Translations under genes and position numbers: made by a program
NCBI GenBank assembly: GCA_024638815.1
Contig: JAHEJM010000002.1
Location: 1-64,000 of the forward strand
DNA: 64,000 bases
Direction: 5' to 3'
Source: Acidimicrobiales bacterium
GTDB taxonomy: Bacteria; Actinomycetota; Acidimicrobiia; Acidimicrobiales; SZUA-35
Part shown: positions 1 through 64,000 of the stretch, in pieces
How positions within the stretch are numbered: position 1 is the stretch's first letter
Layout: each line of letters opens with the position of its first letter
The notes under the pieces: model-generated
What the model was told of the DNA's origin: nothing
What the model saw: only the letters and a program-made list of their open reading frames with translations
Databases searched by the model: none

Positions 1-1
1 C

Positions 2-958
2 ACCGGCACCGGTCTCGGTGGTCGAATCAGTCGGGACGATGTCCAGCGGTACATCGAGGCCAACAAGCTCACGTCGTCGGAATCGTCGGAATCGCCGGCT
101 GAGCCGGCGCCCCCGCCCCCTCCGGCGCAAGCACAACCGGCGCCCCAAGCGGCTCCGGCCGCTCAGCCTGCACCACAGCCGGCCCCCCAGCCCCAGCCGG
201 CGGCGTCGACGCCGGTTCCGGCATCGGAAGTCCAGGCCGGTATCCGCGACGTCGTGGTGCCCATGTCCAACATCCGGTTGCGCACCGGTGAACATATGGT
301 CATGTCGAAGTCGGTCGCACCCCACACCCTGACCGCCATCGAGATCGACTACGAGGCGGTGGAGCAGATTCGCAAGGTCCACGGCGCCGAGTTCAAGAAG
401 ACGGAAGGCTTCAGCCTCACCTATCTGCCGTTCATCGCCCGGGCCGCCATCGACGCCCTGCGGGAGTATCCCCACCTGAATGCCTCGGTGGGCGATCGTG
501 AACTGATCGTTCACAACTACGTCAACCTGGCGGTTGCCGTCGATCTCGATTTCCAGGGGCTGTTGGCTCCCGTGGTTCGCGACGCCGACGGGAAACGCAT
601 GCGGTCCATCGCTCGGGACATCTCCGATCTGGCCCGTCGGGCTCGGTCCAAGCAGCTGTCGCCCGATGAGCTGTCCGGCGGTACCTTCACCCTGACCAAT
701 GCCGGCAGCTATGGCACGATGATGCAGTTCCCCATCATCAACCAGCCGCAGGTCGCCATCCTCTCCACCGATGCGGTCAAGCGCAAGCCGGTGGTGGTCG
801 AGGACGACTTCGGCAACGAGTCCATCGTCGTGCACTCGGTCGGCGTCCTGGCCATGGCCTGGGATCATCGGGCCATCGACGGTGCCTATGCCGCCGCCTT
901 CCTGGCCCGGGTCAAGGAGATCATCGAGACCCGCGACTGGACGGCCGAACTGGCCTGA
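2..958 (+). CDS. 2-oxoacid dehydrogenase E2 (dihydrolipoamide acyltransferase), 3' part
   Basis: Incomplete at the window edge; reading frame 2 is open from the first bases. The visible part begins in the end of a peripheral subunit-binding domain (GLGGRISRDDVQRYIEAN), continues through a Pro/Ala/Gln-rich swinging linker (about bases 110-240), and then a complete acyltransferase catalytic domain. The catalytic signature DHRAIDG lies near base 863-883, with the active His and Asp. E2 enzymes carry acyl groups on a lipoyl arm and pass them to CoA inside the pyruvate, 2-oxoglutarate or branched-chain complexes; which complex this is cannot be told from the visible part. The lipoyl domain itself is upstream of the window. 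The next gene makes the lipoyl cofactor this protein needs. Confidence 0.93.
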   Translation, partial: TGTGLGGRISRDDVQRYIEANKLTSSESSESPAEPAPPPPPAQAQPAPQAAPAAQPAPQPAPQPQPAASTPVPASEVQAGIRDVVVPMSNIRLRTGEHMVMSKSVAPHTLTAIEIDYEAVEQIRKVHGAEFKKTEGFSLTYLPFIARAAIDALREYPHLNASVGDRELIVHNYVNLAVAVDLDFQGLLAPVVRDADGKRMRSIARDISDLARRARSKQLSPDELSGGTFTLTNAGSYGTMMQFPIINQPQVAILSTDAVKRKPVVVEDDFGNESIVVHSVGVLAMAWDHRAIDGAYAAAFLARVKEIIETRDWTAELA

Positions 959-979
959 TCGAAAGGACGCCCGAGCTCT

Positions 980-2734
980 GTGAATCCGCTCACCATCGCC
1001 ACCGGCGGACCCGCCGCCTCATCACTCGACGCAAAGGATGGGGCCGGCTCGGTGCCGCCCGGAGACGGTTCGGCATTGAGGATACGGTGGCTGGGTCGGG
1101 TCGACTACTGCGAGGCGTGGGATCTACAGCGGCGGTTGCACGCAGGATCAGACAACCATCTGCTGCTGCTGGAGCATCCTCCGGTCTACACCACGGGACG
1201 AAGTGCCGACCGGTCCAACCTGCCGGCCGATCTGGCGGCGCTGGGCGCACCGGTGATTCCCGTCAACCGAGGCGGGGACGTCACCTTCCATGGTCCGGGC
1301 CAGTTGGTCGGCTACCCGGTGCTGTCGGTGCCGGGACGTCGCGGCGGCGGCATGGCCGACACCGTGGCCTGGGTCCGCTCGGTCGAACAGTTGCTGATCG
1401 CGGTGCTGGCCGACCTCGGGCTGGCGGCCGGTCGCCTCGAGCGATACCCGGGAGTATGGCTCGAACCCGACTCGGATCGAGCCCGCAAGATCGCCGCCAT
1501 CGGGGTTCGCCTTAGCCGGGGCAGGTCGATGCACGGCTTTGCCCTCAACAACACGGTTGATCTCGAGTGGTTTCGAGCGGTCGTGCCGTGCGGCATCGCC
1601 GACCGGGAAGTCACGTCGCTGGCGGCCGAGGGGGTCGATGTCTCGACCGAGCGCCTGGTCGAGCTGATCACGGCCAACATTGCCCCCATAGCCGGTGACC
1701 TGACTCCCGAATTCGCCAACGTGGTGTTTCGTCACCGACCCGACGATCTTGCCCCCTTCTCCCGGGGTGCCGGCGTCGGCGATCCGGTCGACGTCGCTCC
1801 TGATCGGGGGGTTCCGGTGCGTCTGGGGCGCCGGCTGGACGAGGCCGGCGTGGGCGAAGGTCTCGATCTGTCGGCCCGCAAGCCTGAATGGATGCGGGTC
1901 AAGGTCCGTACCGGCGAAACCTACCGTCGATTGAAGTCGACGGCCCGGGATCTCCGGCTCACCACGGTCTGTGAGGAGGCCGGCTGTCCGAACATCTTCG
2001 AGTGCTGGAACGAGGGCACGGCCACCTTCATGCTGTTGGGGGAGCGGTGCACACGGGCCTGCGGCTTCTGCCTGGTCGACACCAGAAAACCGCTCGATGT
2101 CGACGTCGGCGAGCCGGATCGAGTGGCTCGGGCCGTTCGGGATCTCGGCATCAGCTTCGCCGTGCTCACCATGGTGGCCCGGGACGACCTGGACGACGGG
2201 GGTGCCGTTGTCGTGGCCGACACCGTCCGGGCCATTCGCCGGCTCGCCCCCGATGTCGGTGTCGAGGTACTGATTTCCGACCTTCAGGGTTCTGATCGTG
2301 ATCTGGCCACCGTCTGTGATGCCGAACCCGACATCCTCAACCACAACATCGAGACCGTACCCCGGCTCCAACGGGCGGTCCGGCCGTCGGCGTCGTATGC
2401 CCGCAGTCTCACCGTTCTGGCTCGGGCCAAGGACCACGGCCGGGTCACCAAATCCGGCATCATCGTCGGGATGGGTGAGTCGTTCGACGAAGTGGCCGCA
2501 ACACTGGCCGATCTGGCCGCCGTCGGAGTCGACATCGTGACCATCGGCCAGTATCTGCGGCCGACGTCGACTCATCTCCCCATTGCCCGTTGGTGGACGC
2601 CCGACGAGTTCGACCGGCTCAAGGCCATTGGCGAGCAGGAACTGGGATTGACCCACGTCGAGGCCAGTCCACTTACTCGGTCCAGCCACCATGCCGGTTC
2701 GGTGGCGTCGGTGGTGGCCGAACCGAGTACCTGA
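980..2734 (+). CDS. LipB-LipA fusion: octanoyltransferase + lipoyl synthase
   Basis: One 584-residue ORF carries two normally separate enzymes. Residues about 30-250 are LipB (octanoyl-ACP to protein transfer): RGGDVTFHGPGQLVGYP, then KIAAIGVRLSRG with the catalytic Lys170, HGFALN, and VPCGI with the catalytic Cys204. After a linker (about 252-298), residues about 300-584 are LipA, the radical-SAM sulfur inserter: the auxiliary cluster cysteines C331, C336 and C342, the SAM-cluster CTRACGFC (C357, C361, C364), and the C-terminal SPLTRSSHHAG whose RSS supplies the serine ligand. All key residues of both halves are present, so both should be active. GTG start at 980 follows GAAAGGA. It lies 21 nt after the E2 gene whose product it modifies, so co-transcription is likely. 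No stop or frameshift separates the halves. Confidence 0.96.
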   Translation: MNPLTIATGGPAASSLDAKDGAGSVPPGDGSALRIRWLGRVDYCEAWDLQRRLHAGSDNHLLLLEHPPVYTTGRSADRSNLPADLAALGAPVIPVNRGGDVTFHGPGQLVGYPVLSVPGRRGGGMADTVAWVRSVEQLLIAVLADLGLAAGRLERYPGVWLEPDSDRARKIAAIGVRLSRGRSMHGFALNNTVDLEWFRAVVPCGIADREVTSLAAEGVDVSTERLVELITANIAPIAGDLTPEFANVVFRHRPDDLAPFSRGAGVGDPVDVAPDRGVPVRLGRRLDEAGVGEGLDLSARKPEWMRVKVRTGETYRRLKSTARDLRLTTVCEEAGCPNIFECWNEGTATFMLLGERCTRACGFCLVDTRKPLDVDVGEPDRVARAVRDLGISFAVLTMVARDDLDDGGAVVVADTVRAIRRLAPDVGVEVLISDLQGSDRDLATVCDAEPDILNHNIETVPRLQRAVRPSASYARSLTVLARAKDHGRVTKSGIIVGMGESFDEVAATLADLAAVGVDIVTIGQYLRPTSTHLPIARWWTPDEFDRLKAIGEQELGLTHVEASPLTRSSHHAGSVASVVAEPST

Positions 2735-2749
2735 GCCGGCCGCCGGCTC
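2733..2749. terminator. GC-rich hairpin at the end of lipBA
   Basis: A perfect 7-bp stem GAGCCGG/CCGGCTC with a 3-nt loop overlaps the TGA stop codon of the fusion gene. It separates this gene from the convergent minus-strand gene ending at 2770, so it could serve both directions. No U-tract follows. Confidence 0.45.
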
Positions 2750-2769
2750 GTGCCGGCAACGACCCTTGG

Positions 2770-3039
2770 CTAGGACATTATGGCGCTCGATGTCCCGCCC
2801 GCCGACCCCCGGCCCCCGTACCAGAACCACACCCTGACCAGCACAAACCACAGGGCGTGAGCCAGGGCGACGATGGTTCGCCCCGCCAGCAGCCAGCCGC
2901 AGGCGACGATCAGTACACCCAACTGATGACCGAGCAGTGCGACCCGGTGCTGGTTTCGGACCACGGTCGAGAGCCTGGTTCCAATCGGGAGACTAAGGCC
3001 GTAGCCGGTCAACAACAATGCGGTGGAAAGCGGGTGCAC
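2770..3039 (-). CDS. Small predicted membrane protein, unknown
   Basis: 89-residue ORF with a GTG start. I do not recognise the family. Two hydrophobic stretches are visible: a shorter one near the N-terminus (STALLLTGYGLSL) and a long one in the middle (about residues 38-73, containing GVLIVACGWLLAG and LWFVLVRVWFWY), so it could span the membrane two or three times. It is downstream of, and on the same strand as, the hypothetical gene ending at 3126. No ribosome-binding site is obvious. The start is uncertain because the frame stays open upstream without an ATG. Confidence 0.4.
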   Translation of the reverse strand: MHPLSTALLLTGYGLSLPIGTRLSTVVRNQHRVALLGHQLGVLIVACGWLLAGRTIVALAHALWFVLVRVWFWYGGRGSAGGTSSAIMS

Positions 3040-3125
3040 CGGTTCAGTGTGCCCGGCGGCGTGCTCGGTTCCCCGGAGCCGGCGGCGGGCGGAGGATGAC
3101 GGGGGTGGGTGGCCCCGGAACAGGC

Positions 3126-3938
3126 TCAGGGAAGCTCGATCATGGCCGGCGGCCCGCTCCCGGCAGCCGGGCCGCAGACCGTTCGGCTCGTGCCCGGGTC
3201 AGCCTCGCCTGTTGCCCTCGGGGCCCCGAGACCGAACTCGCCGGGACGGGGGGAAGAGCATCGATCCAGCACCGTATCGATGGCGGCTCCGGCCTGGCGA
3301 ACCAGATCGTGCTCGATGTCCACGGCCCGAGCCCGGAGATCGGCGTGTGCCAGTTCGAACGCGGCCAGAAGGCGATCACCCTGGCTCCACGGCGGTCGCC
3401 GGGACAGCTCCAGCTCGCGCTCGGTCACAAGAAGCGGGAATCGAGTGGCCGGCTGGAGTAGGGAGTCGGGCAGGGCCGACACCATGGCTCGTCGTCGAAG
3501 TCGATTCTGCCACCACCGGCCCAGGCTGTTGATGGTCGTCGGAGGGACCAGGGCCGGACCCAACCGCTGGACTGCAGCGACCATTGTCTCCCGCCATCGA
3601 TCGGCATCCTCGGGATTCGGCTCGAGTGTTGCCAGAACGCGAACGTGCCGCCGCAGCGCATCACCGACCGCGCCCTCGGCCTCGTCCTGAACGCGCCGGC
3701 AGGCCGTGAGCAGCACGGCGGCCTGCGGCTGGGCCGTCCGGATCCAGAACTCGTCAGCGGTCACCGCCACCCCGGCCCGGCTCTGGCGTCGGACATTGGC
3801 CTCGACTCCGATCAGCTGGGCCCGGGTCAGATCATGGGCGGTGGTGGCGTGGGCCAGGTCGGAACGAAGCAGGTGTTCCGCCGCCCGGAGACGGGTCGCC
3901 AGTCGCTCGGTTGCCACCGTGAATGCGTTGTCGTCCAT
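3126..3938 (-). CDS. Hypothetical protein, alpha-helical
   Basis: About 270 residues; I do not recognise a family or motif. The sequence looks predominantly alpha-helical with many Ala/Arg/Leu heptad-like stretches, no transmembrane segment, and a low-complexity Gly/Pro-rich tail after about residue 235. The start at 3938 is chosen because GAAGGAG lies 9 nt upstream; another ATG at 3944 would be only 3 nt from that site. It is divergent from the VOC-domain gene at 4116, sharing a 177-bp spacer, and may be transcribed with the small membrane ORF ending at 2770. Confidence 0.6.
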   Translation of the reverse strand: MDDNAFTVATERLATRLRAAEHLLRSDLAHATTAHDLTRAQLIGVEANVRRQSRAGVAVTADEFWIRTAQPQAAVLLTACRRVQDEAEGAVGDALRRHVRVLATLEPNPEDADRWRETMVAAVQRLGPALVPPTTINSLGRWWQNRLRRRAMVSALPDSLLQPATRFPLLVTERELELSRRPPWSQGDRLLAAFELAHADLRARAVDIEHDLVRQAGAAIDTVLDRCSSPRPGEFGLGAPRATGEADPGTSRTVCGPAAGSGPPAMIELP

Positions 3939-4115
3939 AGCCATTTGCTCCTTCGGCAGCCCGGGCTGTGACGGCAAGAGCCGAACGGTCCATTTCATGC
4001 TCGTCCTGCCGATCTGCAGGTCGTGCCCGGTGGCATTCGGGCGGGAGCTCGCCGAGTGGTCGGAGATCCGGGCACTGGGCGTTGACGTGGGGAATGGACG
4101 CTATGCTGCCCGGGC

Positions 4116-5291
4116 ATGACATCGATCGGGCCGGACTGGTGGGTGGTCGATGGTGTTGCCACGGCGTGGTTCGACGTCCCGTCGCTGATCGAGGGAGCTG
4201 CGCTGGCCGGGCGCATCGTGGAGCTGTCGTCCGAGATCGTGGTCGATTTGCGGGCGACAGGCATGCGGGTGCGCCTCGACTCAGACCAGCATGCCGACGC
4301 TGTGTCGGTGGTGGCGCGGGATCTCGGGCTGGCCGCGAACCCTGCAGTGGTGCAGCAGTTGAGCGTCGTGTTCGAATCCGCGAACCCAACTGGTGTGAGG
4401 CGGTTCTGGCAGCGCGTGCTCGACTACGAGCCTGGGGGGGATGGCGGTTTATCGGATCCGTTGCGGCGCGACCCCGCGATACGGATCCGGCAGTCGACCG
4501 AGCTGCGACCGCTTCGAAATCGCATCCATCTCGATGTAGTGCGGCCGGCGGCGGCGGTCGAGCAGGCGAGCCTTGGTGAGGCATCCGGACCGTACGGGGT
4601 CTGCCACACCGATCCCGACGGCAACGAGGTCGATCTGGTGCCGGGCGAGGTGCTCGGCGAGACGATCGGGACAGCCGACTGGCAGGCGGTGTTCAGCGCG
4701 ATGGTGTGCTACCGCACCACCTCGCCGACGCAGCAGCGTGACCTGGCCGCCGCAGCAGCGGCGCTGGGCGACGACACGGGCTTCCCACTGCAGGTCGACC
4801 TGCGTCCCGGGCTTGTGATCATCGACAGTGGCAAAGACCAGTGGGAAGACGACGCCAACGGTCTCGAGCTCGACTTCACCGACCTTGCAGGAAACCTTCA
4901 GGCCGCTGCCCGCTATCTCGGTGCCACTGCGGAACCGGAGTTGGCGCGCTTCGCTCAGCTCTTCCTCGACGCCGCCGACGTCGACGCGGTCCGAGCGTTC
5001 TGGATCGCCGCGCTCGGCTACATCCACGACTTGCGAGCCGGGGTCACCGACATCTACGATCCGCGACGGCTGAACCCGGTGCTGGTGTTTCAGGAGCTCG
5101 ATGCTTTGGAGACGGAGCGGCGCCGACAGCGCAACCGCATCCACTTCGAGCTCGCAGTGCCGCCAGAGTTCGCGCAGACGCGCCTCGCCACGACGGTCGC
5201 AGCCGGTGGCCAGCTCCTTGACGAGTCGGAGAATCGCTGGCGGGTCGCCGACCCCGAAGGCAACGAATTGGTGATCGTCAGTGGGGCATGA
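4116..5291 (+). CDS. Tandem VOC (glyoxalase-like) domain protein with pterin-dehydratase-like segments
   Basis: 391 residues built as two similar halves. Each half has an alpha/beta segment of about 90 residues that resembles a degraded pterin-4a-carbinolamine dehydratase (for example about residues 45-90, RVRLDSDQHADAVSVVARDL), followed by a VOC/glyoxalase_6-type domain. The VOC halves share the pattern FWQRVLDY ... NRIHLDV ... DPDGNEVDLV (about 96-175) and FWIAALGY ... NRIHFEL ... DPEGNELVIV (about 293-389). VOC proteins bind metals or small molecules; no substrate can be given. The start is supported by a -10-like TATGCT at 4102 ending 8 nt before the ATG, a leaderless arrangement. GC3 seems somewhat less extreme than in its neighbours. 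Confidence 0.8.
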   Translation: MTSIGPDWWVVDGVATAWFDVPSLIEGAALAGRIVELSSEIVVDLRATGMRVRLDSDQHADAVSVVARDLGLAANPAVVQQLSVVFESANPTGVRRFWQRVLDYEPGGDGGLSDPLRRDPAIRIRQSTELRPLRNRIHLDVVRPAAAVEQASLGEASGPYGVCHTDPDGNEVDLVPGEVLGETIGTADWQAVFSAMVCYRTTSPTQQRDLAAAAAALGDDTGFPLQVDLRPGLVIIDSGKDQWEDDANGLELDFTDLAGNLQAAARYLGATAEPELARFAQLFLDAADVDAVRAFWIAALGYIHDLRAGVTDIYDPRRLNPVLVFQELDALETERRRQRNRIHFELAVPPEFAQTRLATTVAAGGQLLDESENRWRVADPEGNELVIVSGA

Positions 5292-5460
5292 GCTCGCATT
5301 CGTCTGAGCTCCACGCTCGGCGGTTTCTGGCGACGATTTCAGCGGGTTGCGTTCGTCATGCATCGTGGCCTCGACGTTGCCGGCGAATCAGGGTCGAGTT
5401 CGGCCCGAATCGGCCGTTCTCCGGCGTGGGCCCGGGGTGGCCCCGGCTACGATCGGCACC

Positions 5461-6570
5461 ATGTTCAGCCAACGCCTGGAACGAGTCCGAACGGCCATGG
5501 GCGTGGCCGGTGTCGATGTGCTCATGTTGTCGGTGGGCTCCGACCTTCCCTGGCTGGTCGGCTATGAGGCCATGCCTCTGGAACGGTTGACGATGCTGGT
5601 GCTCCCGGTCGACGGACGGGCCGAGCTTTTCGTCCCGGCACTCGAGGTGCCTCGGGTCCTGGAACGGCCGGAGATCTTCCGGGTGCGAGGCTGGACCGAG
5701 ACCGAGGATCCGGTGGCGATGGTTGCCGAATCGGTCGGTGCGGCCGAATCCATCGCCATGGGCGATCACACCTGGAGCCGATTTCTGATCCAGCTCCAGG
5801 ATCGCCTGCCCCGAGCTCGGTGGCAGCCGGCCGGTTCGATCCTCGGCCCGCTTCGGGCGGTGAAGGATGCCCGAGAGGTCGAGCGACTTCAGGCTGCGGC
5901 CTCGGGCGTGGACCGCATCGCTCGGGCCCTTCAGAACGGCGAGATTCCACTGATCGGGCGGACCGAGGCCGAGGTTTCGGCCGACCTGGGTCGGCGCATA
6001 CTCGAAGTAGGTCACGGCAAGGTCAATTTCGCCATCGTGGCCGCCGGTGAAAACGCGGCCAGCCCTCATCATCATCCGGGTGATCGGGTCATCGAGCCGG
6101 GTGAAGTCGTGCTGTGCGATTTTGGCGGCACAACGGCCGAGCCCCAGGGCGAACCGGGATACTGCTCCGACATCACTCGTTGCGTGTACACCGGCGAGCC
6201 GCCGGCCGAGTTCGTGGAGCAGTACAGTGTCCTGGCCGACGCCCAGCGACAGGCGGTTGAAGCGGCCAAGCCGGGCATAGCGGCCGAGGAAGTGGACCGG
6301 GTGGCCCGCGATGTCCTGGCCGCGGCCGGGCTCGATCAGTGGTTCATCCATCGCCTCGGCCACGGCATCGGCGTCGACGCCCACGAGGACCCCTACCTCG
6401 TGTCGGGCAACCACCGGCCGCTGGAGGCCGGCAACGCTTTTTCGATCGAGCCCGGTTTCTACATCCCTGGCAAGTGGGGGGCTCGCATAGAGGACATCGT
6501 GGTCTGCACCGATGTCGGGCCGCGCCCACTCAACACCGTCGATCATGCGTTGGCCGTGGTCGAGGGCTGA
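5461..6570 (+). CDS. M24-family Xaa-Pro aminopeptidase / creatinase-like protein
   Basis: 369 residues. An N-terminal creatinase_N-type domain (about 1-135) precedes a pita-bread M24 domain. The five expected metal ligands can be placed: LCDFGGT and YCSDITR (two Asp), HRLGHGIGVDAHEDPYL (His), SIEPGFY and RIEDIVV (two Glu). It probably removes N-terminal residues before proline in cytoplasmic peptides, although close relatives have other hydrolase activities. The frame is open further upstream, but the ATG at 5461 is preferred because TACGAT at 5448 ends 7 nt before it (leaderless pattern) and upstream residues do not belong to the family. Confidence 0.9.
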   Translation: MFSQRLERVRTAMGVAGVDVLMLSVGSDLPWLVGYEAMPLERLTMLVLPVDGRAELFVPALEVPRVLERPEIFRVRGWTETEDPVAMVAESVGAAESIAMGDHTWSRFLIQLQDRLPRARWQPAGSILGPLRAVKDAREVERLQAAASGVDRIARALQNGEIPLIGRTEAEVSADLGRRILEVGHGKVNFAIVAAGENAASPHHHPGDRVIEPGEVVLCDFGGTTAEPQGEPGYCSDITRCVYTGEPPAEFVEQYSVLADAQRQAVEAAKPGIAAEEVDRVARDVLAAAGLDQWFIHRLGHGIGVDAHEDPYLVSGNHRPLEAGNAFSIEPGFYIPGKWGARIEDIVVCTDVGPRPLNTVDHALAVVEG

Positions 6571-6576
6571 TTCCGG

Positions 6577-7425
6577 GTGATCGGCTTCGACGGGGCCACC
6601 GTCCTGCTCCAGTGGGCCACCGGGGGGCTGCTGTTCTGCTGGGTCACCACCCGCCATCGTCAGGTCGGCCTTGGCTACGGTTGGCTGCTGCGAGCGGTCT
6701 ACGGGGCCATGGCCCTGGTCTCGGTCGTACTCGGGATGGCCTTCAACCCCGACCTCGGGCGTGATCTCGCCGCCGCCGGAGTCGCCATCGCCGCCTCGGT
6801 GGCCCTGGCCCGATCGGTACAGCGTCGCCGGGCCGGAGTGGCCCATCAACGACAGCTGGCGGAGGCCCGCAGCTCACGCCTGGCGGCCATGACCGGCATC
6901 GACCGGACCGAGGCCGACAAGGACACCGGGGGGCCGGAGTTCGACCCCCGCCTCGACTTGGCGGCCCCCGTCATCGGTCTGGTCGGCGTCGTGGCGACCG
7001 GAATGGCGGGGGATCCGGCGTGGTTGGCGATTGCCCGCCTGGTGGCCGGCACCGTCTTCCTCGGTGCGGTCAGTGACGCCATGTTGCTGGGCCACTGGTA
7101 CCTCGTCCAGCCCGGCCTCGATCGGCGGTATCTGTCGGAGCTCGTGAGATGGACCGGCATCGCCTGGGCCCCCGTTGTCGGACTGTTGCTGATACCGGTC
7201 GGCATGCTGTCGGTATTGGGTGGCGAGATCGACGACGGTTGGGGGGGCATGCTCGGTTGGTTCTGGCTGGGCTGTGCCGTCACCACCATCGTGCTCGTGT
7301 TGGCCACCGTGGCGGCATTGCGGGAACGGCAGTATTCGGCCGTGATGGCCGCCACCGGTCTGCTCTATCTGGCCATTCTCACCGCCTTCGGAACCGACTT
7401 GGTGGCTCGGGCCCTGCTGGCGTGA
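6577..7425 (+). CDS. Multi-spanning membrane protein, unknown
   Basis: 282 residues with about seven hydrophobic segments: two N-terminal, one near 65-80, then after a charged cytoplasmic loop (about 84-125, rich in Arg/Glu) a C-terminal bundle of four or five. I do not recognise the family. It starts with GTG only 6 nt after the M24 peptidase stop, so it is probably translated from the same transcript. Confidence 0.7.
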   Translation: MIGFDGATVLLQWATGGLLFCWVTTRHRQVGLGYGWLLRAVYGAMALVSVVLGMAFNPDLGRDLAAAGVAIAASVALARSVQRRRAGVAHQRQLAEARSSRLAAMTGIDRTEADKDTGGPEFDPRLDLAAPVIGLVGVVATGMAGDPAWLAIARLVAGTVFLGAVSDAMLLGHWYLVQPGLDRRYLSELVRWTGIAWAPVVGLLLIPVGMLSVLGGEIDDGWGGMLGWFWLGCAVTTIVLVLATVAALRERQYSAVMAATGLLYLAILTAFGTDLVARALLA

Positions 7426-7488
7426 GTTCGGGTCACGCCACTACCGGGTTGGCTACACAACAGCTACTGTGGTGCCGAAGGAGACATC

Positions 7489-8316
7489 ATGCCACGCGCC
7501 ATATGGAGCGGCGCCATCAGCTTCGGACTGGTCTCGGTTCCGGTCAAGTTGTACACCGCCGTCAGCCGCAAGTCGGTTCGGTTCAACCAGATCGATGCCA
7601 AGACCAACAGTCGGGTCAAGCAGAAGCGGGTCAACGCCGAGGGTGACGAGGTGCCGTACGAGCAGATCGTCAAGGGCTATGAGATCTCGAAGGACTCCTA
7701 TGTCCTCGTGACCGAGGAGGAGTTGGCGGCCCTGACCCCGAAGACGTCACGGATGATCGACATCACCGACTTCGTGAACGAGGCCGAGATCGACCCCGTG
7801 TTCTACGATGCCGCCTACCATCTGGTCCCCGATGAGCTGGCCCGCAAGTCCTACACGCTGCTGTCGAGGGCCATGGAGGAGGCCGGAAGGGTGGCGATCG
7901 CCACCTTCGTGATGCGGACCAAGCAGTATCTGGTTGCCATCCGGCCGATGGAGGGTCGGCTCATGATGTCGACCATGGTGTATGCCGACGAGTTGGTCTC
8001 ACCGGCGGAGATTCCGGGCCTGGACGACCTGGACGAGATCGAACTCTCGGATGCCGAGATGGCCATGGCCGGCCAGCTGATCGACTCGCTGGCCACCGAG
8101 TTCGAAGCCGACCGCTATCACGACACCTATCGGGAACAGGTGATGGACCTGCTGGAGCAGAAGGCGTCGGGCGAGGTTCGAGCCATCGAGGCCGCACCGG
8201 CTGATGAGGAGGCGGCCGTCGTCGACCTCCTGGCCGCCCTCGAGGCCAGTGTCTCGGCGGCCAAGGAGGCTCGAAAGGCCGGCTCCAAGACATCGAAGGC
8301 GGCCAAGTCGGCCTAG
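7489..8316 (+). CDS. ku: Ku protein, non-homologous end joining
   Basis: 275 residues, typical bacterial Ku size. The N-terminus MPRAIWSGAISFGLVSVPVKLY is the family hallmark, followed by the DNA-encircling core with KGYEISKDSYVLVTEEEL and the RPMEGRLMMSTMVYADEL region. The C-terminus (about 245-275) is a short basic Lys/Ala tail of the kind that contacts DNA in other bacterial Ku proteins. Ku homodimers thread onto double-strand break ends and recruit LigD. GAAGGAG lies 6 nt before the ATG. The adjacent downstream gene is a LigD-type polymerase, so the two form a repair operon. Confidence 0.97.
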   Translation: MPRAIWSGAISFGLVSVPVKLYTAVSRKSVRFNQIDAKTNSRVKQKRVNAEGDEVPYEQIVKGYEISKDSYVLVTEEELAALTPKTSRMIDITDFVNEAEIDPVFYDAAYHLVPDELARKSYTLLSRAMEEAGRVAIATFVMRTKQYLVAIRPMEGRLMMSTMVYADELVSPAEIPGLDDLDEIELSDAEMAMAGQLIDSLATEFEADRYHDTYREQVMDLLEQKASGEVRAIEAAPADEEAAVVDLLAALEASVSAAKEARKAGSKTSKAAKSA

Positions 8317-8334
8317 CCGCTGTCGTCATCGCCC

Positions 8335-9240
8335 ATGGAAGAGTCGTCGGAGTCGGTCGAGGTTGCGGTCGGAGACCGCACCCTACGGCTGTCGAACCTG
8401 AACAAGATCCTGTACCCGGCGGTGGGGTTCACCAAGGCTCAGGTCATCGACTACTACGCCCGAATCGCTCCGATAATGCTTCCCCATGTCACCGGTCGCT
8501 GCATCACGATGAGACGATGGCCCAACGGAGTCGACGAACCGTCGTTCTTCGAGAAACGTTGTCCCGGTCATCGACCGGACTGGTTGCCGGTCGGAGTCGG
8601 CCCCGGTGATTCCCGGGGCGGTATCGACTACTGCCGACTGGAGGAACCGGCGGCCCTGGTGTGGACGGCGAATCTGGCCGCTCTGGAACTGCACAGTCCG
8701 ATGGCCCGATGTGGCGACATCGAGTCACCCACCATCCTGGTCTTCGATCTCGATCCCGGGGCGCCGGCCGCCATGGCCGAGTGCTGTCGGGTGGCCCTGG
8801 TGATCCGTGACATCCTGTCCGCCGTCGGTCTGGACGCCTACGCCAAGACCTCGGGTTCGAAGGGGCTGCAGCTCTACATCCCCCTCAACCGCCCCCATAC
8901 CCACGGTCATGCCGCCGATTTCGCCCACGCCGTCGGTCGACTTGCGGCCAAGCAGGAGCCGGGTCTGGTCGTGGTGGAGATGAACAAGTCGTTGCGCTCG
9001 GGCAAAGTCTTCGTCGACTGGTCCCAGAACTCCAGGCACAAGACCACCATTGCCCCCTATTCGCTGCGGGCCAAGGCTCATCCCACTGTGTCCACGCCCG
9101 TCCGCTGGGACGAGGTGGAAGGGGGAGGCGACGGGCCACCGCTGCAGTTCGAGGCCGCCGACGTGCTGGATCGGGTGGAACACCTGGGCGACCTTTTCGC
9201 CCCCGTGGCCGACCAGGAGCAGGACCTCCCCACGCCCTGA
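8335..9240 (+). CDS. Stand-alone LigD-type polymerase domain (NHEJ primase-polymerase)
   Basis: 301 residues matching only the polymerase domain of LigD: LNKILYP near the N-terminus, the metal-binding FDLDPG (Asp138 and Asp140), the KTSGSKGLQLYIPL nucleotide-binding strand (about 168-181) and SLRSGKVFVDWSQN. These archaeo-eukaryotic primase-type polymerases fill gaps at breaks, often adding ribonucleotides. No ligase or phosphoesterase domain is attached, and none lies nearby. It begins 18 nt after ku, so the two genes are very likely co-transcribed. Confidence 0.93.
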   Translation: MEESSESVEVAVGDRTLRLSNLNKILYPAVGFTKAQVIDYYARIAPIMLPHVTGRCITMRRWPNGVDEPSFFEKRCPGHRPDWLPVGVGPGDSRGGIDYCRLEEPAALVWTANLAALELHSPMARCGDIESPTILVFDLDPGAPAAMAECCRVALVIRDILSAVGLDAYAKTSGSKGLQLYIPLNRPHTHGHAADFAHAVGRLAAKQEPGLVVVEMNKSLRSGKVFVDWSQNSRHKTTIAPYSLRAKAHPTVSTPVRWDEVEGGGDGPPLQFEAADVLDRVEHLGDLFAPVADQEQDLPTP

Positions 9241-9310
9241 GGATTCGCATCGACCCGGTCGTCGACAGCGCCGGTACGGATTGCCCGGCGGTCTTCTAGG
9301 CTGGCTGATT

Positions 9311-10759
9311 ATGCCTACCGTTTCCGCAGCCCGTTCCGTTCCGAAAACGGCGACCGCAGTCGATGTTCCGGTCTTCCGCGACACGCTGTCGGAGCTGCCC
9401 GACGACCGGCGGCGGGCGGCCGAACTCCAAGGCTTCGAGGCCAAGCCGGGCCAGAGCCTGGTGTTGACCGGCTCCGGCGAAGGCCCGGTCGAGGTGCTGG
9501 TCGGGCTCGGATCGTCCAAGGACCTCAGCTATGAGAGGCTACGCAAGGCGGCCGCTGCCCTGGCCCGGGCTGTGAACCGACACGAGGCGGTGGCCACCAA
9601 CCTCGTGACCGTTTCCGATGGCCTCGACCGGGCCGAGGCCATCGGCGCCGTCGTCGATGGGGTGAGGCTGGCCAGCTATCGCTACACCGACCTGAAGTCG
9701 GCCTCCAAGGACAAGGACGAGATCAGGCTCAAGAAGGTGACCGTGGTGGCCGGCGGGTCCGGGGTTCGGGCCGAGATGACCGCCGCCAATGCCGTGGTCG
9801 ACGCTGTCGAGCTGTCACGTGATCTGGTCAACGAGCCCGGCGGCTCACTGACCCCCCAGAGCTTCGTGGCCAAGGCCAAGAAGGCGGCCGGCGCCGCCGG
9901 CATCAAGGTCACGGTGTGGAATGAGGCCCGCATCCGCAAGGAGAAGCTGGGTGGCCTACTCGCCGTCAACAAAGGTTCGGCCCATCCTCCCCAGTTCCTC
10001 ACCTTGTCCTACAAGCCGGCCAAGGGAACACCCAAGGCCCATATCGTCCTGGTCGGCAAGGGCGTCACATTCGACTCCGGCGGGCTGTCGATCAAGACCT
10101 CACAGGGCATGATGACCATGAAGATCGACATGGCTGGAGCAGCCGCCGTGCTGGCGGCCATGATCCCCCTACCTGCGGTTGCGGCACCGGTCGAGGTCAC
10201 GGGATTCATTCCGCTGACCGACAACATGACCGGCCCGGACGCGCAGCGTCCGGGTGATGTGTTCACCGCTCGCAACGGCAAGACGGTGGAGGTGCTCAAC
10301 ACCGACGCCGAGGGCCGGCTGATTCTGGCCGATGCCTTGAGCCTGGCTTCGGAGGCGAAACCCGACGCCATCATCGACATCGCCACGCTGACCGGATCGG
10401 CCTCTGCCGCTCTGGGCACCGGCTACGCCGCCCTCATGGCCACCGACGATACGCTGGCCGGACGGCTGGAGGCGGCGTCGGAACGAACGGGGGAGAAGCT
10501 GTGGCGCCTCCCCCTGCCGGCCGAATACCGACGCCAGTTGGATTCCCCCATCGCTGACCTCCGTAACATCGGTACCAGCCCCTATGGAGGCGCCCTGATC
10601 GCCGGCTTGTTCCTGAAGGAGTTCGTGGACGGAGCACCGTGGGCCCATATCGATGTGGGGCTGTCGGTCTACTCCGACACCAGCAAGGGCATCGTGGTCA
10701 AGGGGGCTACCGGTTACGGCGTGCGGCTCCTGGTCGACGCCCTCCGCCACTGGGACTGA
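9311..10759 (+). CDS. pepA: M17 leucyl aminopeptidase
   Basis: 482 residues. The C-terminal catalytic domain shows both family signatures: VGKGVTFDSGGLSIK, with the metal-binding Lys and Asp, and NTDAEGRLILADAL, with Asp/Glu ligands and the catalytic Arg. The N-terminal about 160 residues form the variable domain. The enzyme is a hexameric cytoplasmic di-metal aminopeptidase releasing N-terminal Leu and similar residues. The long open frame runs further upstream, but ATG 9311 fits best: TAGGCT at 9297 ends 8 nt before it, and the upstream extension overlaps the preceding gene. Confidence 0.94.
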   Translation: MPTVSAARSVPKTATAVDVPVFRDTLSELPDDRRRAAELQGFEAKPGQSLVLTGSGEGPVEVLVGLGSSKDLSYERLRKAAAALARAVNRHEAVATNLVTVSDGLDRAEAIGAVVDGVRLASYRYTDLKSASKDKDEIRLKKVTVVAGGSGVRAEMTAANAVVDAVELSRDLVNEPGGSLTPQSFVAKAKKAAGAAGIKVTVWNEARIRKEKLGGLLAVNKGSAHPPQFLTLSYKPAKGTPKAHIVLVGKGVTFDSGGLSIKTSQGMMTMKIDMAGAAAVLAAMIPLPAVAAPVEVTGFIPLTDNMTGPDAQRPGDVFTARNGKTVEVLNTDAEGRLILADALSLASEAKPDAIIDIATLTGSASAALGTGYAALMATDDTLAGRLEAASERTGEKLWRLPLPAEYRRQLDSPIADLRNIGTSPYGGALIAGLFLKEFVDGAPWAHIDVGLSVYSDTSKGIVVKGATGYGVRLLVDALRHWD

Positions 10760-10832
10760 CCAGGCGCCGGCGAGAGCCGGTCCACCGGACTCGGTCGACA
10801 AGCCGGGCCCTCACCCGGGGTCGAGGCATCCC

Positions 10833-10859
10833 TCAAAGCCATGGTCGGCCTGCCGATTG
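10833..10859 (+). promoter_or_regulatory. Candidate FliA/WhiG-type promoter
   Basis: TCAAAGCC, an exact 11-nt spacer, then GCCGATTG. The known sigma-28 consensus is TAAAGTTT-N11-GCCGATAA. It lies 43 nt upstream of the sugar-phosphate transferase gene at 10903. Similar sites precede the amidase (15683) and an M23 peptidase (43391). Sequence match only; no expression evidence. Confidence 0.35.
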
Positions 10860-10902
10860 ACCAGGTAGTCCCATCCGACCCGGCGCAGTCGATCGAGCCC
10901 TC

Positions 10903-12318
10903 ATGGCGGTTGCCAGCGAACACAACAGACCCACCAGAACCGTGCCGGATATCGAGAATCCGGCCGATCAGGGTGCCCGAATTCGGCGCTTCGCCGTAAT
11001 CGCCCTCGACATCGTGGCCCTCATGGCCGGAGTGGTGGCCGCCGACTGGTTGCTCGGCCCGGATGCCCTCGACCGGGTGCTGGTGGTTCTCTTCGCCGTC
11101 GTGTTCTGGCTGTTCGTGGTGAACGCCAATCTCTACAACTCCCGCCTGGCCTCCAATCGCCGGGAAGAGACAACCCGCATCGCTCGTTCCGGCACCCGAG
11201 CGTTTCTTGTGGTGGCTGCGGGCTCGGTGTTGTTCCCCCTCGATCTGGCCCTGCGTTCGGCGTCGATGGTTCTGGCTGTCACCGTCGGCGCCATGGCCAT
11301 CGAGCGGGAACTGGTGCGATGGTGGTTCACCCGCAGGCGACAGGCCGGGCGGGGTCTGTGGAACTCGGTGCTGGTAGCCGGCGAGGAGCAGGCCGCCGGA
11401 TTCCAGGAGCGTATCGAGGCCGACCGCTCCAGTCCCCACACCATCGTGGCCCATGTCGACCCGTCGCAGTGCCCGGACGCCGAGGAACTGTTGACCAGGA
11501 CGGTGTCGATGGCCCGCGCCTCCGGGGCCCACGGCGTCATCGTGGTCGAGTCGCTACTCGATGCCACCACGGCAAATGCTTTGGTCCGGGGGCTACTGCA
11601 GGCCCGTCTCTATGTCGATCTGGCCTCGACCCTGGTCGACATCTCCAGCGATCGCCTGGCCACCCGAAGCCTCGGCTCGGGTATCGCGACCTGGATCGCG
11701 CCGAGGCCGAAATCGGGGTGGCGGGGTCGGGCCAAGCGCCTTTTCGACGTCGTCGTGGCCTCGGCCGTCCTGGTGGTGGCTTCACCCCTGTTCCTGATGC
11801 TGATGCTGGCGGTGAAGCTGACCTCCGAGGGTCCGGTGCTTTTCCGCCAGCAGCGGGTGGGTCGCTACGGCGAGCCGTTCGACATGCTGAAATTCCGATC
11901 GATGGTGATGAACGCCGAGGAACTCCTGGCCGAGCTGGAACGAGAGAACGAGGGAGCCGGCCCTCTGTTCAAGATAAAGGACGACCCCCGAGTGACGCCG
12001 TTGGGTCGGTTCATGCGCAAGACCTCACTCGACGAGCTGCCCCAACTACTCAACGTGTTACGCAACGAGATGAGCCTGGTCGGCCCCCGGCCCGCATTGC
12101 GGGCCGAGATGGCCGAGTGGGAGCCGGCGCTGTATGCCAGGCTCGACGTGAAGCCCGGCATCACCGGGATGTGGCAGGTCTCGGGCCGGAGCGGCACTAC
12201 GTTCACCGAGTACACGAGGCTCGATCTGTACTACGTGCACAACTGGTCGCTGTGGGTGGACGTGTCGATTCTGGCCCGGACCATCCCCGCTGTGGTGCGC
12301 AGCCACGGAGCCTACTGA
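10903..12318 (+). CDS. Polyprenyl glycosylphosphotransferase (WbaP/bacterial sugar transferase)
   Basis: 471 residues. The N-terminal half has four hydrophobic segments (about residues 30-48, 60-78, 98-118, 122-135) and a CoA-binding-like soluble region. The last about 195 residues are the bacterial sugar transferase domain: a re-entrant hydrophobic helix after KRLFDVVVAS, then FRQQRVGRYGEPFDMLKFRSM, TSLDELPQLLNVL, MSLVGPRPAL and KPGITGMWQVSGRS. These enzymes start surface glycan synthesis by moving a sugar-1-phosphate onto undecaprenyl phosphate at the inner face of the membrane. The sugar is not evident. A sigma-28-like promoter lies upstream. The other glycan genes begin at 20733. Confidence 0.93.
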   Translation: MAVASEHNRPTRTVPDIENPADQGARIRRFAVIALDIVALMAGVVAADWLLGPDALDRVLVVLFAVVFWLFVVNANLYNSRLASNRREETTRIARSGTRAFLVVAAGSVLFPLDLALRSASMVLAVTVGAMAIERELVRWWFTRRRQAGRGLWNSVLVAGEEQAAGFQERIEADRSSPHTIVAHVDPSQCPDAEELLTRTVSMARASGAHGVIVVESLLDATTANALVRGLLQARLYVDLASTLVDISSDRLATRSLGSGIATWIAPRPKSGWRGRAKRLFDVVVASAVLVVASPLFLMLMLAVKLTSEGPVLFRQQRVGRYGEPFDMLKFRSMVMNAEELLAELERENEGAGPLFKIKDDPRVTPLGRFMRKTSLDELPQLLNVLRNEMSLVGPRPALRAEMAEWEPALYARLDVKPGITGMWQVSGRSGTTFTEYTRLDLYYVHNWSLWVDVSILARTIPAVVRSHGAY

Positions 12319-12347
12319 ACCCGCCTTCGGGAGCCGGCAATACCTAG

Positions 12348-12459
12348 TGTTCGGCGCGGAGCGCCTCACGGCAACTGTTCGAGTTGCTTCGAGTTTGGCC
12401 TCCGGCCAGACATCGTCCGAACTTGACATGATCGTGAACATCCAAGCCGCCAAGTGAAA
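12348..12459. repeat. 110-bp family repeat, copy A (divergent left part)
   Basis: The right 70 bp (12391-12460) match copies B and C with only one or two differences. The left 43 bp are different from B and C. It is bounded on the left by CTAG (12344-12347) and joined to copy B by CTGG (12460-12463), a one-base variant of CTAG. The core contains a short inverted repeat, TGGCC-TCC-GGCCA. Confidence 0.85.
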
Positions 12460-12463
12460 CTGG

Positions 12464-12573
12464 TACGGCGAGACGGTGCTCCTGCCGCCGGCCGAGACCG
12501 GCTTGAGTTTGGCCTCCGGTCAGACATCGTCCGAACTTGACATGATCGTGAACATCCAAGCCGCCAAGCGAAA
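12464..12573. repeat. 110-bp family repeat, copy B
   Basis: Starts TACGGCGAGACGGTGCTCC and ends AAGCGAAA, followed by CTAG at 12574-12577. By eye 104 of 110 positions are identical to copy C at 28760. The right-hand CTAG contains the TAG stop codon of the minus-strand gene ending at 12574. On the plus strand it reads as an open C-terminal tail ending near LDMIVNIQAAK. Confidence 0.9.
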
Positions 12574-13191
12574 CTAGGCCGCGGTGAACCGTTCCGGATT
12601 CCACACCGCCAGCGTGCCGCGACGGGGTCGGGCCAGTTGCTCGTCGAGCCAGTCCCGATGTTGGTCCCGGAGATGATCCGGTAGGCGTTCGACCTGGCGA
12701 GCCGACAGCGGTGGAAGCCGGCGCCGGACGACGAGAAGGTCACCGTTGCGCTGGGCCGCTCGGAACCGGCAGGCCCGCTCGACCGCACGCCAGAACGGGC
12801 CGTGTTTTCCTCCCTTCATTCCCAGCCCCAGCTCGGCCGCCCATTCCCGGCACACCAGCTCGAAGCCGTCCGGGGTCTGCTCCAGGCCGCCGGACAGCCG
12901 CCGGAGCAGGAGCAGGCACGATGGTCCCAATACCGCCAGCCAGAACCGTTCGGCATAGCCGGATCGAGGGTCGTGGCCGAGGTTGTCGACCACCGGGTCG
13001 ATCCAGGCTCGGACCGTCAGCACGGTGTGGGGATAGGCCGGTCGTTCATCGGGGGAGGGTTGGATCGAGCCGTCGGACGGCGATTCGGAAGGTGTCGGGG
13101 CGGGCTGTCGGCGGCCGGGTTTCGTGGTCGGGGGTGGGGGAATCGGACGGCGGGGTGTCGGGGCGTGGTTCGAGCGCGAGGTGTCGGACAT
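12574..13191 (-). CDS. Conserved hypothetical protein
   Basis: 205 residues. The first about 50 are a disordered Pro/Ser/Thr-rich leader. The remaining part is a compact domain with a conserved look: VLTVRAWIDPVVDNLGHDPRS, then YAERFWLAVLGPSCLLLLRRL and a basic C-terminal helical part (RQVERLPDHLRDQHRDW). I cannot assign a function. The domain has no clear transmembrane helix apart from the short LAVLGPSCLLLL stretch. Its TAG stop lies in the CTAG that bounds repeat copy B. A good sigma-70-like promoter is visible at 13434-13405, giving a leader of roughly 200 nt. Confidence 0.75.
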   Translation of the reverse strand: MSDTSRSNHAPTPRRPIPPPPTTKPGRRQPAPTPSESPSDGSIQPSPDERPAYPHTVLTVRAWIDPVVDNLGHDPRSGYAERFWLAVLGPSCLLLLRRLSGGLEQTPDGFELVCREWAAELGLGMKGGKHGPFWRAVERACRFRAAQRNGDLLVVRRRLPPLSARQVERLPDHLRDQHRDWLDEQLARPRRGTLAVWNPERFTAA

Positions 13192-13547
13192 GGTTTGAGT
13201 TGGTCTTCCCGTGTGTCATGCCCTGATTGTGCAGGGCAAGGAGGCGTATGACGTCTCGGCGGCCGGGCCTTGATGATGATCGGCCGGGCCACGATGTGTC
13301 CGGGGGTTGGGGACACCGCCCGTTGGCTGTAGCAGTCACCGAATCTGCCTGAAGGCCCCGGCCTGGAGAGCCGATGGGGAAGTCACTCGGTGAGTACGGC
13401 CAAAACCCTACCGGCAAGTGGCACACAATGTCAAGATATGGATGTAATGGAAAGTAGACAAACGTAGTTAGGCGAACGAGATCCAGGTTGGATCGCCGCC
13501 CGCATCCTGAAGTGGCTCGTACTTCCGGCCGGCAATAGGGTGAAGGG
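13192..13547. other. Divergent intergenic region
   Basis: No gene recognised. The half nearest 13440-13500 is clearly poorer in GC than the rest of the window. It holds the minus-strand promoter at 13405-13434, and near its right end TAGGGT (13536) plus GAAGGG directly before the sirtuin GTG start. The minus-strand leader (13192-13398) is GC-rich and contains a small stem, CCCTG-CACAAT-CAGGG, close to the gene; no known riboswitch was recognised. Confidence 0.5.
13405..13434 (-). promoter_or_regulatory. Sigma-70-like promoter for the gene at 12574-13191
   Basis: Reading the minus strand: TTGACA (13434-13429), an 18-nt spacer, then TAGGGT (13410-13405). The -35 is a perfect consensus, which is rare in this GC-rich window. 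Predicted transcription start near 13398. Confidence 0.5.
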
Positions 13548-14417
13548 GTGAGTGATCTGAACTCGTCGTCCCCCTTTCCCTTCGACCCGTCGTTGGATGG
13601 TGACGGATTTTCGAGCGACGGCGGGTCGGAGGTCCGATCCCGTTCCGGTGACGGTGAGGGCCGGCAGGCTGACGACAACGTTGAGCAGGCCCGCCGACTG
13701 GTGGCCGCCGGCCGCAGGATCGTCGTGCTGACCGGTGCGGGCATCTCCACCGACTCCCGGATTCCCGATTTCCGGGGCCCTCAGGGGATCTGGACGAAGA
13801 ATCCGGGGGCCGAGAAGGCGGCCACCATCCACAACTACGTGGCCAACGCTGAGATCCGGCGGGCAGCCTGGCTGACCAGACTGGACAGCCCGATGTGGGC
13901 GGCCGAACCCAATCCCGGGCACCGGGTCCTGCTGGAGTTGGAGAAGCGGGGAACGCTCCACATGCTCATCACCCAGAACGTCGACGGTCTGCATCAGCTG
14001 GCCGGTACCAGTCCTGACAAGGTGGTCGAGGTCCATGGAACGGCTCGGGAGGCAACCTGTCTCAGCTGCGAATATCGTGCTCCCATGCAGGATGTTCTGG
14101 ATCGGGTTCGGCGTGGAGAGGAAGATCCAGACTGTCCCATCTGCGGCGGCATCCTGAAGTCGGCCACTGTCAGCTTTGGTCAGAACCTGAGGGTGGAGGA
14201 CGTCGAACGAGCCACGGCAGCGGCCGAGGAATGCGATGTGTTGCTGGCCGTCGGCTCGACGCTGTCGGTCTATCCCATTGCCGGCGTGGTACCGGTGGCC
14301 AAGCAGGCCGGGGCGTCCATCGTCATCGTCAACGGTACCCCGACCGAGTTGGACTATCTGGCCGACGTCGTCGTTCGGGGCTCCATCAGTGACGTGCTGC
14401 CCCGAATCATGTCCTGA
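13548..14417 (+). CDS. Sir2-family NAD-dependent protein deacylase
   Basis: 289 residues. After a disordered N-terminus (about 1-45) comes a full sirtuin domain: GAGISTDSRIPDFR (63-76) for NAD binding, TQNVDGLH (142-149), the catalytic His163 in EVHG, and a structural zinc site from two pairs, C171/C174 and C196/C199. It removes acyl groups from lysines using NAD, producing nicotinamide and O-acyl-ADP-ribose. GTG start preceded by TAGGGT and GAAGGG at 6 nt. Substrates are unknown; acetyl-CoA synthetase is a typical sirtuin target in bacteria. Confidence 0.95.
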   Translation: MSDLNSSSPFPFDPSLDGDGFSSDGGSEVRSRSGDGEGRQADDNVEQARRLVAAGRRIVVLTGAGISTDSRIPDFRGPQGIWTKNPGAEKAATIHNYVANAEIRRAAWLTRLDSPMWAAEPNPGHRVLLELEKRGTLHMLITQNVDGLHQLAGTSPDKVVEVHGTAREATCLSCEYRAPMQDVLDRVRRGEEDPDCPICGGILKSATVSFGQNLRVEDVERATAAAEECDVLLAVGSTLSVYPIAGVVPVAKQAGASIVIVNGTPTELDYLADVVVRGSISDVLPRIMS

Positions 14418-14467
14418 CCCGGCAGCGGCGGCCCCCACCGCAGGAGGGCAGCCGGTACCGTAGTGGT

Positions 14468-15637
14468 ATGGCGTCGTTCCAGGATTTGTTGGCCACGACC
14501 AAGGCCTCCATTACCGAGGTTGATCCGGCTCGGGCCGAGGCTGCGCTGGCCGAGGGCTGCACCCTTCTCGATGTTCGTGAACCCGATGAGGTGGCTCAGG
14601 GAGCCATCGATGGGTCGATACATGTGGTTCGGGGAAACCTGGAGAGCCAGATCGAGGCTCGGGTTCCCGACAAATCGACACCGCTGGTGGTCATGTGCGC
14701 CGGCGGGGCCCGTTCGGCCTTCGCCACTCGAACCCTGGAAGAGCTGGGCTACATCACCGTCGCCTCCATGGACGGCGGATTCAACCGGTGGAAGGACGAA
14801 GGGCGCCCGTGGCTGGTGCCCACCATGCTCAGCGCCGAGCAGCGCACCCGCTACAGCCGCCACCTGTTGCTGCCTGAGGTCGGTGAGGACGGCCAACGGC
14901 GACTGCTGGAGTCTCGGGTGTTGTTGCTGGGAGCGGGTGGGCTGGGCTCCCCGGCCGCCCTCTACCTGGCCGCCGCCGGGGTGGGGACCCTCGGCATCGT
15001 CGACATGGACGAGGTCGACGCCTCCAATCTGCAGCGACAGATCCTGCACAACGGAGACCGGGTGGGTGAGCGAAAGGTCGACTCGGCCAGGAAGACGCTG
15101 AACGCCCTCAATCCCGATGTCGAGGTCGTCACCGTCGATGCCCGCCTCGGTGCCGGCAATGTGCTCGACATCCTCGACGGCTTCGATGTGGTGATCGACG
15201 GAGCGGACAATTTCCCCAGCCGCTATCTGTTGAACGATGCTTCGGTCAAGCTTGGTATTCCCATTGTCCACGGCTCGATTTTCCGGTTCGAAGGCCAGGT
15301 CACGGTGTTCGACCCCCGTAGCGGTCCCACCTATCGCGATCTGTTGCCCGAGCCGCCGCCCCCCGAACTCGCTCCCAGCTGCGCCGAGGCCGGGGTCGTC
15401 GGGGTGCTACCCGGCATCATCGGCTCGATCCAGGCTCTGGAGGCGATCAAGCTCATCCTCGGTCTGGGCGATTCGCTTCGAGGTCGGCTGCTGATGTTCG
15501 ATGCCCTGGAGGCGAGCTTTCGGGAGTTCCGGCTCGAGGTCGATCCCGACAATCCTGTGACCTGGGACAATCGAGATCGAATCGAGCTTGCCGAACTGGA
15601 CGATCAGTGCCGACCTCGGCTGTCGACCGACGCCTGA
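14468..15637 (+). CDS. Rhodanese-MoeB/ThiF fusion (E1-like adenylyltransferase with N-terminal rhodanese)
   Basis: 389 residues. Residues 1-115 are a rhodanese domain with the active-site loop CAGGARS (Cys77). Residues about 120-370 are an E1-like adenylyltransferase: RYSRHLLLPEVG, GAGGLGSP (155-162) for ATP, RQILH with the Arg finger, DGADNF, and SCAEAGVVGVLPG with the likely acceptor cysteine. Such enzymes adenylate the C-terminal Gly-Gly of a ubiquitin-like sulfur carrier (MoaD/ThiS/CysO type) and, with a rhodanese, load sulfur onto it. The usual MoeZ order is adenylyltransferase then rhodanese; here it is reversed. Leaderless-type start: TACCGT ends 6 nt before the ATG. No carrier protein gene is nearby. 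Confidence 0.92.
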   Translation: MASFQDLLATTKASITEVDPARAEAALAEGCTLLDVREPDEVAQGAIDGSIHVVRGNLESQIEARVPDKSTPLVVMCAGGARSAFATRTLEELGYITVASMDGGFNRWKDEGRPWLVPTMLSAEQRTRYSRHLLLPEVGEDGQRRLLESRVLLLGAGGLGSPAALYLAAAGVGTLGIVDMDEVDASNLQRQILHNGDRVGERKVDSARKTLNALNPDVEVVTVDARLGAGNVLDILDGFDVVIDGADNFPSRYLLNDASVKLGIPIVHGSIFRFEGQVTVFDPRSGPTYRDLLPEPPPPELAPSCAEAGVVGVLPGIIGSIQALEAIKLILGLGDSLRGRLLMFDALEASFREFRLEVDPDNPVTWDNRDRIELAELDDQCRPRLSTDA

Positions 15638-15682
15638 CCGTCAAGCTGTGACCACGATCACCACCCATCCTCGACAGGGGAC

Positions 15683-15709
15683 TCAAGTCCGGATGACCTA
15701 GGTCGATGT
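15683..15709 (+). promoter_or_regulatory. Candidate FliA/WhiG-type promoter
   Basis: TCAAGTCC, 11-nt spacer, GTCGATGT. Compared with the known sigma-28 consensus TAAAGTTT-N11-GCCGATAA it keeps the T-AAGT and CGAT cores with exact spacing. It lies about 50 nt upstream of the amidase/SpoIID-like pair. Sequence match only. Confidence 0.4.
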
Positions 15710-15760
15710 TCTCAGTGACGTATCCGTTGCCGAGAGCGTGTTCAAGACTGGGTCCCCCGA

Positions 15761-18607
15761 GTGATCAAATCGTCATTCCCTCTGTCCGCCGCACCTTCGA
15801 CGGAGTCCGCCGTGCCGTCCTCCTACTCCGGTCGCGCTTGCCGCCGCCGGTCCCTGTTCCTGCTGGTTCTGTTGGCCTTGCTGCTCCCGGTCGCAGCCTG
15901 TGGCGTGGTCCCCACCGGCGACGGGGCGCACGGGTGGACCGGCGATGATGGGTCGGGTCGTGCCGAGAAGGCCGATGGTGCCGAAGCCCCGCCCGGTTGG
16001 GGCTCGAACGTTGGGACGGCTCGGCCCGATCTGCAGCCGGGAACCTCGCTCGGAGGCGTGACCTTGACCGAGAGAAGGCAGGCTCGAGTGGGGGATGAGG
16101 TCGAGACCGTGGTCGGATTCGACGACCCACCGCCGGCCGTGGTCATCGTGGGCGAATCGCTGCACTCGCTGTCGCTGCGGTACCGGACCGATGGGGCCTG
16201 GACCGACTGGTCACCGACCCCGGATCTCGATCACGAGGCGCCCGACGGTATGGAACCGGGTTCCGAGGGCTGGCCGGCCGCGCCGCCGGCCTACGGCCCG
16301 GTCTGGCTCGGTGGCCGAACCGATGCCATTGCCTTCCGCAGCACCGATGGCGCACCGGTGGAGTTCGATGTGCTGTCGCTGGATCCTTCAGGCCGCCCGT
16401 CTCACGAAGCCACCGCCGGCTCCGTTGATCACGTGGCCGGCGCGGCCGGTCCCAGACCGGCCGGTCCCAGTGTCATCGGCCCGGTTCGCTCCCTGGGGGC
16501 GGCGGCCGTCACCGTTCCCGCCATCAATGAGCGAAGCCGATGGGCGGCCGCCGGTTGGGCCATCGACACCAATGGCTGTGGCCGGGGTCCGGGCCGAGCC
16601 GACAACATCGCCGCCGCCGTCATCCACCACACCGTGAACGGCAACAGCTACCGGCAGGATCAGGTCGATGATCTACTGCGATCCATCTACTACACCCACG
16701 TCGTGGTCAACGGCTGGTGCGATGTGGGCTACAACTTCGTCGTCGATCGATTCGGCGGCATCTGGGAGGCTCGCACCGGTAGCGCCAATGCCGCCATCAT
16801 CGGTGGCCACGCAAAGGGATTCAACACCACCACCGTCGGGGTGGCCCTGCTGGGCCAGCACCAGTCAGGGGTATCGCCGGCCAGCGCCAGCCCGTCCACT
16901 GCCACCGCCCAGGCGGTCCAGAACCTGTTGCACTGGCGGTTGGGTCAGTACGGAGTCGATCCGGCCGGCATGACCTGGCTCCGCAACTACGCTTCGTCCC
17001 CCCCGCTGAAGCTCAAGGGTGAGAGCTGGCACTACGTACCGACCGTTCTCGGCCACCGGGACCTCGGTCTGACCAGCTGCCCCGGCAACCTCGGATACTC
17101 GCTGGTTCGTACCACGCCCTCGACCCTGGTGGCCCGACGGGATCTCAGCCTTCCCTATCGATTCGAGCAGTGGACCGAGCGCAACCACGGTCCCGGGCTG
17201 CTGGTTGCCGACACCGGGGGTGGTCTTCGCCCTGCCGGTTCCGCTCCACAACCCACCGGGGCCGGCACCGGGGTGGTGGCCCCCGGCACGGTGGTCGCGG
17301 TCGACGGCGATCACACCGGTGGCTACCAGTTGACCTCGACCGGTGAGCTGATTCCGTTCGGCCAGGCGCCCAGTGCCGTTCCGGCCGGGAACTGGGCGGG
17401 GAGCGGTACCGCTCCGGTGGACATCGAGGTAGGGGGCGGCGGAGGATGGGTGATCAACGAACGCGGTGTGATCGCCTCATTCGGTGCCGCTGCGGCCGTT
17501 GGCCCGGTCCCGGTGGAGGCACCGGTGGCAGCCATGGCCCTCGACGACGCCGGTTCGGGCTATGTGGTCGATACCACCGGCCGGCTCCATCCGGTCGGTT
17601 CGACGGCCGGAGTCGAGGTACCGGCGCTTGATCAACCCCTTCCGGCCGGTGTCCGGGCGGTGGATCTGGCCGTCACCGGTTTCAGCGCCGACAGTGTCTC
17701 CACCGGACCATCGCCGAACCGGCCCCGAGGGTGGGTCCTCGACTCTGCCGGCACGGTGCGAGGATTCGGTGGCGCCCCGACCGTGGCCGTCAACGGCTCG
17801 GTGAGGCCGATTGCGGTGGTCGTGGCCCGAGGTGAACCGGGAGGCTGGATGGTTGACGCCACCGGTCAGGTGTGGCCCTTCGCCGGCGCCCGACTGATCC
17901 GGCCCGTCTCCACCGACGTCACCCGGGCCAATGTGGTCGACGCCACCCAGCTGGGTCTCGTGGCATCCACCGATTTCCTGGGCGGACCCGACGCCCGGTA
18001 TCTCACCGCCCTGTATCGACTGTTCAACGCCAGGGAAGCCACCGATGCCGAGATCAGCCGGGGTGTGGCCCAACTGGAGGACGGTGAACGCCGTTCGGTC
18101 ATCACCGACCGATTGGCTCACTCCCCGCGCTGGGCCGGCATCAGCATCGACGCCATGTATCGGGATGTGCTGGGCCGGAATCCCGACCAGGCCGGTCGCC
18201 GCTACTGGCTCGATCAACTCGCCAATGGTATGCGCTACGAGGACCTCGGTGTCTACTTCTATGGTTCGACCGAATACGCCGAGCGGGCGGGCGGCGATCG
18301 GGAGTACGTGGCCACCCTGTACCGGGTCCTTCTTGGACGCGAGGGTGAACCCGCCGGCCTCGACTACTGGACGGCCCGGCTGGTCGAGCCCGGGGTGGGC
18401 CCGCCGACGGTGGCTCACAGCTTCTACCTCTCGATCGAGTCCCGCCGGGATCGGGTCGCCGACCTGTACCGAAGGATCCTGGGCCGGACACCCAGCGCCG
18501 GGGAGCGGGATTACTGGGCCGAGCTATTGCTTGACATCGATGACGTCGAGTTGGCGGCCGAGCTGGCGGCAAGCGCTGAATATTACCGGAAAGTGGTCGA
18601 AGGATAG
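15761..18607 (+). CDS. Lipoprotein N-acetylmuramoyl-L-alanine amidase with propeller-like and DUF4214 regions
   Basis: 948 residues. A hydrophobic signal ends in a lipobox (LPVAAC, Cys47), so it is probably lipid-anchored outside the membrane. After a variable region (about 50-265) comes an amidase_2/PGRP domain: AAVIHHTVNG (about 286-295), NFVVDRFGGIWEAR, and GHRDLGLTSCPG (about 431-442), giving His/His/Cys zinc ligands. Residues about 475-715 hold repeats of the GWVxDxxGxVxxFG type, a beta-propeller-like region. The last about 200 residues contain DUF4214 repeats (YRDVLGRNPDQAGRRYWLDQL, then YRVLLGREGEPAGLDYW). It should cut the bond between N-acetylmuramate and L-alanine in peptidoglycan. 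GTG start at 15761; a second GTG at 15812 would give a tidier signal. The next gene starts 3 nt later. Confidence 0.88.
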   Translation: MIKSSFPLSAAPSTESAVPSSYSGRACRRRSLFLLVLLALLLPVAACGVVPTGDGAHGWTGDDGSGRAEKADGAEAPPGWGSNVGTARPDLQPGTSLGGVTLTERRQARVGDEVETVVGFDDPPPAVVIVGESLHSLSLRYRTDGAWTDWSPTPDLDHEAPDGMEPGSEGWPAAPPAYGPVWLGGRTDAIAFRSTDGAPVEFDVLSLDPSGRPSHEATAGSVDHVAGAAGPRPAGPSVIGPVRSLGAAAVTVPAINERSRWAAAGWAIDTNGCGRGPGRADNIAAAVIHHTVNGNSYRQDQVDDLLRSIYYTHVVVNGWCDVGYNFVVDRFGGIWEARTGSANAAIIGGHAKGFNTTTVGVALLGQHQSGVSPASASPSTATAQAVQNLLHWRLGQYGVDPAGMTWLRNYASSPPLKLKGESWHYVPTVLGHRDLGLTSCPGNLGYSLVRTTPSTLVARRDLSLPYRFEQWTERNHGPGLLVADTGGGLRPAGSAPQPTGAGTGVVAPGTVVAVDGDHTGGYQLTSTGELIPFGQAPSAVPAGNWAGSGTAPVDIEVGGGGGWVINERGVIASFGAAAAVGPVPVEAPVAAMALDDAGSGYVVDTTGRLHPVGSTAGVEVPALDQPLPAGVRAVDLAVTGFSADSVSTGPSPNRPRGWVLDSAGTVRGFGGAPTVAVNGSVRPIAVVVARGEPGGWMVDATGQVWPFAGARLIRPVSTDVTRANVVDATQLGLVASTDFLGGPDARYLTALYRLFNAREATDAEISRGVAQLEDGERRSVITDRLAHSPRWAGISIDAMYRDVLGRNPDQAGRRYWLDQLANGMRYEDLGVYFYGSTEYAERAGGDREYVATLYRVLLGREGEPAGLDYWTARLVEPGVGPPTVAHSFYLSIESRRDRVADLYRRILGRTPSAGERDYWAELLLDIDDVELAAELAASAEYYRKVVEG

Positions 18608-18610
18608 GTC

Positions 18611-20524
18611 ATGAGAAAAGCGGTTGTCGCCGTCGGCGCCCTTGTCCTGTCGATTGCCCTCACCGTCGTGGCCGTAGTGCCCGCCGCCGTTCCGGCCGCG
18701 GCCCACGACGAGCCTCACATCGTCATCACCGGCGGTGGTTGGGGCCATGGCCGGGGCATGGGTCAGTACGGTGCGCTCGGCTACGCCCGCGACCTCGGTT
18801 GGTCGTCGCGGCGGATTCTCGATCATTTCTACCGGGGCACCACCCACGGGCCGGTCCCCTCCTCCCTGTCGTTCGATGCCGACAAGATGCGGGTCGATCT
18901 CCGCTACCTGTCGAGCCGGTCCACCACGGTGGCGCTGGCCCAGGGTTCACTGCTGTTGACCGACGACTCGGGCACGGGTCTGGTCAACATCACCGACGGT
19001 GCCGTGCGGTTGACCGCCAACGGCTCCGGCTTCCGGTTGGAGACGGCGACGGGATGCGGCGGCCCGTGGACCGATCGCCAGGTGCTCGGGCGGAGCAAGA
19101 TTCGTGTCGTGGCCCACCAACCGACGGGATCAAACCCAACCGGCAGCGATGGCCTGCTCAAGGTCTGTGGTCCCCAGTATTTGGTGTGGTACGAGGGCGA
19201 GATCTGGGCCGTCACCAACAGCGGCGGCCGTCAGCGCACCATCAACGTCGTCTCGGTCGAGCAGTACCTGCGAGGGGTGGTGCCCAACGAGAGCCCGGCC
19301 AGTTGGCCGGCGGCGGCACTGGAGGCCCAAGCCGTGGCCGCCCGATCCTATGTGCTGGCCGGGGACACCCGCTGGCGGCCCTATGCCGACACCTGTGACA
19401 GCGTCTGGTGCCAGGTCTACGACGGTCGCTACACCACCCGGGGCGGTCGCTGGCGGGCCTCCACCGACCCTCGAACCGATGACGCCATCGTCGCCACCGC
19501 CGGACAGGTGCGGTTGACCTCGTCGGGGGCGGTGGCTCGAACCGAGTTCTCCTCGAGCACCGGCGGTTTCACCGCCGGTGGTGACTTCCCGGCCGTGGCC
19601 GACCTCGGCGACTCGGTGTCGGCCAACCCCAACCATCGGTGGGAGAGTCATATCTCGATCGCCGTGCTGGAGTCCCGGTATCGACTGGGTGACTTCGTGG
19701 ATCTGGTGGTCACCGACCGCAACGGCCACGGACCGTGGGGGGGCAGGGTCGGACGGATAGAGATCCGCTTCCGCAACGGCACCCGAACCATGTCGGGCAA
19801 TGACTTCCGGCGAGCGTTCGGCTTGAAATCCGACCTGTTCACGGTCAGCGCCATTCACCGCAACGCCGACGGCTCACCCGACACCGGAACCGACGACGAT
19901 CGCGACTTCCAGGCGGCCACCGTCGATCTGCTGTACCGGCGTCTGGCCGGCCGGGCCCCGACGTCGGGCGAACTGGGAACCTGGACCGACGCTCTGGTCG
20001 CTCGAGGCGCCGAAGCCAAGCGGGAGCTGGCCGGTCGACTCGTCCACAGCGAGCCCTTCGCCGGTCGCCTGATCGACGATCTCTACCGCCGGGCCCTCAA
20101 TCGGCGCTCCGATTCGCCCGGTCGAAGCTACTGGCTGAACCAGATGAACAACAGTGCACTGACCTATCAGCAGATGGGGGCGCTGTTCTACGGTTCCGAC
20201 GAGTACTACCAGCGGGCGGGCAACAACAACCGGGCGTTCGTCACCTCGTTGTACGAGAACATCCTGGGCCGCCGGCCCGACGGCGGTGGACTCGACTATT
20301 GGACCGGGCTGATGGACTCGGGTCGGGTCGGTCAGGTCGATGCGGCCCGGCTGTTCTACGAGTCGGTGGAATCGCGACGAACCCGGGCCCGATTGCTGTA
20401 TCGCCAGGTCACCGCGGGCGAGTTGGACTCGGCATCGACCGGCGACGGGGCCGACTATCTGATCTCCCGGTCGGACCTCGACCTCGCAGTGGAGTACGCC
20501 ATGATGCTGGTCCCACAATCGTGA
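18611..20524 (+). CDS. SpoIID/LytB-like secreted wall enzyme with DUF4214 repeats
   Basis: 637 residues with a classical signal peptide (cleavage after about residue 31, AAA-HDE). The SpoIID domain covers about 35-400, with GGGWGHGRGMGQYGALGYA (41-59) and the core VSVEQYLRGVVPNESP (about 214-229) containing the catalytic-type Glu, followed by LEAQAVAARSY. SpoIID proteins are lytic transglycosylases that act on glycan strands whose stem peptides an amidase has removed; the amidase gene lies immediately upstream. From about 430 to the end are DUF4214 repeats (YRRALNRRSDSPGRSYWLNQM, YENILGRRPDGGGLDYW), the same type as in the amidase. The function of DUF4214 is not established; a wall or glycan anchoring role is inference. 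Confidence 0.9.
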   Translation: MRKAVVAVGALVLSIALTVVAVVPAAVPAAAHDEPHIVITGGGWGHGRGMGQYGALGYARDLGWSSRRILDHFYRGTTHGPVPSSLSFDADKMRVDLRYLSSRSTTVALAQGSLLLTDDSGTGLVNITDGAVRLTANGSGFRLETATGCGGPWTDRQVLGRSKIRVVAHQPTGSNPTGSDGLLKVCGPQYLVWYEGEIWAVTNSGGRQRTINVVSVEQYLRGVVPNESPASWPAAALEAQAVAARSYVLAGDTRWRPYADTCDSVWCQVYDGRYTTRGGRWRASTDPRTDDAIVATAGQVRLTSSGAVARTEFSSSTGGFTAGGDFPAVADLGDSVSANPNHRWESHISIAVLESRYRLGDFVDLVVTDRNGHGPWGGRVGRIEIRFRNGTRTMSGNDFRRAFGLKSDLFTVSAIHRNADGSPDTGTDDDRDFQAATVDLLYRRLAGRAPTSGELGTWTDALVARGAEAKRELAGRLVHSEPFAGRLIDDLYRRALNRRSDSPGRSYWLNQMNNSALTYQQMGALFYGSDEYYQRAGNNNRAFVTSLYENILGRRPDGGGLDYWTGLMDSGRVGQVDAARLFYESVESRRTRARLLYRQVTAGELDSASTGDGADYLISRSDLDLAVEYAMMLVPQS

Positions 20525-20593
20525 TGCTCGTACCGACTTGTACCTCGACCAACGGTTCCGAGACCGGCCTGGTCGGATTGCCCATGCCCGGTT

Positions 20594-20611
20594 CCGGACG
20601 GCAACGTCCGG
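20594..20611 (+). terminator. Hairpin after the SpoIID-like gene
   Basis: Perfect 6-bp stem CCGGAC/GTCCGG with a GGCAAC loop in the 208-bp gap before the fucose synthase gene. No clear U-tract. It may end the amidase/SpoIID transcript. Confidence 0.4.
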
Positions 20612-20732
20612 TTCGAACGTATTGGATGCGGCGGCGGCTATCCTGTCAGCCGACGGCGGCCCGTCACAGAGCAACGGCTGCGAAGTAGCCGACCACAACT
20701 GAATCGGCGGTACCGAAGGACGGTAACCATCG

Positions 20733-21716
20733 ATGCCTGTTGATTTCGACGCCCCCGTTTTCGTGGCCGGTCATCGCGGCCTGGTGGGCTCGGCCATCTG
20801 TCGCCGTCTCGGGTCCGAGGGGTTCGGCAACGTGCTGACCGAGGACCGTGACCGGCTCGACCTTCGGGATCAGGCTGCGGTCCGGCGCTGGTTCGAGCAG
20901 CACGAACCGTCGCACGTCTACCTGGCGGCCGGCACGGTGGGCGGGATCCTGGCCAACTCCAGTCGTCAGGCCGAGTTCCTGTATGACAACATGATGATCC
21001 ACGCCAACGTCATCGAAGCCGCTCGGCGGACCGGGGTGACCAAGCTCCTGTACCTCGGCAGCGCCTGCGTGTACCCGCGGTTGAGTCCTCAGCCCATTCC
21101 GGAGTCGGCCTTACTGACCGGACCCTTGGAGCCGACCAACGAGGGCTACAGCCTGGCCAAGATCGCCGGTGTCCGGCTGTGCGACTTCTATCGTGAGCAA
21201 TACGGGTGCAACTTCGTCACCGCCATGCCCACAAACCTCTACGGCCCGGGTGACAACTTCGACCTTCGGTCCAGCCATGTGTTGCCGGCGCTGATGCGTA
21301 AGTTCCACGAGGCCAAGCTGGAGGGTCGAACCGAGGTCGAGGTGTGGGGCACGGGACTGGCTCGGCGGGAGTTCATGTATGTCGACGATCTGGCCGATTG
21401 TTGCCTGTTTCTCATGGACAACTACGACGAGCCCGGCCATATCAACGTCGGAACCGGCTCCGATGTCTCCATTGCCGAGTTGGCCTCCATGATGGCCGAA
21501 GTCGTGCATCCCGATGCCGCCGTCGTGTACGACACGTCGAAACCCGACGGGATGCCCCGACGGTCCCTCGATGTGTCGCGGTTGCACGCACTGGGTTGGC
21601 GTGCCGGCACCGATCTCGATACCGGCCTGACCCGGACCTATTCATGGTTCCTGGACCGGGTGGCCCACGCCGCCGACCCATCGGCCGGCACGCCCCGGGT
21701 TCGGGCGCTGTCGTGA
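20733..21716 (+). CDS. fcl: GDP-L-fucose synthase (GDP-4-keto-6-deoxymannose epimerase/reductase)
   Basis: 327 residues, short-chain dehydrogenase fold. The N-terminal nucleotide loop reads VAGHRGLVGSA (11-21). Catalytic residues: the Ser in GSACVYP (Ser110) and Tyr139/Lys143 in GYSLAK. TNLYGPGDNFD and REFMYVDDLAD are family blocks. It converts GDP-4-keto-6-deoxy-mannose to GDP-L-fucose with NADPH. The dehydratase Gmd that makes the substrate is not in the window. GAAGGA precedes the ATG. First gene of a translationally coupled glycan operon; its TGA overlaps the next GTG. Confidence 0.93.
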   Translation: MPVDFDAPVFVAGHRGLVGSAICRRLGSEGFGNVLTEDRDRLDLRDQAAVRRWFEQHEPSHVYLAAGTVGGILANSSRQAEFLYDNMMIHANVIEAARRTGVTKLLYLGSACVYPRLSPQPIPESALLTGPLEPTNEGYSLAKIAGVRLCDFYREQYGCNFVTAMPTNLYGPGDNFDLRSSHVLPALMRKFHEAKLEGRTEVEVWGTGLARREFMYVDDLADCCLFLMDNYDEPGHINVGTGSDVSIAELASMMAEVVHPDAAVVYDTSKPDGMPRRSLDVSRLHALGWRAGTDLDTGLTRTYSWFLDRVAHAADPSAGTPRVRALS

Positions 21717-23014
21717 CCGCACCTGCACCGATCGAAGCGAACGCCGTGGCCCTTGTGCCACCCCGCTACGGCCCGGGGGTGATCGGGGGAGCCGAGGCGG
21801 TGCTGAGCGAGATGGCCCACGGGCTACGGGCCCGCGGCGTCGCAGTGGAGATCCTCACGACCTGTGCTCGCGACCATTTCACCTGGGCCAACGAGTTCCC
21901 GGTGGCGGTGACGGAGTTGGCCGACGGGGTGAGACTGCGCCGCTTCGCCACCGAGGTCGACGCCGATACGTCGGTGCGCGATCGTCTGGGCCATCGCATT
22001 CTGGCCGGTGATGATCTGTCCATCCAGGACCAGCAGCTCTGGGTCAACTCCAGCCTGCGATGTAGCGGCTTGTGGCATCACGTCTTCGATCACGGCCACC
22101 GGTATCGGGCCCTGATCTTCGCCCCCTACATGTTCTGGACCACCTACGCCGTGTCCCAGATCCATACTCGCCGTTCCATTCTCATGCCCTGTCTTCACAA
22201 CGAACCGCCGGCCTACCTCGACATCTACCGGTCGATGATGGAGGCGGCCGGTGGCGTGTGGTTCCTGACCGACCCGGAACAGGAACTGGCAAACCGCCTG
22301 TACCGACTGTCCGATCGACAGCGGGTGGTGGGAGCGGCAGTGGAAGCTCCGACCGAGTATCGGCCCGATCGGTTCCGGGAGCGATTCGGTATCACCGGTC
22401 CCTACGCCTACTACGCCGGGCGGCGGGAGTGGGGTAAGGGATGGGACGACCTGGTCTCGGCATTCGCCGCCTATCGGCGCCGGCGGCCCGGATCGGACCC
22501 GGCCGACCACCGGCTCCCCGGGGTGCTCACCCTGGTGACCTCCGGGGTCGGCGCCGTGGATGACGACCACGGCATGGGTTCCGGTCTGGTCGACGTCGGC
22601 CTCATCTCCGACGACGACCGCAACGATGCGATGGCCGGAGCCGCCGTCTACATCCAACCCAGCGCCATGGAATCGTTCTCGCGGACGGTGCTCGAGGCCT
22701 TCGCCGCCGGCACGCCGGTGGTGGCCAACGGGCACAGCGATGTCGTCCGCTGGCACATCGAGCGCACGGGGGCCGGGCTGACCTACCGCAACCAGGCCGA
22801 GCTGATGGCCTGCCTCGATTTTGTCACCGATGAGCCGGAGGCGGCGCGGAACCTGGCCCGTGACGGGAGGGACTACGTGATCGAACACTACGGAATCGAT
22901 GCCGTGGTCGATGCCGTGGCCGAGACCGTGGAGGCGTGGATGCCGCCCGCTGTCCGTGAGCGCCGGGCCGACCCACGGCGGGTTTCCACTGGGGCCGGGG
23001 GAGGGCGAACATGA
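21713..23014 (+). CDS. GT4-family glycosyltransferase
   Basis: 433 residues, GT-B fold. The N-terminus ALVPPRYGPGVIGGAEAVL is the donor/acceptor Gly loop of GT4 enzymes; the C-terminal half shows YYAGRREWGKGWDDLV and the ESFSRTVLEAFAAGTPVVA motif with the E-x7-E pair that binds the sugar nucleotide. It presumably adds one sugar to a lipid-linked glycan on the cytoplasmic side; sugar unknown. GTG start overlaps the fcl stop (GTGA), and its own stop overlaps the next ATG (ATGA). Upstream open frame inside fcl is not coding. Confidence 0.88.
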   Translation: MTAPAPIEANAVALVPPRYGPGVIGGAEAVLSEMAHGLRARGVAVEILTTCARDHFTWANEFPVAVTELADGVRLRRFATEVDADTSVRDRLGHRILAGDDLSIQDQQLWVNSSLRCSGLWHHVFDHGHRYRALIFAPYMFWTTYAVSQIHTRRSILMPCLHNEPPAYLDIYRSMMEAAGGVWFLTDPEQELANRLYRLSDRQRVVGAAVEAPTEYRPDRFRERFGITGPYAYYAGRREWGKGWDDLVSAFAAYRRRRPGSDPADHRLPGVLTLVTSGVGAVDDDHGMGSGLVDVGLISDDDRNDAMAGAAVYIQPSAMESFSRTVLEAFAAGTPVVANGHSDVVRWHIERTGAGLTYRNQAELMACLDFVTDEPEAARNLARDGRDYVIEHYGIDAVVDAVAETVEAWMPPAVRERRADPRRVSTGAGGGRT

Positions 23015-24579
23015 CCTGGCTCATGGTGTCACCCTGGGCACCGTACCGCGATGGCATCGCAAGCTACGCTCAGCAGGAGGTCCGCCATCTGCGGGCCGCC
23101 GGCCACGACGTCACCGTGCTGTCGCCCCTACCGTCGGCGGCTCATCACCACCTCCGTCTGGGTGGGGCACCCGGCGCCTTTCGGCTGGCCCGTCACGGTG
23201 CCGGCTATGAGCGGGTGATCGTGCAGTTCGGACCGGAGTTGTTGTTCGGACACTGTCGAACCGGGGCCGAGCGGGTGGCGGTGTGGGCCGCCCTGGCCGC
23301 CCTGGCCCGTACCACGGATCTCGAGTTGCGAATACATGAGATCGAATACGAGCGGCTGGAGCGGTCCAGGGCGGAAGCAACCATGGCCAGAATCGTTCTC
23401 GGTTCGGCCCATGCCGTCACCGTGCACACCGAGGCCGAGCACAGGGCTCTCCTCGAGCGCCTCGGCCCGGCGGCGAGACGAATCTCGGTGGTGGCCCACG
23501 GTCGTCACTTCAGCTCCCAGGTCGATCTCTCACCGATGGAGGCCAAGGCGGAACTCGGTCTCGAGCCCGATCGTCTGACGTTGCTGTGCATCGGATTCCT
23601 TCAGCATCACAAGGGTTTCGATCTTGCCATCGAGGCACTGGCCGTGGCCAACCTCGACGATGCCGATCTACACATCGTGGGATCGGGGCGGATCGACCAT
23701 CCCGAGATCGCTCAGTACGTCGCCCAGCTCCGGGCCATGGCCGACCGCTCGGCCGGCGTCACCCTGCACGAGGGCTATGTGTCGGATGAGTTGTTCGACC
23801 GGTGGTTGCTGGCGGCCGATGTGGTGGTGTTGCCCTATCGGGAGATCTGGTCATCGGGAGTGGTGGAGCGGGCTCGGCTGTTCGACAAGCCCATCATCGC
23901 CTCCGATCTTCCCCAGCTCCGGGATCAGCTATCGGCCGATTCCATGGTCTGTGGCGGAGTCGGTGAGCTGGCCGACGCCATGGCCGCCGTCGCCCGTCGG
24001 CTTGCCGGTGGCGTCGGCCCGGTCTCCACCACCACCGGCGACGGGCTCGAGACGGCGTCCGGCGCGGCAACGGGCTCACGGTCCTCAGGTGATGCCACGG
24101 GGTCGACCACGTGGGACGTTGACCGGCCCAAGCCCGACCGATCGTCCCTGCAACGTCAGATCGAGGCCAGGGCCGGTCGCCAACGGGCCGTAACCGGCGC
24201 CGCCATAACCGGCCCCCTGCCGCCCCGACTGGGCTCGGCGACTCGGGTCGGAGTGGCCGACGGCGGCTCGGTCGGGTCGGCGATGGCCATGACCGAGCCG
24301 ACCCGACCGGCGGCCCGGCATCTCGAGGACCTGGGTTCGTACCAACGGCCGCCGGCGACCTCGCTCCGACCCCTGGTCGGACCGCTCAAGCAGTCGGTCG
24401 AGACAGTGACCAACTGGCAGATCGATCCCCTGACCCGTCGGATCGAGGATCTACACCAGGCCACGGTGGACGCCGTGTTGGAGTTGGAGGCCCGAATGCA
24501 GCGGTTGGAAGCGGTTCATCGACAAGAGGCGGAAGGAGGACAGGATCAGCCATGCGAGTACTCGTCACCGGTGGCCTAG
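23011..24579 (+). CDS. GT4-family glycosyltransferase with long C-terminal extension
   Basis: 522 residues. Residues 1-330 are a GT-B/GT4 enzyme: SPWAPYRDGIASYAQQEVRHL at the N-terminus, then GFLQHHKGFDLAIEAL, LHIVGSG, LHEGYVSDELFDRWLLAADVVVLPYREIWSSGVVERA. The usual E-x7-E is less clear than in its neighbour. Residues about 330-470 are a low-complexity Thr/Gly/Arg/Pro-rich linker; the last about 45 residues form a predicted coiled coil (DPLTRRIEDLHQATVDAVLE). The extension resembles a tether for assembling glycosyltransferases. Overlaps its upstream neighbour by 4 nt and rmlB by 28 nt, so translation is coupled. Confidence 0.85.
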   Translation: MTWLMVSPWAPYRDGIASYAQQEVRHLRAAGHDVTVLSPLPSAAHHHLRLGGAPGAFRLARHGAGYERVIVQFGPELLFGHCRTGAERVAVWAALAALARTTDLELRIHEIEYERLERSRAEATMARIVLGSAHAVTVHTEAEHRALLERLGPAARRISVVAHGRHFSSQVDLSPMEAKAELGLEPDRLTLLCIGFLQHHKGFDLAIEALAVANLDDADLHIVGSGRIDHPEIAQYVAQLRAMADRSAGVTLHEGYVSDELFDRWLLAADVVVLPYREIWSSGVVERARLFDKPIIASDLPQLRDQLSADSMVCGGVGELADAMAAVARRLAGGVGPVSTTTGDGLETASGAATGSRSSGDATGSTTWDVDRPKPDRSSLQRQIEARAGRQRAVTGAAITGPLPPRLGSATRVGVADGGSVGSAMAMTEPTRPAARHLEDLGSYQRPPATSLRPLVGPLKQSVETVTNWQIDPLTRRIEDLHQATVDAVLELEARMQRLEAVHRQEAEGGQDQPCEYSSPVA

Positions 24580-25595
24580 GATTCGTCGGCTCGGCGTTCA
24601 TCCGACATCTGATATCGGAGACCAACCACGAGGTGGTCAACCTGGATCGTATCGCGTATGCCGCCACCGAGGGATCACTGGCGCCGGTCGCCGATTCGAC
24701 CCGGTACCGATTCCTCCAGTGCGACCTGGCCGACGAGGGCGCCACGGTGCGGGCGGTCACCGAGTGCCGGCCCGATGCCATCGTCCATCTGGCGGCCGAG
24801 ACCCACGTGGATCGTTCCATCGACGGACCTCGCGTCTTCGTCGACTCCAACGTGATCGGGACCTACAACCTGTTGCAGGCGGCCCGGTTGGTTCCCGGCC
24901 TGCGCCGTCTGGTCCACGTCTCGACCGATGAGGTGTTCGGGTCGTTGTCCGACGATGACTCGATGCTCGACGAGGGGTCGAATTATGACCCGCGATCACC
25001 GTATTCGGCCACCAAGGCCGCCTCCGATCATCTGGTTCGAGCCTGGTACGAGACCTACGGCCTGCCGGTGGTCGTGACCAACTGTTCGAACAACTACGGA
25101 CCGTTCCAGTTCCCGGAGAAGATGATCCCGATCATGATCATCAACGCCTGGCAGGGCCAACCACTGCCGGTATACGGCGACGGAGGAAATGTCCGGGACT
25201 GGCTCCATGTGGAGGATCACGCCCGTGCCCTGCTGTCGGCGATGGAACGGGGAGCCGACGGGGAGACCTATGTCATCGGTGGCCGCAGCCAGCGGACCAA
25301 TCTCGAGGTGGTGGAAGACATCTGCAATCTGGTGAACGCGCAGGTCGACGATGCGCTCGACCGGACCCAGCTCATTCGCTTCGTCCCCGACCGCCCGGGG
25401 CACAATCGTCGCTACGCCATCGACTCCTCCCGGACCGAGCGGGAACTGGGTTGGTCACCCCGCTACGGCTTCGAGGATGGTCTGGCCGCCACTGTGGGCT
25501 GGTACCTGGCCAACGGTTGGTGGTGGCGGCCCCTGATGCGTCGCTCCGATGTCGGTGTGCGACTCGGTCTGCAGGGTGTGGGTGGGGCGCGGTGA
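24552..25595 (+). CDS. rmlB: dTDP-glucose 4,6-dehydratase
   Basis: 347 residues, extended SDR. TGGLGFVGSAF (6-16) binds NAD; HLAAETHVDRSI is the RmlB signature; STDEVFG gives the catalytic Thr125/Asp126/Glu127; YSATK gives Tyr151/Lys155; SNNYGPFQFPEKMIP follows. It makes dTDP-4-keto-6-deoxyglucose for rhamnose and related sugars. The partner genes rmlA, rmlC and rmlD are not in the window. The product tail (about 325-347) is longer and more basic than usual. Start overlaps the preceding gene; stop overlaps the next GTG. Confidence 0.94.
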   Translation: MRVLVTGGLGFVGSAFIRHLISETNHEVVNLDRIAYAATEGSLAPVADSTRYRFLQCDLADEGATVRAVTECRPDAIVHLAAETHVDRSIDGPRVFVDSNVIGTYNLLQAARLVPGLRRLVHVSTDEVFGSLSDDDSMLDEGSNYDPRSPYSATKAASDHLVRAWYETYGLPVVVTNCSNNYGPFQFPEKMIPIMIINAWQGQPLPVYGDGGNVRDWLHVEDHARALLSAMERGADGETYVIGGRSQRTNLEVVEDICNLVNAQVDDALDRTQLIRFVPDRPGHNRRYAIDSSRTERELGWSPRYGFEDGLAATVGWYLANGWWWRPLMRRSDVGVRLGLQGVGGAR

Positions 25596-26041
25596 AGCCG
25601 GCCGTCGCCGGGCAAGGGGGCGAGGAGCGACTTGCCGAGCGCGACCGGGAGTCGCTGCAGGAGGCCCTGGCCCGGGCCCGGGAGGAGAACCTGAACCTCC
25701 TCGACGAGGTCATAGGGGCCCGAGCGGCGGCGGCCCAGGCTCGCAAAGATCACGACGCCACCTTCCACCTGCTCGATGTCACCTCAGGACAGCTCAACGA
25801 GCTGAAGGCGGCGCTCGGCTACCGGCCCGAGGATGAGGTGGTCGACATTGTCCAAGCCATCGAAACCTCACCCGCCGGCCTTCGCCCCACCGATCGGAGC
25901 GCCATCGCCGGCGAACTCGACCGTGTGATCGATGGTGCGATCGACGGAGAGGTACAGGTCGATGCCGAGGCGACCGGTCGACTGGATCGTCGGCTGTCGG
26001 CGGTGGCCCGTCGGCTGGAACGGGGCCTCGGGCGACGGTGA
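25592..26041 (+). CDS. Coiled-coil protein of the glycan operon, unknown
   Basis: 149 residues starting at a GTG that overlaps the rmlB TGA; the longer open frame upstream is inside rmlB. Residues about 10-75 are a heptad-rich coiled coil (ERLAERDRESLQEALARARE, then LLDEVIGARAAAAQARKDHD), followed by LNELKAALGYRPEDEVVDIV and a second helical region. No signal peptide or membrane segment. It overlaps the following GT2 gene by GTGA. A similarly placed coiled-coil gene precedes the second GT2 gene at 34934, suggesting a partner role. Confidence 0.65.
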   Translation: MKPAVAGQGGEERLAERDRESLQEALARAREENLNLLDEVIGARAAAAQARKDHDATFHLLDVTSGQLNELKAALGYRPEDEVVDIVQAIETSPAGLRPTDRSAIAGELDRVIDGAIDGEVQVDAEATGRLDRRLSAVARRLERGLGRR

Positions 26042-27666
26042 CCGTCAACGCCACCGCCGGCCGACATCAGCCGAGCTCGGCGTCGGACCCGCTCCCGGCC
26101 CGACGGTGGCTGATCGTGGTGGAGGCCACGAACGAGGATCCGGTTCCGGTCGTCGAGAGCACGGTGTCGCATGCCATCGAGGCCGCCACCTGGTGTCAGG
26201 GGCAACGCCGGTACGATCCACCGGTGGGCCAAGTCGAGTCGGGGCCGGGGCCATCGGACCTGCTCATCGACATGATCACCGCCGGTCCGGGGCCGGTGAC
26301 GCTGCCCCCGACTGGTTCCGACGACGATGCGGTGGTGCTGATCGGCTCCGGCTGCCGGCTGGAGGAGAGGGCGCTGGCCGCCATGGTGAACCTGATCATC
26401 GGCAATCCTCGGATCGATCTGATCTATGGTGACTCGATCCTGGAATCGAGCGACGGGACCCGCCCCGAGCTGCGGCCCGGCTACTCACCAGATCGGCTTG
26501 CCGGCCAGTCCTATCTCGGAGGGGTGATGGCGGTCCGTCGCCGGCTGTGGGACGTCGTTGTCGATCGGCGCTCGGCCGAACCCGTGGCGCTGACCGGCCA
26601 TCGACGAGTGATGGCCTTGAGCCGGGCGGCCAGGGCCGTGGCCCACATTCCCCGACCCCTGTACCGGCATTCGGCGACCGGGACCGAACCACCTCGCCGG
26701 CCCCAGCCGGTCACCGCCGACGAATCCTCGGTGTCGGTCATCATCCCCACCAATGGCACCCGACGTCGTGTCCGAGGCCGCGACGTCTGCCTGGTCCATC
26801 AGGCGGTGGCATCCATCATCGACCGTCGAGGTCGAGCAGGGGGCTCGAGTCCGGCACCGGAACTCGTCGTCGTCACCACCCCGGGTATCGGCGACACTGT
26901 GGTGGCCGAGCTGCGGCAGCTGGTCGCGGCCCACGGCGACGATCGGATCGCCAACCTCCGCATTGTGCATGATGATCGGCCGTTCAACTTTTCCAATGCC
27001 TGCAACCGGGGCGCGGTCATGGCCGGCGGCGATGTTCTGGTCTTCCTCAACGACGACACCGAGATCATCGCCGCCGACTGGCTCCACCGGCTGGTCGCCT
27101 GGACCTCCGACCCGACCATCGGTGCCGTCGGAGCCCGCCTCTACTACGAGGACGGGACCATCCAGCACAACGGGCTGTGGACTCGGGGTGGTCATCCCGC
27201 CCACCGCTACGAGGGCCGGGAGGCCGACGATCGGGGTCATCTCGGCTCCCTCACCGTGGCCCAGAACTGCTTGGCCGTCACCGGGGCCTGTCTGGCCGTC
27301 CGGGCCGAGCTGTTCCACCAGGTCGGAGGCTTCTCCCCGGTCTTTCCCTCCAGCTACAACGACGTGGACCTGTGCCTGAAGCTCCTCGACCACGGGTATC
27401 GAACGGTCATCGATCCTGCGATCGAGCTGTTTCACTTCGAAGCCAGTTCCCGGGATCCGTCCATCAGCGGTGAGGAAATGGCCGTGTTGCACGACCGGTG
27501 GCGCAGTGTGCTCAACCACGACCCGTTCGACAACCCGAACTTCGATGCTCCCGGCAGCGAGGAGTTGCCGCTGCCAATCGTGGATGACCTCGCGGTCTTG
27601 CATGACCACGAGGTGGAGCGCCCTCCGGTCCGGGTCTGGCCGTTGGAGTCGCTGGTCATGGCCTGA
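26038..27666 (+). CDS. GT2-family glycosyltransferase (rhamnosyltransferase-like), N-terminal copy reduced
   Basis: 542 residues. The C-terminal half (about 230-500) is a complete GT-A domain: SVSVIIPTNG, HDDRPFNFSNACNRGA, VFLNDDTEII (metal-binding DDT-type motif), GAVGARLYYEDGTIQHNG, QNCLAVTGACLAVR, YNDVDLCLKL. The N-terminal part (about 25-220) aligns with the first GT2 domain of the gene at 35245 but has lost its nucleotide-binding start and the DDD-like motif, keeping only YGDSILESS ... GYSPDRL ... YLGGVMAVRR. So one active site is expected. Related two-domain enzymes extend rhamnan or galactan chains. Start overlaps the coiled-coil gene (GTGA). Last gene of the operon. Confidence 0.88.
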   Translation: MTVNATAGRHQPSSASDPLPARRWLIVVEATNEDPVPVVESTVSHAIEAATWCQGQRRYDPPVGQVESGPGPSDLLIDMITAGPGPVTLPPTGSDDDAVVLIGSGCRLEERALAAMVNLIIGNPRIDLIYGDSILESSDGTRPELRPGYSPDRLAGQSYLGGVMAVRRRLWDVVVDRRSAEPVALTGHRRVMALSRAARAVAHIPRPLYRHSATGTEPPRRPQPVTADESSVSVIIPTNGTRRRVRGRDVCLVHQAVASIIDRRGRAGGSSPAPELVVVTTPGIGDTVVAELRQLVAAHGDDRIANLRIVHDDRPFNFSNACNRGAVMAGGDVLVFLNDDTEIIAADWLHRLVAWTSDPTIGAVGARLYYEDGTIQHNGLWTRGGHPAHRYEGREADDRGHLGSLTVAQNCLAVTGACLAVRAELFHQVGGFSPVFPSSYNDVDLCLKLLDHGYRTVIDPAIELFHFEASSRDPSISGEEMAVLHDRWRSVLNHDPFDNPNFDAPGSEELPLPIVDDLAVLHDHEVERPPVRVWPLESLVMA

Positions 27667-27708
27667 GTGCCCGGGGCTCGGGAGTGGGTCCGGGCTGATC
27701 GACACCTG

Positions 27709-28683
27709 TCAGAACTTGACGATGGTGGCCAACAGTCGACGGGCGGCCGAGGACACGGAGAGTCGTTGCTTGGCCACGTCGTCCAGGACCTCGGCCTTGG
27801 CCCTGGCGAATTCGGGATGGTCAGCCGCCCAACGGGTCAAGAGTAGGGAGATCTCGGCCTCCAGCTGGGCTCGGGCCTGTCGGCTTCGCAGGTCGGTGAG
27901 ACGGCCCGACGAGGCCAGCCTGTGGTGTAGATCCTCCACGGTCGCCCACAGCTCGGGTAGACCGTCCTCGGTGAGCGACGAGCAGGTCACCACCGGTGTG
28001 GGGGCATCGGGATGCTTGGGCCGGACCAGATGGAGGGCCGACCGGTAGTCGGCGGCTGTGCGTTGAGCCAGATCGATCAGATCGCCGTCGGACTTGTTCA
28101 CCGCCACCACATCGGCCAACTCCATCACGCCGCGCTTGATGCCCTGGAGATCGTCGCCCCCGCCAGGGGCCACCAGCAACAGGAAAACGTCGGTGATGCT
28201 GGCCACCGCGGTTTCCGACTGCCCCACGCCCACCGTCTCGACCACGATGGTGTCGAAGCCGGCGGCTTCGCAGACGGTGATGGCGTCCCGGGTGGCCACG
28301 GCGATTCCGCCGGTCACGCCCCCCGACGGTGACGGCCGGACGTAGACCCGGTCGTCGCCGGCCAGATCGGCCATTCTCGTCTTGTCTCCGAGTATCGAGC
28401 CTCCGGTGGATTGGCTGGAAGGGTCGACGGCGAGTACGGCCAGGGTGTGGCCCAGATTCAGCAACAGCGATCCGAAACGGTTGATGAACGTGCTCTTGCC
28501 CACACCGGGGGTTCCGGTGACGCCAAGGCGAACCGAGTTGCCGGCGTGAGGAAGCAACTGGTCCAACAGCGCCTCGGCTTGTCGCCGGTGGTCGCCCCGG
28601 GTCGACTCCATCAGCGTGATGGCCCGAGCCAGGGCCCGGCGGTCGCCCTCGACCACGGCGTCGGCAAGCTCGGTAACAGTCAT
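27709..28683 (-). CDS. meaB: MeaB/ArgK-type G3E GTPase, chaperone of methylmalonyl-CoA mutase
   Basis: 324 residues. G1 loop GTPGVGKSTF, the switch region with AVLAVDPSSQSTGGSILGDKTRM, VETVGVGQSE (G3), and VAVNKSDGD (G4) are all present. MeaB protects and reloads the adenosylcobalamin cofactor of the mutase in a GTP-dependent way. It lies downstream of the mutase gene on the same strand, but the two are separated by 186 bp that contain repeat copy C, so they may no longer share one tight transcript. ATG start. Convergent with the GT2 gene, 42 bp away. Confidence 0.95.
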   Translation of the reverse strand: MTVTELADAVVEGDRRALARAITLMESTRGDHRRQAEALLDQLLPHAGNSVRLGVTGTPGVGKSTFINRFGSLLLNLGHTLAVLAVDPSSQSTGGSILGDKTRMADLAGDDRVYVRPSPSGGVTGGIAVATRDAITVCEAAGFDTIVVETVGVGQSETAVASITDVFLLLVAPGGGDDLQGIKRGVMELADVVAVNKSDGDLIDLAQRTAADYRSALHLVRPKHPDAPTPVVTCSSLTEDGLPELWATVEDLHHRLASSGRLTDLRSRQARAQLEAEISLLLTRWAADHPEFARAKAEVLDDVAKQRLSVSSAARRLLATIVKF

Positions 28684-28759
28684 GGTCGGGCCAGGATAGG
28701 CGGTTCGGTCCGGAGCGCGGGACGGTGTCGACCCACGACCGTCGACTCGAGACCCCTAG

Positions 28760-28869
28760 TACGGCGAGACGGTGCTCCTGCCGACGGCCGAGGACGGCTT
28801 GAGTTTGGCCTCCGGCCAGACATCGTCCAAACTTGACATGATCGTGAACATCCAAGCCGCCAAGTGAAA
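28760..28869. repeat. 110-bp family repeat, copy C
   Basis: Full-length copy, TACGGCGAGACGG through AAGTGAAA, flanked on both sides by CTAG (28756-28759 and 28870-28873), as a 4-bp target duplication would look. Differs from copy B at about six positions. The right CTAG holds the TAG stop of the mutase gene. It occupies most of the gap between the mutase gene and meaB. Confidence 0.92.
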
Positions 28870-31032
28870 CTAGTGGCTCTTGCGGATGACCGAGACCACG
28901 TGGCGGGCTGCCTCGGTGATGTTGGTGCCCGGACCGAAGATGGCGGCCACGCCGGCCTCGGTCAGCATGTCATAGTCGTCGGGCGGGATCACCCCACCGC
29001 ACACCACGACGATGTCGTCGGCGCCCTTTGCCGCCAGGTCCGCAATCAGGGCCGGAACCAGGGTCTTGTGGCCGGCGGCCTGGGACGACACTCCGACCAC
29101 GTGCACGTCGTTGTCGACCGCATCACGGGCCACCTCGGCCGGCGTCTGGAACAGCGGCCCGACATCGACGTCGAAGCCGAGATCGGCGAAGGCGGTGGCG
29201 ATGACCTTGGCCCCCCGGTCGTGGCCGTCCTGGCCCATCTTGGCCACCAGCATCCGGGGTCGTCGACCGTGATCGCGGGCGAAGGCCTCCACGTCGTCGG
29301 AGATGGCGGCGAAGGCCTCGGAGTCGCCGTACTCGGCGGCGTAGACCCCGCTGATGGTCCTGGTCTGAGCCTGATGACGGCCGAATACAGCCTCCATGGC
29401 GTCCGACATCTCACCAACCGTGGCTCGGGCCCGGGCTGCGGCCACACAGGCCTCCAGCAGATTCGAACCTGAGCGAGCGGCCTCGGTAATGGCGTTCAGC
29501 GCGTCCCGGCACGCCGCCGTGTCCCGTTGGTCCCGAATCCGGTTCAACCGGTCGATCTGCTGGTTTCGGACCGCGGTGTTGTCGATGTCCAGCACGTCCA
29601 CGGTTATGTCCTCGCCGCCCCGGTACTTGTTGACCCCCACGATCACATCCAGCCCCTGGTCGACCCGGGCCTGGCGTCGAGCCGCCGCCTCTTCGATCCG
29701 AAGTTTCGGGACCCCCTCGTTGATGGCCGCCGTCATACCTCCCAGCTCCTCGACCTCGGCGATGACGGCCCGGGCCCGATCGGCCAGCTCGGCGGTGAGC
29801 CGCTCAACGAAGTAGCTGCCGGCCAGGGGATCGACGGTTCGGGTGATGCCGGTTTCCTCGGCCAGGATCAGCTGGGTGTTCCGGGCCACCCTGGCGCTGG
29901 TGTCCGTCGGCAGACCCAGGGCTTCATCGAAGGCGTTGGTGTGCAGGCTCTGGGTGCCGCCCAACACCGCCGACATGGCCTCGACCGTTGTTCGGATGAT
30001 GTTGTTGTAGGGATCCTGCTCGGTCAAGGAGACCCCCGATGTCTGACAGTGGGTCCGCAGCATGGACGAACGGGGACTGGCAGGTTTGAACTGGGCCATG
30101 AGTTCGGCCCACAGCAGGCGGGCGGCCCGGAGCTTGGCCACCTCCATGAAGAAGTCCATCCCGATACCGAAGAAGAAGCTCAAACGGCCGGCGAAGGCGT
30201 CGACGTCGAGCCCGGCATCGAGGGCGGCCCGCACGTATTCCAGGCCGTCGGCCAGGGTGTAGCCCAGTTCCAGATCGGCCGGGGCGCCGGCCTCCAGCAT
30301 GTGGTAGCCGGAGATCGACACCGAGTTGAACCGAGGCATGTTCGTGGCCGTGTAGGCGATGATGTCGGCCACGATCCGCATGCTCGGTTCGGGGGGATAG
30401 ATGTAGGTGTTGCGGACCATGAACTCTTTGAGGATGTCGTTCTGAATGGTCCCGGCCAGCCGTTCCGGGGTCACTCCCTGTTCCTCACCGGCCACGATGT
30501 AACAGGCCATGATGGGCAGGACCGCCCCGTTCATGGTCATCGACACCGTCATCTCATCCAGTGGGATGCCGTCGAACAGGATCTTCATGTCCTCCACTGA
30601 ATCGATGGCCACCCCGGCTTTGCCCACGTCACCCACCACCCGCTCGTGGTCGGAGTCGTAGCCCCGGTGGGTCGCCAGGTCGAAGGCCACCGACAGCCCC
30701 TTCTGGCCGGCGGCGAGGTTACGCCGATAGAAGGCGTTGGACTCCTCGGCGGTGGAGAAGCCGGCGTATTGGCGGATTGTCCACGGCCGGTTGGCGTACA
30801 TCGTAGCCCGCGGACCCCGCACGAAGGGCGGGAATCCCGGCAGCGATTCGAGATGGTCGACGCCGCTGAGGTCGGCCGCCGTGTACAGCGGTTTGACCCG
30901 AATCCGCTCCGGGGTGTCGACGGCCAGGTCGTCGACGGTTCCCCCTTTGAGTTCCTTATCGGCCATCTGACGCCAAGCGGGTGGCCAATCCGACGGGGAC
31001 TCCGAGTGTGTGACATCAGAACTCATAGCCAC
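28870..31032 (-). CDS. mutB: Methylmalonyl-CoA mutase, large (catalytic) subunit
   Basis: 720 residues, the length of the catalytic subunit. N-terminal TIM-barrel domain: [20 protein letters not shown], then [28 protein letters not shown]-terminal cobalamin domain with the lower-ligand motif [11 protein letters not shown] and GGVIPPDDY. It interconverts R-methylmalonyl-CoA and succinyl-CoA with adenosylcobalamin, linking propionyl-CoA and odd-chain or branched-chain degradation to the TCA cycle. A small-subunit gene (mutA) is absent on either side, so it may act as a homodimer or use a distant partner. The start could be GTG 31032 or ATG 31026; no Shine-Dalgarno is visible. Its TAG stop is inside the CTAG next to repeat copy C. 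Confidence 0.95.
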
Positions 31033-31376
31033 AACGGTAGACGACGAGCGTGATCGGGGGGCCAGTCAATCACCGGTCTTCACCGAACAGGCCACGGCCG
31101 ACAACGACGAACTCCCCAACAGAACGACCTAGCCGAACTCTTTTGCTGCCGTCTCACCCGACGACCATGACGGCCGCGGAGCAGTGTCTTCCGGGCCTAC
31201 GCCAACATCAAGGGAGAACACGGTGGAGCCCACCGTGTCGGATCCACCGACACCCGAGCTGACGGCGTCGAGACGCCATCGTGGGGGAAATCGTCAGAAC
31301 CCCCCGGTTCCCAGCGGTCATCTCCATCACTCGGTGGCCGGAGTTGCCATTGGGCTGTTTGCCCCGGGGCCTGCTG
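31033..31376. other. Intergenic region upstream of mutB
   Basis: 344 bp with no ORF I would defend. It must contain the mutB promoter (minus strand), but I cannot pick a convincing -10/-35 pair, and I see no cobalamin-riboswitch core. Composition is more mixed than in coding neighbours, and the next ORF is decayed, so this looks like a region of gene loss. Confidence 0.4.
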
Positions 31377-31738
31377 CTACGACTCGGCCGGTTGCGTCGT
31401 CCGTCGCCGACTCCGGCGCCTGATCTGAGCCCGGTACCCCCGTTTCAGGAGCCCCTCTTCTCGATACGAGCCGGCCTCGTATCCCCTGGCCACGAGAACC
31501 GAGTGGTACGGGTCCTCGGGTTCCGCCGGGTACGGCATTCCCAGCAGATGCAGTGCGACCTCGTCCGGCCCCAGGACCCGCTCCACCTTGTCCGGTTCTG
31601 CGTCCAGGCTCCAATCGATCAACCGGCGGGTTAGCGGTCGGGAAGTTGGGCGGTCTGGTGGGCCTCGAGCAGGACCAGATCGTCCAGGGTTGGGTAAGGC
31701 TCCGGGAATCTCTCCTGGAGCTGTCAGGCGTAGGTCAT
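31377..31738 (-). pseudogene. Decayed small gene (nonsense plus frameshift)
   Basis: Two coding-like pieces on the minus strand. The first starts at ATG 31738, reads MTYA, hits TGA, and continues QLQERFPEPYPTLDDLVLLE to a TAA at 31633. The second, in another frame, begins near TTG 31622 (IDWSLDAEPDKVERVLGPDE) and runs 81 codons to TAG at 31377 with strong GC3, including GMPYPAEPEDPYHSVLVARG. One TGG-to-TGA change and one frameshift would join them into a roughly 115-residue protein. I do not recognise the family. The second piece alone could also be a real short gene with a TTG start. Confidence 0.45.
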
Positions 31739-31745
31739 AGCCGCG

Positions 31746-32105
31746 CTACGGGCGCAATCGGCTCGCCAGCTGTGCCTCGAGAGCCGGCCCGAGCAGTTGG
31801 CCGGCATCGTGAACCCAGGCCGGCTCGCTGTTGCGGATCGAGACCCACATCAGCGACCCCGAGGGCCAGTACGTGACGTCGAGACAGCCCGTCGTTGCCG
31901 GATCCTGCGTCAGATGCCAGTGTCGATTGCCGGGGTATCGCTTCCGGCCCAAGGTCGTGATGTGTGAGATCCGCAAGCCGAGCTCCGATGCCACTTCGTC
32001 CAGCACGGCCTCCATCTCATCGACCGACAGATCGCCTGTCACCGCCACCTCGTGGTTCTTCGTCTTGTCCGTGTTCTTGACCCTGGACCGACTGGGTCTG
32101 CTCAT
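31746..32105 (-). CDS. Small conserved hypothetical protein
   Basis: 119 residues from ATG 32105; the upstream extension to 32177 is less likely. A basic N-terminus (RPSRSRVKNTDKTKNHE) leads into an alpha/beta domain: AVTGDLSVDEMEAVLDEVAS, then LGRKRYPGNRHWHLTQDP, CLDVTYWPSGSLMWVSIRN and EPAWVHDAGQLLGPALE. The aromatic-rich core looks conserved, but I cannot name a function. It lies just upstream of the decayed gene (8-nt gap to its ATG) and downstream of the ABC exporter genes. Confidence 0.65.
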   Translation of the reverse strand: MSRPSRSRVKNTDKTKNHEVAVTGDLSVDEMEAVLDEVASELGLRISHITTLGRKRYPGNRHWHLTQDPATTGCLDVTYWPSGSLMWVSIRNSEPAWVHDAGQLLGPALEAQLASRLRP

Positions 32106-32183
32106 TATCGGCGATGATACGCCGCCTGGTGGGTCGCAGCCAGGTTCCTTGGTCCTTTCACCGGAGCCATTCGCCATCGAGAC

Positions 32184-33167
32184 TCAGAGCTGCTCGGCGA
32201 ACGATCCCTCCAGCCGGGTGAAGACCCGAAGGCCGACGACGAGCGCCACCACCCCGACCGTCAACGACACTAGGAGGTTCTGGAGGTACCACTCGGTCGG
32301 TCGGATCAACAGATCGAACTGCTGCTGTTGTTCCGGAGGGAAGCCGGTCGGGTTGTAGAGCACCCGCTCGAAGGTGGTGACCACCGGAATGAGCGGGTTG
32401 AGCATGATCAAACGCTCCCACTGGGGTCCGAACCGGTCGATGACGTAGCTTGCGAGGAAGCTGTAGTTCCACACCACGGGGGTGAACCAGAACAGGGCGA
32501 GCAAAGCCAGCTCGAGGAAGTGCTCGACGTCTCGGAAGAACACGTTGAGGGCTGACAGCAATACACCGAAACCGACCGATAGGACGAGGGTCACGAACAC
32601 GGCGAACAGGGCCAGCCACATGTCCTTCCAGTCGGGAGCGTGCCAGTAGATGATCAGGGCCACGACGAGGATGATGACCCGGCTGGCGAAGGTGACCAGG
32701 TTGGAGGCCACGGCTGCCACCGGGAGGATCTCACGGGGAAACCAGATCTTTGTCACCACGGCCGAGTTGCCGACGATTGACGACGCTCCGGCGGTGACGC
32801 TGGTGGTGAAGAGCCCGAAAATGGCCATGCCCGAGAGCAATTTGAGCGGGAACATCGGGGTTCGTCCCGGCATGAAATAGGTGAATACCACGGTGTAGAT
32901 GAACATCTGCAACAAGGGATTGAGCAGGTTCCAGGCCACACCGAGCGCACTGTTCTTGTGTCGGGATTTGACCTCCCGCTTGGTCAGGTTCAGCAACAGA
33001 TCCCGATAGCGCCAGACGCGGACCATCTGGGAAAGGATTCCGGTGTCGTCGGGCAGGGTGCCGATGGGGCGAAGCCGGGATCGGTCTTCGTCGACCGCGG
33101 TGGCGGGGAAGTGGGACTCGGTCGATGTCGACGGTGATGGTGATGTCGGACGGGCGGTATCGGTCAT
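32184..33167 (-). CDS. ABC-2 type polysaccharide export permease (Wzm-like)
   Basis: 327 residues. A disordered N-terminus of about 45 residues precedes the ABC-2 permease domain: RYRDLLLNLTKREVKSRHKN, SALGVAWNLLNPLLQMFIYT, FTTSVTAGASSIVGN, then six predicted transmembrane helices, with the typical FFRDVEHFLELALLALFWFTP near the fourth and fifth. It pairs with the ATPase encoded at 33256 to flip lipid-linked glycans across the membrane. Same strand, 88-bp gap downstream of the ATPase gene. Confidence 0.92.
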   Translation of the reverse strand: MTDTARPTSPSPSTSTESHFPATAVDEDRSRLRPIGTLPDDTGILSQMVRVWRYRDLLLNLTKREVKSRHKNSALGVAWNLLNPLLQMFIYTVVFTYFMPGRTPMFPLKLLSGMAIFGLFTTSVTAGASSIVGNSAVVTKIWFPREILPVAAVASNLVTFASRVIILVVALIIYWHAPDWKDMWLALFAVFVTLVLSVGFGVLLSALNVFFRDVEHFLELALLALFWFTPVVWNYSFLASYVIDRFGPQWERLIMLNPLIPVVTTFERVLYNPTGFPPEQQQQFDLLIRPTEWYLQNLLVSLTVGVVALVVGLRVFTRLEGSFAEQL

Positions 33168-33255
33168 GGTTTGAGGCGCCTCCGTTGCCGGGACTCGGTG
33201 ATGGGTGGAGCCGAGCTTGAGTTCGTGCGATGGGACCGGGGCGGCCCACGGCTGG

Positions 33256-34698
33256 TCAGGGCACCGAGGTCGGCGCTCGTTCCCCTGCTTCTCGACGGTC
33301 GTCGGCTCGTCGTCGCGGCGTTGGTTTCGGCGTTACCAGCTCGGCGGTGACAGGGACGGCCAGCAACCCCAAACCCCGGCCTCCGGCTTCGACCGAGAAT
33401 CCGGCCAGGCCGGCTCGACGGGCGAACTGATGGCCACCATCGGGGGTCTCGGCCGTGATGTCGATCAGGTATTGGCCATCACGAAGGGGCAACGGCCCGA
33501 AGTGGAACGACGCTTCGTGTCGGCCTTCGGGAAGATCCAGCGAGCTGCCTCCTCCCAGCAGGCCTGACGTGGCCCGATTGATGAGGAGAAGTCCTTCCGG
33601 GGTTCGCAGGGTGATTCTGAGTCGAACCGGCACGGTGGCATCGTGGACCGAGATGGTGACGACGGCCGTCACCGGAGTGCCGGGCTTGACCACCAGGTCC
33701 TTGTTCGATGTTGCCCGGTGTCGGGGTGGAGTCGACGTCCCGGCCGCTTCGATGGCGTCGATCAGATGGGCCGATTCGATGACCACCGGGCTCTTGGCCG
33801 GCCGTGCGGCCCCCGGTGGTTTGTCGGCCAGGCGCTGTTGACGAGCGTTCAGCGCCTTTCGGTAGGCGACGATGGCATCGTCGGCCGGACCCAAATGGAT
33901 CAGCCGACCCTGGTCCAGCACGGCGGCCCGGGAACAGAGCTGGCGGACCGTGTCGGCACTGTGGCTGACGATGATCATGGTTCGACCCATGGATCGAAAC
34001 TTGTGCACCCGTTCCATGCACTTGTTGCGGAAGGTTTCGTCACCGACGGCCAACACCTCGTCGATGAGGAGTACGTCGGGTTCGAGATGGGTGGCGACCG
34101 AAAAACCGAGGCGGGCTCTCATTCCCGACGAATAGTGCTTCACCTGCACGTCGATGAACTGGTGGAGTTCGGCGAAGTCGACGATGTCATTGAATGCTGC
34201 CCTGACATAGTTCCGATCCAGCCCGAGAATCGAGCCGTTCAGGTAGATGTTCTCCCTGCCGGTGAGATCAGGATGGAACCCGGCGCCCAGTTCGAGAAGG
34301 GCGGCCAGTCGACCTCGTACCAGCACACGTCCCGCCGTGGGCCGCATGATGCCCGCCATCAGCTTGAGCAGGGTGCTCTTGCCCGATCCATTGTGGCCAA
34401 GCACGCCGAATGTCTCACCCTGGACGACATCGAAGCTGACCTGCTCGAGTGCGGTGAACTTGGAGTTCGATCCCCGGCTCGGGTGAAGCAGGCGTTCCTT
34501 GGCCGTCTTCGCTCCGCTGGCATCGAGACGAAAGATCTTGCTGAGCTCGATGACCGAGACCGCCACCGCCGAGTCCTCGACCGCACCGTTGCCCGTCTCC
34601 TCGGCCCGGCGGTCAGGGCCGGCACCCCGACCGAGAGGCGCGGCGGCAGGTCCGGGGGAACGATGCTCGGATGACGCGGCGGACGGCATTTCACTCAT
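33256..34698 (-). CDS. ABC polysaccharide export ATPase with C-terminal glycan-binding-like domain (Wzt-like)
   Basis: 480 residues. The nucleotide-binding domain (about 45-300) has Walker A GHNGSGKST, the signature YSSGMRARL, Walker B VLLIDEVLAVGDE and the switch His in IIVSHSA; the spacing LLELGAGFHPDLTGREN is typical of polysaccharide exporters. The C-terminal region (about 330-455) is a beta-rich domain like Wzt-C, which in known cases recognises the non-reducing end of the chain and so sets export specificity. GGGGAGA lies 6 nt before the ATG. Forms the exporter with the permease gene downstream. Confidence 0.92.
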   Translation of the reverse strand: MSEMPSAASSEHRSPGPAAAPLGRGAGPDRRAEETGNGAVEDSAVAVSVIELSKIFRLDASGAKTAKERLLHPSRGSNSKFTALEQVSFDVVQGETFGVLGHNGSGKSTLLKLMAGIMRPTAGRVLVRGRLAALLELGAGFHPDLTGRENIYLNGSILGLDRNYVRAAFNDIVDFAELHQFIDVQVKHYSSGMRARLGFSVATHLEPDVLLIDEVLAVGDETFRNKCMERVHKFRSMGRTMIIVSHSADTVRQLCSRAAVLDQGRLIHLGPADDAIVAYRKALNARQQRLADKPPGAARPAKSPVVIESAHLIDAIEAAGTSTPPRHRATSNKDLVVKPGTPVTAVVTISVHDATVPVRLRITLRTPEGLLLINRATSGLLGGGSSLDLPEGRHEASFHFGPLPLRDGQYLIDITAETPDGGHQFARRAGLAGFSVEAGGRGLGLLAVPVTAELVTPKPTPRRRADDRREAGERAPTSVP

Positions 34699-34933
34699 GG
34701 TAGCTCTCCCCGCTACCCAATCGGAGCAATCGGACCGAGGATAAAGTGCTCGCTATCGTAGGCATGTGAGCGTACGAAGACAGCGATTTCCGATGCCCGA
34801 AGATGTCAATGAATGGCTGTGCAACGACAAGGAACAACAAGTGAATAGCGGCTGTTCGGACGGAGAAGACGTCGATGTTTACCCAGCTATTCATCCGCCT
34901 GAATTACCGACCATCGGATTAGGCTCGAAGATC
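34699..34933. other. Low-GC divergent intergenic region
   Basis: The spacer between the exporter (minus) and the coiled-coil/GT2 module (plus) is much poorer in GC than the genes. A GTG-initiated open frame crosses it from 34766 but its third positions are only about half G/C, so I treat it as non-coding regulatory DNA. GATAAAGTGCTCGCTATCG near 34740 is a candidate promoter element. Confidence 0.45.
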
Positions 34934-35248
34934 ATGAACACCCGCGTCGACCATGGGGACCGGCGGCAGTCAGGGACCGTCGAGAAGCAGTTGCGAGCCG
35001 AACTCGACGACCTCACCATCCGGCTTTTCGGGGCGGTGGATGCGGCCCGGGGGGCCGAAGCGGAGAAGGCCAACGCGCTGGGCCTGGTCCGGGACCTCGA
35101 GTACCAGGTTCACATGCTCCAAGTGGAAATCGACGGTCTCCGGGCCCAACTGGTGGAATCGGCGCCGCTGCGGCGTTCGGTTGCCCACCGGGCGACCTCG
35201 GCCTTTCGCCGCCTGGCCGCCAGGTTCGGTGAGGCCCGGGTCTCGTGA
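34934..35248 (+). CDS. Coiled-coil protein preceding GT2, unknown
   Basis: 104 residues from ATG 34934 (GAAG upstream). Residues about 15-75 are a long coiled coil (VEKQLRAELDDLTIRLFGAV, then LVRDLEYQVHMLQVEIDGLR), followed by a basic amphipathic tail (RRSVAHRATSAFRRLAARFG) that could touch membrane lipid. No signal peptide. Its stop overlaps the GT2 start by GTGA, the same arrangement as the 25592/26038 pair. An alternative GTG start at 34766 is rejected because that stretch lacks the codon use of the window. Confidence 0.65.
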   Translation: MNTRVDHGDRRQSGTVEKQLRAELDDLTIRLFGAVDAARGAEAEKANALGLVRDLEYQVHMLQVEIDGLRAQLVESAPLRRSVAHRATSAFRRLAARFGEARVS

Positions 35249-36981
35249 CCGATCAACCGCCGAGATTCTCGGTCATCGTTCCCGTGTTCCATCCCGAACC
35301 GGACCATCTGGGGGCCTGCATCCGATCGGTGACCGACCAGACGTACCACGGCTGGGAACTGCTGCTTGTCGCCGACGGACCACAACCGCCACCGGTCGAG
35401 ACCATCCTCGTCGGGTTCGCCGCCTCCGACCCGCGGACCAAGGTGGTGCACAACAATCCGGCCCAAGGCATCGCCGCCGCCACCCAGCGAGGGCTGGTGG
35501 CCGCTCGTCACCAGTATGTGGCCCTGCTCGATCACGACGATGTGTTGTCCCTCGACGCCCTGGGTGCATTCGCCGCAGAACTGGCCCGGTTCGATGATGT
35601 CGACCTGGCCTACAGCGACGAGGACAAGATCGACGCCGAATCGGGGAAACGCAAGCACGCCTTCTACAAGCCGGCGTTCTCGCCCGAACGGCTACGCACC
35701 CAGATGTACCTCGGCCATCTCATGGTGGTTCGGCGAGAGCTGGCTGTGGCGGTGGGGGGCTTCCGATCCGAGTTCGATGGCGCCCAGGATCACGATCTGG
35801 CCCTGCGGGTGGCCGAGCGGGCCAGGCGGGTGGTCCACCTTCCCCGTCTGCTCTACCACTGGAGGGAGTCCGAGTCGTCGACCGCCCTCGATGGCCGGGC
35901 CAAGGACTGGGCGTTCGACGCCGGGGTCAGCGCCGTGGCCGACCACCTGACCCGTACCGGATTCCCGGCGGTGGCCGGTCGGCGGCCCGAGGACCCAGGC
36001 GTCGTCCATCTCGAACCGTCGTTGACCGACGAGCCCCTGGTGAGTGTCATCATCCCGACAGGGGCGGCCTCCAAACTGGTCCACGGGGTCGACACGGTGC
36101 TGGTGGAGCAGGCACTGTCCAGCCTCAGCGAGCGATCGAGCTATCCCCGGATCGAAGTGGTGGTGGTGTGCGACGCCGACACGACGCCCGAGGCCATGGC
36201 CGCCATCGAAACCGAATGCGCCCCGATTCGCCATCGGCTGATCCGGGACCGCCGCCCGTTCAACTTCGCCAACGCCTGCAATCTGGGGGCCATCAGGGCC
36301 GAGGGTGAGGTTCTGGTCTTCCTCAACGACGACACCGAAGTGGTCATGCCGCAGTGGCTGGAGCGCCTGGTCATGTACGCCACCCGACCCGACATCGGCG
36401 CGGTCGGAGCCCGGCTGCTGTACGGGGACGGTCGAATTCAGCATGCCGGGGTATGGTCCCGGGCCACCGGACCGAGCCATCGCTATGCCGGATTCCCCAC
36501 CGACCATCCGGGCAACTTTCGGGCGTTGAGGACGGCTCAGAACTGCCTGGCCGTCACCGCGGCATGCCTCGCCGTCGAGCGTGACAAGTTCGAGGAGGTC
36601 GGAGGTTTCTCACCCCAGTATCCATTGTCGTACAACGACGTGGACCTGTGCCTGAAGCTGCTCCACCGGGGCTATCGGAATGTGGTCGATTGCGCCACCG
36701 TCGTGACCCATCACGAGTCGGCGAGCCGAAACCCGACCGTCCGGGATTGGGAGATCGATCAGCTGCGTCGCCGCTGGGGTCGCCTGCTGAACCGCGACCC
36801 CTATGACAACCCGTGCAATCTGGGATTCGGGGTGGAGGAGTATCCTGGCAGCCCCATCGATGTGATCGAGGCCAAGATCGACCGCGGCGAGATCGACATC
36901 ACCGGACGAAGTTGGCCCGGCGACGACACCTTCCGACTGGGAGCCCGCAACCCCCGCCCGGAGCTGGTGATGTCGGTATGA
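35245..36981 (+). CDS. Two-domain GT2 glycosyltransferase
   Basis: 578 residues with two GT-A domains. Domain 1 (about 8-230): FSVIVPVFHPEPDHLGACIR, ALLDHDDVL (metal site), AYSDEDKID, KPAFSPERLRTQMYLGHLMV. Domain 2 (about 268-520): VSVIIPTGAAS, RDRRPFNFANACNLGA, VFLNDDTEVV, GAVGARLLYGDGRIQHAG, YNDVDLCLKL. Both keep their aspartate motifs, so two transferase activities are plausible, as in enzymes that alternate two linkages. Starts by GTGA overlap with the coiled-coil gene; stop overlaps the next ATG. Paralogue of the 26038 gene. Confidence 0.9.
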   Translation: MTDQPPRFSVIVPVFHPEPDHLGACIRSVTDQTYHGWELLLVADGPQPPPVETILVGFAASDPRTKVVHNNPAQGIAAATQRGLVAARHQYVALLDHDDVLSLDALGAFAAELARFDDVDLAYSDEDKIDAESGKRKHAFYKPAFSPERLRTQMYLGHLMVVRRELAVAVGGFRSEFDGAQDHDLALRVAERARRVVHLPRLLYHWRESESSTALDGRAKDWAFDAGVSAVADHLTRTGFPAVAGRRPEDPGVVHLEPSLTDEPLVSVIIPTGAASKLVHGVDTVLVEQALSSLSERSSYPRIEVVVVCDADTTPEAMAAIETECAPIRHRLIRDRRPFNFANACNLGAIRAEGEVLVFLNDDTEVVMPQWLERLVMYATRPDIGAVGARLLYGDGRIQHAGVWSRATGPSHRYAGFPTDHPGNFRALRTAQNCLAVTAACLAVERDKFEEVGGFSPQYPLSYNDVDLCLKLLHRGYRNVVDCATVVTHHESASRNPTVRDWEIDQLRRRWGRLLNRDPYDNPCNLGFGVEEYPGSPIDVIEAKIDRGEIDITGRSWPGDDTFRLGARNPRPELVMSV

Positions 36982-37976
36982 CTCCGCCCGATGATCGGCC
37001 CCGACTGGTGGTGCACATCGGGGCCGGCAAGTGTGGGAGCTCGGCCATCCAGCAGTTCCTGCTGGCCAACCGCCACGATCTCCGTAAACGAGGTGTGCTG
37101 TTCCCGGGTCGGAACCTGGAGGACGACGACACCCGGGGCTCCCAACAGCTCCAGTTCTTCGAGGACAACGTCGAGGACGACTCCTTCCCCGACCTTGTCC
37201 GTCGACGTCTGTCGGGCCTGCATGAGATCGTGATGGCCGAGGATCTCCACACCGTGATCATCAGTGCCGAGAATCTGATCAACCCCAAGCCGTTTCCTCG
37301 GCTGTTTGCAGGGCTGAAGAATCGATTCGACATCCGAATTGTGGCCTACGTCCGGCGCCAGGACGACTACGCGGTGTCGGGATGGCAACAGTGGCACATC
37401 AAGCGCCACGCCGACTTCTGGGACTACTACGGCCGGATTCGAGGCCGCATCGACTGGCACCGCAATCTGGAGCGGTGGAAACAGAGCTTCGGCCTCGATG
37501 CCATCACGGTCAGGAACTTCTCGTCCCGGACGCTGGTCGACGGCGATGTCGTGTCCGACTTCTGCCAGGCCGTCGGTCTCGATCCGGACCACTACCAGCG
37601 TGTCCCCATGGTCAATCGGAGCTTGCACGAGCGATTCAATCCCCTGATCAGCCGCCATCGTGAGAGGCTGTTCACCTCGATTCACGACAACGAGTTCTAC
37701 ACCTTTCTCGAGGATCTGTTGGGCGATGCCGCCTACCGGGACTACTCCGGATCCAGCCTGCTCAGCCTGTCCGAGCGACGTCTCGTCTTCAACGATCACC
37801 GGGAGGCCAACGAGCGGCTCCGGGCCGACTACTTCCCCGACATCGAGCCTGAGGTCGGGTTGTTTTCGCCACCGACGGCCCGGGACGTGCACGTCACCCG
37901 GGAGCCGGCCATGGACCCGGCCACCGAACTGCTCTACGTGGCCATGTTCGAGCTGTATCGACGTCTGTCGAGCTGA
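36978..37976 (+). CDS. Sulfotransferase-like P-loop protein
   Basis: 332 residues. The N-terminus LVVHIGAGKCGSSAIQQFLL matches the PAPS-binding 5'-phosphosulfate loop of carbohydrate sulfotransferases (usual form HIGxxKTGTTSxQ), and RIVAYVRRQDDYAVSGWQQW (about 118-137) matches the 3'-phosphate-binding Arg/Ser strand. The rest is helical and divergent. It may sulfate the surface glycan; a structural or different nucleotide-dependent role is possible. Translationally coupled to the GT2 gene (ATGA). No PAPS synthesis genes in the window. Confidence 0.75.
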   Translation: MTPPDDRPRLVVHIGAGKCGSSAIQQFLLANRHDLRKRGVLFPGRNLEDDDTRGSQQLQFFEDNVEDDSFPDLVRRRLSGLHEIVMAEDLHTVIISAENLINPKPFPRLFAGLKNRFDIRIVAYVRRQDDYAVSGWQQWHIKRHADFWDYYGRIRGRIDWHRNLERWKQSFGLDAITVRNFSSRTLVDGDVVSDFCQAVGLDPDHYQRVPMVNRSLHERFNPLISRHRERLFTSIHDNEFYTFLEDLLGDAAYRDYSGSSLLSLSERRLVFNDHREANERLRADYFPDIEPEVGLFSPPTARDVHVTREPAMDPATELLYVAMFELYRRLSS

Positions 37977-37978
37977 CG

Positions 37979-39076
37979 GTGGCGATCCGGGTCGCCCTCG
38001 ACATCACCCCCCTGTTCGGTCCTGCCACCGGCATCGGCCGGGTGACCGCCGCTCTCGTGCAACGGCTCGGATCCGATCCGTCGTTGGCCATGACCGGCGT
38101 GCTCATCAGCCGACGGGCCCGGCATGAGCTTTCCCGCCGTCTCCCGACGGGTTGGGACCACCGGGCGATGATGTTGCCGGCTCGGGCCTGTCACTGGCTG
38201 TGGCGACGTGGCGATCACCCCCGCCTGGTCGGCTACGACCTGGTCCACGGCATCAACTACGTGGTTCCGCCGGCCGGCGGGGGACGGGAGTTGGTGGCGG
38301 TCCATGATCTCACGGCCTGGCGCTACCCCCAGCTGGTCGACGCCCACAGTGCTCACAACCCGGCGCTGCTGGCCCGGGCTCTGGCTCGAGGGGCTCATGT
38401 TCACACCGGGTCGCGGTTCGTGGCCGACGAGCTGATCCACGACCTGGGAATCCCCGCCGAGCGGGTCCACACCGTCATCAACGGCTTCACCCCGTCGGAA
38501 TCGGGATCCGGAGAACACGGTCGGCAGTTGGCGGGAGGCCGGTATGTGGTGGCCATCGGGACCATCGAGCCTCGAAAGGACTATGTCGGGCTCGTCGAGG
38601 CCATGGAGCACGTCTGGTCGCGGTTCCCCGATCTGCGGTTGGTCATCGTGGGGCGGCCCGGGTGGGGCGCCGATCGGTTCGAGAACGCAGTGTCGAGTTG
38701 CTCCCGTCCACGGCAGGTCGCACGGCTGGGCTATGTCACGGACGAGGAGCGGGCCGATCTGCTCGCCGGTGCCGAGGCCCTCGCCTACCCCTCGGTCTAC
38801 GAGGGGTTCGGCCTGCCGGTGCTGGAGGCCATGGATGCCGGTGTCCCGGTGGTGGCCACCGCCACCGGGTCGATACCCGAGGTGGCGGGAGCGGCGGCCA
38901 CGCTGGTGCCGCCGGGGGACCCCGAGGCGCTGGCCGGCGCACTGATGACGATGCTGGACGACAACCGACTCCGGGCCAAGCTCATCGAGATGGGTCGAGA
39001 GCGCACAACCATGTTCTCGTGGGATGGTTTCGCCGACGACATGGTCGCCCTCTATCACCGGCTGGTGTTGGCCTAG
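37979..39076 (+). CDS. GT4-family glycosyltransferase
   Basis: 365 residues, GT-B fold. The N-terminus VALDITPLFGPATGIGRVT is the classic mannosyltransferase-like start. C-terminal half: AIGTIEPRKDYVGLVEAM, LVIVGRPGWG, GYVTDEERADLLAGAEALAY, and YEGFGLPVLEAMDAGVPVVA with the E-x7-E motif. Likely a late glycan chain enzyme. GTG start 2 nt after the sulfotransferase-like gene, so part of the same operon (34934-39076). Confidence 0.9.
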   Translation: MAIRVALDITPLFGPATGIGRVTAALVQRLGSDPSLAMTGVLISRRARHELSRRLPTGWDHRAMMLPARACHWLWRRGDHPRLVGYDLVHGINYVVPPAGGGRELVAVHDLTAWRYPQLVDAHSAHNPALLARALARGAHVHTGSRFVADELIHDLGIPAERVHTVINGFTPSESGSGEHGRQLAGGRYVVAIGTIEPRKDYVGLVEAMEHVWSRFPDLRLVIVGRPGWGADRFENAVSSCSRPRQVARLGYVTDEERADLLAGAEALAYPSVYEGFGLPVLEAMDAGVPVVATATGSIPEVAGAAATLVPPGDPEALAGALMTMLDDNRLRAKLIEMGRERTTMFSWDGFADDMVALYHRLVLA

Positions 39077-39221
39077 GCGGGTCGTCCGCGGCCGGCCCGG
39101 TGGGTGGCGACGGCCGCCGGCGCGGTCCCGATCGGAGACTGGCGACCCGGGGTTTGCCGCCGATAGGGTCGATGATCATTCCGAAACCCATCAGCCCGTG
39201 ACGGAGAAAGCCGGAACAGCC

Positions 39222-40610
39222 ATGGCCCCCAGCTCACGCCCGAGTGTTGCCCCCAAGCGCTTCGTCATCATCGGTGGCGGACCGGCGGGCACGACCTGCG
39301 CAACCCATGCCGCCCGACTCGGCGCCCAGGTCACCCTCATCGAGAAGGACATCGTGGGCGGTGCCGCCCATCTTCTCGACTGCATCCCGTCCAAGGCCAT
39401 GATCGCCACCGGCGGGGCCATGGCCATGGTGAATCGGGCAGCCGAGATGGGTCTGGCCCGGGTCGAGGCCACGCTCGACTTCGACGCCTTGAAGCGACGC
39501 ATCAAGGACATCGAGGATCGGCTGGAGAACTCGGTTTCCCAGCTCCTGGAGAGCCAGGGCGTTCGCTTGATGGAAGGAGTAGGTTCGCTGGTTTCGACCC
39601 ACGAGGTCGAGGTCCGGCTCAGCGATGGAACGACCGAGACCGTGACCGGTGACATCATCGTGCTCTCCACCGGTAGCCGGCCACGTATCCCGGAATGGGC
39701 TCCGGTCGACGGCGTGCGGGTGCTGTCGACCCGTGACGCCTACCCACCGCCCAAGCTGCCCGAACATCTGGTGGTGATCGGGTCCGGTGTGACCGGCGTG
39801 GAGTTCGTTCACATGTTCAACTCCTTCGGCTCCAGAGTGACCCTGATCGTGTCCCGGCAGCAGGTGCTACCGGACAAGGATCCGGAGGTGGCGGCGGTAC
39901 TGGAGCAGAGCTTCCTGAACCGGGGGGTCAAGCTGTTCATGGGCGCTCGGGCCGAGGCGGTGGAGACCGACGGTGAACGGGTGCGGGTGCAATGCAACGA
40001 CGGTCGGGTGGCCGAGGGGTCGCATGTGTTGCTGGCCATCGGTTCGATCCCCAACTCCGAAGGTCTCGGGCTCGAGAACGCCGGTGTCGAATCGGATCAC
40101 GGCTATGTCGTGGTCGATCACAACTGCCGGTCCAACGTGTCCCACATTTACGCCGCAGGCGACCTGTCAGGCAAGTTGCCGCTTTCGTCGGTGGCCTCCA
40201 CCCAGGGACGCAAGATCGCCGAACATGCCATGGGGCTCCATGCCGCCCCCCATCGTCACATCGACTACGACAAGGCGGCGTCGGCCATCTTCACCGATCC
40301 TGAGATCGCCGATGTCGGGGTGGCCGAGGCCGATGCCTTCGCCGCGGGTCGCAAGATTCGGGTGACCAAGGTGCCGTTCTCGGTGTCAGCCAAGGCTCTG
40401 ATCAACAACGACCCTCGCGGCTTCGTCAAGATCGTGTCCGATCCGGCCACCGGGGTGGTCATGGGCGGCTCCATCGTCGGTCGTCATGCCGCAGAGCTGA
40501 TCTCGGTGCTGGCGCTGGCCGTCACCGCTCGACTGACGGTGCAGGATCTGGTCGAGTCGCTTTTTGTGCACCCGGCTCTGGCCGAGGTTCTCGGTGAGGC
40601 CGCCGAGTGA
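39222..40610 (+). CDS. LpdA-like flavoprotein disulfide reductase homologue lacking the redox disulfide
   Basis: 462 residues. FAD motif VIIGGGPAGTTCATHAA (15-31), second dinucleotide motif VVIGSGVTGVEF, C-terminal dimer domain with FVHPALAEVLGEA (His450, Glu455). The usual active site C-x4-C is GGAAHLLDCIPSK: the first Cys is Ala49 and only Cys54 remains. It therefore cannot be a normal lipoamide dehydrogenase. Mycobacterial LpdA (Rv3303c) lacks the pair in the same way and reduces quinones with NAD(P)H; that role is inferred here. ATG 39222 is chosen; an in-frame GTG at 39198 is possible. Confidence 0.88.
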   Translation: MAPSSRPSVAPKRFVIIGGGPAGTTCATHAARLGAQVTLIEKDIVGGAAHLLDCIPSKAMIATGGAMAMVNRAAEMGLARVEATLDFDALKRRIKDIEDRLENSVSQLLESQGVRLMEGVGSLVSTHEVEVRLSDGTTETVTGDIIVLSTGSRPRIPEWAPVDGVRVLSTRDAYPPPKLPEHLVVIGSGVTGVEFVHMFNSFGSRVTLIVSRQQVLPDKDPEVAAVLEQSFLNRGVKLFMGARAEAVETDGERVRVQCNDGRVAEGSHVLLAIGSIPNSEGLGLENAGVESDHGYVVVDHNCRSNVSHIYAAGDLSGKLPLSSVASTQGRKIAEHAMGLHAAPHRHIDYDKAASAIFTDPEIADVGVAEADAFAAGRKIRVTKVPFSVSAKALINNDPRGFVKIVSDPATGVVMGGSIVGRHAAELISVLALAVTARLTVQDLVESLFVHPALAEVLGEAAE

Positions 40611-40631
40611 CGTTTGCCGTCGGACTCGGGG

Positions 40632-42410
40632 CTACTCGATGACGGCCACCACGTCACCGCCGCCGACCGATTGGCCGGCCTCGACCCGAACATCGGTGAC
40701 CGTACCCGCCTTCTCGGCTGTCACATTGTTCTCCATCTTCATGGCTTCGAGTACGATGACGGTCTCGCCGACCTCGATTTCCTGACCGACCTCGACCAGC
40801 ACCTTGACCACCGTCCCCTGCATGGGCACCGTGACCTGACCGGAACCGCTTCCCGCTGTCTGGCCGGTCGAACCGGACCGTCGGGTCGGCTTGCGGTTTG
40901 TCTTGACCACGTTCGGCGCCATGGCCGATTCCGGCAGCCACATCGAGACGGCGAACCGCTTGCCGTTGACCTCGACGTCCACATCACGACGAACCTTGGG
41001 CTCGGCTACTTCGCCGTCGTCGCCTGCGCCGGCTGTGGCCGAATCGGTCGTGGTGGCCGACACATCGCTCAGATCCAGGTGCTCCTCCACCCACTTGGTC
41101 GAGTGTTCGATGGCCTGGAAATCGGGGTGTTCGAGGATGGCGATATCGGCGGGAATTGTGGTTTTGACCCCGTCGATCTCGAACTCGCGCAGCGCTCTCA
41201 GAGTTCGGGCTATGGCCGTGTCACGATCGTGTCCCCAGCAGATGAGCTTGCCCACCAGATTGTCGTAGAACTGGCTGATCTCGTCGCCGGCCAGATAGCC
41301 GCCGTCCCAGCGAACGCCGTATCCGGATGGGGCAACAAGCCTGGTGATGGGGCCCGGCGAGGGCAGGAACGCCCCGCCCGCCGGATCCTCGGCGTTGATC
41401 CGGATCTCGATGGCGTGGCCGTTGATCTCCACCTCGTCCTGGGTCATCTCCAGCTTCTCACCGGCCGCCACCCGGAGCTGTTGAGCCACGAGGTCGACGC
41501 CGGTCACCATCTCGGTCACAGGATGCTCGACCTGGAGCCGGGTGTTCATCTCCAGGTAGTAGAACGAGCCGTCCTCGTACAGGAACTCCACGGTGCCGGC
41601 GTTTGTGTACTGACAGCCCTTGGCCACGGCCACTGCGGCCTGACCCATGGCGTGGTAGATCTCGTCGGCGATACCGGGTGCCGGGGACTCCTCGACCAGC
41701 TTCTGGTGCCGACGCTGGGCCGAGCAGTCCCGGGCCCCCAGATACAGGGCGTTCCCGTGCTGATCACACAACACCTGGATCTCGATATGGCGGGGCTTGG
41801 TCAGGTAGCGCTCCAGATAGCACTCGCTGCGACCGAAGTAGGCTTGGGCCTCCCGTTGGGCCGACTCCAGGGCATGGGACGCCCCGTCGGCCGATCGCAC
41901 CACCTTCATGCCCCGGCCGCCACCACCGTAGGCGGCCTTGATGGCCACCGGCCATCCGTTTTCGTCGCCGAAAGCCACGACCTCCGAGGCGTCGGTGAGG
42001 AACTCGGCGTTACCGGGAACGCCGCTGACCCCCACCTTCTCCGCCGCCGATCGGGCCGAGATCTTGTCGCCCATGACCTCGATTGCCTCCGGGGGAGGAC
42101 CGATGAAGGTCACGCCCCGTTCGGTGATGGCTCGGGCGAAGTCGGCATTCTCGCTGAAGAAGCCGTAGCCGGGGTGTACGGCCTGGGCGCCCGATCGATC
42201 GATGGCCGACAGGATGGCCTCGGTGTTCAGATAGCTGTCGGTCGCCGTCTCGCCCCCCAGGGCGAAGGATTCGTCGGCCAGGCGAACGTGGAGCGCGTTG
42301 CGGTCGAGTTCGGAATAGACGGCGACCGTTTCGATCCCCATCTCCTGACAGGCCCGAATGACCCGAACGGCGATCTCACCACGATTTGCTATCAAGACTT
42401 TGCTGAACAC
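40632..42410 (-). CDS. Acyl-CoA carboxylase alpha subunit (biotin carboxylase + BCCP)
   Basis: 592 residues. Biotin carboxylase: KVLIANRGEIAVRVIRACQE, HPGYGFFSENADFA, the ATP loop YGGGGRGM, EMNTRLQVEHPVTE, and catalytic RINAEDP. After a linker (about 455-520) the BCCP domain carries EAMKMEN with the biotinylated Lys. It supplies carboxybiotin for acetyl- or propionyl-CoA carboxylation; the carboxyltransferase beta gene is not in the window. Start chosen as GTG 42410 (FSKVLIANRG), 6 nt after a -10-like TACATT; an ATG at 42431 overlaps the divergent birA start. Substrate length cannot be told, but propionyl-CoA would link it to the mutase. Confidence 0.94.
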   Translation of the reverse strand: MFSKVLIANRGEIAVRVIRACQEMGIETVAVYSELDRNALHVRLADESFALGGETATDSYLNTEAILSAIDRSGAQAVHPGYGFFSENADFARAITERGVTFIGPPPEAIEVMGDKISARSAAEKVGVSGVPGNAEFLTDASEVVAFGDENGWPVAIKAAYGGGGRGMKVVRSADGASHALESAQREAQAYFGRSECYLERYLTKPRHIEIQVLCDQHGNALYLGARDCSAQRRHQKLVEESPAPGIADEIYHAMGQAAVAVAKGCQYTNAGTVEFLYEDGSFYYLEMNTRLQVEHPVTEMVTGVDLVAQQLRVAAGEKLEMTQDEVEINGHAIEIRINAEDPAGGAFLPSPGPITRLVAPSGYGVRWDGGYLAGDEISQFYDNLVGKLICWGHDRDTAIARTLRALREFEIDGVKTTIPADIAILEHPDFQAIEHSTKWVEEHLDLSDVSATTTDSATAGAGDDGEVAEPKVRRDVDVEVNGKRFAVSMWLPESAMAPNVVKTNRKPTRRSGSTGQTAGSGSGQVTVPMQGTVVKVLVEVGQEIEVGETVIVLEAMKMENNVTAEKAGTVTDVRVEAGQSVGGGDVVAVIE

Positions 42411-42415
42411 ACGCC

Positions 42416-42422
42416 TAATGTA
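42416..42422. promoter_or_regulatory. Shared bidirectional -10 element
   Basis: TAATGTA: plus strand gives TAATGT, 8 nt before the birA ATG at 42430; minus strand gives TACATT, 6 nt before the carboxylase GTG at 42410. Both genes would be leaderless and their transcription starts would lie about 20 bp apart. Sequence evidence only. Confidence 0.5.
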
Positions 42423-42429
42423 GACACTC

Positions 42430-43329
42430 ATGACCTCGAACACCGAACCATCCTCGGCAAACGGCGGTGACGGTCCTGTCGTACCGCCGTGGTTGGGGGC
42501 CTCGACCCGATTCCGACGGATCGACTACGTGGTGGAAACCGGCTCCACAAATGCCGATCTTCTGGCTCGGGCCGGCCGTGTGTCCTCACCATCCGGTGAT
42601 GGGGGAGACAACGCCGAGGCCGACCACTGGGGACGGGAACCCCAGGTGTTGTACACCGATCACCAGAACGCCGGTCGCGGCCGCCAGAATCGGCAATGGT
42701 ACGACCATCCCGGTGACTCCCTTCTGGTCTCGGTCATGGTCGAGGTGGCGACCGAGGTGGCTTCCCTGGTTCCGCTGGCGGTGGGGCTGGCCGCACTCGG
42801 CGCCGTCTCGGATCACCTCACCCACACCGATCGGGCTGAGCCTCGGCTCGCTCTGAAATGGCCGAACGATGTGGTGGCGCCGGCCTTCGACCAACGCAAG
42901 CTGGCCGGCATCCTGGTGGAGTCGGTCACGGTGGGTGGGCTGTCCCCGACGCTGGCCGTCGTCATGGGCATGGGCATGAACCTGCGCCGGACCGAACCAC
43001 CCCCGCCAGATGTAGCCAGGTTGGCCGTGACCCTGGGCGAGATGGTGGGTGACTCCGGCAACGTCCCGACCCCCGACCGGGATCGGATCCTGCACGGATA
43101 TCTGGTACATCTCGATCGCCGTCTGGGTCAGCTCCCGTCCCGGCGAAGTCTGCTGGCCGACTATCGTGCCGCCTGCATCACCTTGGGGCGACGGGTTCGG
43201 TTCCAATCCGGGTCCGAGGTCATCTCCGGGGTGGCGGTGGATATCGGATCCGAGGGGGAGTTGATCGTCGACAGCGACGGTGGTGACCGGCGCAGCCTTC
43301 GGGCCGGGGACGTCCACCACCTCGATTGA
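42430..43329 (+). CDS. birA: Biotin-[acetyl-CoA-carboxylase] ligase
   Basis: 299 residues. ETGSTNADLLARAG (substrate loop), the biotin-binding GRGRQNRQW, LKWPNDVVAP, KLAGILVESV and MGMGMNLR, then the C-terminal SH3-like domain. It makes biotinyl-AMP and attaches biotin to the BCCP lysine; the target subunit is encoded divergently next door. No N-terminal DNA-binding domain, so it is not a repressor of the E. coli BirA type. Residues 1-30 are a flexible leader. The insert at about 50-72 (Gly/Asp/Glu-rich) is unusual. Confidence 0.94.
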   Translation: MTSNTEPSSANGGDGPVVPPWLGASTRFRRIDYVVETGSTNADLLARAGRVSSPSGDGGDNAEADHWGREPQVLYTDHQNAGRGRQNRQWYDHPGDSLLVSVMVEVATEVASLVPLAVGLAALGAVSDHLTHTDRAEPRLALKWPNDVVAPAFDQRKLAGILVESVTVGGLSPTLAVVMGMGMNLRRTEPPPPDVARLAVTLGEMVGDSGNVPTPDRDRILHGYLVHLDRRLGQLPSRRSLLADYRAACITLGRRVRFQSGSEVISGVAVDIGSEGELIVDSDGGDRRSLRAGDVHHLD

Positions 43330-43390
43330 TCGGGAGTACCGGCCGGGAGATGGCGGCGCCGGTTGTGACCGAGTTCTCGCTCGAACGCTC

Positions 43391-43417
43391 TCAAGGTGGC
43401 GTCGAGAAGGCCGATTG
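43391..43417 (+). promoter_or_regulatory. Candidate FliA/WhiG-type promoter
   Basis: TCAAGGTG, exact 11-nt spacer, GCCGATTG, 8 nt before the ATG at 43426 of an M23 peptidase, so the message would be leaderless. Best -10 match among the three such sites, tied with the one at 10852. Sequence match only. Confidence 0.38.
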
Positions 43418-43425
43418 GCTACCGG

Positions 43426-45159
43426 ATGGAAAGGATCTTCCCGAGGCGTTCCCGGCGGATCGGAAGCCGATCGGCCGGATGGCACGGCGATCGCCGTCGA
43501 CCGGCGATCCGGCCCCGTCGGCGCGTCCGGATCACGGTCGCCGGTACGGTCGCCGCCTTGCTCTTTGCGGCTTCCGCCGTTCCGGCCGGAGCCCAGGACG
43601 GTGGTGACGGGGATTCGTCCAACCCATCGGCGACATCGACAACGATCGAGTCGTCGACGACCTCCGAGACCGGCTCCAGCACGGCGTCCACCGCGGTCTC
43701 GACGACTTCAGCAACCACGGGATCAACCGCCGTTCCCACCACGGGGTCGGCTCCGACATCGGCTGGTGACGGCGTTTCCTCGACCTCGACGGTGTCCACC
43801 ACGTCAGGCGAGGAACTGCCGGCGGCGGACGACGCCGGCGCCAACTCGAGCACCACATCCACCCTGCCCGTCGAGCCCTCTCCTGAGGACGATCCGCTGA
43901 TCAACGAAGCACCGGTCGACGAATCTCCCGATCCCAACGCGTCCGTTCCGCCCCCGGACCGGGGCTACCGCGGTCAGGAGGAGTTGCGACCGCCTGCGGT
44001 CCTCTGGGGCAACGTCAAGACGGCCGAGGAGCGGCTGCAGGCGGCGATAAACGACCAGGTGACCGCCATTGCCCAGGCTCGATCATTTCGGCTCCGCTCC
44101 AAGCACCTGGGCGACGCCCTGGAGCGGACTGGGGTGCAGTCGGGGGTGACGGTAGCCGAGATCGACGCCGCAACCGGTCGGCTGGAGGCCCGGGCTGTCA
44201 CCGGCTTCGTCGTATCGAGCAGCGGCAACATCCCCGACGGCGAGTTGAGCCCCGATCTGAGCATGTACCACGAGCTCCTCGACCGTCAGCGCAAGCACCG
44301 CTATCTCGATGCCGCCCTCACCGTCGACCGGCAAAGTATCGGCGAACTGAACGAACTCAAGGCCCGCCTCGGGTCGGAGACGCTGGCCCTCTACGAACGC
44401 GGCCGTTTCGTCGAGACGTCGCTGCGCCGAGCCGAGGAGCAGGCTCGGGACACGTCGGGTGCCGTCGAGCAGGCCGTCATTGAACTCGAGGCATTCCGAG
44501 CGGGCAGCGAGATCTATGTTCACGGCGTGACGTTTCCGATCGCCGGACGGTATTCGGTGCCGCTGATCGACAGCTTCGGCTTCCCCCGCATGCCCGGCAC
44601 GACCGACGCCCATTGGCATGAGGGGATCGACATCTTCGCCTCCCGTGGCACCCCGCTGGTGGCCACCGAACGGGGAGTGGTGAGCCGAATCGGCAACGGT
44701 CGCCTGGGTGGGCTCAAGCTCTGGCTGCGGGGCGAGAGTGGGGCCGACTGGTACTACGCCCATCTCGACGGGTTCGCCCCCGGGCTCCGGAACGGGCAGG
44801 TGGTCGAGGCCGGTGAACTACTCGGCTATGTCGGCAACACCGGGAACGCCGTCGGCACACCGCCCCATCTCCACATGCAGGTCCATCCCAACGGAGGGCG
44901 GCCCGTGAATCCCTATCCGCTTCTCAAAATCGTGTCCGACATGGATCTGGCGGCGATGGCCAACGGCTCTTACCCCGGCTACCGCTACGAGCCTCGCCTG
45001 AGCTCGAGGTCTCAGCCCGTAGCCGAACCGGCCACCACGACGACGCCGGCTCCGATCTCGTCCACCGGCTCGACCGGGTCCGACCCCGAGCAGGCGAACG
45101 ACTCCCCGATCACGCCGAACACGGTTGCCGCCGAGATCCGGTCCCGGGCCGTCGATTGA
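43426..45159 (+). CDS. Exported M23-family peptidoglycan endopeptidase
   Basis: 577 residues. A basic N-terminus and hydrophobic segment (ITVAGTVAALLFAASAVPAG) form a signal peptide or anchor. Then a Ser/Thr-rich low-complexity stalk (about 55-150), a helical coiled region (about 190-365) and a C-terminal M23 domain: HWHEGIDIFA (first His and Asp zinc ligands), YYAHLDGF, PPHLHMQVHPNG (catalytic and zinc His). It should cleave stem-peptide cross-bridges. After the domain is a Pro/Thr-rich tail. The start at 43426 follows the sigma-28-like site; GTG 43396 would lie inside that site. Confidence 0.87.
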   Translation: MERIFPRRSRRIGSRSAGWHGDRRRPAIRPRRRVRITVAGTVAALLFAASAVPAGAQDGGDGDSSNPSATSTTIESSTTSETGSSTASTAVSTTSATTGSTAVPTTGSAPTSAGDGVSSTSTVSTTSGEELPAADDAGANSSTTSTLPVEPSPEDDPLINEAPVDESPDPNASVPPPDRGYRGQEELRPPAVLWGNVKTAEERLQAAINDQVTAIAQARSFRLRSKHLGDALERTGVQSGVTVAEIDAATGRLEARAVTGFVVSSSGNIPDGELSPDLSMYHELLDRQRKHRYLDAALTVDRQSIGELNELKARLGSETLALYERGRFVETSLRRAEEQARDTSGAVEQAVIELEAFRAGSEIYVHGVTFPIAGRYSVPLIDSFGFPRMPGTTDAHWHEGIDIFASRGTPLVATERGVVSRIGNGRLGGLKLWLRGESGADWYYAHLDGFAPGLRNGQVVEAGELLGYVGNTGNAVGTPPHLHMQVHPNGGRPVNPYPLLKIVSDMDLAAMANGSYPGYRYEPRLSSRSQPVAEPATTTTPAPISSTGSTGSDPEQANDSPITPNTVAAEIRSRAVD

Positions 45160-45184
45160 GTTGGTGTCGGCGGCACGATCATCG

Positions 45185-45197
45185 GTCGCTCGGCGAC
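45185..45197. terminator. Small hairpin between convergent genes
   Basis: GTCGC-TCG-GCGAC in the 79-bp gap between the M23 gene and the minus-strand ABC ATPase gene. Only a 5-bp stem and no U-tract, so weak. Confidence 0.25.
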
Positions 45198-45238
45198 GGT
45201 CGGGATAGGAATGACGTTGGGACAGCAGGTTTCGGCCG

Positions 45239-46024
45239 TTACCGGTTGCATGCTCGAGCCGCATACCGACCGTCCTGTCGGGTCAGCACCACGTCAAGAC
45301 CGAAGACATCGGACAGCAGCTCTTCGGTCAGCGTCCGCTCGACGGGGCCGGTGGCCACGGCTCGGCTGTCGGCCAGGGCCAGCAAGTGGGTGGTGGACGA
45401 CGGGATGTCCTCGACATGATGAGTGACCAGCACGCTGGCGGGACCGATCTCGGCCAGACTGTCGAGTGCCTGGATAAGGGATTCCCGGCCGCCCATGTCG
45501 AGGCCGGCGTTGGGCTCGTCCAGGATCACCAGCGACGGCTCGTTCATCAGTGTCCGGGCCAGCAGTACCCGCTGACGTTCGCCACTCGACAGGGTGCCGA
45601 AGGTGCGTTGACCGTAGCCGGCCAGTCCCAGGTCGGCCAGAAGGGATTGGGCCCGGCGGCGGTCCTCGTCGCCGTAACGGTGCCACCACGGTTCCAGAGC
45701 ACCGTACAACCCGCACAGGACGACATCGACCGCCGTGAGCTGAGGTCGCAGCTGATCGACCAGCCCGGCCGAGGCCAGGCCGACCCGGGACCGCAGGGCC
45801 CGCACATCGGTGCGGCCCAGCTCGTGGCCGAGCAGTCGAACCCGGCCTTCGGTCGGGTGGGTGGTCATGGCCGCCACCGCCATCATCGTGCTCTTGCCTC
45901 CGCCGTTGGGTCCCAGAATGACCCAGTGCTCGTCGGAGTGGACCTCCCAGGTGACAGGCCCCAGGATCTTGCGACCGTCACGGATCACCATCACCGACTG
46001 CAGACTCAGCACCGGTTCCTCCAT
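45239..46024 (-). CDS. ABC transporter ATP-binding protein
   Basis: 261 residues from ATG 46024 (a GTG at 46072 is possible). Walker A GPNGGGKST, a Q-loop in the GLASAGLVDQL region, signature LSSGERQR, Walker B LVILDEP, and the switch His in LVTHHVEDIP. The form resembles stand-alone ATPases of the ModF/iron-siderophore group. No permease or binding protein gene is adjacent, so the substrate and even a transport role are open. Convergent with the M23 gene. Confidence 0.85.
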   Translation of the reverse strand: MEEPVLSLQSVMVIRDGRKILGPVTWEVHSDEHWVILGPNGGGKSTMMAVAAMTTHPTEGRVRLLGHELGRTDVRALRSRVGLASAGLVDQLRPQLTAVDVVLCGLYGALEPWWHRYGDEDRRRAQSLLADLGLAGYGQRTFGTLSSGERQRVLLARTLMNEPSLVILDEPNAGLDMGGRESLIQALDSLAEIGPASVLVTHHVEDIPSSTTHLLALADSRAVATGPVERTLTEELLSDVFGLDVVLTRQDGRYAARACNR

Positions 46025-46169
46025 GGCGCCCCAGGGTAAGGCCCCGGTAGCTCCATCCGTCACCGTGGCCACCGCCCATGGCCAAGCCCTGGGTCCGGGG
46101 GCGACCGGGCACTACAGTGGTTGCCATCCGACGCCGTCGGTTACCGGCGGCGTCGCCGCCTCATAGCTC

Positions 46170-47495
46170 ATGTCCCAACCCGTCGGAATCCTCGTCACCT
46201 TCGTCTTGCTGGCCGCCAACGGGTTCTTCGTGGCCGTCGAGTTCGCATTGGTGGCCGCCGATCGGTCAAAGCTCGAGTTGCTGGCCGACGAAGGCAAATG
46301 GTCGGCCAAGGCCGCCACGTCGGCTCGGGCCCGGCTGTCGTTCCATCTCTCCGGCGCCCAACTCGGTATCACGGTGACCAGTCTGATCCTGGGATTCCTG
46401 GTCGACTCGTTGATCGGACCACTCGTGAACCCGGTACTGGAACCTTTTCCCCTTCTCGCCGATCCCACCATTTCGGTCATCGTGGCCCTGGCCGTGGCCT
46501 CCTCGTTCCAGATGGTGATCGGCGAGCTGTTTCCCAAGGCGCTGGCCATCTCCAGTCCCGAGCGTCTGGCCATGGCCCTGGCTCCGATCGCCCTCGTCAT
46601 CCACGGTGCCCTGGGGCCGATCATCCGGCTACTCAACGGAGCAGCCAATCGCACCGTCATGCGGCTCGGTATCGAACCCCAGGAGGAGCTGGCCGAGCTG
46701 CGGTCGCTGAAGGAACTCGACTACCTGATTCGAGCCTCGGGGGATTCCGGCACCCTGGCCCCCGGGGCCCGGGAGATCCTGACCCGGACCATTCGCTTCG
46801 GCGACAAGACGGCGGCCGAGGCCCTGCGTCCGAGGGTACAGGTCGAGGCCGTTCCCGTCGATTGCTCGGTGGAGGACGCCCTTGCCATGGCCCGTGACTC
46901 GAACTACAGCAAGTTCCCGGTGTACATCGGTGACGTCGACCACATCGTGGGGACGGTGGCCATCGCCTCGATGTTCGACGTCGAGCCGGCGGCTCGAACG
47001 ACCACCTCGGTCGGCGACATCATGCGGGAACCGTTGGTCGTGCCGGAAACCAAGGACCTGATCGACATTCTGGACGATTTTCGAGATCTCGACCCGGATG
47101 CCCCCATGGCCGTGGTGGTCGACGAGCACGGTGGTACGGCGGGAATCCTCACCCTCGAGGACGTCTTGGAGGAGATCGTGGGTGAGGTCGACGACGAGTA
47201 CGACGAATCGATTCCCCTCACGGCCGGTGTGGCTCCCGGCATCTATCTGTTGGCCGGGACCCTGCACGCCGACGAAGTGCAGGAAAGCTGCGAGTTCGCC
47301 ATGCCTGATGGGGACTACGAGACCATTGCCGGCTTCGTGCTCGATCAGTTGGGTCGGATTCCCACCACCGGCGACTCTTTTCAGTACGACGGCTGGAGTA
47401 TTCAGGTGGCGGAGATGGATCGGCTGCGCATCGCCTCGTTGCGTCTGGTCGCTCCAAGCAACATGATCGCCGACCTGGCAGGTGTCGGGCCATGA
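46170..47495 (+). CDS. DUF21/CBS/CorC-HlyC membrane protein
   Basis: 441 residues. N-terminal DUF21 membrane domain (about 1-185): NGFFVAVEFALVAADRSKLE, SFHLSGAQLGITVTSLILGF, QMVIGELFPKALAI. Then a CBS pair (about 205-330; VDEHGGTAGILTLEDVLEEI) and the CorC_HlyC domain (about 345-435; GDSFQYDGWSIQVAEMDRLR). Such proteins are implicated in magnesium/cobalt efflux or membrane integrity; the hemolysin label is historical. It overlaps the next gene by ATGA, and the two are paralogues that probably work together. Confidence 0.9.
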   Translation: MSQPVGILVTFVLLAANGFFVAVEFALVAADRSKLELLADEGKWSAKAATSARARLSFHLSGAQLGITVTSLILGFLVDSLIGPLVNPVLEPFPLLADPTISVIVALAVASSFQMVIGELFPKALAISSPERLAMALAPIALVIHGALGPIIRLLNGAANRTVMRLGIEPQEELAELRSLKELDYLIRASGDSGTLAPGAREILTRTIRFGDKTAAEALRPRVQVEAVPVDCSVEDALAMARDSNYSKFPVYIGDVDHIVGTVAIASMFDVEPAARTTTSVGDIMREPLVVPETKDLIDILDDFRDLDPDAPMAVVVDEHGGTAGILTLEDVLEEIVGEVDDEYDESIPLTAGVAPGIYLLAGTLHADEVQESCEFAMPDGDYETIAGFVLDQLGRIPTTGDSFQYDGWSIQVAEMDRLRIASLRLVAPSNMIADLAGVGP

Positions 47496-48709
47496 TGTTG
47501 GCCAGCACTCTGAGCCCCGCCGCCACCGTCCTGGCTCTTGTGGCCAGCGTGTTTCTCATCGTGCTCAACGGGTTCTATGTTGCGTTTGAATTTGCGGTTG
47601 TCGCCGCCCGCCGTTCCGCCTTCGAGGAGGGAGGCGAACGAGACGGACGTATCGCCTCGGCGGCCCGGGCCAGCCTCAGCGATCTGAATCTGCAGTTGGC
47701 CGGGGCCCAGCTCGGGATCACCATCGCCTCGCTGGCCCTCGGTCGGGTCGGGGAGCCGGCGCTGGAGTCGATCTTCGAGGCCGTGCTCGGACAGCGCCTC
47801 GACGAGGACGTGGCCCGGGTCCTCAGCTTCGCAACCGCGCTCGCCATCTTCACGTCGCTCCATCTGATCTTCGGAGAGATGGTGCCCAAGAACATAGCCC
47901 TGGCCGCCCCGGAGGAAACCCTGCGGTGGCTCGTCGTGCCGTACCGGATGTACCTGTTCCTGTTTCGCCCCCTGGTCGGTGTGCTCAACGCGGTGGCCAA
48001 CGGCCTGTGTCGGTTGGTCGGTATCGAACCAAAGGACGAGATCATCTCGGTTCACACCGCCTCGGAACTGGCCTCCATCGTGAGCCATTCCGAGCAGGGA
48101 GGCGCCATCGAGGCCGATGACGCCGAGATGCTGCAGGGAGCACTTCACTTCGCCCAACGTCCGGTATCCGACATCGCCACTCCGGTCGAGGACCATCACT
48201 CGGTAGTGCTCGGTGCGACTGCCGTTCAGCTCGAACGCCTGGTGGCTCGAACCGGCTCGCGACGGATTCTCGTCTGTTCCTCCGAAGGCGGCGAGCCGGT
48301 GGGCTACATCCATGCCCGGGATCTGTTGACCATCGGTCCCGAGCGCCGTCTCGATCCGGTGCCCGCCGCCATCGTTCGACAGATGGCGGTGGTACGTGGC
48401 GATCGATCGCTGATCGACGTTCTCCGAATGTTGCGACGGGTCGGCCGCCATTTGGCCGTGGTCCGACTGGACGAGGACCGTCTGGGGGTGGTGTCAACCG
48501 AGGAGGTCGTGAGGGTGCTGGTGGAGCCTGTTCCGACCGCGGAGACCGGCGATGAGGACCGGCATGACGGCCCCGGCTCGAGGCACCGACCTTTCAAGGC
48601 CGACGAAGCCCCCGTTTCCGGGGTCGGCCGGCCCAATGACAGCGACGGATCGGCTCTAGCCACCGGGTTGAGCCCGGACCATCCATCGGCGTCGAGAACC
48701 AGTGGCTGA
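47492..48709 (+). CDS. DUF21/CBS membrane protein, short paralogue
   Basis: 405 residues. DUF21 domain with NGFYVAFEFAVVAARRSAFE, NLQLAGAQLGITIASLALG, HLIFGEMVPKNIALAAPEET; then a CBS pair (about 225-345, ending VSTEEVVRVLVEP). Unlike its neighbour it lacks the C-terminal CorC_HlyC domain and ends in a disordered acidic/Pro-rich tail. The coupled start (ATGA overlap) and matching architecture suggest a heteromeric transporter. Confidence 0.88.
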   Translation: MMLASTLSPAATVLALVASVFLIVLNGFYVAFEFAVVAARRSAFEEGGERDGRIASAARASLSDLNLQLAGAQLGITIASLALGRVGEPALESIFEAVLGQRLDEDVARVLSFATALAIFTSLHLIFGEMVPKNIALAAPEETLRWLVVPYRMYLFLFRPLVGVLNAVANGLCRLVGIEPKDEIISVHTASELASIVSHSEQGGAIEADDAEMLQGALHFAQRPVSDIATPVEDHHSVVLGATAVQLERLVARTGSRRILVCSSEGGEPVGYIHARDLLTIGPERRLDPVPAAIVRQMAVVRGDRSLIDVLRMLRRVGRHLAVVRLDEDRLGVVSTEEVVRVLVEPVPTAETGDEDRHDGPGSRHRPFKADEAPVSGVGRPNDSDGSALATGLSPDHPSASRTSG

Positions 48710-48747
48710 CCGTTAGCCTACAGCCGGTTCAAGTGAGCCGATTCCGG

Positions 48748-48763
48748 CGTGCTTTTCGGCACG
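48748..48763 (+). terminator. Hairpin after the DUF21 pair
   Basis: CGTGC-TTTTCG-GCACG, 5-bp stem, about 40 nt after the stop codon. Possible end of the DUF21 transcript. Confidence 0.3.
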
Positions 48764-48871
48764 ACGACTCGGCGGGAGTGTCGACCCATTCTCGGCGTCG
48801 GCGTGGTTCGTAGGTCCTCTTGATGGTCGGTTCGGTCCATTGCGGGCGCTCGCCCGGTAATCTAGGTAGCC

Positions 48872-49927
48872 GTGAGGAGTCGACTTTCCATGGGAGTCCT
48901 TGCGCTGGGTGTCGCCCTGTCTTTCACCGTGGTTCTCGACGGTGGTGATGACGGGGTGGCCGATGCCGCCGCCGGTACTGCGGTCAGGGCCCAAGCGTCG
49001 ACGGCGCTGCTGTCGCTGGAGCAGACCAGGACCAGGGTTGACGAGCTGCAAGTAGAGGTCCAGGTCGCCGTTCTCCAGAAACAGGTGGACGACCAGAATA
49101 TGGAGAGGGCCCGAGATGGTGTCGACGAGCTGAGACAGGAGGCCCGGGACATCGCCGAGTCGACCGTCGACGGAGCCATCAACGCCTACCAGAACACCGA
49201 TCGAACCGTCGGTCTGCTCGAGCTCGACGATCTCAACGAGACGATGCGGGCCGGCACCCTGGGCGACGCCGCTCTGGTCGCCGACACCGAGACCTTCGAC
49301 CGGTTCTACGACAAGCAGCGCGATCTCGAGCTGGCCCAGTACGAACTCGTGGTGCGGTCGGAACAGAACGAGGAACTCGGGGTCGAGGTGGCCGAACTGC
49401 AGCGCGAACTCGACCGGAATATGGCCTGGCTGGCCCGGCTGGAGGAGAAACTCCTGCACCAGACGGGCCGCCAGGAATCGGCCCAAGCCTCGGCCTGGGC
49501 TCAGAGCCGGGGCCGCAAGCAGGGTGCCTTCCTTCTCGTCTGTCCGGTCGACGGCCCCCATTCGTTCATCGACTCCTGGGGCTTCGCCCGCTCCGGCGGC
49601 CGTCGCCACAAGGGGGTCGACATCCTGGCCAATCCGGGAGTGCCTGTCGTGGCTCCGGTCAGTGGACGGGTCGAGCACCGCTCGAATCGGGTCGGCGGTC
49701 GGTCATTCCACCTCTACGACGAGCACGGTAACTACTTCTACGGCACCCATATGTCGGGCTACGGCAAGTCGGGCCAGGTCAGGGCGGGTGAGGTCATAGG
49801 CTACGTCGGGGACGATGGCAACGCCGCCGGCATTCCCCACCTCCATTTCGAGATCCATACCGGAGGCAGGGGCAACCAGATCAACCCGTTTGTCGATGCC
49901 GCCGCCGTCTGCTCAGGGGCCCGGTAG
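48872..49927 (+). CDS. Exported M23-family peptidase with coiled coil
   Basis: 351 residues, GTG start 8 nt after TAATCT (leaderless type). Signal-like N-terminus (LSMGVLALGVALSFTVVL). Residues about 40-215 are coiled coil (for example VAELQRELDRNMAWLARLEE), like the regulatory arms of EnvC-type factors. C-terminal M23 domain: HKGVDILANPG, FYGTHMSGYG, PHLHFEIHTGG keep the His/Asp/His ligands, so it should be catalytic rather than a pure activator. Domain plan parallels the 43426 gene. Convergent with the enoyl reductase gene, 12 bp away. Confidence 0.88.
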   Translation: MRSRLSMGVLALGVALSFTVVLDGGDDGVADAAAGTAVRAQASTALLSLEQTRTRVDELQVEVQVAVLQKQVDDQNMERARDGVDELRQEARDIAESTVDGAINAYQNTDRTVGLLELDDLNETMRAGTLGDAALVADTETFDRFYDKQRDLELAQYELVVRSEQNEELGVEVAELQRELDRNMAWLARLEEKLLHQTGRQESAQASAWAQSRGRKQGAFLLVCPVDGPHSFIDSWGFARSGGRRHKGVDILANPGVPVVAPVSGRVEHRSNRVGGRSFHLYDEHGNYFYGTHMSGYGKSGQVRAGEVIGYVGDDGNAAGIPHLHFEIHTGGRGNQINPFVDAAAVCSGAR

Positions 49928-49939
49928 TGATCGAGGTTC

Positions 49940-50707
49940 CTAGGCCCCGACCGAGTGGTATCCGCCGTCGACATGGATGATCGAGCCGGTGGTGTGGGGA
50001 AACCAATCCGACAGCAGGGCCACGCAGGCCCTGGACACGCCGCTGGAGTCGTTGACATCCCATCCCAGGGGTGCTCGCCTGGTCCATTCGTCCTCGAAGG
50101 CCGAGAAGCCGGGAATGGACTTGGCGGCAATGGTCCGCATCGGTCCGGCCGCCACCAGATTGCTGCGAATGCCCCTGGGCCCCAGCTCCCGGGCCAGGTA
50201 GCGGTTGAGTGACTCCAGGGCCGCTTTGGCCACACCCATCCAGTTGTAGGCGGGCCACGACACGGTGGCGTCAAAGGTGAGCCCGACGACGCTGCCCCCT
50301 TCGCCCATGAGCGGCACCACGATGTCGGTCAGCGCCCGCAGCGAGTAGGCCGACACATGCACGGCGACCGCCACATCGTCCCAGTCGGGGGCGAAGAAAT
50401 CCTCGCCCAGGCAGGTCTCGGGGGCGAAACCGACAGCGTGCAGGGCGCCGTCGACCCGGCCCCACCTGTCGCTCAGCGTGGTCCGGAGTTCGGCGGCATG
50501 GGCCGGGTCGGTGACATCGAGTTCGTGGACCTCGGGCACCGGGTCGAGTTTGCGGGCTGTGCGCTGGGTCAGGCGCAAGGCCCGGCCGAACCCGGTCAGG
50601 GCCACCTCGGCCCCTTCCTGTTGAGCCAGTCGGGCGACGCCGAATGCCAGCGAGTCGTCGGTCAATACGCCGGTTATCAGCAGCTTCTTGCCATCGAGGA
50701 GGGCCAT
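49940..50707 (-). CDS. Enoyl-[acyl-carrier-protein] reductase, InhA/FabI type
   Basis: 255 residues. ITGVLTDDSLAFGVARLAQQ (11-30) is the atypical SDR NAD loop of FabI. Tyr154 and Lys161 give the Y-x6-K catalytic pair in PAYNWMGVAKAALES, closely similar to InhA. It reduces trans-2-enoyl-ACP in the last step of fatty-acid elongation (FAS-II). The FabG partner often found beside inhA is not in the window. Divergent from mshC. Confidence 0.93.
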   Translation of the reverse strand: MALLDGKKLLITGVLTDDSLAFGVARLAQQEGAEVALTGFGRALRLTQRTARKLDPVPEVHELDVTDPAHAAELRTTLSDRWGRVDGALHAVGFAPETCLGEDFFAPDWDDVAVAVHVSAYSLRALTDIVVPLMGEGGSVVGLTFDATVSWPAYNWMGVAKAALESLNRYLARELGPRGIRSNLVAAGPMRTIAAKSIPGFSAFEDEWTRRAPLGWDVNDSSGVSRACVALLSDWFPHTTGSIIHVDGGYHSVGA

Positions 50708-50801
50708 AGTGCCTTCGACTCTATGTCCTGGCCCCGCGGTTACACCTGGTGGTGCCCGGCCTTTCGTGACCTCCGTCGGGATTGAGGTAGCCTGCGGGCT
50801 A

Positions 50802-51962
50802 GTGATGAAGCTCTACGACACCGCCCGCAAGAAGATCGTCCCGTTCCAGCCGGGCCCCATCGTCAGCATCTACACCTGTGGCATCACTCCCTACGATGCA
50901 ACCCATCTTGGTCACGCCACCGTCTACGTGACCTACGACGTCCTGCAGCGCCGGCTTCGTGATCTCGGCCACCAGACCCGTTGTGTTCGCAACATCACCG
51001 ACGTGGACGACGACATCCTGCGGAAGGCCCGTGAACTCGACGTTCATTACCTGGATCTGGCGGCGGCCGAGACGGCGCGATTCGACGACGACATGAGGAC
51101 GTTGGGCATGCTGCCGTCGTGGAGTGAACCGCGGGCGACGTCAGCCATCGCCGACATTCGTGGCTTCATCGGCATGGTCCTCGACAATGATCACGCCTAT
51201 CAGTCTGGAGGCGCCGTCTACTTCGACGTGAACTCCTGGGCGCGGTTCGGATCGATCTCGGGTTTTGACCGGGAGACCATGCTGGCTCTGGCCGCCGAAC
51301 GGGGCGGCAATCCCGACGATCCCAACAAGAGGGATCCGCTCGATTTCGTGTTGTGGCAACCGTCGGCCCCCGGAGAGCCGTCATGGGACTCGTTGTGGGG
51401 TCCGGGGCGGCCGGGCTGGCACATCGAGTGCTCGGCCCTTGCCCTGCGGGAGCTGGGAACCACCATCGACCTTCATGGAGGGGGCAGCGATCTCATCTTT
51501 CCCCACCACGAGTGTGAGGCGGCCCAATCGTCGGCCGCCACCGGCGAGCCGTTCGTCCGACACTGGATGCATCAGGCCATGGTCCGCATGGATGGCGAGA
51601 AGATGTCGAAGTCGTTGGGCAACCTGGTCTTCGTCAGCGAACTTCGCAAACACTACGACCCCCGGGCCATCCGTCTCGGCATCGTGGCCAACCACTACCG
51701 CACCGAGTGGGAATGGAACGACAAGATCATGCCGACGGCGGCCGAACGGCTCGACGCCTGGCTCGCCTCGGGATCGGGGGAGGGGGCGCTGTCGGAGGTC
51801 CGAAATGCCCTGGACGACGATCTCGACACCCCGGAGGCGGTGGCCGCCATCGACGCCGCCGTGGGCCGAGGTGAGGGTGTGAGCGAGGCTGCACTTCTGC
51901 TCGGAGTCAACACCCTGTCCGGCCCGGCCCGGCTGGAACCGTCCGACTACGATGGCGGCTAG
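50802..51962 (+). CDS. mshC: MshC-like cysteine:GlcN-Ins ligase (mycothiol synthesis)
   Basis: 386 residues, class I aminoacyl-tRNA synthetase fold. YTCGITPYDATHLGHA is the MshC form of the HIGH region (CysRS usually has CGPTVYDxxHIGN). GWHIECSALA and HHECEAAQS complete the zinc site, EKMSKSLGNLV is the KMSKS loop, and NHYRTEWEWNDKIM fits MshC better than CysRS. It joins cysteine to GlcN-inositol. Slightly shorter than typical, with a trimmed C-terminus, so a CysRS-like role is a remote alternative. GTG 50802 follows TAGCCT at 8 nt; ATG 50805 is the next codon. Confidence 0.85.
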   Translation: MMKLYDTARKKIVPFQPGPIVSIYTCGITPYDATHLGHATVYVTYDVLQRRLRDLGHQTRCVRNITDVDDDILRKARELDVHYLDLAAAETARFDDDMRTLGMLPSWSEPRATSAIADIRGFIGMVLDNDHAYQSGGAVYFDVNSWARFGSISGFDRETMLALAAERGGNPDDPNKRDPLDFVLWQPSAPGEPSWDSLWGPGRPGWHIECSALALRELGTTIDLHGGGSDLIFPHHECEAAQSSAATGEPFVRHWMHQAMVRMDGEKMSKSLGNLVFVSELRKHYDPRAIRLGIVANHYRTEWEWNDKIMPTAAERLDAWLASGSGEGALSEVRNALDDDLDTPEAVAAIDAAVGRGEGVSEAALLLGVNTLSGPARLEPSDYDGG

Positions 51963-52037
51963 GCGCCGACCCGTCGACGATGCGTGTCGTCGATTCAACA
52001 GGTGAATGGAATCGTCGAAGTGGGCTACAGTTGGAGC

Positions 52038-52907
52038 ATGGTCCCCGAGGGCATAGGCCGATACCAGAGTCCGGTCCGTCGAGTGTTGAAGCCGATCGTC
52101 CAGCGGCTTTGGAAGTTCGACGTGCAGGGTCTCGAGAACATCCCTCCGCACGGTCCGGCCGTGTTGTGCCCCAATCATGCCGCCTTCATCGACTCGCTGT
52201 TCATTCCCACGGTGCTGGGCCGCGACCTCATCTATGTCGGCAAAGCCGAGTACCTGGACGACTGGAAGACCAAGTACCTGTTCCCCGCTCTGGGCATGAT
52301 TCCCATCGACCGCCGGGGTGGCGACCACGCAGAGGCGGCTCTCGATGCCGCCCGGCAGGTGCTGGAGCGGGGCGGCCTGTTCGGGATCTACCCGGAGGGA
52401 ACCCGTAGCCGCTCGGGCAGACTCCATAAGGGCCACACCGGGGCGGCCCGCCTGGCGGTTGAGACCGGGGCGCCGTTGATCCCGGTCGGCCTCATCGGCA
52501 CCGGCGAGATCCAGCCTCCGGACAAGGTCCTTCCTGTCTTCGGTGGAGGTGTCGTCATCAAGTTCGGCACACCCATCTCCGTCGACCGGTACCGGAACCG
52601 TGTCGGGGATCGAAACATCTACCGGTCGCTCACCGACGAGGTCATGTACGAGATCCAGCATCTGACCGGGCTGGAGTACGTCCACGAGTACGCGGGCAAA
52701 CCCACCACGGCGCCGGCGGTACCGGCCGAACCGGCGACGATTCCGACCCAGCCTGTTCCCGCCCCGATTCCTCTGCCCATCCGGGACGAGGTGGACGAGG
52801 AACACGCAGCGGCCATGGTGGATCGCCGTCTCGCCGCCGAGGCCCTGGGCCACCGTCCGCTGCGCTCTCTCGACGACGTACTGGTGGGCTCCGGCGCCGG
52901 AGCCTGA
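52038..52907 (+). CDS. 1-acyl-glycerol-3-phosphate acyltransferase family protein (PlsC-like)
   Basis: 289 residues. The catalytic NHAAFID (His47 to Asp52) and YPEGTRSRSG (118-127) are present, with PLIPVGLIGT further on. It likely acylates lysophosphatidic acid at the inner membrane face. After about residue 220 comes a Pro/Ala-rich extension ending in a short helix (VDEEHAAAMVDRRLAAEALG), not part of the enzyme. ATG 52038 is preferred because TACAGT ends 6 nt before it; the open frame begins at 51984. Confidence 0.9.
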   Translation: MVPEGIGRYQSPVRRVLKPIVQRLWKFDVQGLENIPPHGPAVLCPNHAAFIDSLFIPTVLGRDLIYVGKAEYLDDWKTKYLFPALGMIPIDRRGGDHAEAALDAARQVLERGGLFGIYPEGTRSRSGRLHKGHTGAARLAVETGAPLIPVGLIGTGEIQPPDKVLPVFGGGVVIKFGTPISVDRYRNRVGDRNIYRSLTDEVMYEIQHLTGLEYVHEYAGKPTTAPAVPAEPATIPTQPVPAPIPLPIRDEVDEEHAAAMVDRRLAAEALGHRPLRSLDDVLVGSGAGA

Positions 52908-52970
52908 GCCTGGGTTCGACCCGGCCGATATTGGCTGCAATCGGGGCCTTGCCGACCCTACACTCGGACC

Positions 52971-54956
52971 ATGAGTGACATGACCGTAGTGCTGCCCGAC
53001 GGATCCCAACGTTCGTTGTCCGCCGGCGCCACTATCGGCGATCTGGCCGCCGACATCGGCTCCCGATTGGCCAAGGATGCGGTGATCGGCGTCGTCAACG
53101 GCGACGAGCGCGATCTCGACCACGCCCTGTCCGACGGGGATCGGGTGGAGATCGTGACGGCCGACTCCGAGGCCGGACTCCATGTCCTTCGCCACTCCAC
53201 GGCCCATGTCCTGGCCCAAGCCGTGCTCGAGCTGTGGCCGGGATCCACCTTTGCCATCGGTCCCCCGATCGAGAACGGGTTCTACTACGACTTCGAGCTG
53301 CCGCCGGGCCCCGACGGCTCTCCTCAAACGTTCCACGACGACGACCTGGAACGGATCGAGGCCAAGATGCGGGAGATCACGGCCGCCGATCAGCCGTTCA
53401 TCCGGTCGGAGGTCTCGCCCGACAAGGCGCTGGAGTTGATGGCCGACCATCACTACAAGCGGGACATCATCGAGCGGGTCACGGCCGGCGCCGGGGACGA
53501 TGAGCTGGTCACCGAGGCGAGCGGCGACGTGATCAGCTTCTACCGCAACAGTGACGACTTCATCGACATGTGTGTCGGGCCCCACGTGCCCTCCACCGGT
53601 CGCCTCGGACACTTCAAGTTGATGAAGGTGGCCGGCGCCTACTGGCGAGGTGATGAGCACCAGCCGATGCTCCAGCGCATCTACGGCACGGCGTGGGCGT
53701 CCAAGAAGCAGCTCAAGGAGCACCTGCACCAACTCGAGGAGGCGGCCAAGCGGGATCACCGCCGCCTGGCCAACGAGCTCGACCTGTTGTCCTTCCCGTC
53801 CGAGCTCGGTGCCGGACTGGCCGTCTGGCACCCCAAGGGGTCGACGGTTCGGCGCATCATGGAGGACTATGCCCGAGCCCGCCATGTGGATGGTGGTTAC
53901 GAGTTCGCCTACACCCCTCATCTGGCCAGTGCCCGGCTGTTCGAGACCTCCGGCCACCTCGACTTCTACGCCGACGGCATGTACCCGCCGATGGAGATGG
54001 ACAACGGCACGTACTACCCGAAGCCCATGAACTGTCCGATGCACGTGCTCATCTACCGGTCGAGCCAGCGTTCGTATCGGGATCTGCCCATGCGGCTGTT
54101 CGAACTCGGCACGGTGTACCGCCACGAGCGGGCCGGAGTCCTGCACGGTCTCATGCGGATACGTGGCTTCACCCAGGACGACGCCCACCTTTTCGTGACC
54201 CGGGAGGGCCTGGCCGACGAACTGGCCGAAACCCTGCAGTTCATCCTCAGCGTGCTCCGGGACTTCGGCTTCGACAATTTCTCAGCCCGGCTGTCGACCC
54301 GACCCGAGGGAAAGTCGGTGGGGTCGGACGAGCTGTGGGAACTGGCCACCGAAGCGCTGCGAGCCACCCTGGACGAATCCGGTTTGGCCTATGAGGTCGA
54401 CGAGGGTGACGGCGCGTTCTACGGTCCCAAGATCGACATCGACGTCAGGGACGCCATCGGTCGATCCTGGCAGCTGTCGACGCTGCAGGCCGACTTCCAG
54501 CTGCCGGAACGATTTGGCCTGGAGTATGTGGCCCCGGATGGTTCCCGCCGGCAGCCGGTCATGCTCCACCGGGCGCTCCTGGGATCGATCGAGCGGTTTT
54601 TCGGTGTGCTCCTGGAGCACTACGCCGGGAACCTGCCGCTGTGGCTTGCCCCGATCCAGGTCGAGGTTCTGCCGGTGGCCGAGGAACACCACGACTACGC
54701 CCAGGGTGTGTCCCGACGTCTGACCGATGCAGGCCTCCGGGTGGAGTTGTTGGAGGCCACCGACCCTCTGGGCAAACGCATTCGCCGGGCCAAGACCCAG
54801 AAGATTCCATATGTTCTGGTCGTCGGCGGCGACGATGTGGCGGCAGGAACGGTGGGGGTCAACCCTCGGGGCGGTGACGTCGAACGGGATGTGCCGGTCG
54901 AGGACTTCCTGGCCCGGGTCATGGCCGAGGCCGCTCATCGGTCGAACGAAGGCTGA
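52971..54956 (+). CDS. thrS: Threonyl-tRNA synthetase
   Basis: 661 residues, full length. Order: TGS domain (1-65), editing/SAD domain with HSTAHVLAQAV (about 69-79) and FCVGPH-type MCVGPHVP, then the class II core with PMNCPMHVLIYRSS (zinc Cys), VYRHERAGVLHGLMRIRGFT (motif 2) and HRALLGSIERFFGVL (motif 3), and the anticodon-binding domain. Leaderless-type start: TACACT ends 6 nt before the ATG. No T-box leader is visible. Heads the PI-mannoside/PLP gene block. Confidence 0.97.
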   Translation: MSDMTVVLPDGSQRSLSAGATIGDLAADIGSRLAKDAVIGVVNGDERDLDHALSDGDRVEIVTADSEAGLHVLRHSTAHVLAQAVLELWPGSTFAIGPPIENGFYYDFELPPGPDGSPQTFHDDDLERIEAKMREITAADQPFIRSEVSPDKALELMADHHYKRDIIERVTAGAGDDELVTEASGDVISFYRNSDDFIDMCVGPHVPSTGRLGHFKLMKVAGAYWRGDEHQPMLQRIYGTAWASKKQLKEHLHQLEEAAKRDHRRLANELDLLSFPSELGAGLAVWHPKGSTVRRIMEDYARARHVDGGYEFAYTPHLASARLFETSGHLDFYADGMYPPMEMDNGTYYPKPMNCPMHVLIYRSSQRSYRDLPMRLFELGTVYRHERAGVLHGLMRIRGFTQDDAHLFVTREGLADELAETLQFILSVLRDFGFDNFSARLSTRPEGKSVGSDELWELATEALRATLDESGLAYEVDEGDGAFYGPKIDIDVRDAIGRSWQLSTLQADFQLPERFGLEYVAPDGSRRQPVMLHRALLGSIERFFGVLLEHYAGNLPLWLAPIQVEVLPVAEEHHDYAQGVSRRLTDAGLRVELLEATDPLGKRIRRAKTQKIPYVLVVGGDDVAAGTVGVNPRGGDVERDVPVEDFLARVMAEAAHRSNEG

Positions 54957-54965
54957 CCGGTCGGC

Positions 54966-55517
54966 GTGGAGTATGTGTTTTCGGGCTGGCGCCTGAATCA
55001 GCCCAAGGGGTTCGGGGCCGATGGTCTGCCTCACGCCGCCCTGGCCCCTGAGCCGGGAAAGACGCTGTTCGAAACCATCGAGCAATCGGATCTGGACGAT
55101 GCCGCCACCTATGTGTTGGCCCGCACCGAGTTGAGTTTCGCCCTGCTGAACGTCTACCCCTACACCACCGGACACGTGATGGTGCTGCCTCGCCTGGCCC
55201 AACCCAGCCTGCTCGACCTGTCCGAGGAGGTTTACCACGACCTGTGGCGTCTGGTCCGCATCGCCGCCATTGCCGTCAGCGAGGCGTTCAAACCCGATGG
55301 TCTGAACATCGGCGTCAATGAGGGGGTGGCCGGAGGTGGCTCGCAACCCGATCATCTCCACGTCCATGTGGTGCCCCGCTGGAGTGCCGACACCAACTTC
55401 ATGACGACGGTGGCCAATGCCCGGATCCTGCCCATCACCTTGGCCGAGAGCTGGGAGCGACTCCGCGCCTTCTGGCCCGAACCGATCGACGGAGCGACCC
55501 CGGTCCCAGGCCGGTAG
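54966..55517 (+). CDS. HIT-family nucleotide phosphorylase/hydrolase
   Basis: 183 residues. The histidine triad HLHVHVV (His130, His132, His134) sits in DHLHVHVVPRW. TTGHVMVLPRL is the family helix-strand. It is close in context to mycobacterial Rv2613c, an AP4A phosphorylase next to thrS; the same activity is a reasonable inference. GTG start 9 nt after the thrS stop. Confidence 0.9.
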   Translation: MEYVFSGWRLNQPKGFGADGLPHAALAPEPGKTLFETIEQSDLDDAATYVLARTELSFALLNVYPYTTGHVMVLPRLAQPSLLDLSEEVYHDLWRLVRIAAIAVSEAFKPDGLNIGVNEGVAGGGSQPDHLHVHVVPRWSADTNFMTTVANARILPITLAESWERLRAFWPEPIDGATPVPGR

Positions 55518-55551
55518 TCGGGCCGCTCCGGGGCCAGTAGTGTGAGGATTC

Positions 55552-56136
55552 GTGGCTGAACCAACTGCGGGATCGGATCCCGACGAGCGTCCACCGGCGA
55601 CAACCGAGGGCGGCGACGAGGACCGGGGGGCCCATGATCAACCTGACCCGGAGCCGGTCGGCGACCGGCTGCCGGAGGACCTCCGTCCCGATCTGGCCGA
55701 CCACGACGACTACGTCTTCCCCAACAACAATCGGCGCCGGATCCCCGGCTACCTGTATCTGGCCATGGCCGCCGTCCTGATCATGGCGGCGCTGTGGCGG
55801 GGAGACGGCGTGTTCGTCAACCGGGGGTTTCTGTTCGCCGGTCTACTCCTGGCTGTATTCGGTCTCTACAGCATCGTCTCGGGATGGGACCTGAACGTCG
55901 ACGAACGTGATGCCCTGGTGGCGGCAACCGGCGATGTCGGCTTCCCCGTCGGTCACGCCTCGGCCCAAATGGGATGGCGGGGCCTGCTCAGCCGCCCGAC
56001 CTGGCGAATCCTGCTGTACTCGGCCGATGAGCCCCCGAGCAAGCGGGGGTTCGTCCTGGTCGACGGGGTCGATGGCGAGGTCGTCGAGTCGTTTGTGGAG
56101 GACAACCCGGAGGACTGGTCGGATCTCGAGGGCTGA
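55552..56136 (+). CDS. Membrane protein of unknown function
   Basis: 194 residues. An acidic, disordered N-terminus (about 1-60) precedes two transmembrane helices (YLYLAMAAVLIMAALW; FLFAGLLLAVFGLYSIV) and a soluble C-terminal domain (ALVAATGDVGFPVGHASAQM) ending in an acidic tail. I do not recognise the family. Its position, between HIT and pgsA, is an insertion relative to the mycobacterial order. GTG start with TAGTGT 8 nt upstream. Confidence 0.75.
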   Translation: MAEPTAGSDPDERPPATTEGGDEDRGAHDQPDPEPVGDRLPEDLRPDLADHDDYVFPNNNRRRIPGYLYLAMAAVLIMAALWRGDGVFVNRGFLFAGLLLAVFGLYSIVSGWDLNVDERDALVAATGDVGFPVGHASAQMGWRGLLSRPTWRILLYSADEPPSKRGFVLVDGVDGEVVESFVEDNPEDWSDLEG

Positions 56137-56247
56137 ACCGGGCACGGCGGGAGATCTCCCTTTCCCGGTCCGGGACCTGGCTCGAACTGAAATCGCGACC
56201 ACACCATCGGCTAGGATGGGGGGCGGCGGTCCCAGGAAAGGAACCAC

Positions 56248-56997
56248 ATGTTCGACGGTAGTTTTCGCACCGGGTTCGAGCGGGCGGTGGAACCCGTGGG
56301 CCACGTGTTGCAGAAGGCAGGCGTCTCTCCCGACGCCGTGACCGCCGTGGGTGTCTTGATGGCCGCCGGCTGCGGTGTCGCCATCGGGACCGGTCGGTTC
56401 TTCCTGGCCGCAGCCCTGGTCTTGTTGACCGGTGTGCCCGATGCCCTGGACGGAGCCGTGGCCAAGGCCGCCGATGCCGCCGGACCACGGGGGGCCTACC
56501 TCGATTCGGTGTTCGATCGACTGAGCGACGGTCTGCTGTTCGCCGGTGCCGGCTGGTACCTGGCTGGCACCGACACCCCCCGCATGGCCATGCTGCCGTT
56601 CGGGCTGTTCATCGCCGCCTCGCTGGTGTCATATCAGCGGGCCAAGGCCGAGTCCCTGGGGTTCCAGGCCAAGGGCGGTCTGATGGAGCGGGCCGAGCGT
56701 TTCATCGCTCTCGGAATAGGTCTCCTGCTGGCCTCCGTGCTCGGCTCGCAGCTGCTCGTCTGGACGTTGTGGCTCATGTTCGCTCTCACCGTGGTCACCG
56801 CCGTGTTCCGATTTCGCAAGGTGTGGGTTCAGGCCAGCGCAGTGCAGGCCGGGTCGAGCGCCGTCGGCGAAACCGGCGGCGACGGGCTCGACAACAGGTC
56901 CCGGCGCAAACGTCGACGCAACGCCCGGCCGGTGGCCGACCTTCGGCAACGGGCTCGGGCCCGAGCCGAGGCCCGTCGTCGCCGAAATGCCCGTTGA
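56248..56997 (+). CDS. CDP-alcohol phosphatidyltransferase (phosphatidylinositol phosphate synthase-like)
   Basis: 249 residues. The CDP-OH-P motif reads D65ALD68G69 x2 A72K73 x8 G82 x3 D86 x3 D90; the usual Arg after Ala is Lys here, the rest is intact. Six hydrophobic helices follow the standard fold. By context (thrS/HIT/PimA) it should condense CDP-diacylglycerol with inositol phosphate, as PgsA1 does in mycobacteria. The last about 60 residues are an Arg-rich cytoplasmic tail (RRKRRRNARPVADLRQRARA), unusual in length. AGGAAAGGAA precedes the ATG. Confidence 0.88.
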   Translation: MFDGSFRTGFERAVEPVGHVLQKAGVSPDAVTAVGVLMAAGCGVAIGTGRFFLAAALVLLTGVPDALDGAVAKAADAAGPRGAYLDSVFDRLSDGLLFAGAGWYLAGTDTPRMAMLPFGLFIAASLVSYQRAKAESLGFQAKGGLMERAERFIALGIGLLLASVLGSQLLVWTLWLMFALTVVTAVFRFRKVWVQASAVQAGSSAVGETGGDGLDNRSRRKRRRNARPVADLRQRARARAEARRRRNAR

Positions 56998-57099
56998 TGC
57001 CGCCGGTCTCCTCCAGGTTCGATTGCTGATCGACTCTCGACGAGGTGGTCGTTGCGGTTGCCGTCACGACTTGTCCGGTGCCGACACCGGTGCGTGGTG

Positions 57100-58080
57100 G
57101 TGACGGCCAGCCGGGCACTTCGCCTGTTTCGCGCCGCTGACGGGGCGGCCCGGGCCACGCCCCTGCCGGTTTCCAGCGCCGTGTCTCGCCGGCTGGGCGC
57201 CCGCCTCGGTCCCCGGCTGATGCCGACCAAGGCCCGGGTGCTCGGTCGCCATCTCGACCGGGTGGCCGCTCACGGACCGAACATCACACCGGCCGATGGG
57301 AGGGCAACGGTCCGTCGCGGCTTCGACAGCTACGCCCGGTACTGGGCCGAGTCGATCGCCCTGCCCCATCTCTCGACCACCGAGATCGATCGAGGCTTCT
57401 CCTTCGTCGATTACGACCGGATCGAGGATGTCAGAGCCACCGGGAAGGGACCGATTCTGGTCGTGCCTCACCTCGGGGGCTGGGAATGGGCCGCCGCCTG
57501 GTTGGGGCGGGTCTCCCGAGTGCCGGTCACGGCCGTGGTCGAGGCCCTGGAGCCTCCCGACCTGTTCGAGTGGTTTCGTAGTCTCCGCACCTCCTACGGG
57601 GTCAACGTGATACCGCTGGGACCCGAGGCCTTCAGCCAGGTCACCACGGCGATACGGGACGGTCATGTGGTGTGTCTACTGGCTGATCGCGACATCGGCG
57701 GGACCGGTGTCGAGGTGGAGTTCTTCGGCGAAACCACGACCATGCCGGTCGGTCCCGCCGTGTTGTCCAGTCGAACCCGGTCGCCGGTCCTGCCCACCGC
57801 CGTCTATTTCAACCGAGATCAACGAATCACCATGGTGGGTCGGCCCATACCGCCCGACGCCGTAGGGTCGTCAACCATGACCGACGGGCCGCCGGTTTCG
57901 GTCGGCGAGGCCGAGCAGGACCGGGTCCAGGTGGGGGAGAGGCTGACGGGGCGCCGTCGCTACCGCCACCTGACCCAACTCTACGCCCGTGAGTTGGAGC
58001 GCTTGATCGCCGCCGCTCCGTCCCAGTGGCATCTTCTCGAGCCGAACTGGCCCTCGGACCGCCGTCTCGAGCAGCGCTGA
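57100..58080 (+). CDS. Lysophospholipid/PI-mannoside acyltransferase (PatA/HtrB-like)
   Basis: 326 residues from GTG 57100; GTGs at 57094 and 57097 and a TTG at 57052 are alternatives. The HtrB/LpxL-family catalytic motif is HLGGWE (His124 to Glu129), followed by LLADRDIGGTGVEVEFFG and the PVGPAVLSSRT acyl-pocket region. In mycobacteria the gene at this place (Rv2611c) acylates phosphatidylinositol mannosides; that role is inferred from synteny. A basic N-terminus may lie on the membrane. Confidence 0.85.
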   Translation: MTASRALRLFRAADGAARATPLPVSSAVSRRLGARLGPRLMPTKARVLGRHLDRVAAHGPNITPADGRATVRRGFDSYARYWAESIALPHLSTTEIDRGFSFVDYDRIEDVRATGKGPILVVPHLGGWEWAAAWLGRVSRVPVTAVVEALEPPDLFEWFRSLRTSYGVNVIPLGPEAFSQVTTAIRDGHVVCLLADRDIGGTGVEVEFFGETTTMPVGPAVLSSRTRSPVLPTAVYFNRDQRITMVGRPIPPDAVGSSTMTDGPPVSVGEAEQDRVQVGERLTGRRRYRHLTQLYARELERLIAAAPSQWHLLEPNWPSDRRLEQR

Positions 58081-58171
58081 GCGGGTGTCGGACCAGCGCT
58101 GACAACCGGCGACTCCGGGACGATGGGCGTGCGAATCCCGGCTTTGCGTCCGGTCCGCTACGGTGAGGTCG

Positions 58172-59275
58172 GTGCGCGTAGGAATGATCTGTCCCTACAG
58201 CCTGGCCGTGTGGGGTGGGGTTCAGACCCAGGTTCTGGGTCTGGCTCGGACGTTGCGAGCCAAAGGTGTTGCCACCCAGGTGCTGGCTCCCTGTGACGGG
58301 CCGCCACCGGAACCGTGGGTCACGCCGCTGGGCAACTCCATTCCCTACGCCCAAAACGGGTCGTTCGCCCCCTTGGCCCCGGACCTGGCGGCTCAGCTTC
58401 GAGTTCTGGCCGCCGTCTGGGACGAGCGGTTCGACGTGCTCCATCTCCACGAGCCGCTGGCCCCTGGTCCGACCCTGACATCGGTTCTGGTCAAACCGGT
58501 ACCCCTGCTCGGCACCTTCCACGCCAGTGGCCGCATCGCCGTCTACCGCTGGGCCCGGCCCGGCGTGCGCCGTCTGGCTGCTCGGCTCGATGCAAGGGTT
58601 GCGGTTTCGGCCGAGGCGGCAGGCATGGCTCAGCGCTACCTCGGCGGTACCTACGAGGTGCTGTTCAACGGGATCGAGGTCGACCGTTATCGACGGCCGG
58701 TCACGGATTGTGTGGGGACGCTTGTCGGAGCGGGAGTGGAACGGACCGGGCCGACCGTGTTCTTCGTCGGTCGTCACGAACCTCGCAAGGGACTCTCGGT
58801 CCTGCTGGACGCGATGCGCAACATGCCACCGGAAACCACACTCTGGGTGGGCGGACAGGGTCCGGAGACGGCCGACTTGAAGCAACGTTTTGGTGCCGAC
58901 GACCGCATTCAATGGCTCGGGCCACTGACGGAGGACGAGAAGCTGGCGCGACTCCATGCCGCCGACGTGTTCTGTGTACCGTCGCTCGGGGGCGAGAGCT
59001 TCGGTGTCGTGCTGCTCGAGGCCATGGCGGCCGGCACGCCGGTGGTGGCCAGCAATCTGCCGGCGTACCGGCTGGTGACCTGTGATGGTCACTACGGGAC
59101 CTTGTTCGCCATCGGAGACGCCGATGCGCTGGCCAAGGCGTTGGTCGAGAGCCTGAACCGAGGACCCGCCATCGACCATCAGGTGATCCGAGCCCAGAAT
59201 CGGACCGAGGACTATTCGATGGATCGTCTGGCCGACGCCTATGTCGAGCGCTATCGGCGACTGGTCGAGCCCTGA
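58172..59275 (+). CDS. PimA-like phosphatidylinositol mannosyltransferase (GT4)
   Basis: 367 residues. The start MICPYSLAVWGGVQTQVLGL closely resembles the PimA N-terminus. C-terminal domain: VFFVGRHEPRKGLSVLLDAM, WLGPLTEDEKLARLHAADVF, and ESFGVVLLEAMAAGTPVVAS with the E-x7-E donor motif. PimA adds the first mannose from GDP-mannose to phosphatidylinositol on the inner leaflet. GTG 58172 is chosen over 58163 because TACGGT ends 7 nt before it and the protein then begins as PimA does. Confidence 0.9.
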   Translation: MRVGMICPYSLAVWGGVQTQVLGLARTLRAKGVATQVLAPCDGPPPEPWVTPLGNSIPYAQNGSFAPLAPDLAAQLRVLAAVWDERFDVLHLHEPLAPGPTLTSVLVKPVPLLGTFHASGRIAVYRWARPGVRRLAARLDARVAVSAEAAGMAQRYLGGTYEVLFNGIEVDRYRRPVTDCVGTLVGAGVERTGPTVFFVGRHEPRKGLSVLLDAMRNMPPETTLWVGGQGPETADLKQRFGADDRIQWLGPLTEDEKLARLHAADVFCVPSLGGESFGVVLLEAMAAGTPVVASNLPAYRLVTCDGHYGTLFAIGDADALAKALVESLNRGPAIDHQVIRAQNRTEDYSMDRLADAYVERYRRLVEP

Positions 59276-59362
59276 GTCGGTGCTTTCGGTCGGCCTGGGC
59301 CGTCGTGGGCGGGTGAACCGAGACGCGCCCCATTCCCTCGGAAGTCCACTACATTGGTCGCC

Positions 59363-60232
59363 GTGACACACGACAGTCAAGCCGCCCCGCCGGCCGTTGG
59401 CCGGGACGCCACGCCGATTGCCGTGTCCATCCGACCCGCGGCCCTGGCGCTGTATGTGGCCGTGTTGTCCTTGCCGCCGGTCACTGTCGCCATCGCCGTC
59501 TGTGTCGTGGTGCCGGCCCTTCCCTGGTGGCTCGGATTGCCGGTCGGTGTGGCCGTCGCCGCCTTCCTCACCGTGCGTCGGGTGCAGTCGGCCCATGATC
59601 TGCTGGTCGATCACATCGTCGATGATCGTCCCGTGGTCGACTCCGATCGTTTCGACAACATGGTCGATGCCCTGACTCTGACCGCCGGAATCCGCCGTCC
59701 GGAGATCTACGTCCTCGACGACCCGGGATTGAACGCCCTGGCCGTCTCCCGCAGCTTCCGCCACACCATTCTCGTCACCCGGGGCCTCATCGAGGCGCTG
59801 AGCGTGGTCGAGCTGGAGGGCGTGGTCGCCGCACTCATGGTCCGCCTTCGCAACGGCGACGCCGAGTCGGCCACGCTGGCGACGGTTCTGTTCGGTCTTC
59901 CCGCCATCGGTGGTTGGTACCAGCCGCTGCTGCAGACGGTGGCGGCACCCGTGATCGGTCCATTGATGCCCGAGGCCCGGGACCTGATGGCCGACCGTCA
60001 GGCGGTATCGCTGACCCGGTACCCGCCGGGACTGCTCGGAGCGTTGGGGACGGTTCGCCGACTCGGCCGACCGGTGACCGATCCGCCTCGGGGATTCGAC
60101 GCGCTCTGGCTGATTCCCGACCACCTCGACGAAGGTGATGACATCGTCGTGTCTGGCGGCCGCTCCAAGTCCCCGGCGATGGTTTCACGATCGCCGCTCG
60201 ACCTCAGAATTGCGATGCTGTCCGAGTTGTGA
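59363..60232 (+). CDS. Membrane protein related to M48 peptidases but without the catalytic motif
   Basis: 289 residues. Two N-terminal transmembrane helices (about 25-52, 55-70), then an M48/HtpX-like domain: IYVLDDPGLNALAVSR, HTILVTRGLIEALSVVELEG, ADRQAVSLTRYPPGLLGAL. Where active members have HExxH the sequence is A157-L-M-V-R161, and the third ligand Glu is Asp207-like. It cannot bind zinc in the usual way, so it is a pseudo-protease, perhaps scaffolding. TACATT ends 7 nt before GTG 59363. Coupled to the next gene by GTGA overlap. Confidence 0.75.
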   Translation: MTHDSQAAPPAVGRDATPIAVSIRPAALALYVAVLSLPPVTVAIAVCVVVPALPWWLGLPVGVAVAAFLTVRRVQSAHDLLVDHIVDDRPVVDSDRFDNMVDALTLTAGIRRPEIYVLDDPGLNALAVSRSFRHTILVTRGLIEALSVVELEGVVAALMVRLRNGDAESATLATVLFGLPAIGGWYQPLLQTVAAPVIGPLMPEARDLMADRQAVSLTRYPPGLLGALGTVRRLGRPVTDPPRGFDALWLIPDHLDEGDDIVVSGGRSKSPAMVSRSPLDLRIAMLSEL

Positions 60233-61347
60233 CCGTCGCGTGGCGATACCGGGTGCCGGTCGCCACCATCCTCCTGATCACCTTGGTTGTCGCTGCTTGC
60301 AGCGGCGTTGTCGACGACTCGACCACCGATACCACGGACTCCTCGCCCGACGCGTCCATCTCGGCACCGACGATTCCCGGCGACGACGCAACCACCGAGT
60401 CGACCCCCGACAGTCTGGCCATGGAGGCTTCGGGGCCCGTCCATCCGCTCACCGGACTGCCCGCCCCCTCCGCCGCCGAGGCGGCGAGGCCGGTGCTCAT
60501 GGTCAAGATCGACAATCATCCCCGGGCCCGACCTCAGACCGGGCTCGACCGGGCCGACATCGTGTTCGATCTGCGGGCGGAGGGAATCACCCGGTTCGCC
60601 GCCGTCTTCCAATCGGAGATCCCCGATCCGGTCGGACCCGTGCGATCGAGCCGTACGTCGGATTTCGATCTCCTACGCGGGTTCGATCGGCCGTTGTACG
60701 CCTCATCGGGCGGCAATGCCTATGTGGCCGCCGGGCTTCGCTCCCTGCCCATCGTTTCGTTGACCAACCTCACCCGACGGGAGTACTTCCGCGACACCTC
60801 ACGACCGGCACCCCACAACCTGTACGTCAACGCCAGTGACCTCTATGCCCTGGCCCCCGAAGACATCCCGGCCCCCGAACCATGGTTCACCTATCGCCGA
60901 GTCGACGCTCCGCTGCCCGACACCGCCACTGCGGTGGCCGGACCGGTTGGCGTCTCGTTCCGTGGCAGTCCGGTCGTAGCCCACACCTGGAGCTCGACGG
61001 TGGGGGGTTGGCTCCGGACCCAGGACCAGAACCCTCATACCACGGCCGAAGGCGATCAGTTGGCTCCCGAGAACGTGGTGATCATGATCACCGACTACTC
61101 GACCAGCCCGGCCGATGCCATCTCACCCGAGGTGCGCTCGACCGGCGACGGTCCGATGGTGGCTCTGACCGACGGTCACGCCATTGCCGGTCGGTGGTCC
61201 CGGCCCACTGCCCAGGACCGGTTGGAGCTGACCGACGACAATGGGGACACCATCGCCCTGACCCCGGGCCGGACGTGGGTGCTGATGCCCGAGCCCGGGC
61301 AGGTTTCGTTCGTCGACGGCGAAACCCCGAACGGGTGGCAGGGCTGA
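60229..61347 (+). CDS. DUF3048 lipoprotein
   Basis: 372 residues. Signal peptide with lipobox VVAAC (Cys24), then a Thr/Ser-rich linker (about 28-75). DUF3048 follows: PVLMVKIDNHPRARPQTGLD, ADIVFDLRAEGITRFAAVFQ, GPVRSSRTSDFDLL, and the second half with GVSFRGSPVVAHTW and GRTWVLMPEPG. The family (YerB) is extracytoplasmic; its role is not well defined. GTG start overlaps the pseudo-M48 stop, so the two products probably act together at the membrane. Confidence 0.88.
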   Translation: MTVAWRYRVPVATILLITLVVAACSGVVDDSTTDTTDSSPDASISAPTIPGDDATTESTPDSLAMEASGPVHPLTGLPAPSAAEAARPVLMVKIDNHPRARPQTGLDRADIVFDLRAEGITRFAAVFQSEIPDPVGPVRSSRTSDFDLLRGFDRPLYASSGGNAYVAAGLRSLPIVSLTNLTRREYFRDTSRPAPHNLYVNASDLYALAPEDIPAPEPWFTYRRVDAPLPDTATAVAGPVGVSFRGSPVVAHTWSSTVGGWLRTQDQNPHTTAEGDQLAPENVVIMITDYSTSPADAISPEVRSTGDGPMVALTDGHAIAGRWSRPTAQDRLELTDDNGDTIALTPGRTWVLMPEPGQVSFVDGETPNGWQG

Positions 61348-61365
61348 GGTCGTACACTGGGCGGT

Positions 61366-62307
61366 ATGTCTCAGCACGGTGTGTCACAAGACGGTACAAC
61401 CCAGCACGGCACCGAAGGTTCGACCAAGCCCCGTACCGACGGCACCATTCGGGTCAAGCGGGGATTGGCCGAGATGCTCAAGGGCGGCGTGATCATGGAC
61501 GTGGTCACGGCCGAGCAGGCGCGGATCGCCGAGGATGCCGGTGCCGTTGCCGTGATGGCGCTGGAGCGGGTGCCGGCCGACATTCGGGCCGACGGTGGTG
61601 TGGCCCGGATGAGCGATCCGGAGATGATCGAGAGCATCAAGGACGCCGTCACCATCCCGGTGATGGCCAAGGCCAGGATCGGGCATTTCGTCGAGGCCCA
61701 GATCCTCCAGGCCCTCGGTGTCGACTACATCGACGAATCGGAGGTACTGACGCCGGCCGACGAAACCCATCACATCGACAAGTTCGCTTTCACCGTTCCC
61801 TTCGTGTGCGGCGCCACCAACCTCGGAGAGGCGCTGCGGCGAATCGGCGAGGGTGCCTGCTTGATCCGGTCCAAGGGTGAGGCCGGCACCGGCAACGTGG
61901 TGGAGGCGGTCCGTCATCTCCGCTCGATCGTGGGTGACATCCGAAAGATCACCCAGGCCGACGAGGCCGAGCTGTTCCAGTGGGCCAAGCAGCTCCAGGC
62001 GCCGCTGCCCCTGGTCCAGGAGATCGCCGATACCGGCAAGCTCCAGGTGCCGCTGTTCTGCGCCGGCGGCCTGGCCACACCGGCCGACGCCGCCCTGGCC
62101 ATGCAGTTGGGGGCCGAGTCCGTGTTCGTCGGTTCCGGGATCTTCAAGAGCACCGATCCCGCACCCCGGGCCAAGGCCATCGTCGAGGCAACCACCAACT
62201 ACAACGATCCTGAGATCCTGGCCAAGGTCAGCCGCGGCCTGGGAACCCCGATGACCGGCATCGACATGGACGACATCGACGTCCGGTTGGCCGATCGAGG
62301 TTGGTAA
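61366..62307 (+). CDS. pdxS: Pyridoxal 5'-phosphate synthase, synthase subunit
   Basis: 313 residues. (beta/alpha)8 barrel: [20 protein letters not shown] with the catalytic Asp, [34 protein letters not shown] with the lysine that binds ribose 5-phosphate, and [20 protein letters not shown] near the phosphate site. It makes PLP from ribose 5-phosphate, glyceraldehyde 3-phosphate and ammonia. An extra about 28-residue N-terminus is slightly longer than usual. TACACT ends 7 nt before the ATG. Partner pdxT is 52 bp downstream. Confidence 0.97.
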
Positions 62308-62359
62308 CGGGGTTCGACCCCGTGGCCGGGGTCGTGCCACGCCGGGTCCGGCGTTCGCA

Positions 62360-62935
62360 ATGATCGGTGTGCTCGCCCTCCAGGGCGCGTTCGCTCGCCA
62401 CGTCGAGGCCCTGGAACGATGTGGGGCCGAGGCCATGGAGGTCCGCAGACCGGACCAACTCGAGCAATGCCGAGCCCTGGTTGTTCCCGGCGGGGAATCG
62501 ACGACGATGGCCAAGCTGTTGCTGACCTTCGACCTGGACCGCCCCCTGCGGAGGCGCCTCGCCGAGTCCATGCCGGTGTTCGGCACCTGCGCCGGCATGA
62601 TCATGCTGGCCCGGGGCGTGACCGACGGACGGCCCGACCAGTACAGCTACGGAGCCATCGACATCGATGTCCGCCGAAATGCCTACGGACGCCAGATCGA
62701 TTCGTTCGAGATCGACCTGTCCATCAAGGAGCTGGATGAACCGGAACGGCCGTTCACCGCCGTCTTCATTCGGGCTCCACTGGTGGAACGGGCCGGAGCG
62801 GAGGTCGACATACTGGCCGAGGTCGACGGCCATCCGGTGCTGTGTCGCCAGGGTCGGATCCTGGTGTCGTCGTTCCATCCCGAGCTCACCGATGACGACC
62901 GCCTTCATCGGTTGTTCCTGGATTCCATCTCGTAG
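62360..62935 (+). CDS. pdxT: Pyridoxal 5'-phosphate synthase, glutaminase subunit
   Basis: 191 residues, class I glutamine amidotransferase. VLALQGAFARHVEAL, VVPGGESTTM (42-50), nucleophile Cys77 in FGTCAGMI, and the catalytic His173/Glu175 in FHPE. It releases ammonia for PdxS through an internal tunnel. No separate promoter seen; likely co-transcribed with pdxS. Confidence 0.97.
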   Translation: MIGVLALQGAFARHVEALERCGAEAMEVRRPDQLEQCRALVVPGGESTTMAKLLLTFDLDRPLRRRLAESMPVFGTCAGMIMLARGVTDGRPDQYSYGAIDIDVRRNAYGRQIDSFEIDLSIKELDEPERPFTAVFIRAPLVERAGAEVDILAEVDGHPVLCRQGRILVSSFHPELTDDDRLHRLFLDSIS

Positions 62936-63081
62936 TCCGGTGCCGGAGCGCCGGCTCGGGCCCGGCAATCCGGGGCGATGGTCGTAGAATGTCCGCTGAG
63001 ATCGATCGAGTCGATCCGCCCGAGCCGGATCGAGATAGCCAGTACTCGAGTCGGTGACGTTCGAGCCAGCAGGGAGAACCC

Positions 63082-63828
63082 GTGTCCGGTCATTCCAAGT
63101 GGGCAACCATCAAACACAAGAAGGGCGCGGCCGACGCCAAGCGGGGCAAGCTGTTTGCCAAGCTGATCAAGCAGGTTGAGGTGGCGGCCCGCCAGGGCGG
63201 CGGCGATCTCGACGCCAATCCGACCCTTCGGACCATGTATCAGAAGGCCCGGGACAACTCGGTACCCCTGGACACAATCGACCGGGCGGTCAAACGCGGC
63301 ACCGGCGAGTTGGAGGGTGTCAACTACGAGCCGATCACCTACGAGGGCTACGGCCCGGGTGGTGTGGCGCTACTCATCGAGACCCTGACCGACAACCGGA
63401 ACCGTACCGGGTCGGAGATCCGATCCCTGCTGTCGAAGAACGGGGGCTCACTGGCCGAGCCCGGCGCCGTGGCCTGGCAGTTCGAGCGCAAGGGTGTGGT
63501 CAAGGTGGCCAAGTCGGCCGAGGAAGACGACGTGATGATGGTCGGTCTGGACAACGGTGCCGAGGACCTCGAGGACTTGGACGACATCTGGCAGGTGACC
63601 TGCGCTCCCGGTGATGTCCAGTCGTTGCGGGATGCCTTGGAGGAGGCCGGGATCAAGGTCCTTGAGTCCGATACCACGATGATGCCATCCAACACGGTGC
63701 CCATGAGTGATATCGGTGAGGTCAAGTCGATCCTGAACCTGTTGGAGGTCCTGGACGACTCCGAGGACGTCCAGGACGTGCATTCCAATGTCGACATCGA
63801 CGACGACCTTCTGGCCGCCGTCGAATAG
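63082..63828 (+). CDS. yebC: YebC/PmpR-family protein
   Basis: 248 residues. The N-terminal SGHSKWATIKHKKGAADAKR is the hallmark; middle domain with YEGYGPGGVALLIETLTDNR and NRTGSEIRSLLSKNGG; C-terminal VPMSDIGEVKSILNLLEVLD. The family has been described both as DNA-binding regulators and, more recently, as factors that relieve ribosome stalling at proline stretches. GTG start with GGGAGA upstream and TAGAAT (62985) as a possible -10. Confidence 0.95.
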   Translation: MSGHSKWATIKHKKGAADAKRGKLFAKLIKQVEVAARQGGGDLDANPTLRTMYQKARDNSVPLDTIDRAVKRGTGELEGVNYEPITYEGYGPGGVALLIETLTDNRNRTGSEIRSLLSKNGGSLAEPGAVAWQFERKGVVKVAKSAEEDDVMMVGLDNGAEDLEDLDDIWQVTCAPGDVQSLRDALEEAGIKVLESDTTMMPSNTVPMSDIGEVKSILNLLEVLDDSEDVQDVHSNVDIDDDLLAAVE

Positions 63829-63858
63829 GTACCCGGCAAAGCGGACTCCGTGCCTTCT

Positions 63859-63877
63859 GCGACCCGTTATGGGTCGC
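63859..63877. terminator. Hairpin between yebC and a convergent gene
   Basis: Perfect 7-bp stem GCGACCC/GGGTCGC with loop GTTAT. A second small stem GAGC-GAAAA-GCTC follows at 63881-63893. They sit between convergent genes, so they may end both transcripts. Confidence 0.55.
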
Positions 63878-63903
63878 GGTGAGCGAAAAGCTCCGCGAAA
63901 GCA

Positions 63904-64000
63904 CTAGTTGGCCACGCCCAGCAGTCGGGACCTGGTCACGGATCGCACGCCGCGACGCAGTGACATCAGTGCCAGTACCCAGGCCGTGGCCCCCACCACG
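63904..64000 (-). CDS. C-terminal end of a minus-strand gene, unknown
   Basis: Only the last 31 codons are in the window, ending at TAG 63904-63906. They read WVLALMSLRRGVRSVTRSRL after a hydrophobic start, with strong GC3, which suits the end of a membrane protein with a basic cytoplasmic tail. Too short to identify. Confidence 0.45.
   Translation of the reverse strand, partial: VVGATAWVLALMSLRRGVRSVTRSRLLGVAN

Follow-up and report, generated by a model that had tools for sequence, protein, structure and literature searches.

A draft genome of 4.7 Mb from the class Acidimicrobiia contains two adjacent genes for an amidase and a SpoIID-type protein, both predicted to be exported and both ending in DUF4214 repeats. 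This arrangement raises the question of whether the two proteins form a dedicated wall-cutting unit and, if so, which process such a unit would serve. The locus was analysed within a stretch of 64,000 nucleotides (the window), and its features are collected in Table 1. The reading that we favour, and hold to be probable, is that the pair constitutes an operon-like wall-degrading unit, in which the amidase would act before a circularly permuted SpoIID and matched DUF4214 tails would hold the two together, much as in the LytC-LytB pair. The gene pair, its domains and catalytic residues, the permutation, the adjacency and fusions of the two genes, and the matching of their tails were all established computationally.

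The amidase and the SpoIID-type protein

The amidase gene begins with a GTG codon and encodes 948 amino acids, of which residues 282-443 match the Amidase_2 profile PF01510 (47.2 bits against a cut-off of 26); the DUF4214 profile PF13946 matches in three stretches (87.6 bits against 23.2). PGRP and T7 lysozyme are the PDB relatives of the catalytic domain. His289, His432 and Cys440, which we take to form the Zn site, are unchanged, together with Tyr324, across an alignment of 18 amidase sequences, the roles of all four residues being presumed from those known in T7 lysozyme and PGRP. The propeller-like region described in a first-pass annotation of this DNA is borne out by an AlphaFold model of residues 465-948 (pLDDT 88), the propeller part of which finds generic propellers only in a Foldseek search. 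The same annotation had called the amidase a lipoprotein. A lipobox (VAAC, with Cys47) is present, but it is private to the source genome among the genomes compared, and the amidases of relatives carry a signal peptide or a membrane anchor and lack the lipobox Cys. Lipoprotein status is therefore not supported as a general feature of this amidase.

The SpoIID gene follows on the same (plus) strand after a gap of 3 bp and is present as a single copy in the source genome. It starts with ATG and encodes 637 amino acids with a signal peptide, a match to the SpoIID profile PF08486 (81.6 bits against a cut-off of 23) and two stretches of DUF4214 (81.2 bits against 23.2). The description of the locus as two adjacent exported proteins that both end in DUF4214 thus agrees with the coordinates, the domains and the spacing found here. 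The top Foldseek match of the predicted SpoIID model (pLDDT 87) is the Clostridioides difficile SpoIID structure 5i1t (E 6.8e-5). Glu227 is invariant among relatives and corresponds in the alignment to Glu101 of the C. difficile enzyme (5txu), a residue whose mutation abolishes activity (PMC6221140).

In solved members of the family the catalytic core is followed by a block with the motif GHGxGMxQYGA, and the window SpoIID deviates from this order. When compared with 4rwr by phmmer, residues 36-77 align with residues 275-315 of the chain and residues 207-411 with residues 59-268, and the segments are likewise swapped relative to 5i1t and 5txu. These alignments indicate that the SpoIID domain is circularly permuted with respect to the solved SpoIIDs. 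Because the definition of PF08486 covers the core only, and not the order of segments, the family name SpoIID is kept and the protein is regarded as belonging to a permuted subgroup. Local profiles placed the GHG block before the core in 156 proteins, after the core in 24, and in both positions in none. In samples that were not chosen by similarity to the window SpoIID, the ratio of permuted to canonical forms was 26:11 at the level of the class and 25:12 at the level of the phylum; judged by these profile counts, permuted SpoIID is widespread in Actinomycetota, and within the order of the source genome there are genomes (G116, G161) that carry both forms. Annotation by profile does not reveal the permutation, and no prior description of a circularly permuted SpoIID was found in the open-access literature.

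A sigma-28-like promoter had also been proposed to precede the pair. The motif exists, and it resembles a site elsewhere in the same genome, CTCAAGCCC...GCCGAT (L103:8665, minus strand), which lies 36 bases before an flhB-like gene and is, by its sequence, likely to be a flagellar (sigma-28-type) promoter of this organism. With three mismatches allowed, one match was found against 0.38 expected; the relaxed motif matched eight times in the window, and none of 17 relatives checked had it upstream of the amidase, the one match among them falling inside a coding region. The motif is neither conserved nor more frequent than chance would give, and on these comparisons sigma-28 control of the pair is unlikely. 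A sigma-70-like promoter and a terminator were searched for, and none was found.

Table 1. Coordinates of features in the window (first thirteen rows) and in other loci (last three rows)
Feature	Coordinates	Strand	Basis and remarks
MoeZ-like ThiF-rhodanese gene	14468..15637	+	Pfam, synteny; 5′ of the pair in nearly all relatives whose sequence covers this position
Sigma-28-like motif CTCA-N16-GTCGAT, 5′ of the amidase	15682..15707	+	Motif search; probably chance
Predicted exported amidase: signal/lipobox, Amidase_2 (PGRP type), beta-propeller, three DUF4214	15761..18607	+	ORF, Pfam, PDB relatives, alignment
Lipobox VAAC, Cys47 predicted lipidated	15890..15901	+	Sequence reading; Cys absent from relatives
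Amidase_2 catalytic domain	16508..17146	+	Pfam, alignment; His289, Tyr324, His432, Cys440 invariant
Beta-propeller of the amidase	17153..17965	+	AlphaFold model m76c632339aaa, Foldseek
DUF4214 tail of the amidase, all-helical	17987..18604	+	Pfam, AlphaFold model, tail tree
Predicted exported SpoIID-type lytic transglycosylase, circularly permuted, DUF4214 tail	18611..20524	+	ORF, Pfam, alignments, model
GHGxGMxQYGA block	18710..18856	+	N-terminal here, C-terminal in solved SpoIIDs 4rwr, 5i1t, 5txu
SpoIID catalytic core	19223..19855	+	Alignments; Glu227, Cys262, Cys267 invariant
DUF4214 tail of SpoIID, predicted phycobilisome linker domain fold	19889..20500	+	Pfam, model, Foldseek
Surface-polysaccharide genes: GDP-fucose synthase-like, three glycosyltransferases, GDP-mannose dehydratase-like	20733..27666	+	Pfam, synteny
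Wzm/Wzt-type ABC polysaccharide exporter	32184..34698	-	Also beside permuted SpoIID in other families
DUF4214 proteins of the source genome	L081-L093		Own genome
Cellulosimicrobium cellulans amidase and SpoIID	L188:1-2508 and 4584-6746		
Amidase_2-permuted SpoIID fusions	L198:3756-6803, L199:179-3289, L248:3375-6884, L241:2961-6086, L253:2829-6104, L262:4940-8344		

Conservation of the pair and its surroundings

Related loci were recovered with an alignment as the query, a single-protein query having returned nothing. SpoIID is present in 36 of the 39 genomes of the family, which the SpoIID tree places beside Candidatus Microthrix. Of the 26 family genomes with upstream sequence (the window included), 21 have the amidase 5′ of SpoIID and in the same orientation, one of them with 4.1 kb between the two genes; in one further genome the sequence stops at the end of a contig. 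Five family genomes are without a neighbouring amidase. In four of these there is no close amidase copy genome-wide, an absence that is provisional since the genomes are drafts, and the fifth (G016) has an amidase copy at a contig edge and a tailless SpoIID. The four genomes nevertheless retain SpoIID-DUF4214, which makes a strict dependence of SpoIID on this amidase appear doubtful; they may use other amidases.

Outside the family, Amidase_2 adjoins permuted SpoIID in other Acidimicrobiia, in Cellulosimicrobium and Actinotalea, and in Rhodococcus and Gordonia, and the two domains are fused in one protein in Geodermatophilaceae, Terrabacter and Aeromicrobium. The fusions, which in Terrabacter come with FG-GAP repeats and are also found in one further relative, provide a link of the Rosetta-stone type. 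Conservation of the neighbourhood, on which the proposal of a dedicated pair had been made to depend, is therefore seen within the family, in other lineages and in fusions. Within the flanks examined, 114 of the 156 surveyed permuted SpoIIDs had no Amidase_2, and adjacency was compared for permuted and canonical SpoIIDs with the Amidase_2 profile only, which would miss an Amidase_3 neighbour of a canonical SpoIID. The SpoIIDs of three MAG contigs, two labelled Bifidobacterium breve (L227, L236) and one labelled Acidobacteria (L215), fall within the Ilumatobacteraceae branch, and these records thus look mislabelled or contaminated.

Across the family, the MoeZ-like gene precedes the pair in nearly all genomes and polysaccharide genes follow it. 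The order of three genes at window positions 12574-15637, namely a gene without a Pfam match (12574-13191, minus strand), SIR2 and MoeZ, is shared by the family and the Microthrix-like sister lineage L160, in which a flippase-like gene stands between MoeZ and SpoIID (L160:6721-8500). Further downstream in the window, an open reading frame of 387 amino acids without a Pfam match (36813-37976) is flanked on either side by a glycosyltransferase gene; since it overlaps the preceding gene, its start or its reality is unsure.

Of the 26 family loci, 22 have glycosyltransferase, exporter or related genes within 5 kb of SpoIID; the same holds for 33 of the 96 other permuted loci and for 1 of the 24 canonical ones, the last two proportions differing with a Fisher p of 0.002 among loci that are mutually related and not independent. 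Among the permuted loci outside the family, such genes accompany 7 of the 8 DUF4214-tailed SpoIIDs but 26 of the 88 with no such tail (p 0.002), and 0 of the 10 LGFP-tailed ones. These counts speak for a reading in which the unit opens the wall for the assembly of surface polysaccharide or wall polymers. The context probes were mostly homologues of window genes, a choice by which the search favours relatives, and the loci are interrelated, so that the association with polysaccharide genes is a lead and not proof; moreover, clustering is a property of genes and not of function. On balance, wall opening for polysaccharide assembly is rather unlikely to be what the unit is for. The first-pass annotation had named an appendage, an exported matrix or division as the purpose of wall opening; the exported matrix receives circumstantial support from the polysaccharide-export neighbours, and an appendage or division found no support here.

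DUF4214 and the matching of tails

The source genome contains 34 matches to DUF4214 on about 15 proteins, and the domain is therefore not specific to the pair. Its other carriers include a YkuD transpeptidase, two M23 proteins (one of them a weak match), a polysaccharide deacetylase, proteins of unknown function, and DUF3048, DUF1501 and galactose-oxidase-like proteins. Its occurrence on the YkuD, M23 and deacetylase proteins fits the earlier view of DUF4214 as a module for targeting to the wall or surface, and in segmented filamentous bacteria DUF4214 is regarded as a likely surface-anchoring domain (PMC12780176). Both observations favour another account of the locus, namely that the two enzymes are autolysins of a general kind that serve no particular site, that DUF4214 is a generic wall anchor in this lineage, and that adjacency reflects shared expression. 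This account is possible, and we entertain it tentatively; the history of the tails argues against it.

Where SpoIID and amidase are neighbours and not fused, a DUF4214-tailed SpoIID is paired with a DUF4214-tailed amidase in 23 of 23 cases and an LGFP-tailed SpoIID with an LGFP-tailed amidase in five of six, and in one neighbour pair both proteins carry a propeller; tail types of the two enzymes thus change in concert in other lineages. In trees of the catalytic domains, AU tests rejected a common clade for the DUF4214-tailed SpoIIDs (p 0.0016) and likewise for the DUF4214-tailed amidases (p 0.021). The tree of the tails groups them by lineage and not by enzyme: the family tails of both enzymes are separated from the Cellulomonadaceae-type tails by a branch with 100% support, and one clade of all SpoIID tails was rejected (AU test, p 1.8e-7). 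The tree included five further DUF4214 copies from the source genome, and these lie apart from the tails of the pair, which are mutually nearest, on a weakly supported branch. In Cellulosimicrobium cellulans the DUF4214 tails of amidase and SpoIID are 86% identical over 213 residues, which suggests recent copying or conversion. By this phylogeny, at least two lineages have DUF4214 tails on amidase and SpoIID alike, and the paired tails of a given lineage are each other's closest relatives. In at least two lineages, on the simplest reading of the trees, the tail was copied from one partner enzyme to the other or conversion has kept the two tails similar; several losses or transfers may also have produced the pattern. 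Repeated acquisition of the same type of anchoring tail by both enzymes suggests action at one spot, and the sharing of DUF4214 that drew attention to the pair now looks selected. More generally, matched tails that are copied within lineages suggest a rule by which the accessory domains of wall enzymes should tell which of them work together. In L160, the SpoIID appears by eye to carry an N-terminal LysM repeat instead of DUF4214.

The DUF4214 part of the SpoIID model was matched by Foldseek to solved phycobilisome (PBS) linker domains with a probability of 1.00 and E values from 5e-3, superposing with an rmsd of about 2.3-3.5 over about 110-120 columns, and the profile of the linker domain (PF00427) matches the DUF4214 amidase of Actinotalea (E 5.2e-9). 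The predicted structure thus indicates that DUF4214 has the phycobilisome-linker fold, although here the domain is extracellular and phycobiliproteins are not expected. A domain of unknown function found on many surface proteins thereby gains a fold relative and a likely role. It is conceivable, if improbable, that DUF4214 is a protein-protein stacking module that assembles an extracellular multi-enzyme wall-remodelling complex beside sites of surface-polysaccharide export, in the manner of cohesin-dockerin pairs in the cellulosome, with the amidase, the permuted SpoIID, the L,D-transpeptidase, the M23 peptidases and the polysaccharide deacetylase as putative members.

Proposed action and comparison with known systems

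For the favoured operon-like unit, we infer two-step catalysis, co-localisation by the tails and the process served. Both proteins would be exported, and the amidase would free peptidoglycan of its stem peptides, leaving denuded glycan strands for the permuted SpoIID to cut; the matched DUF4214 tails would keep both enzymes at one wall site, where the product of the amidase reaches SpoIID. This order is carried over from characterised SpoIIDs, for which it is established and which degrade glycan strands once an amidase has acted or alongside it (PMC6635528, PMC6221140). The process most likely to be served is wall turnover or cell separation, followed by wall opening for surface-polysaccharide assembly. 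An alternative is suggested by B. subtilis LytB, which is listed as not hydrolysing peptidoglycan itself and as stimulating amidases (PMC10653849), so that the window SpoIID could, as proposed for LytB, be a non-catalytic stimulator of its amidase. The invariance of the catalytic Glu227 and of the conserved Cys pair argues against such a role, which we consider unlikely.

The first-pass annotation had drawn a parallel with engulfment in Bacillus, where SpoIID works with an amidase. The complementarity of amidase and SpoIID stands, and the better precedent is the vegetative LytB-LytC pair and not engulfment. Descent from the engulfment machinery of sporulation, or equivalence to it, would account for a SpoIID domain with an amidase partner; the amidase, however, is of the Amidase_2 type and not SpoIIP, and the pair adjoins MoeZ and polysaccharide genes, which leaves this reading highly improbable.

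LytC is an Amidase_3 enzyme, and the repeats of LytB and LytC are CWB2 repeats. LytB-LytC of Bacillus is the nearest known system and SpoIID-SpoIIP is less close. In B. subtilis, LytB-LytC (CwbA-CwlB) combines a SpoIID-family protein and an N-acetylmuramoyl-L-alanine amidase in one operon (PMC7176660), and the title of Kuroda 1992, as cited in PMC10653849, ascribes to LytB sequence homology to autolysin and to SpoIID. The window pair resembles this system in the adjacency of the SpoIID and amidase genes and in carrying the same accessory repeats on both proteins. It differs in having an Amidase_2/PGRP domain with a propeller, a permuted SpoIID and DUF4214 repeats, and SigD-type control is unsupported. 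Given the differences in amidase family, SpoIID order and repeats, we take the pair to work like LytB-LytC and do not assign it as a member of that system.

With SpoIID-SpoIIP the pair shares the conserved catalytic Glu and, presumably, the order in which an amidase acts first and SpoIID then acts on denuded strands; it differs in its amidase family (PF01510), its permuted domain, its targeting tails and its lack of a sporulation context. AmiA-SpoIID of Chlamydiales is a septal, non-sporulation example of SpoIID working with an amidase (PMC6635528); it is phylogenetically distant, and the part of that source considered here reports no matched tails or gene pairing. Among actinobacterial amidases with a PGRP domain, Amidase_2 and the invariant Zn-site residues are common features, to which the window amidase adds a propeller, DUF4214 and the linkage to SpoIID. 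Work on the succession of amidase and SpoIID has dealt with sporulating Firmicutes and with Chlamydiales; adjacency, fusion and matched tails now point to this partnership across Actinomycetota. To the first-pass annotation the analysis adds the permuted SpoIID, its partnership with Amidase_2 across Actinomycetota, and the matching of the tails.
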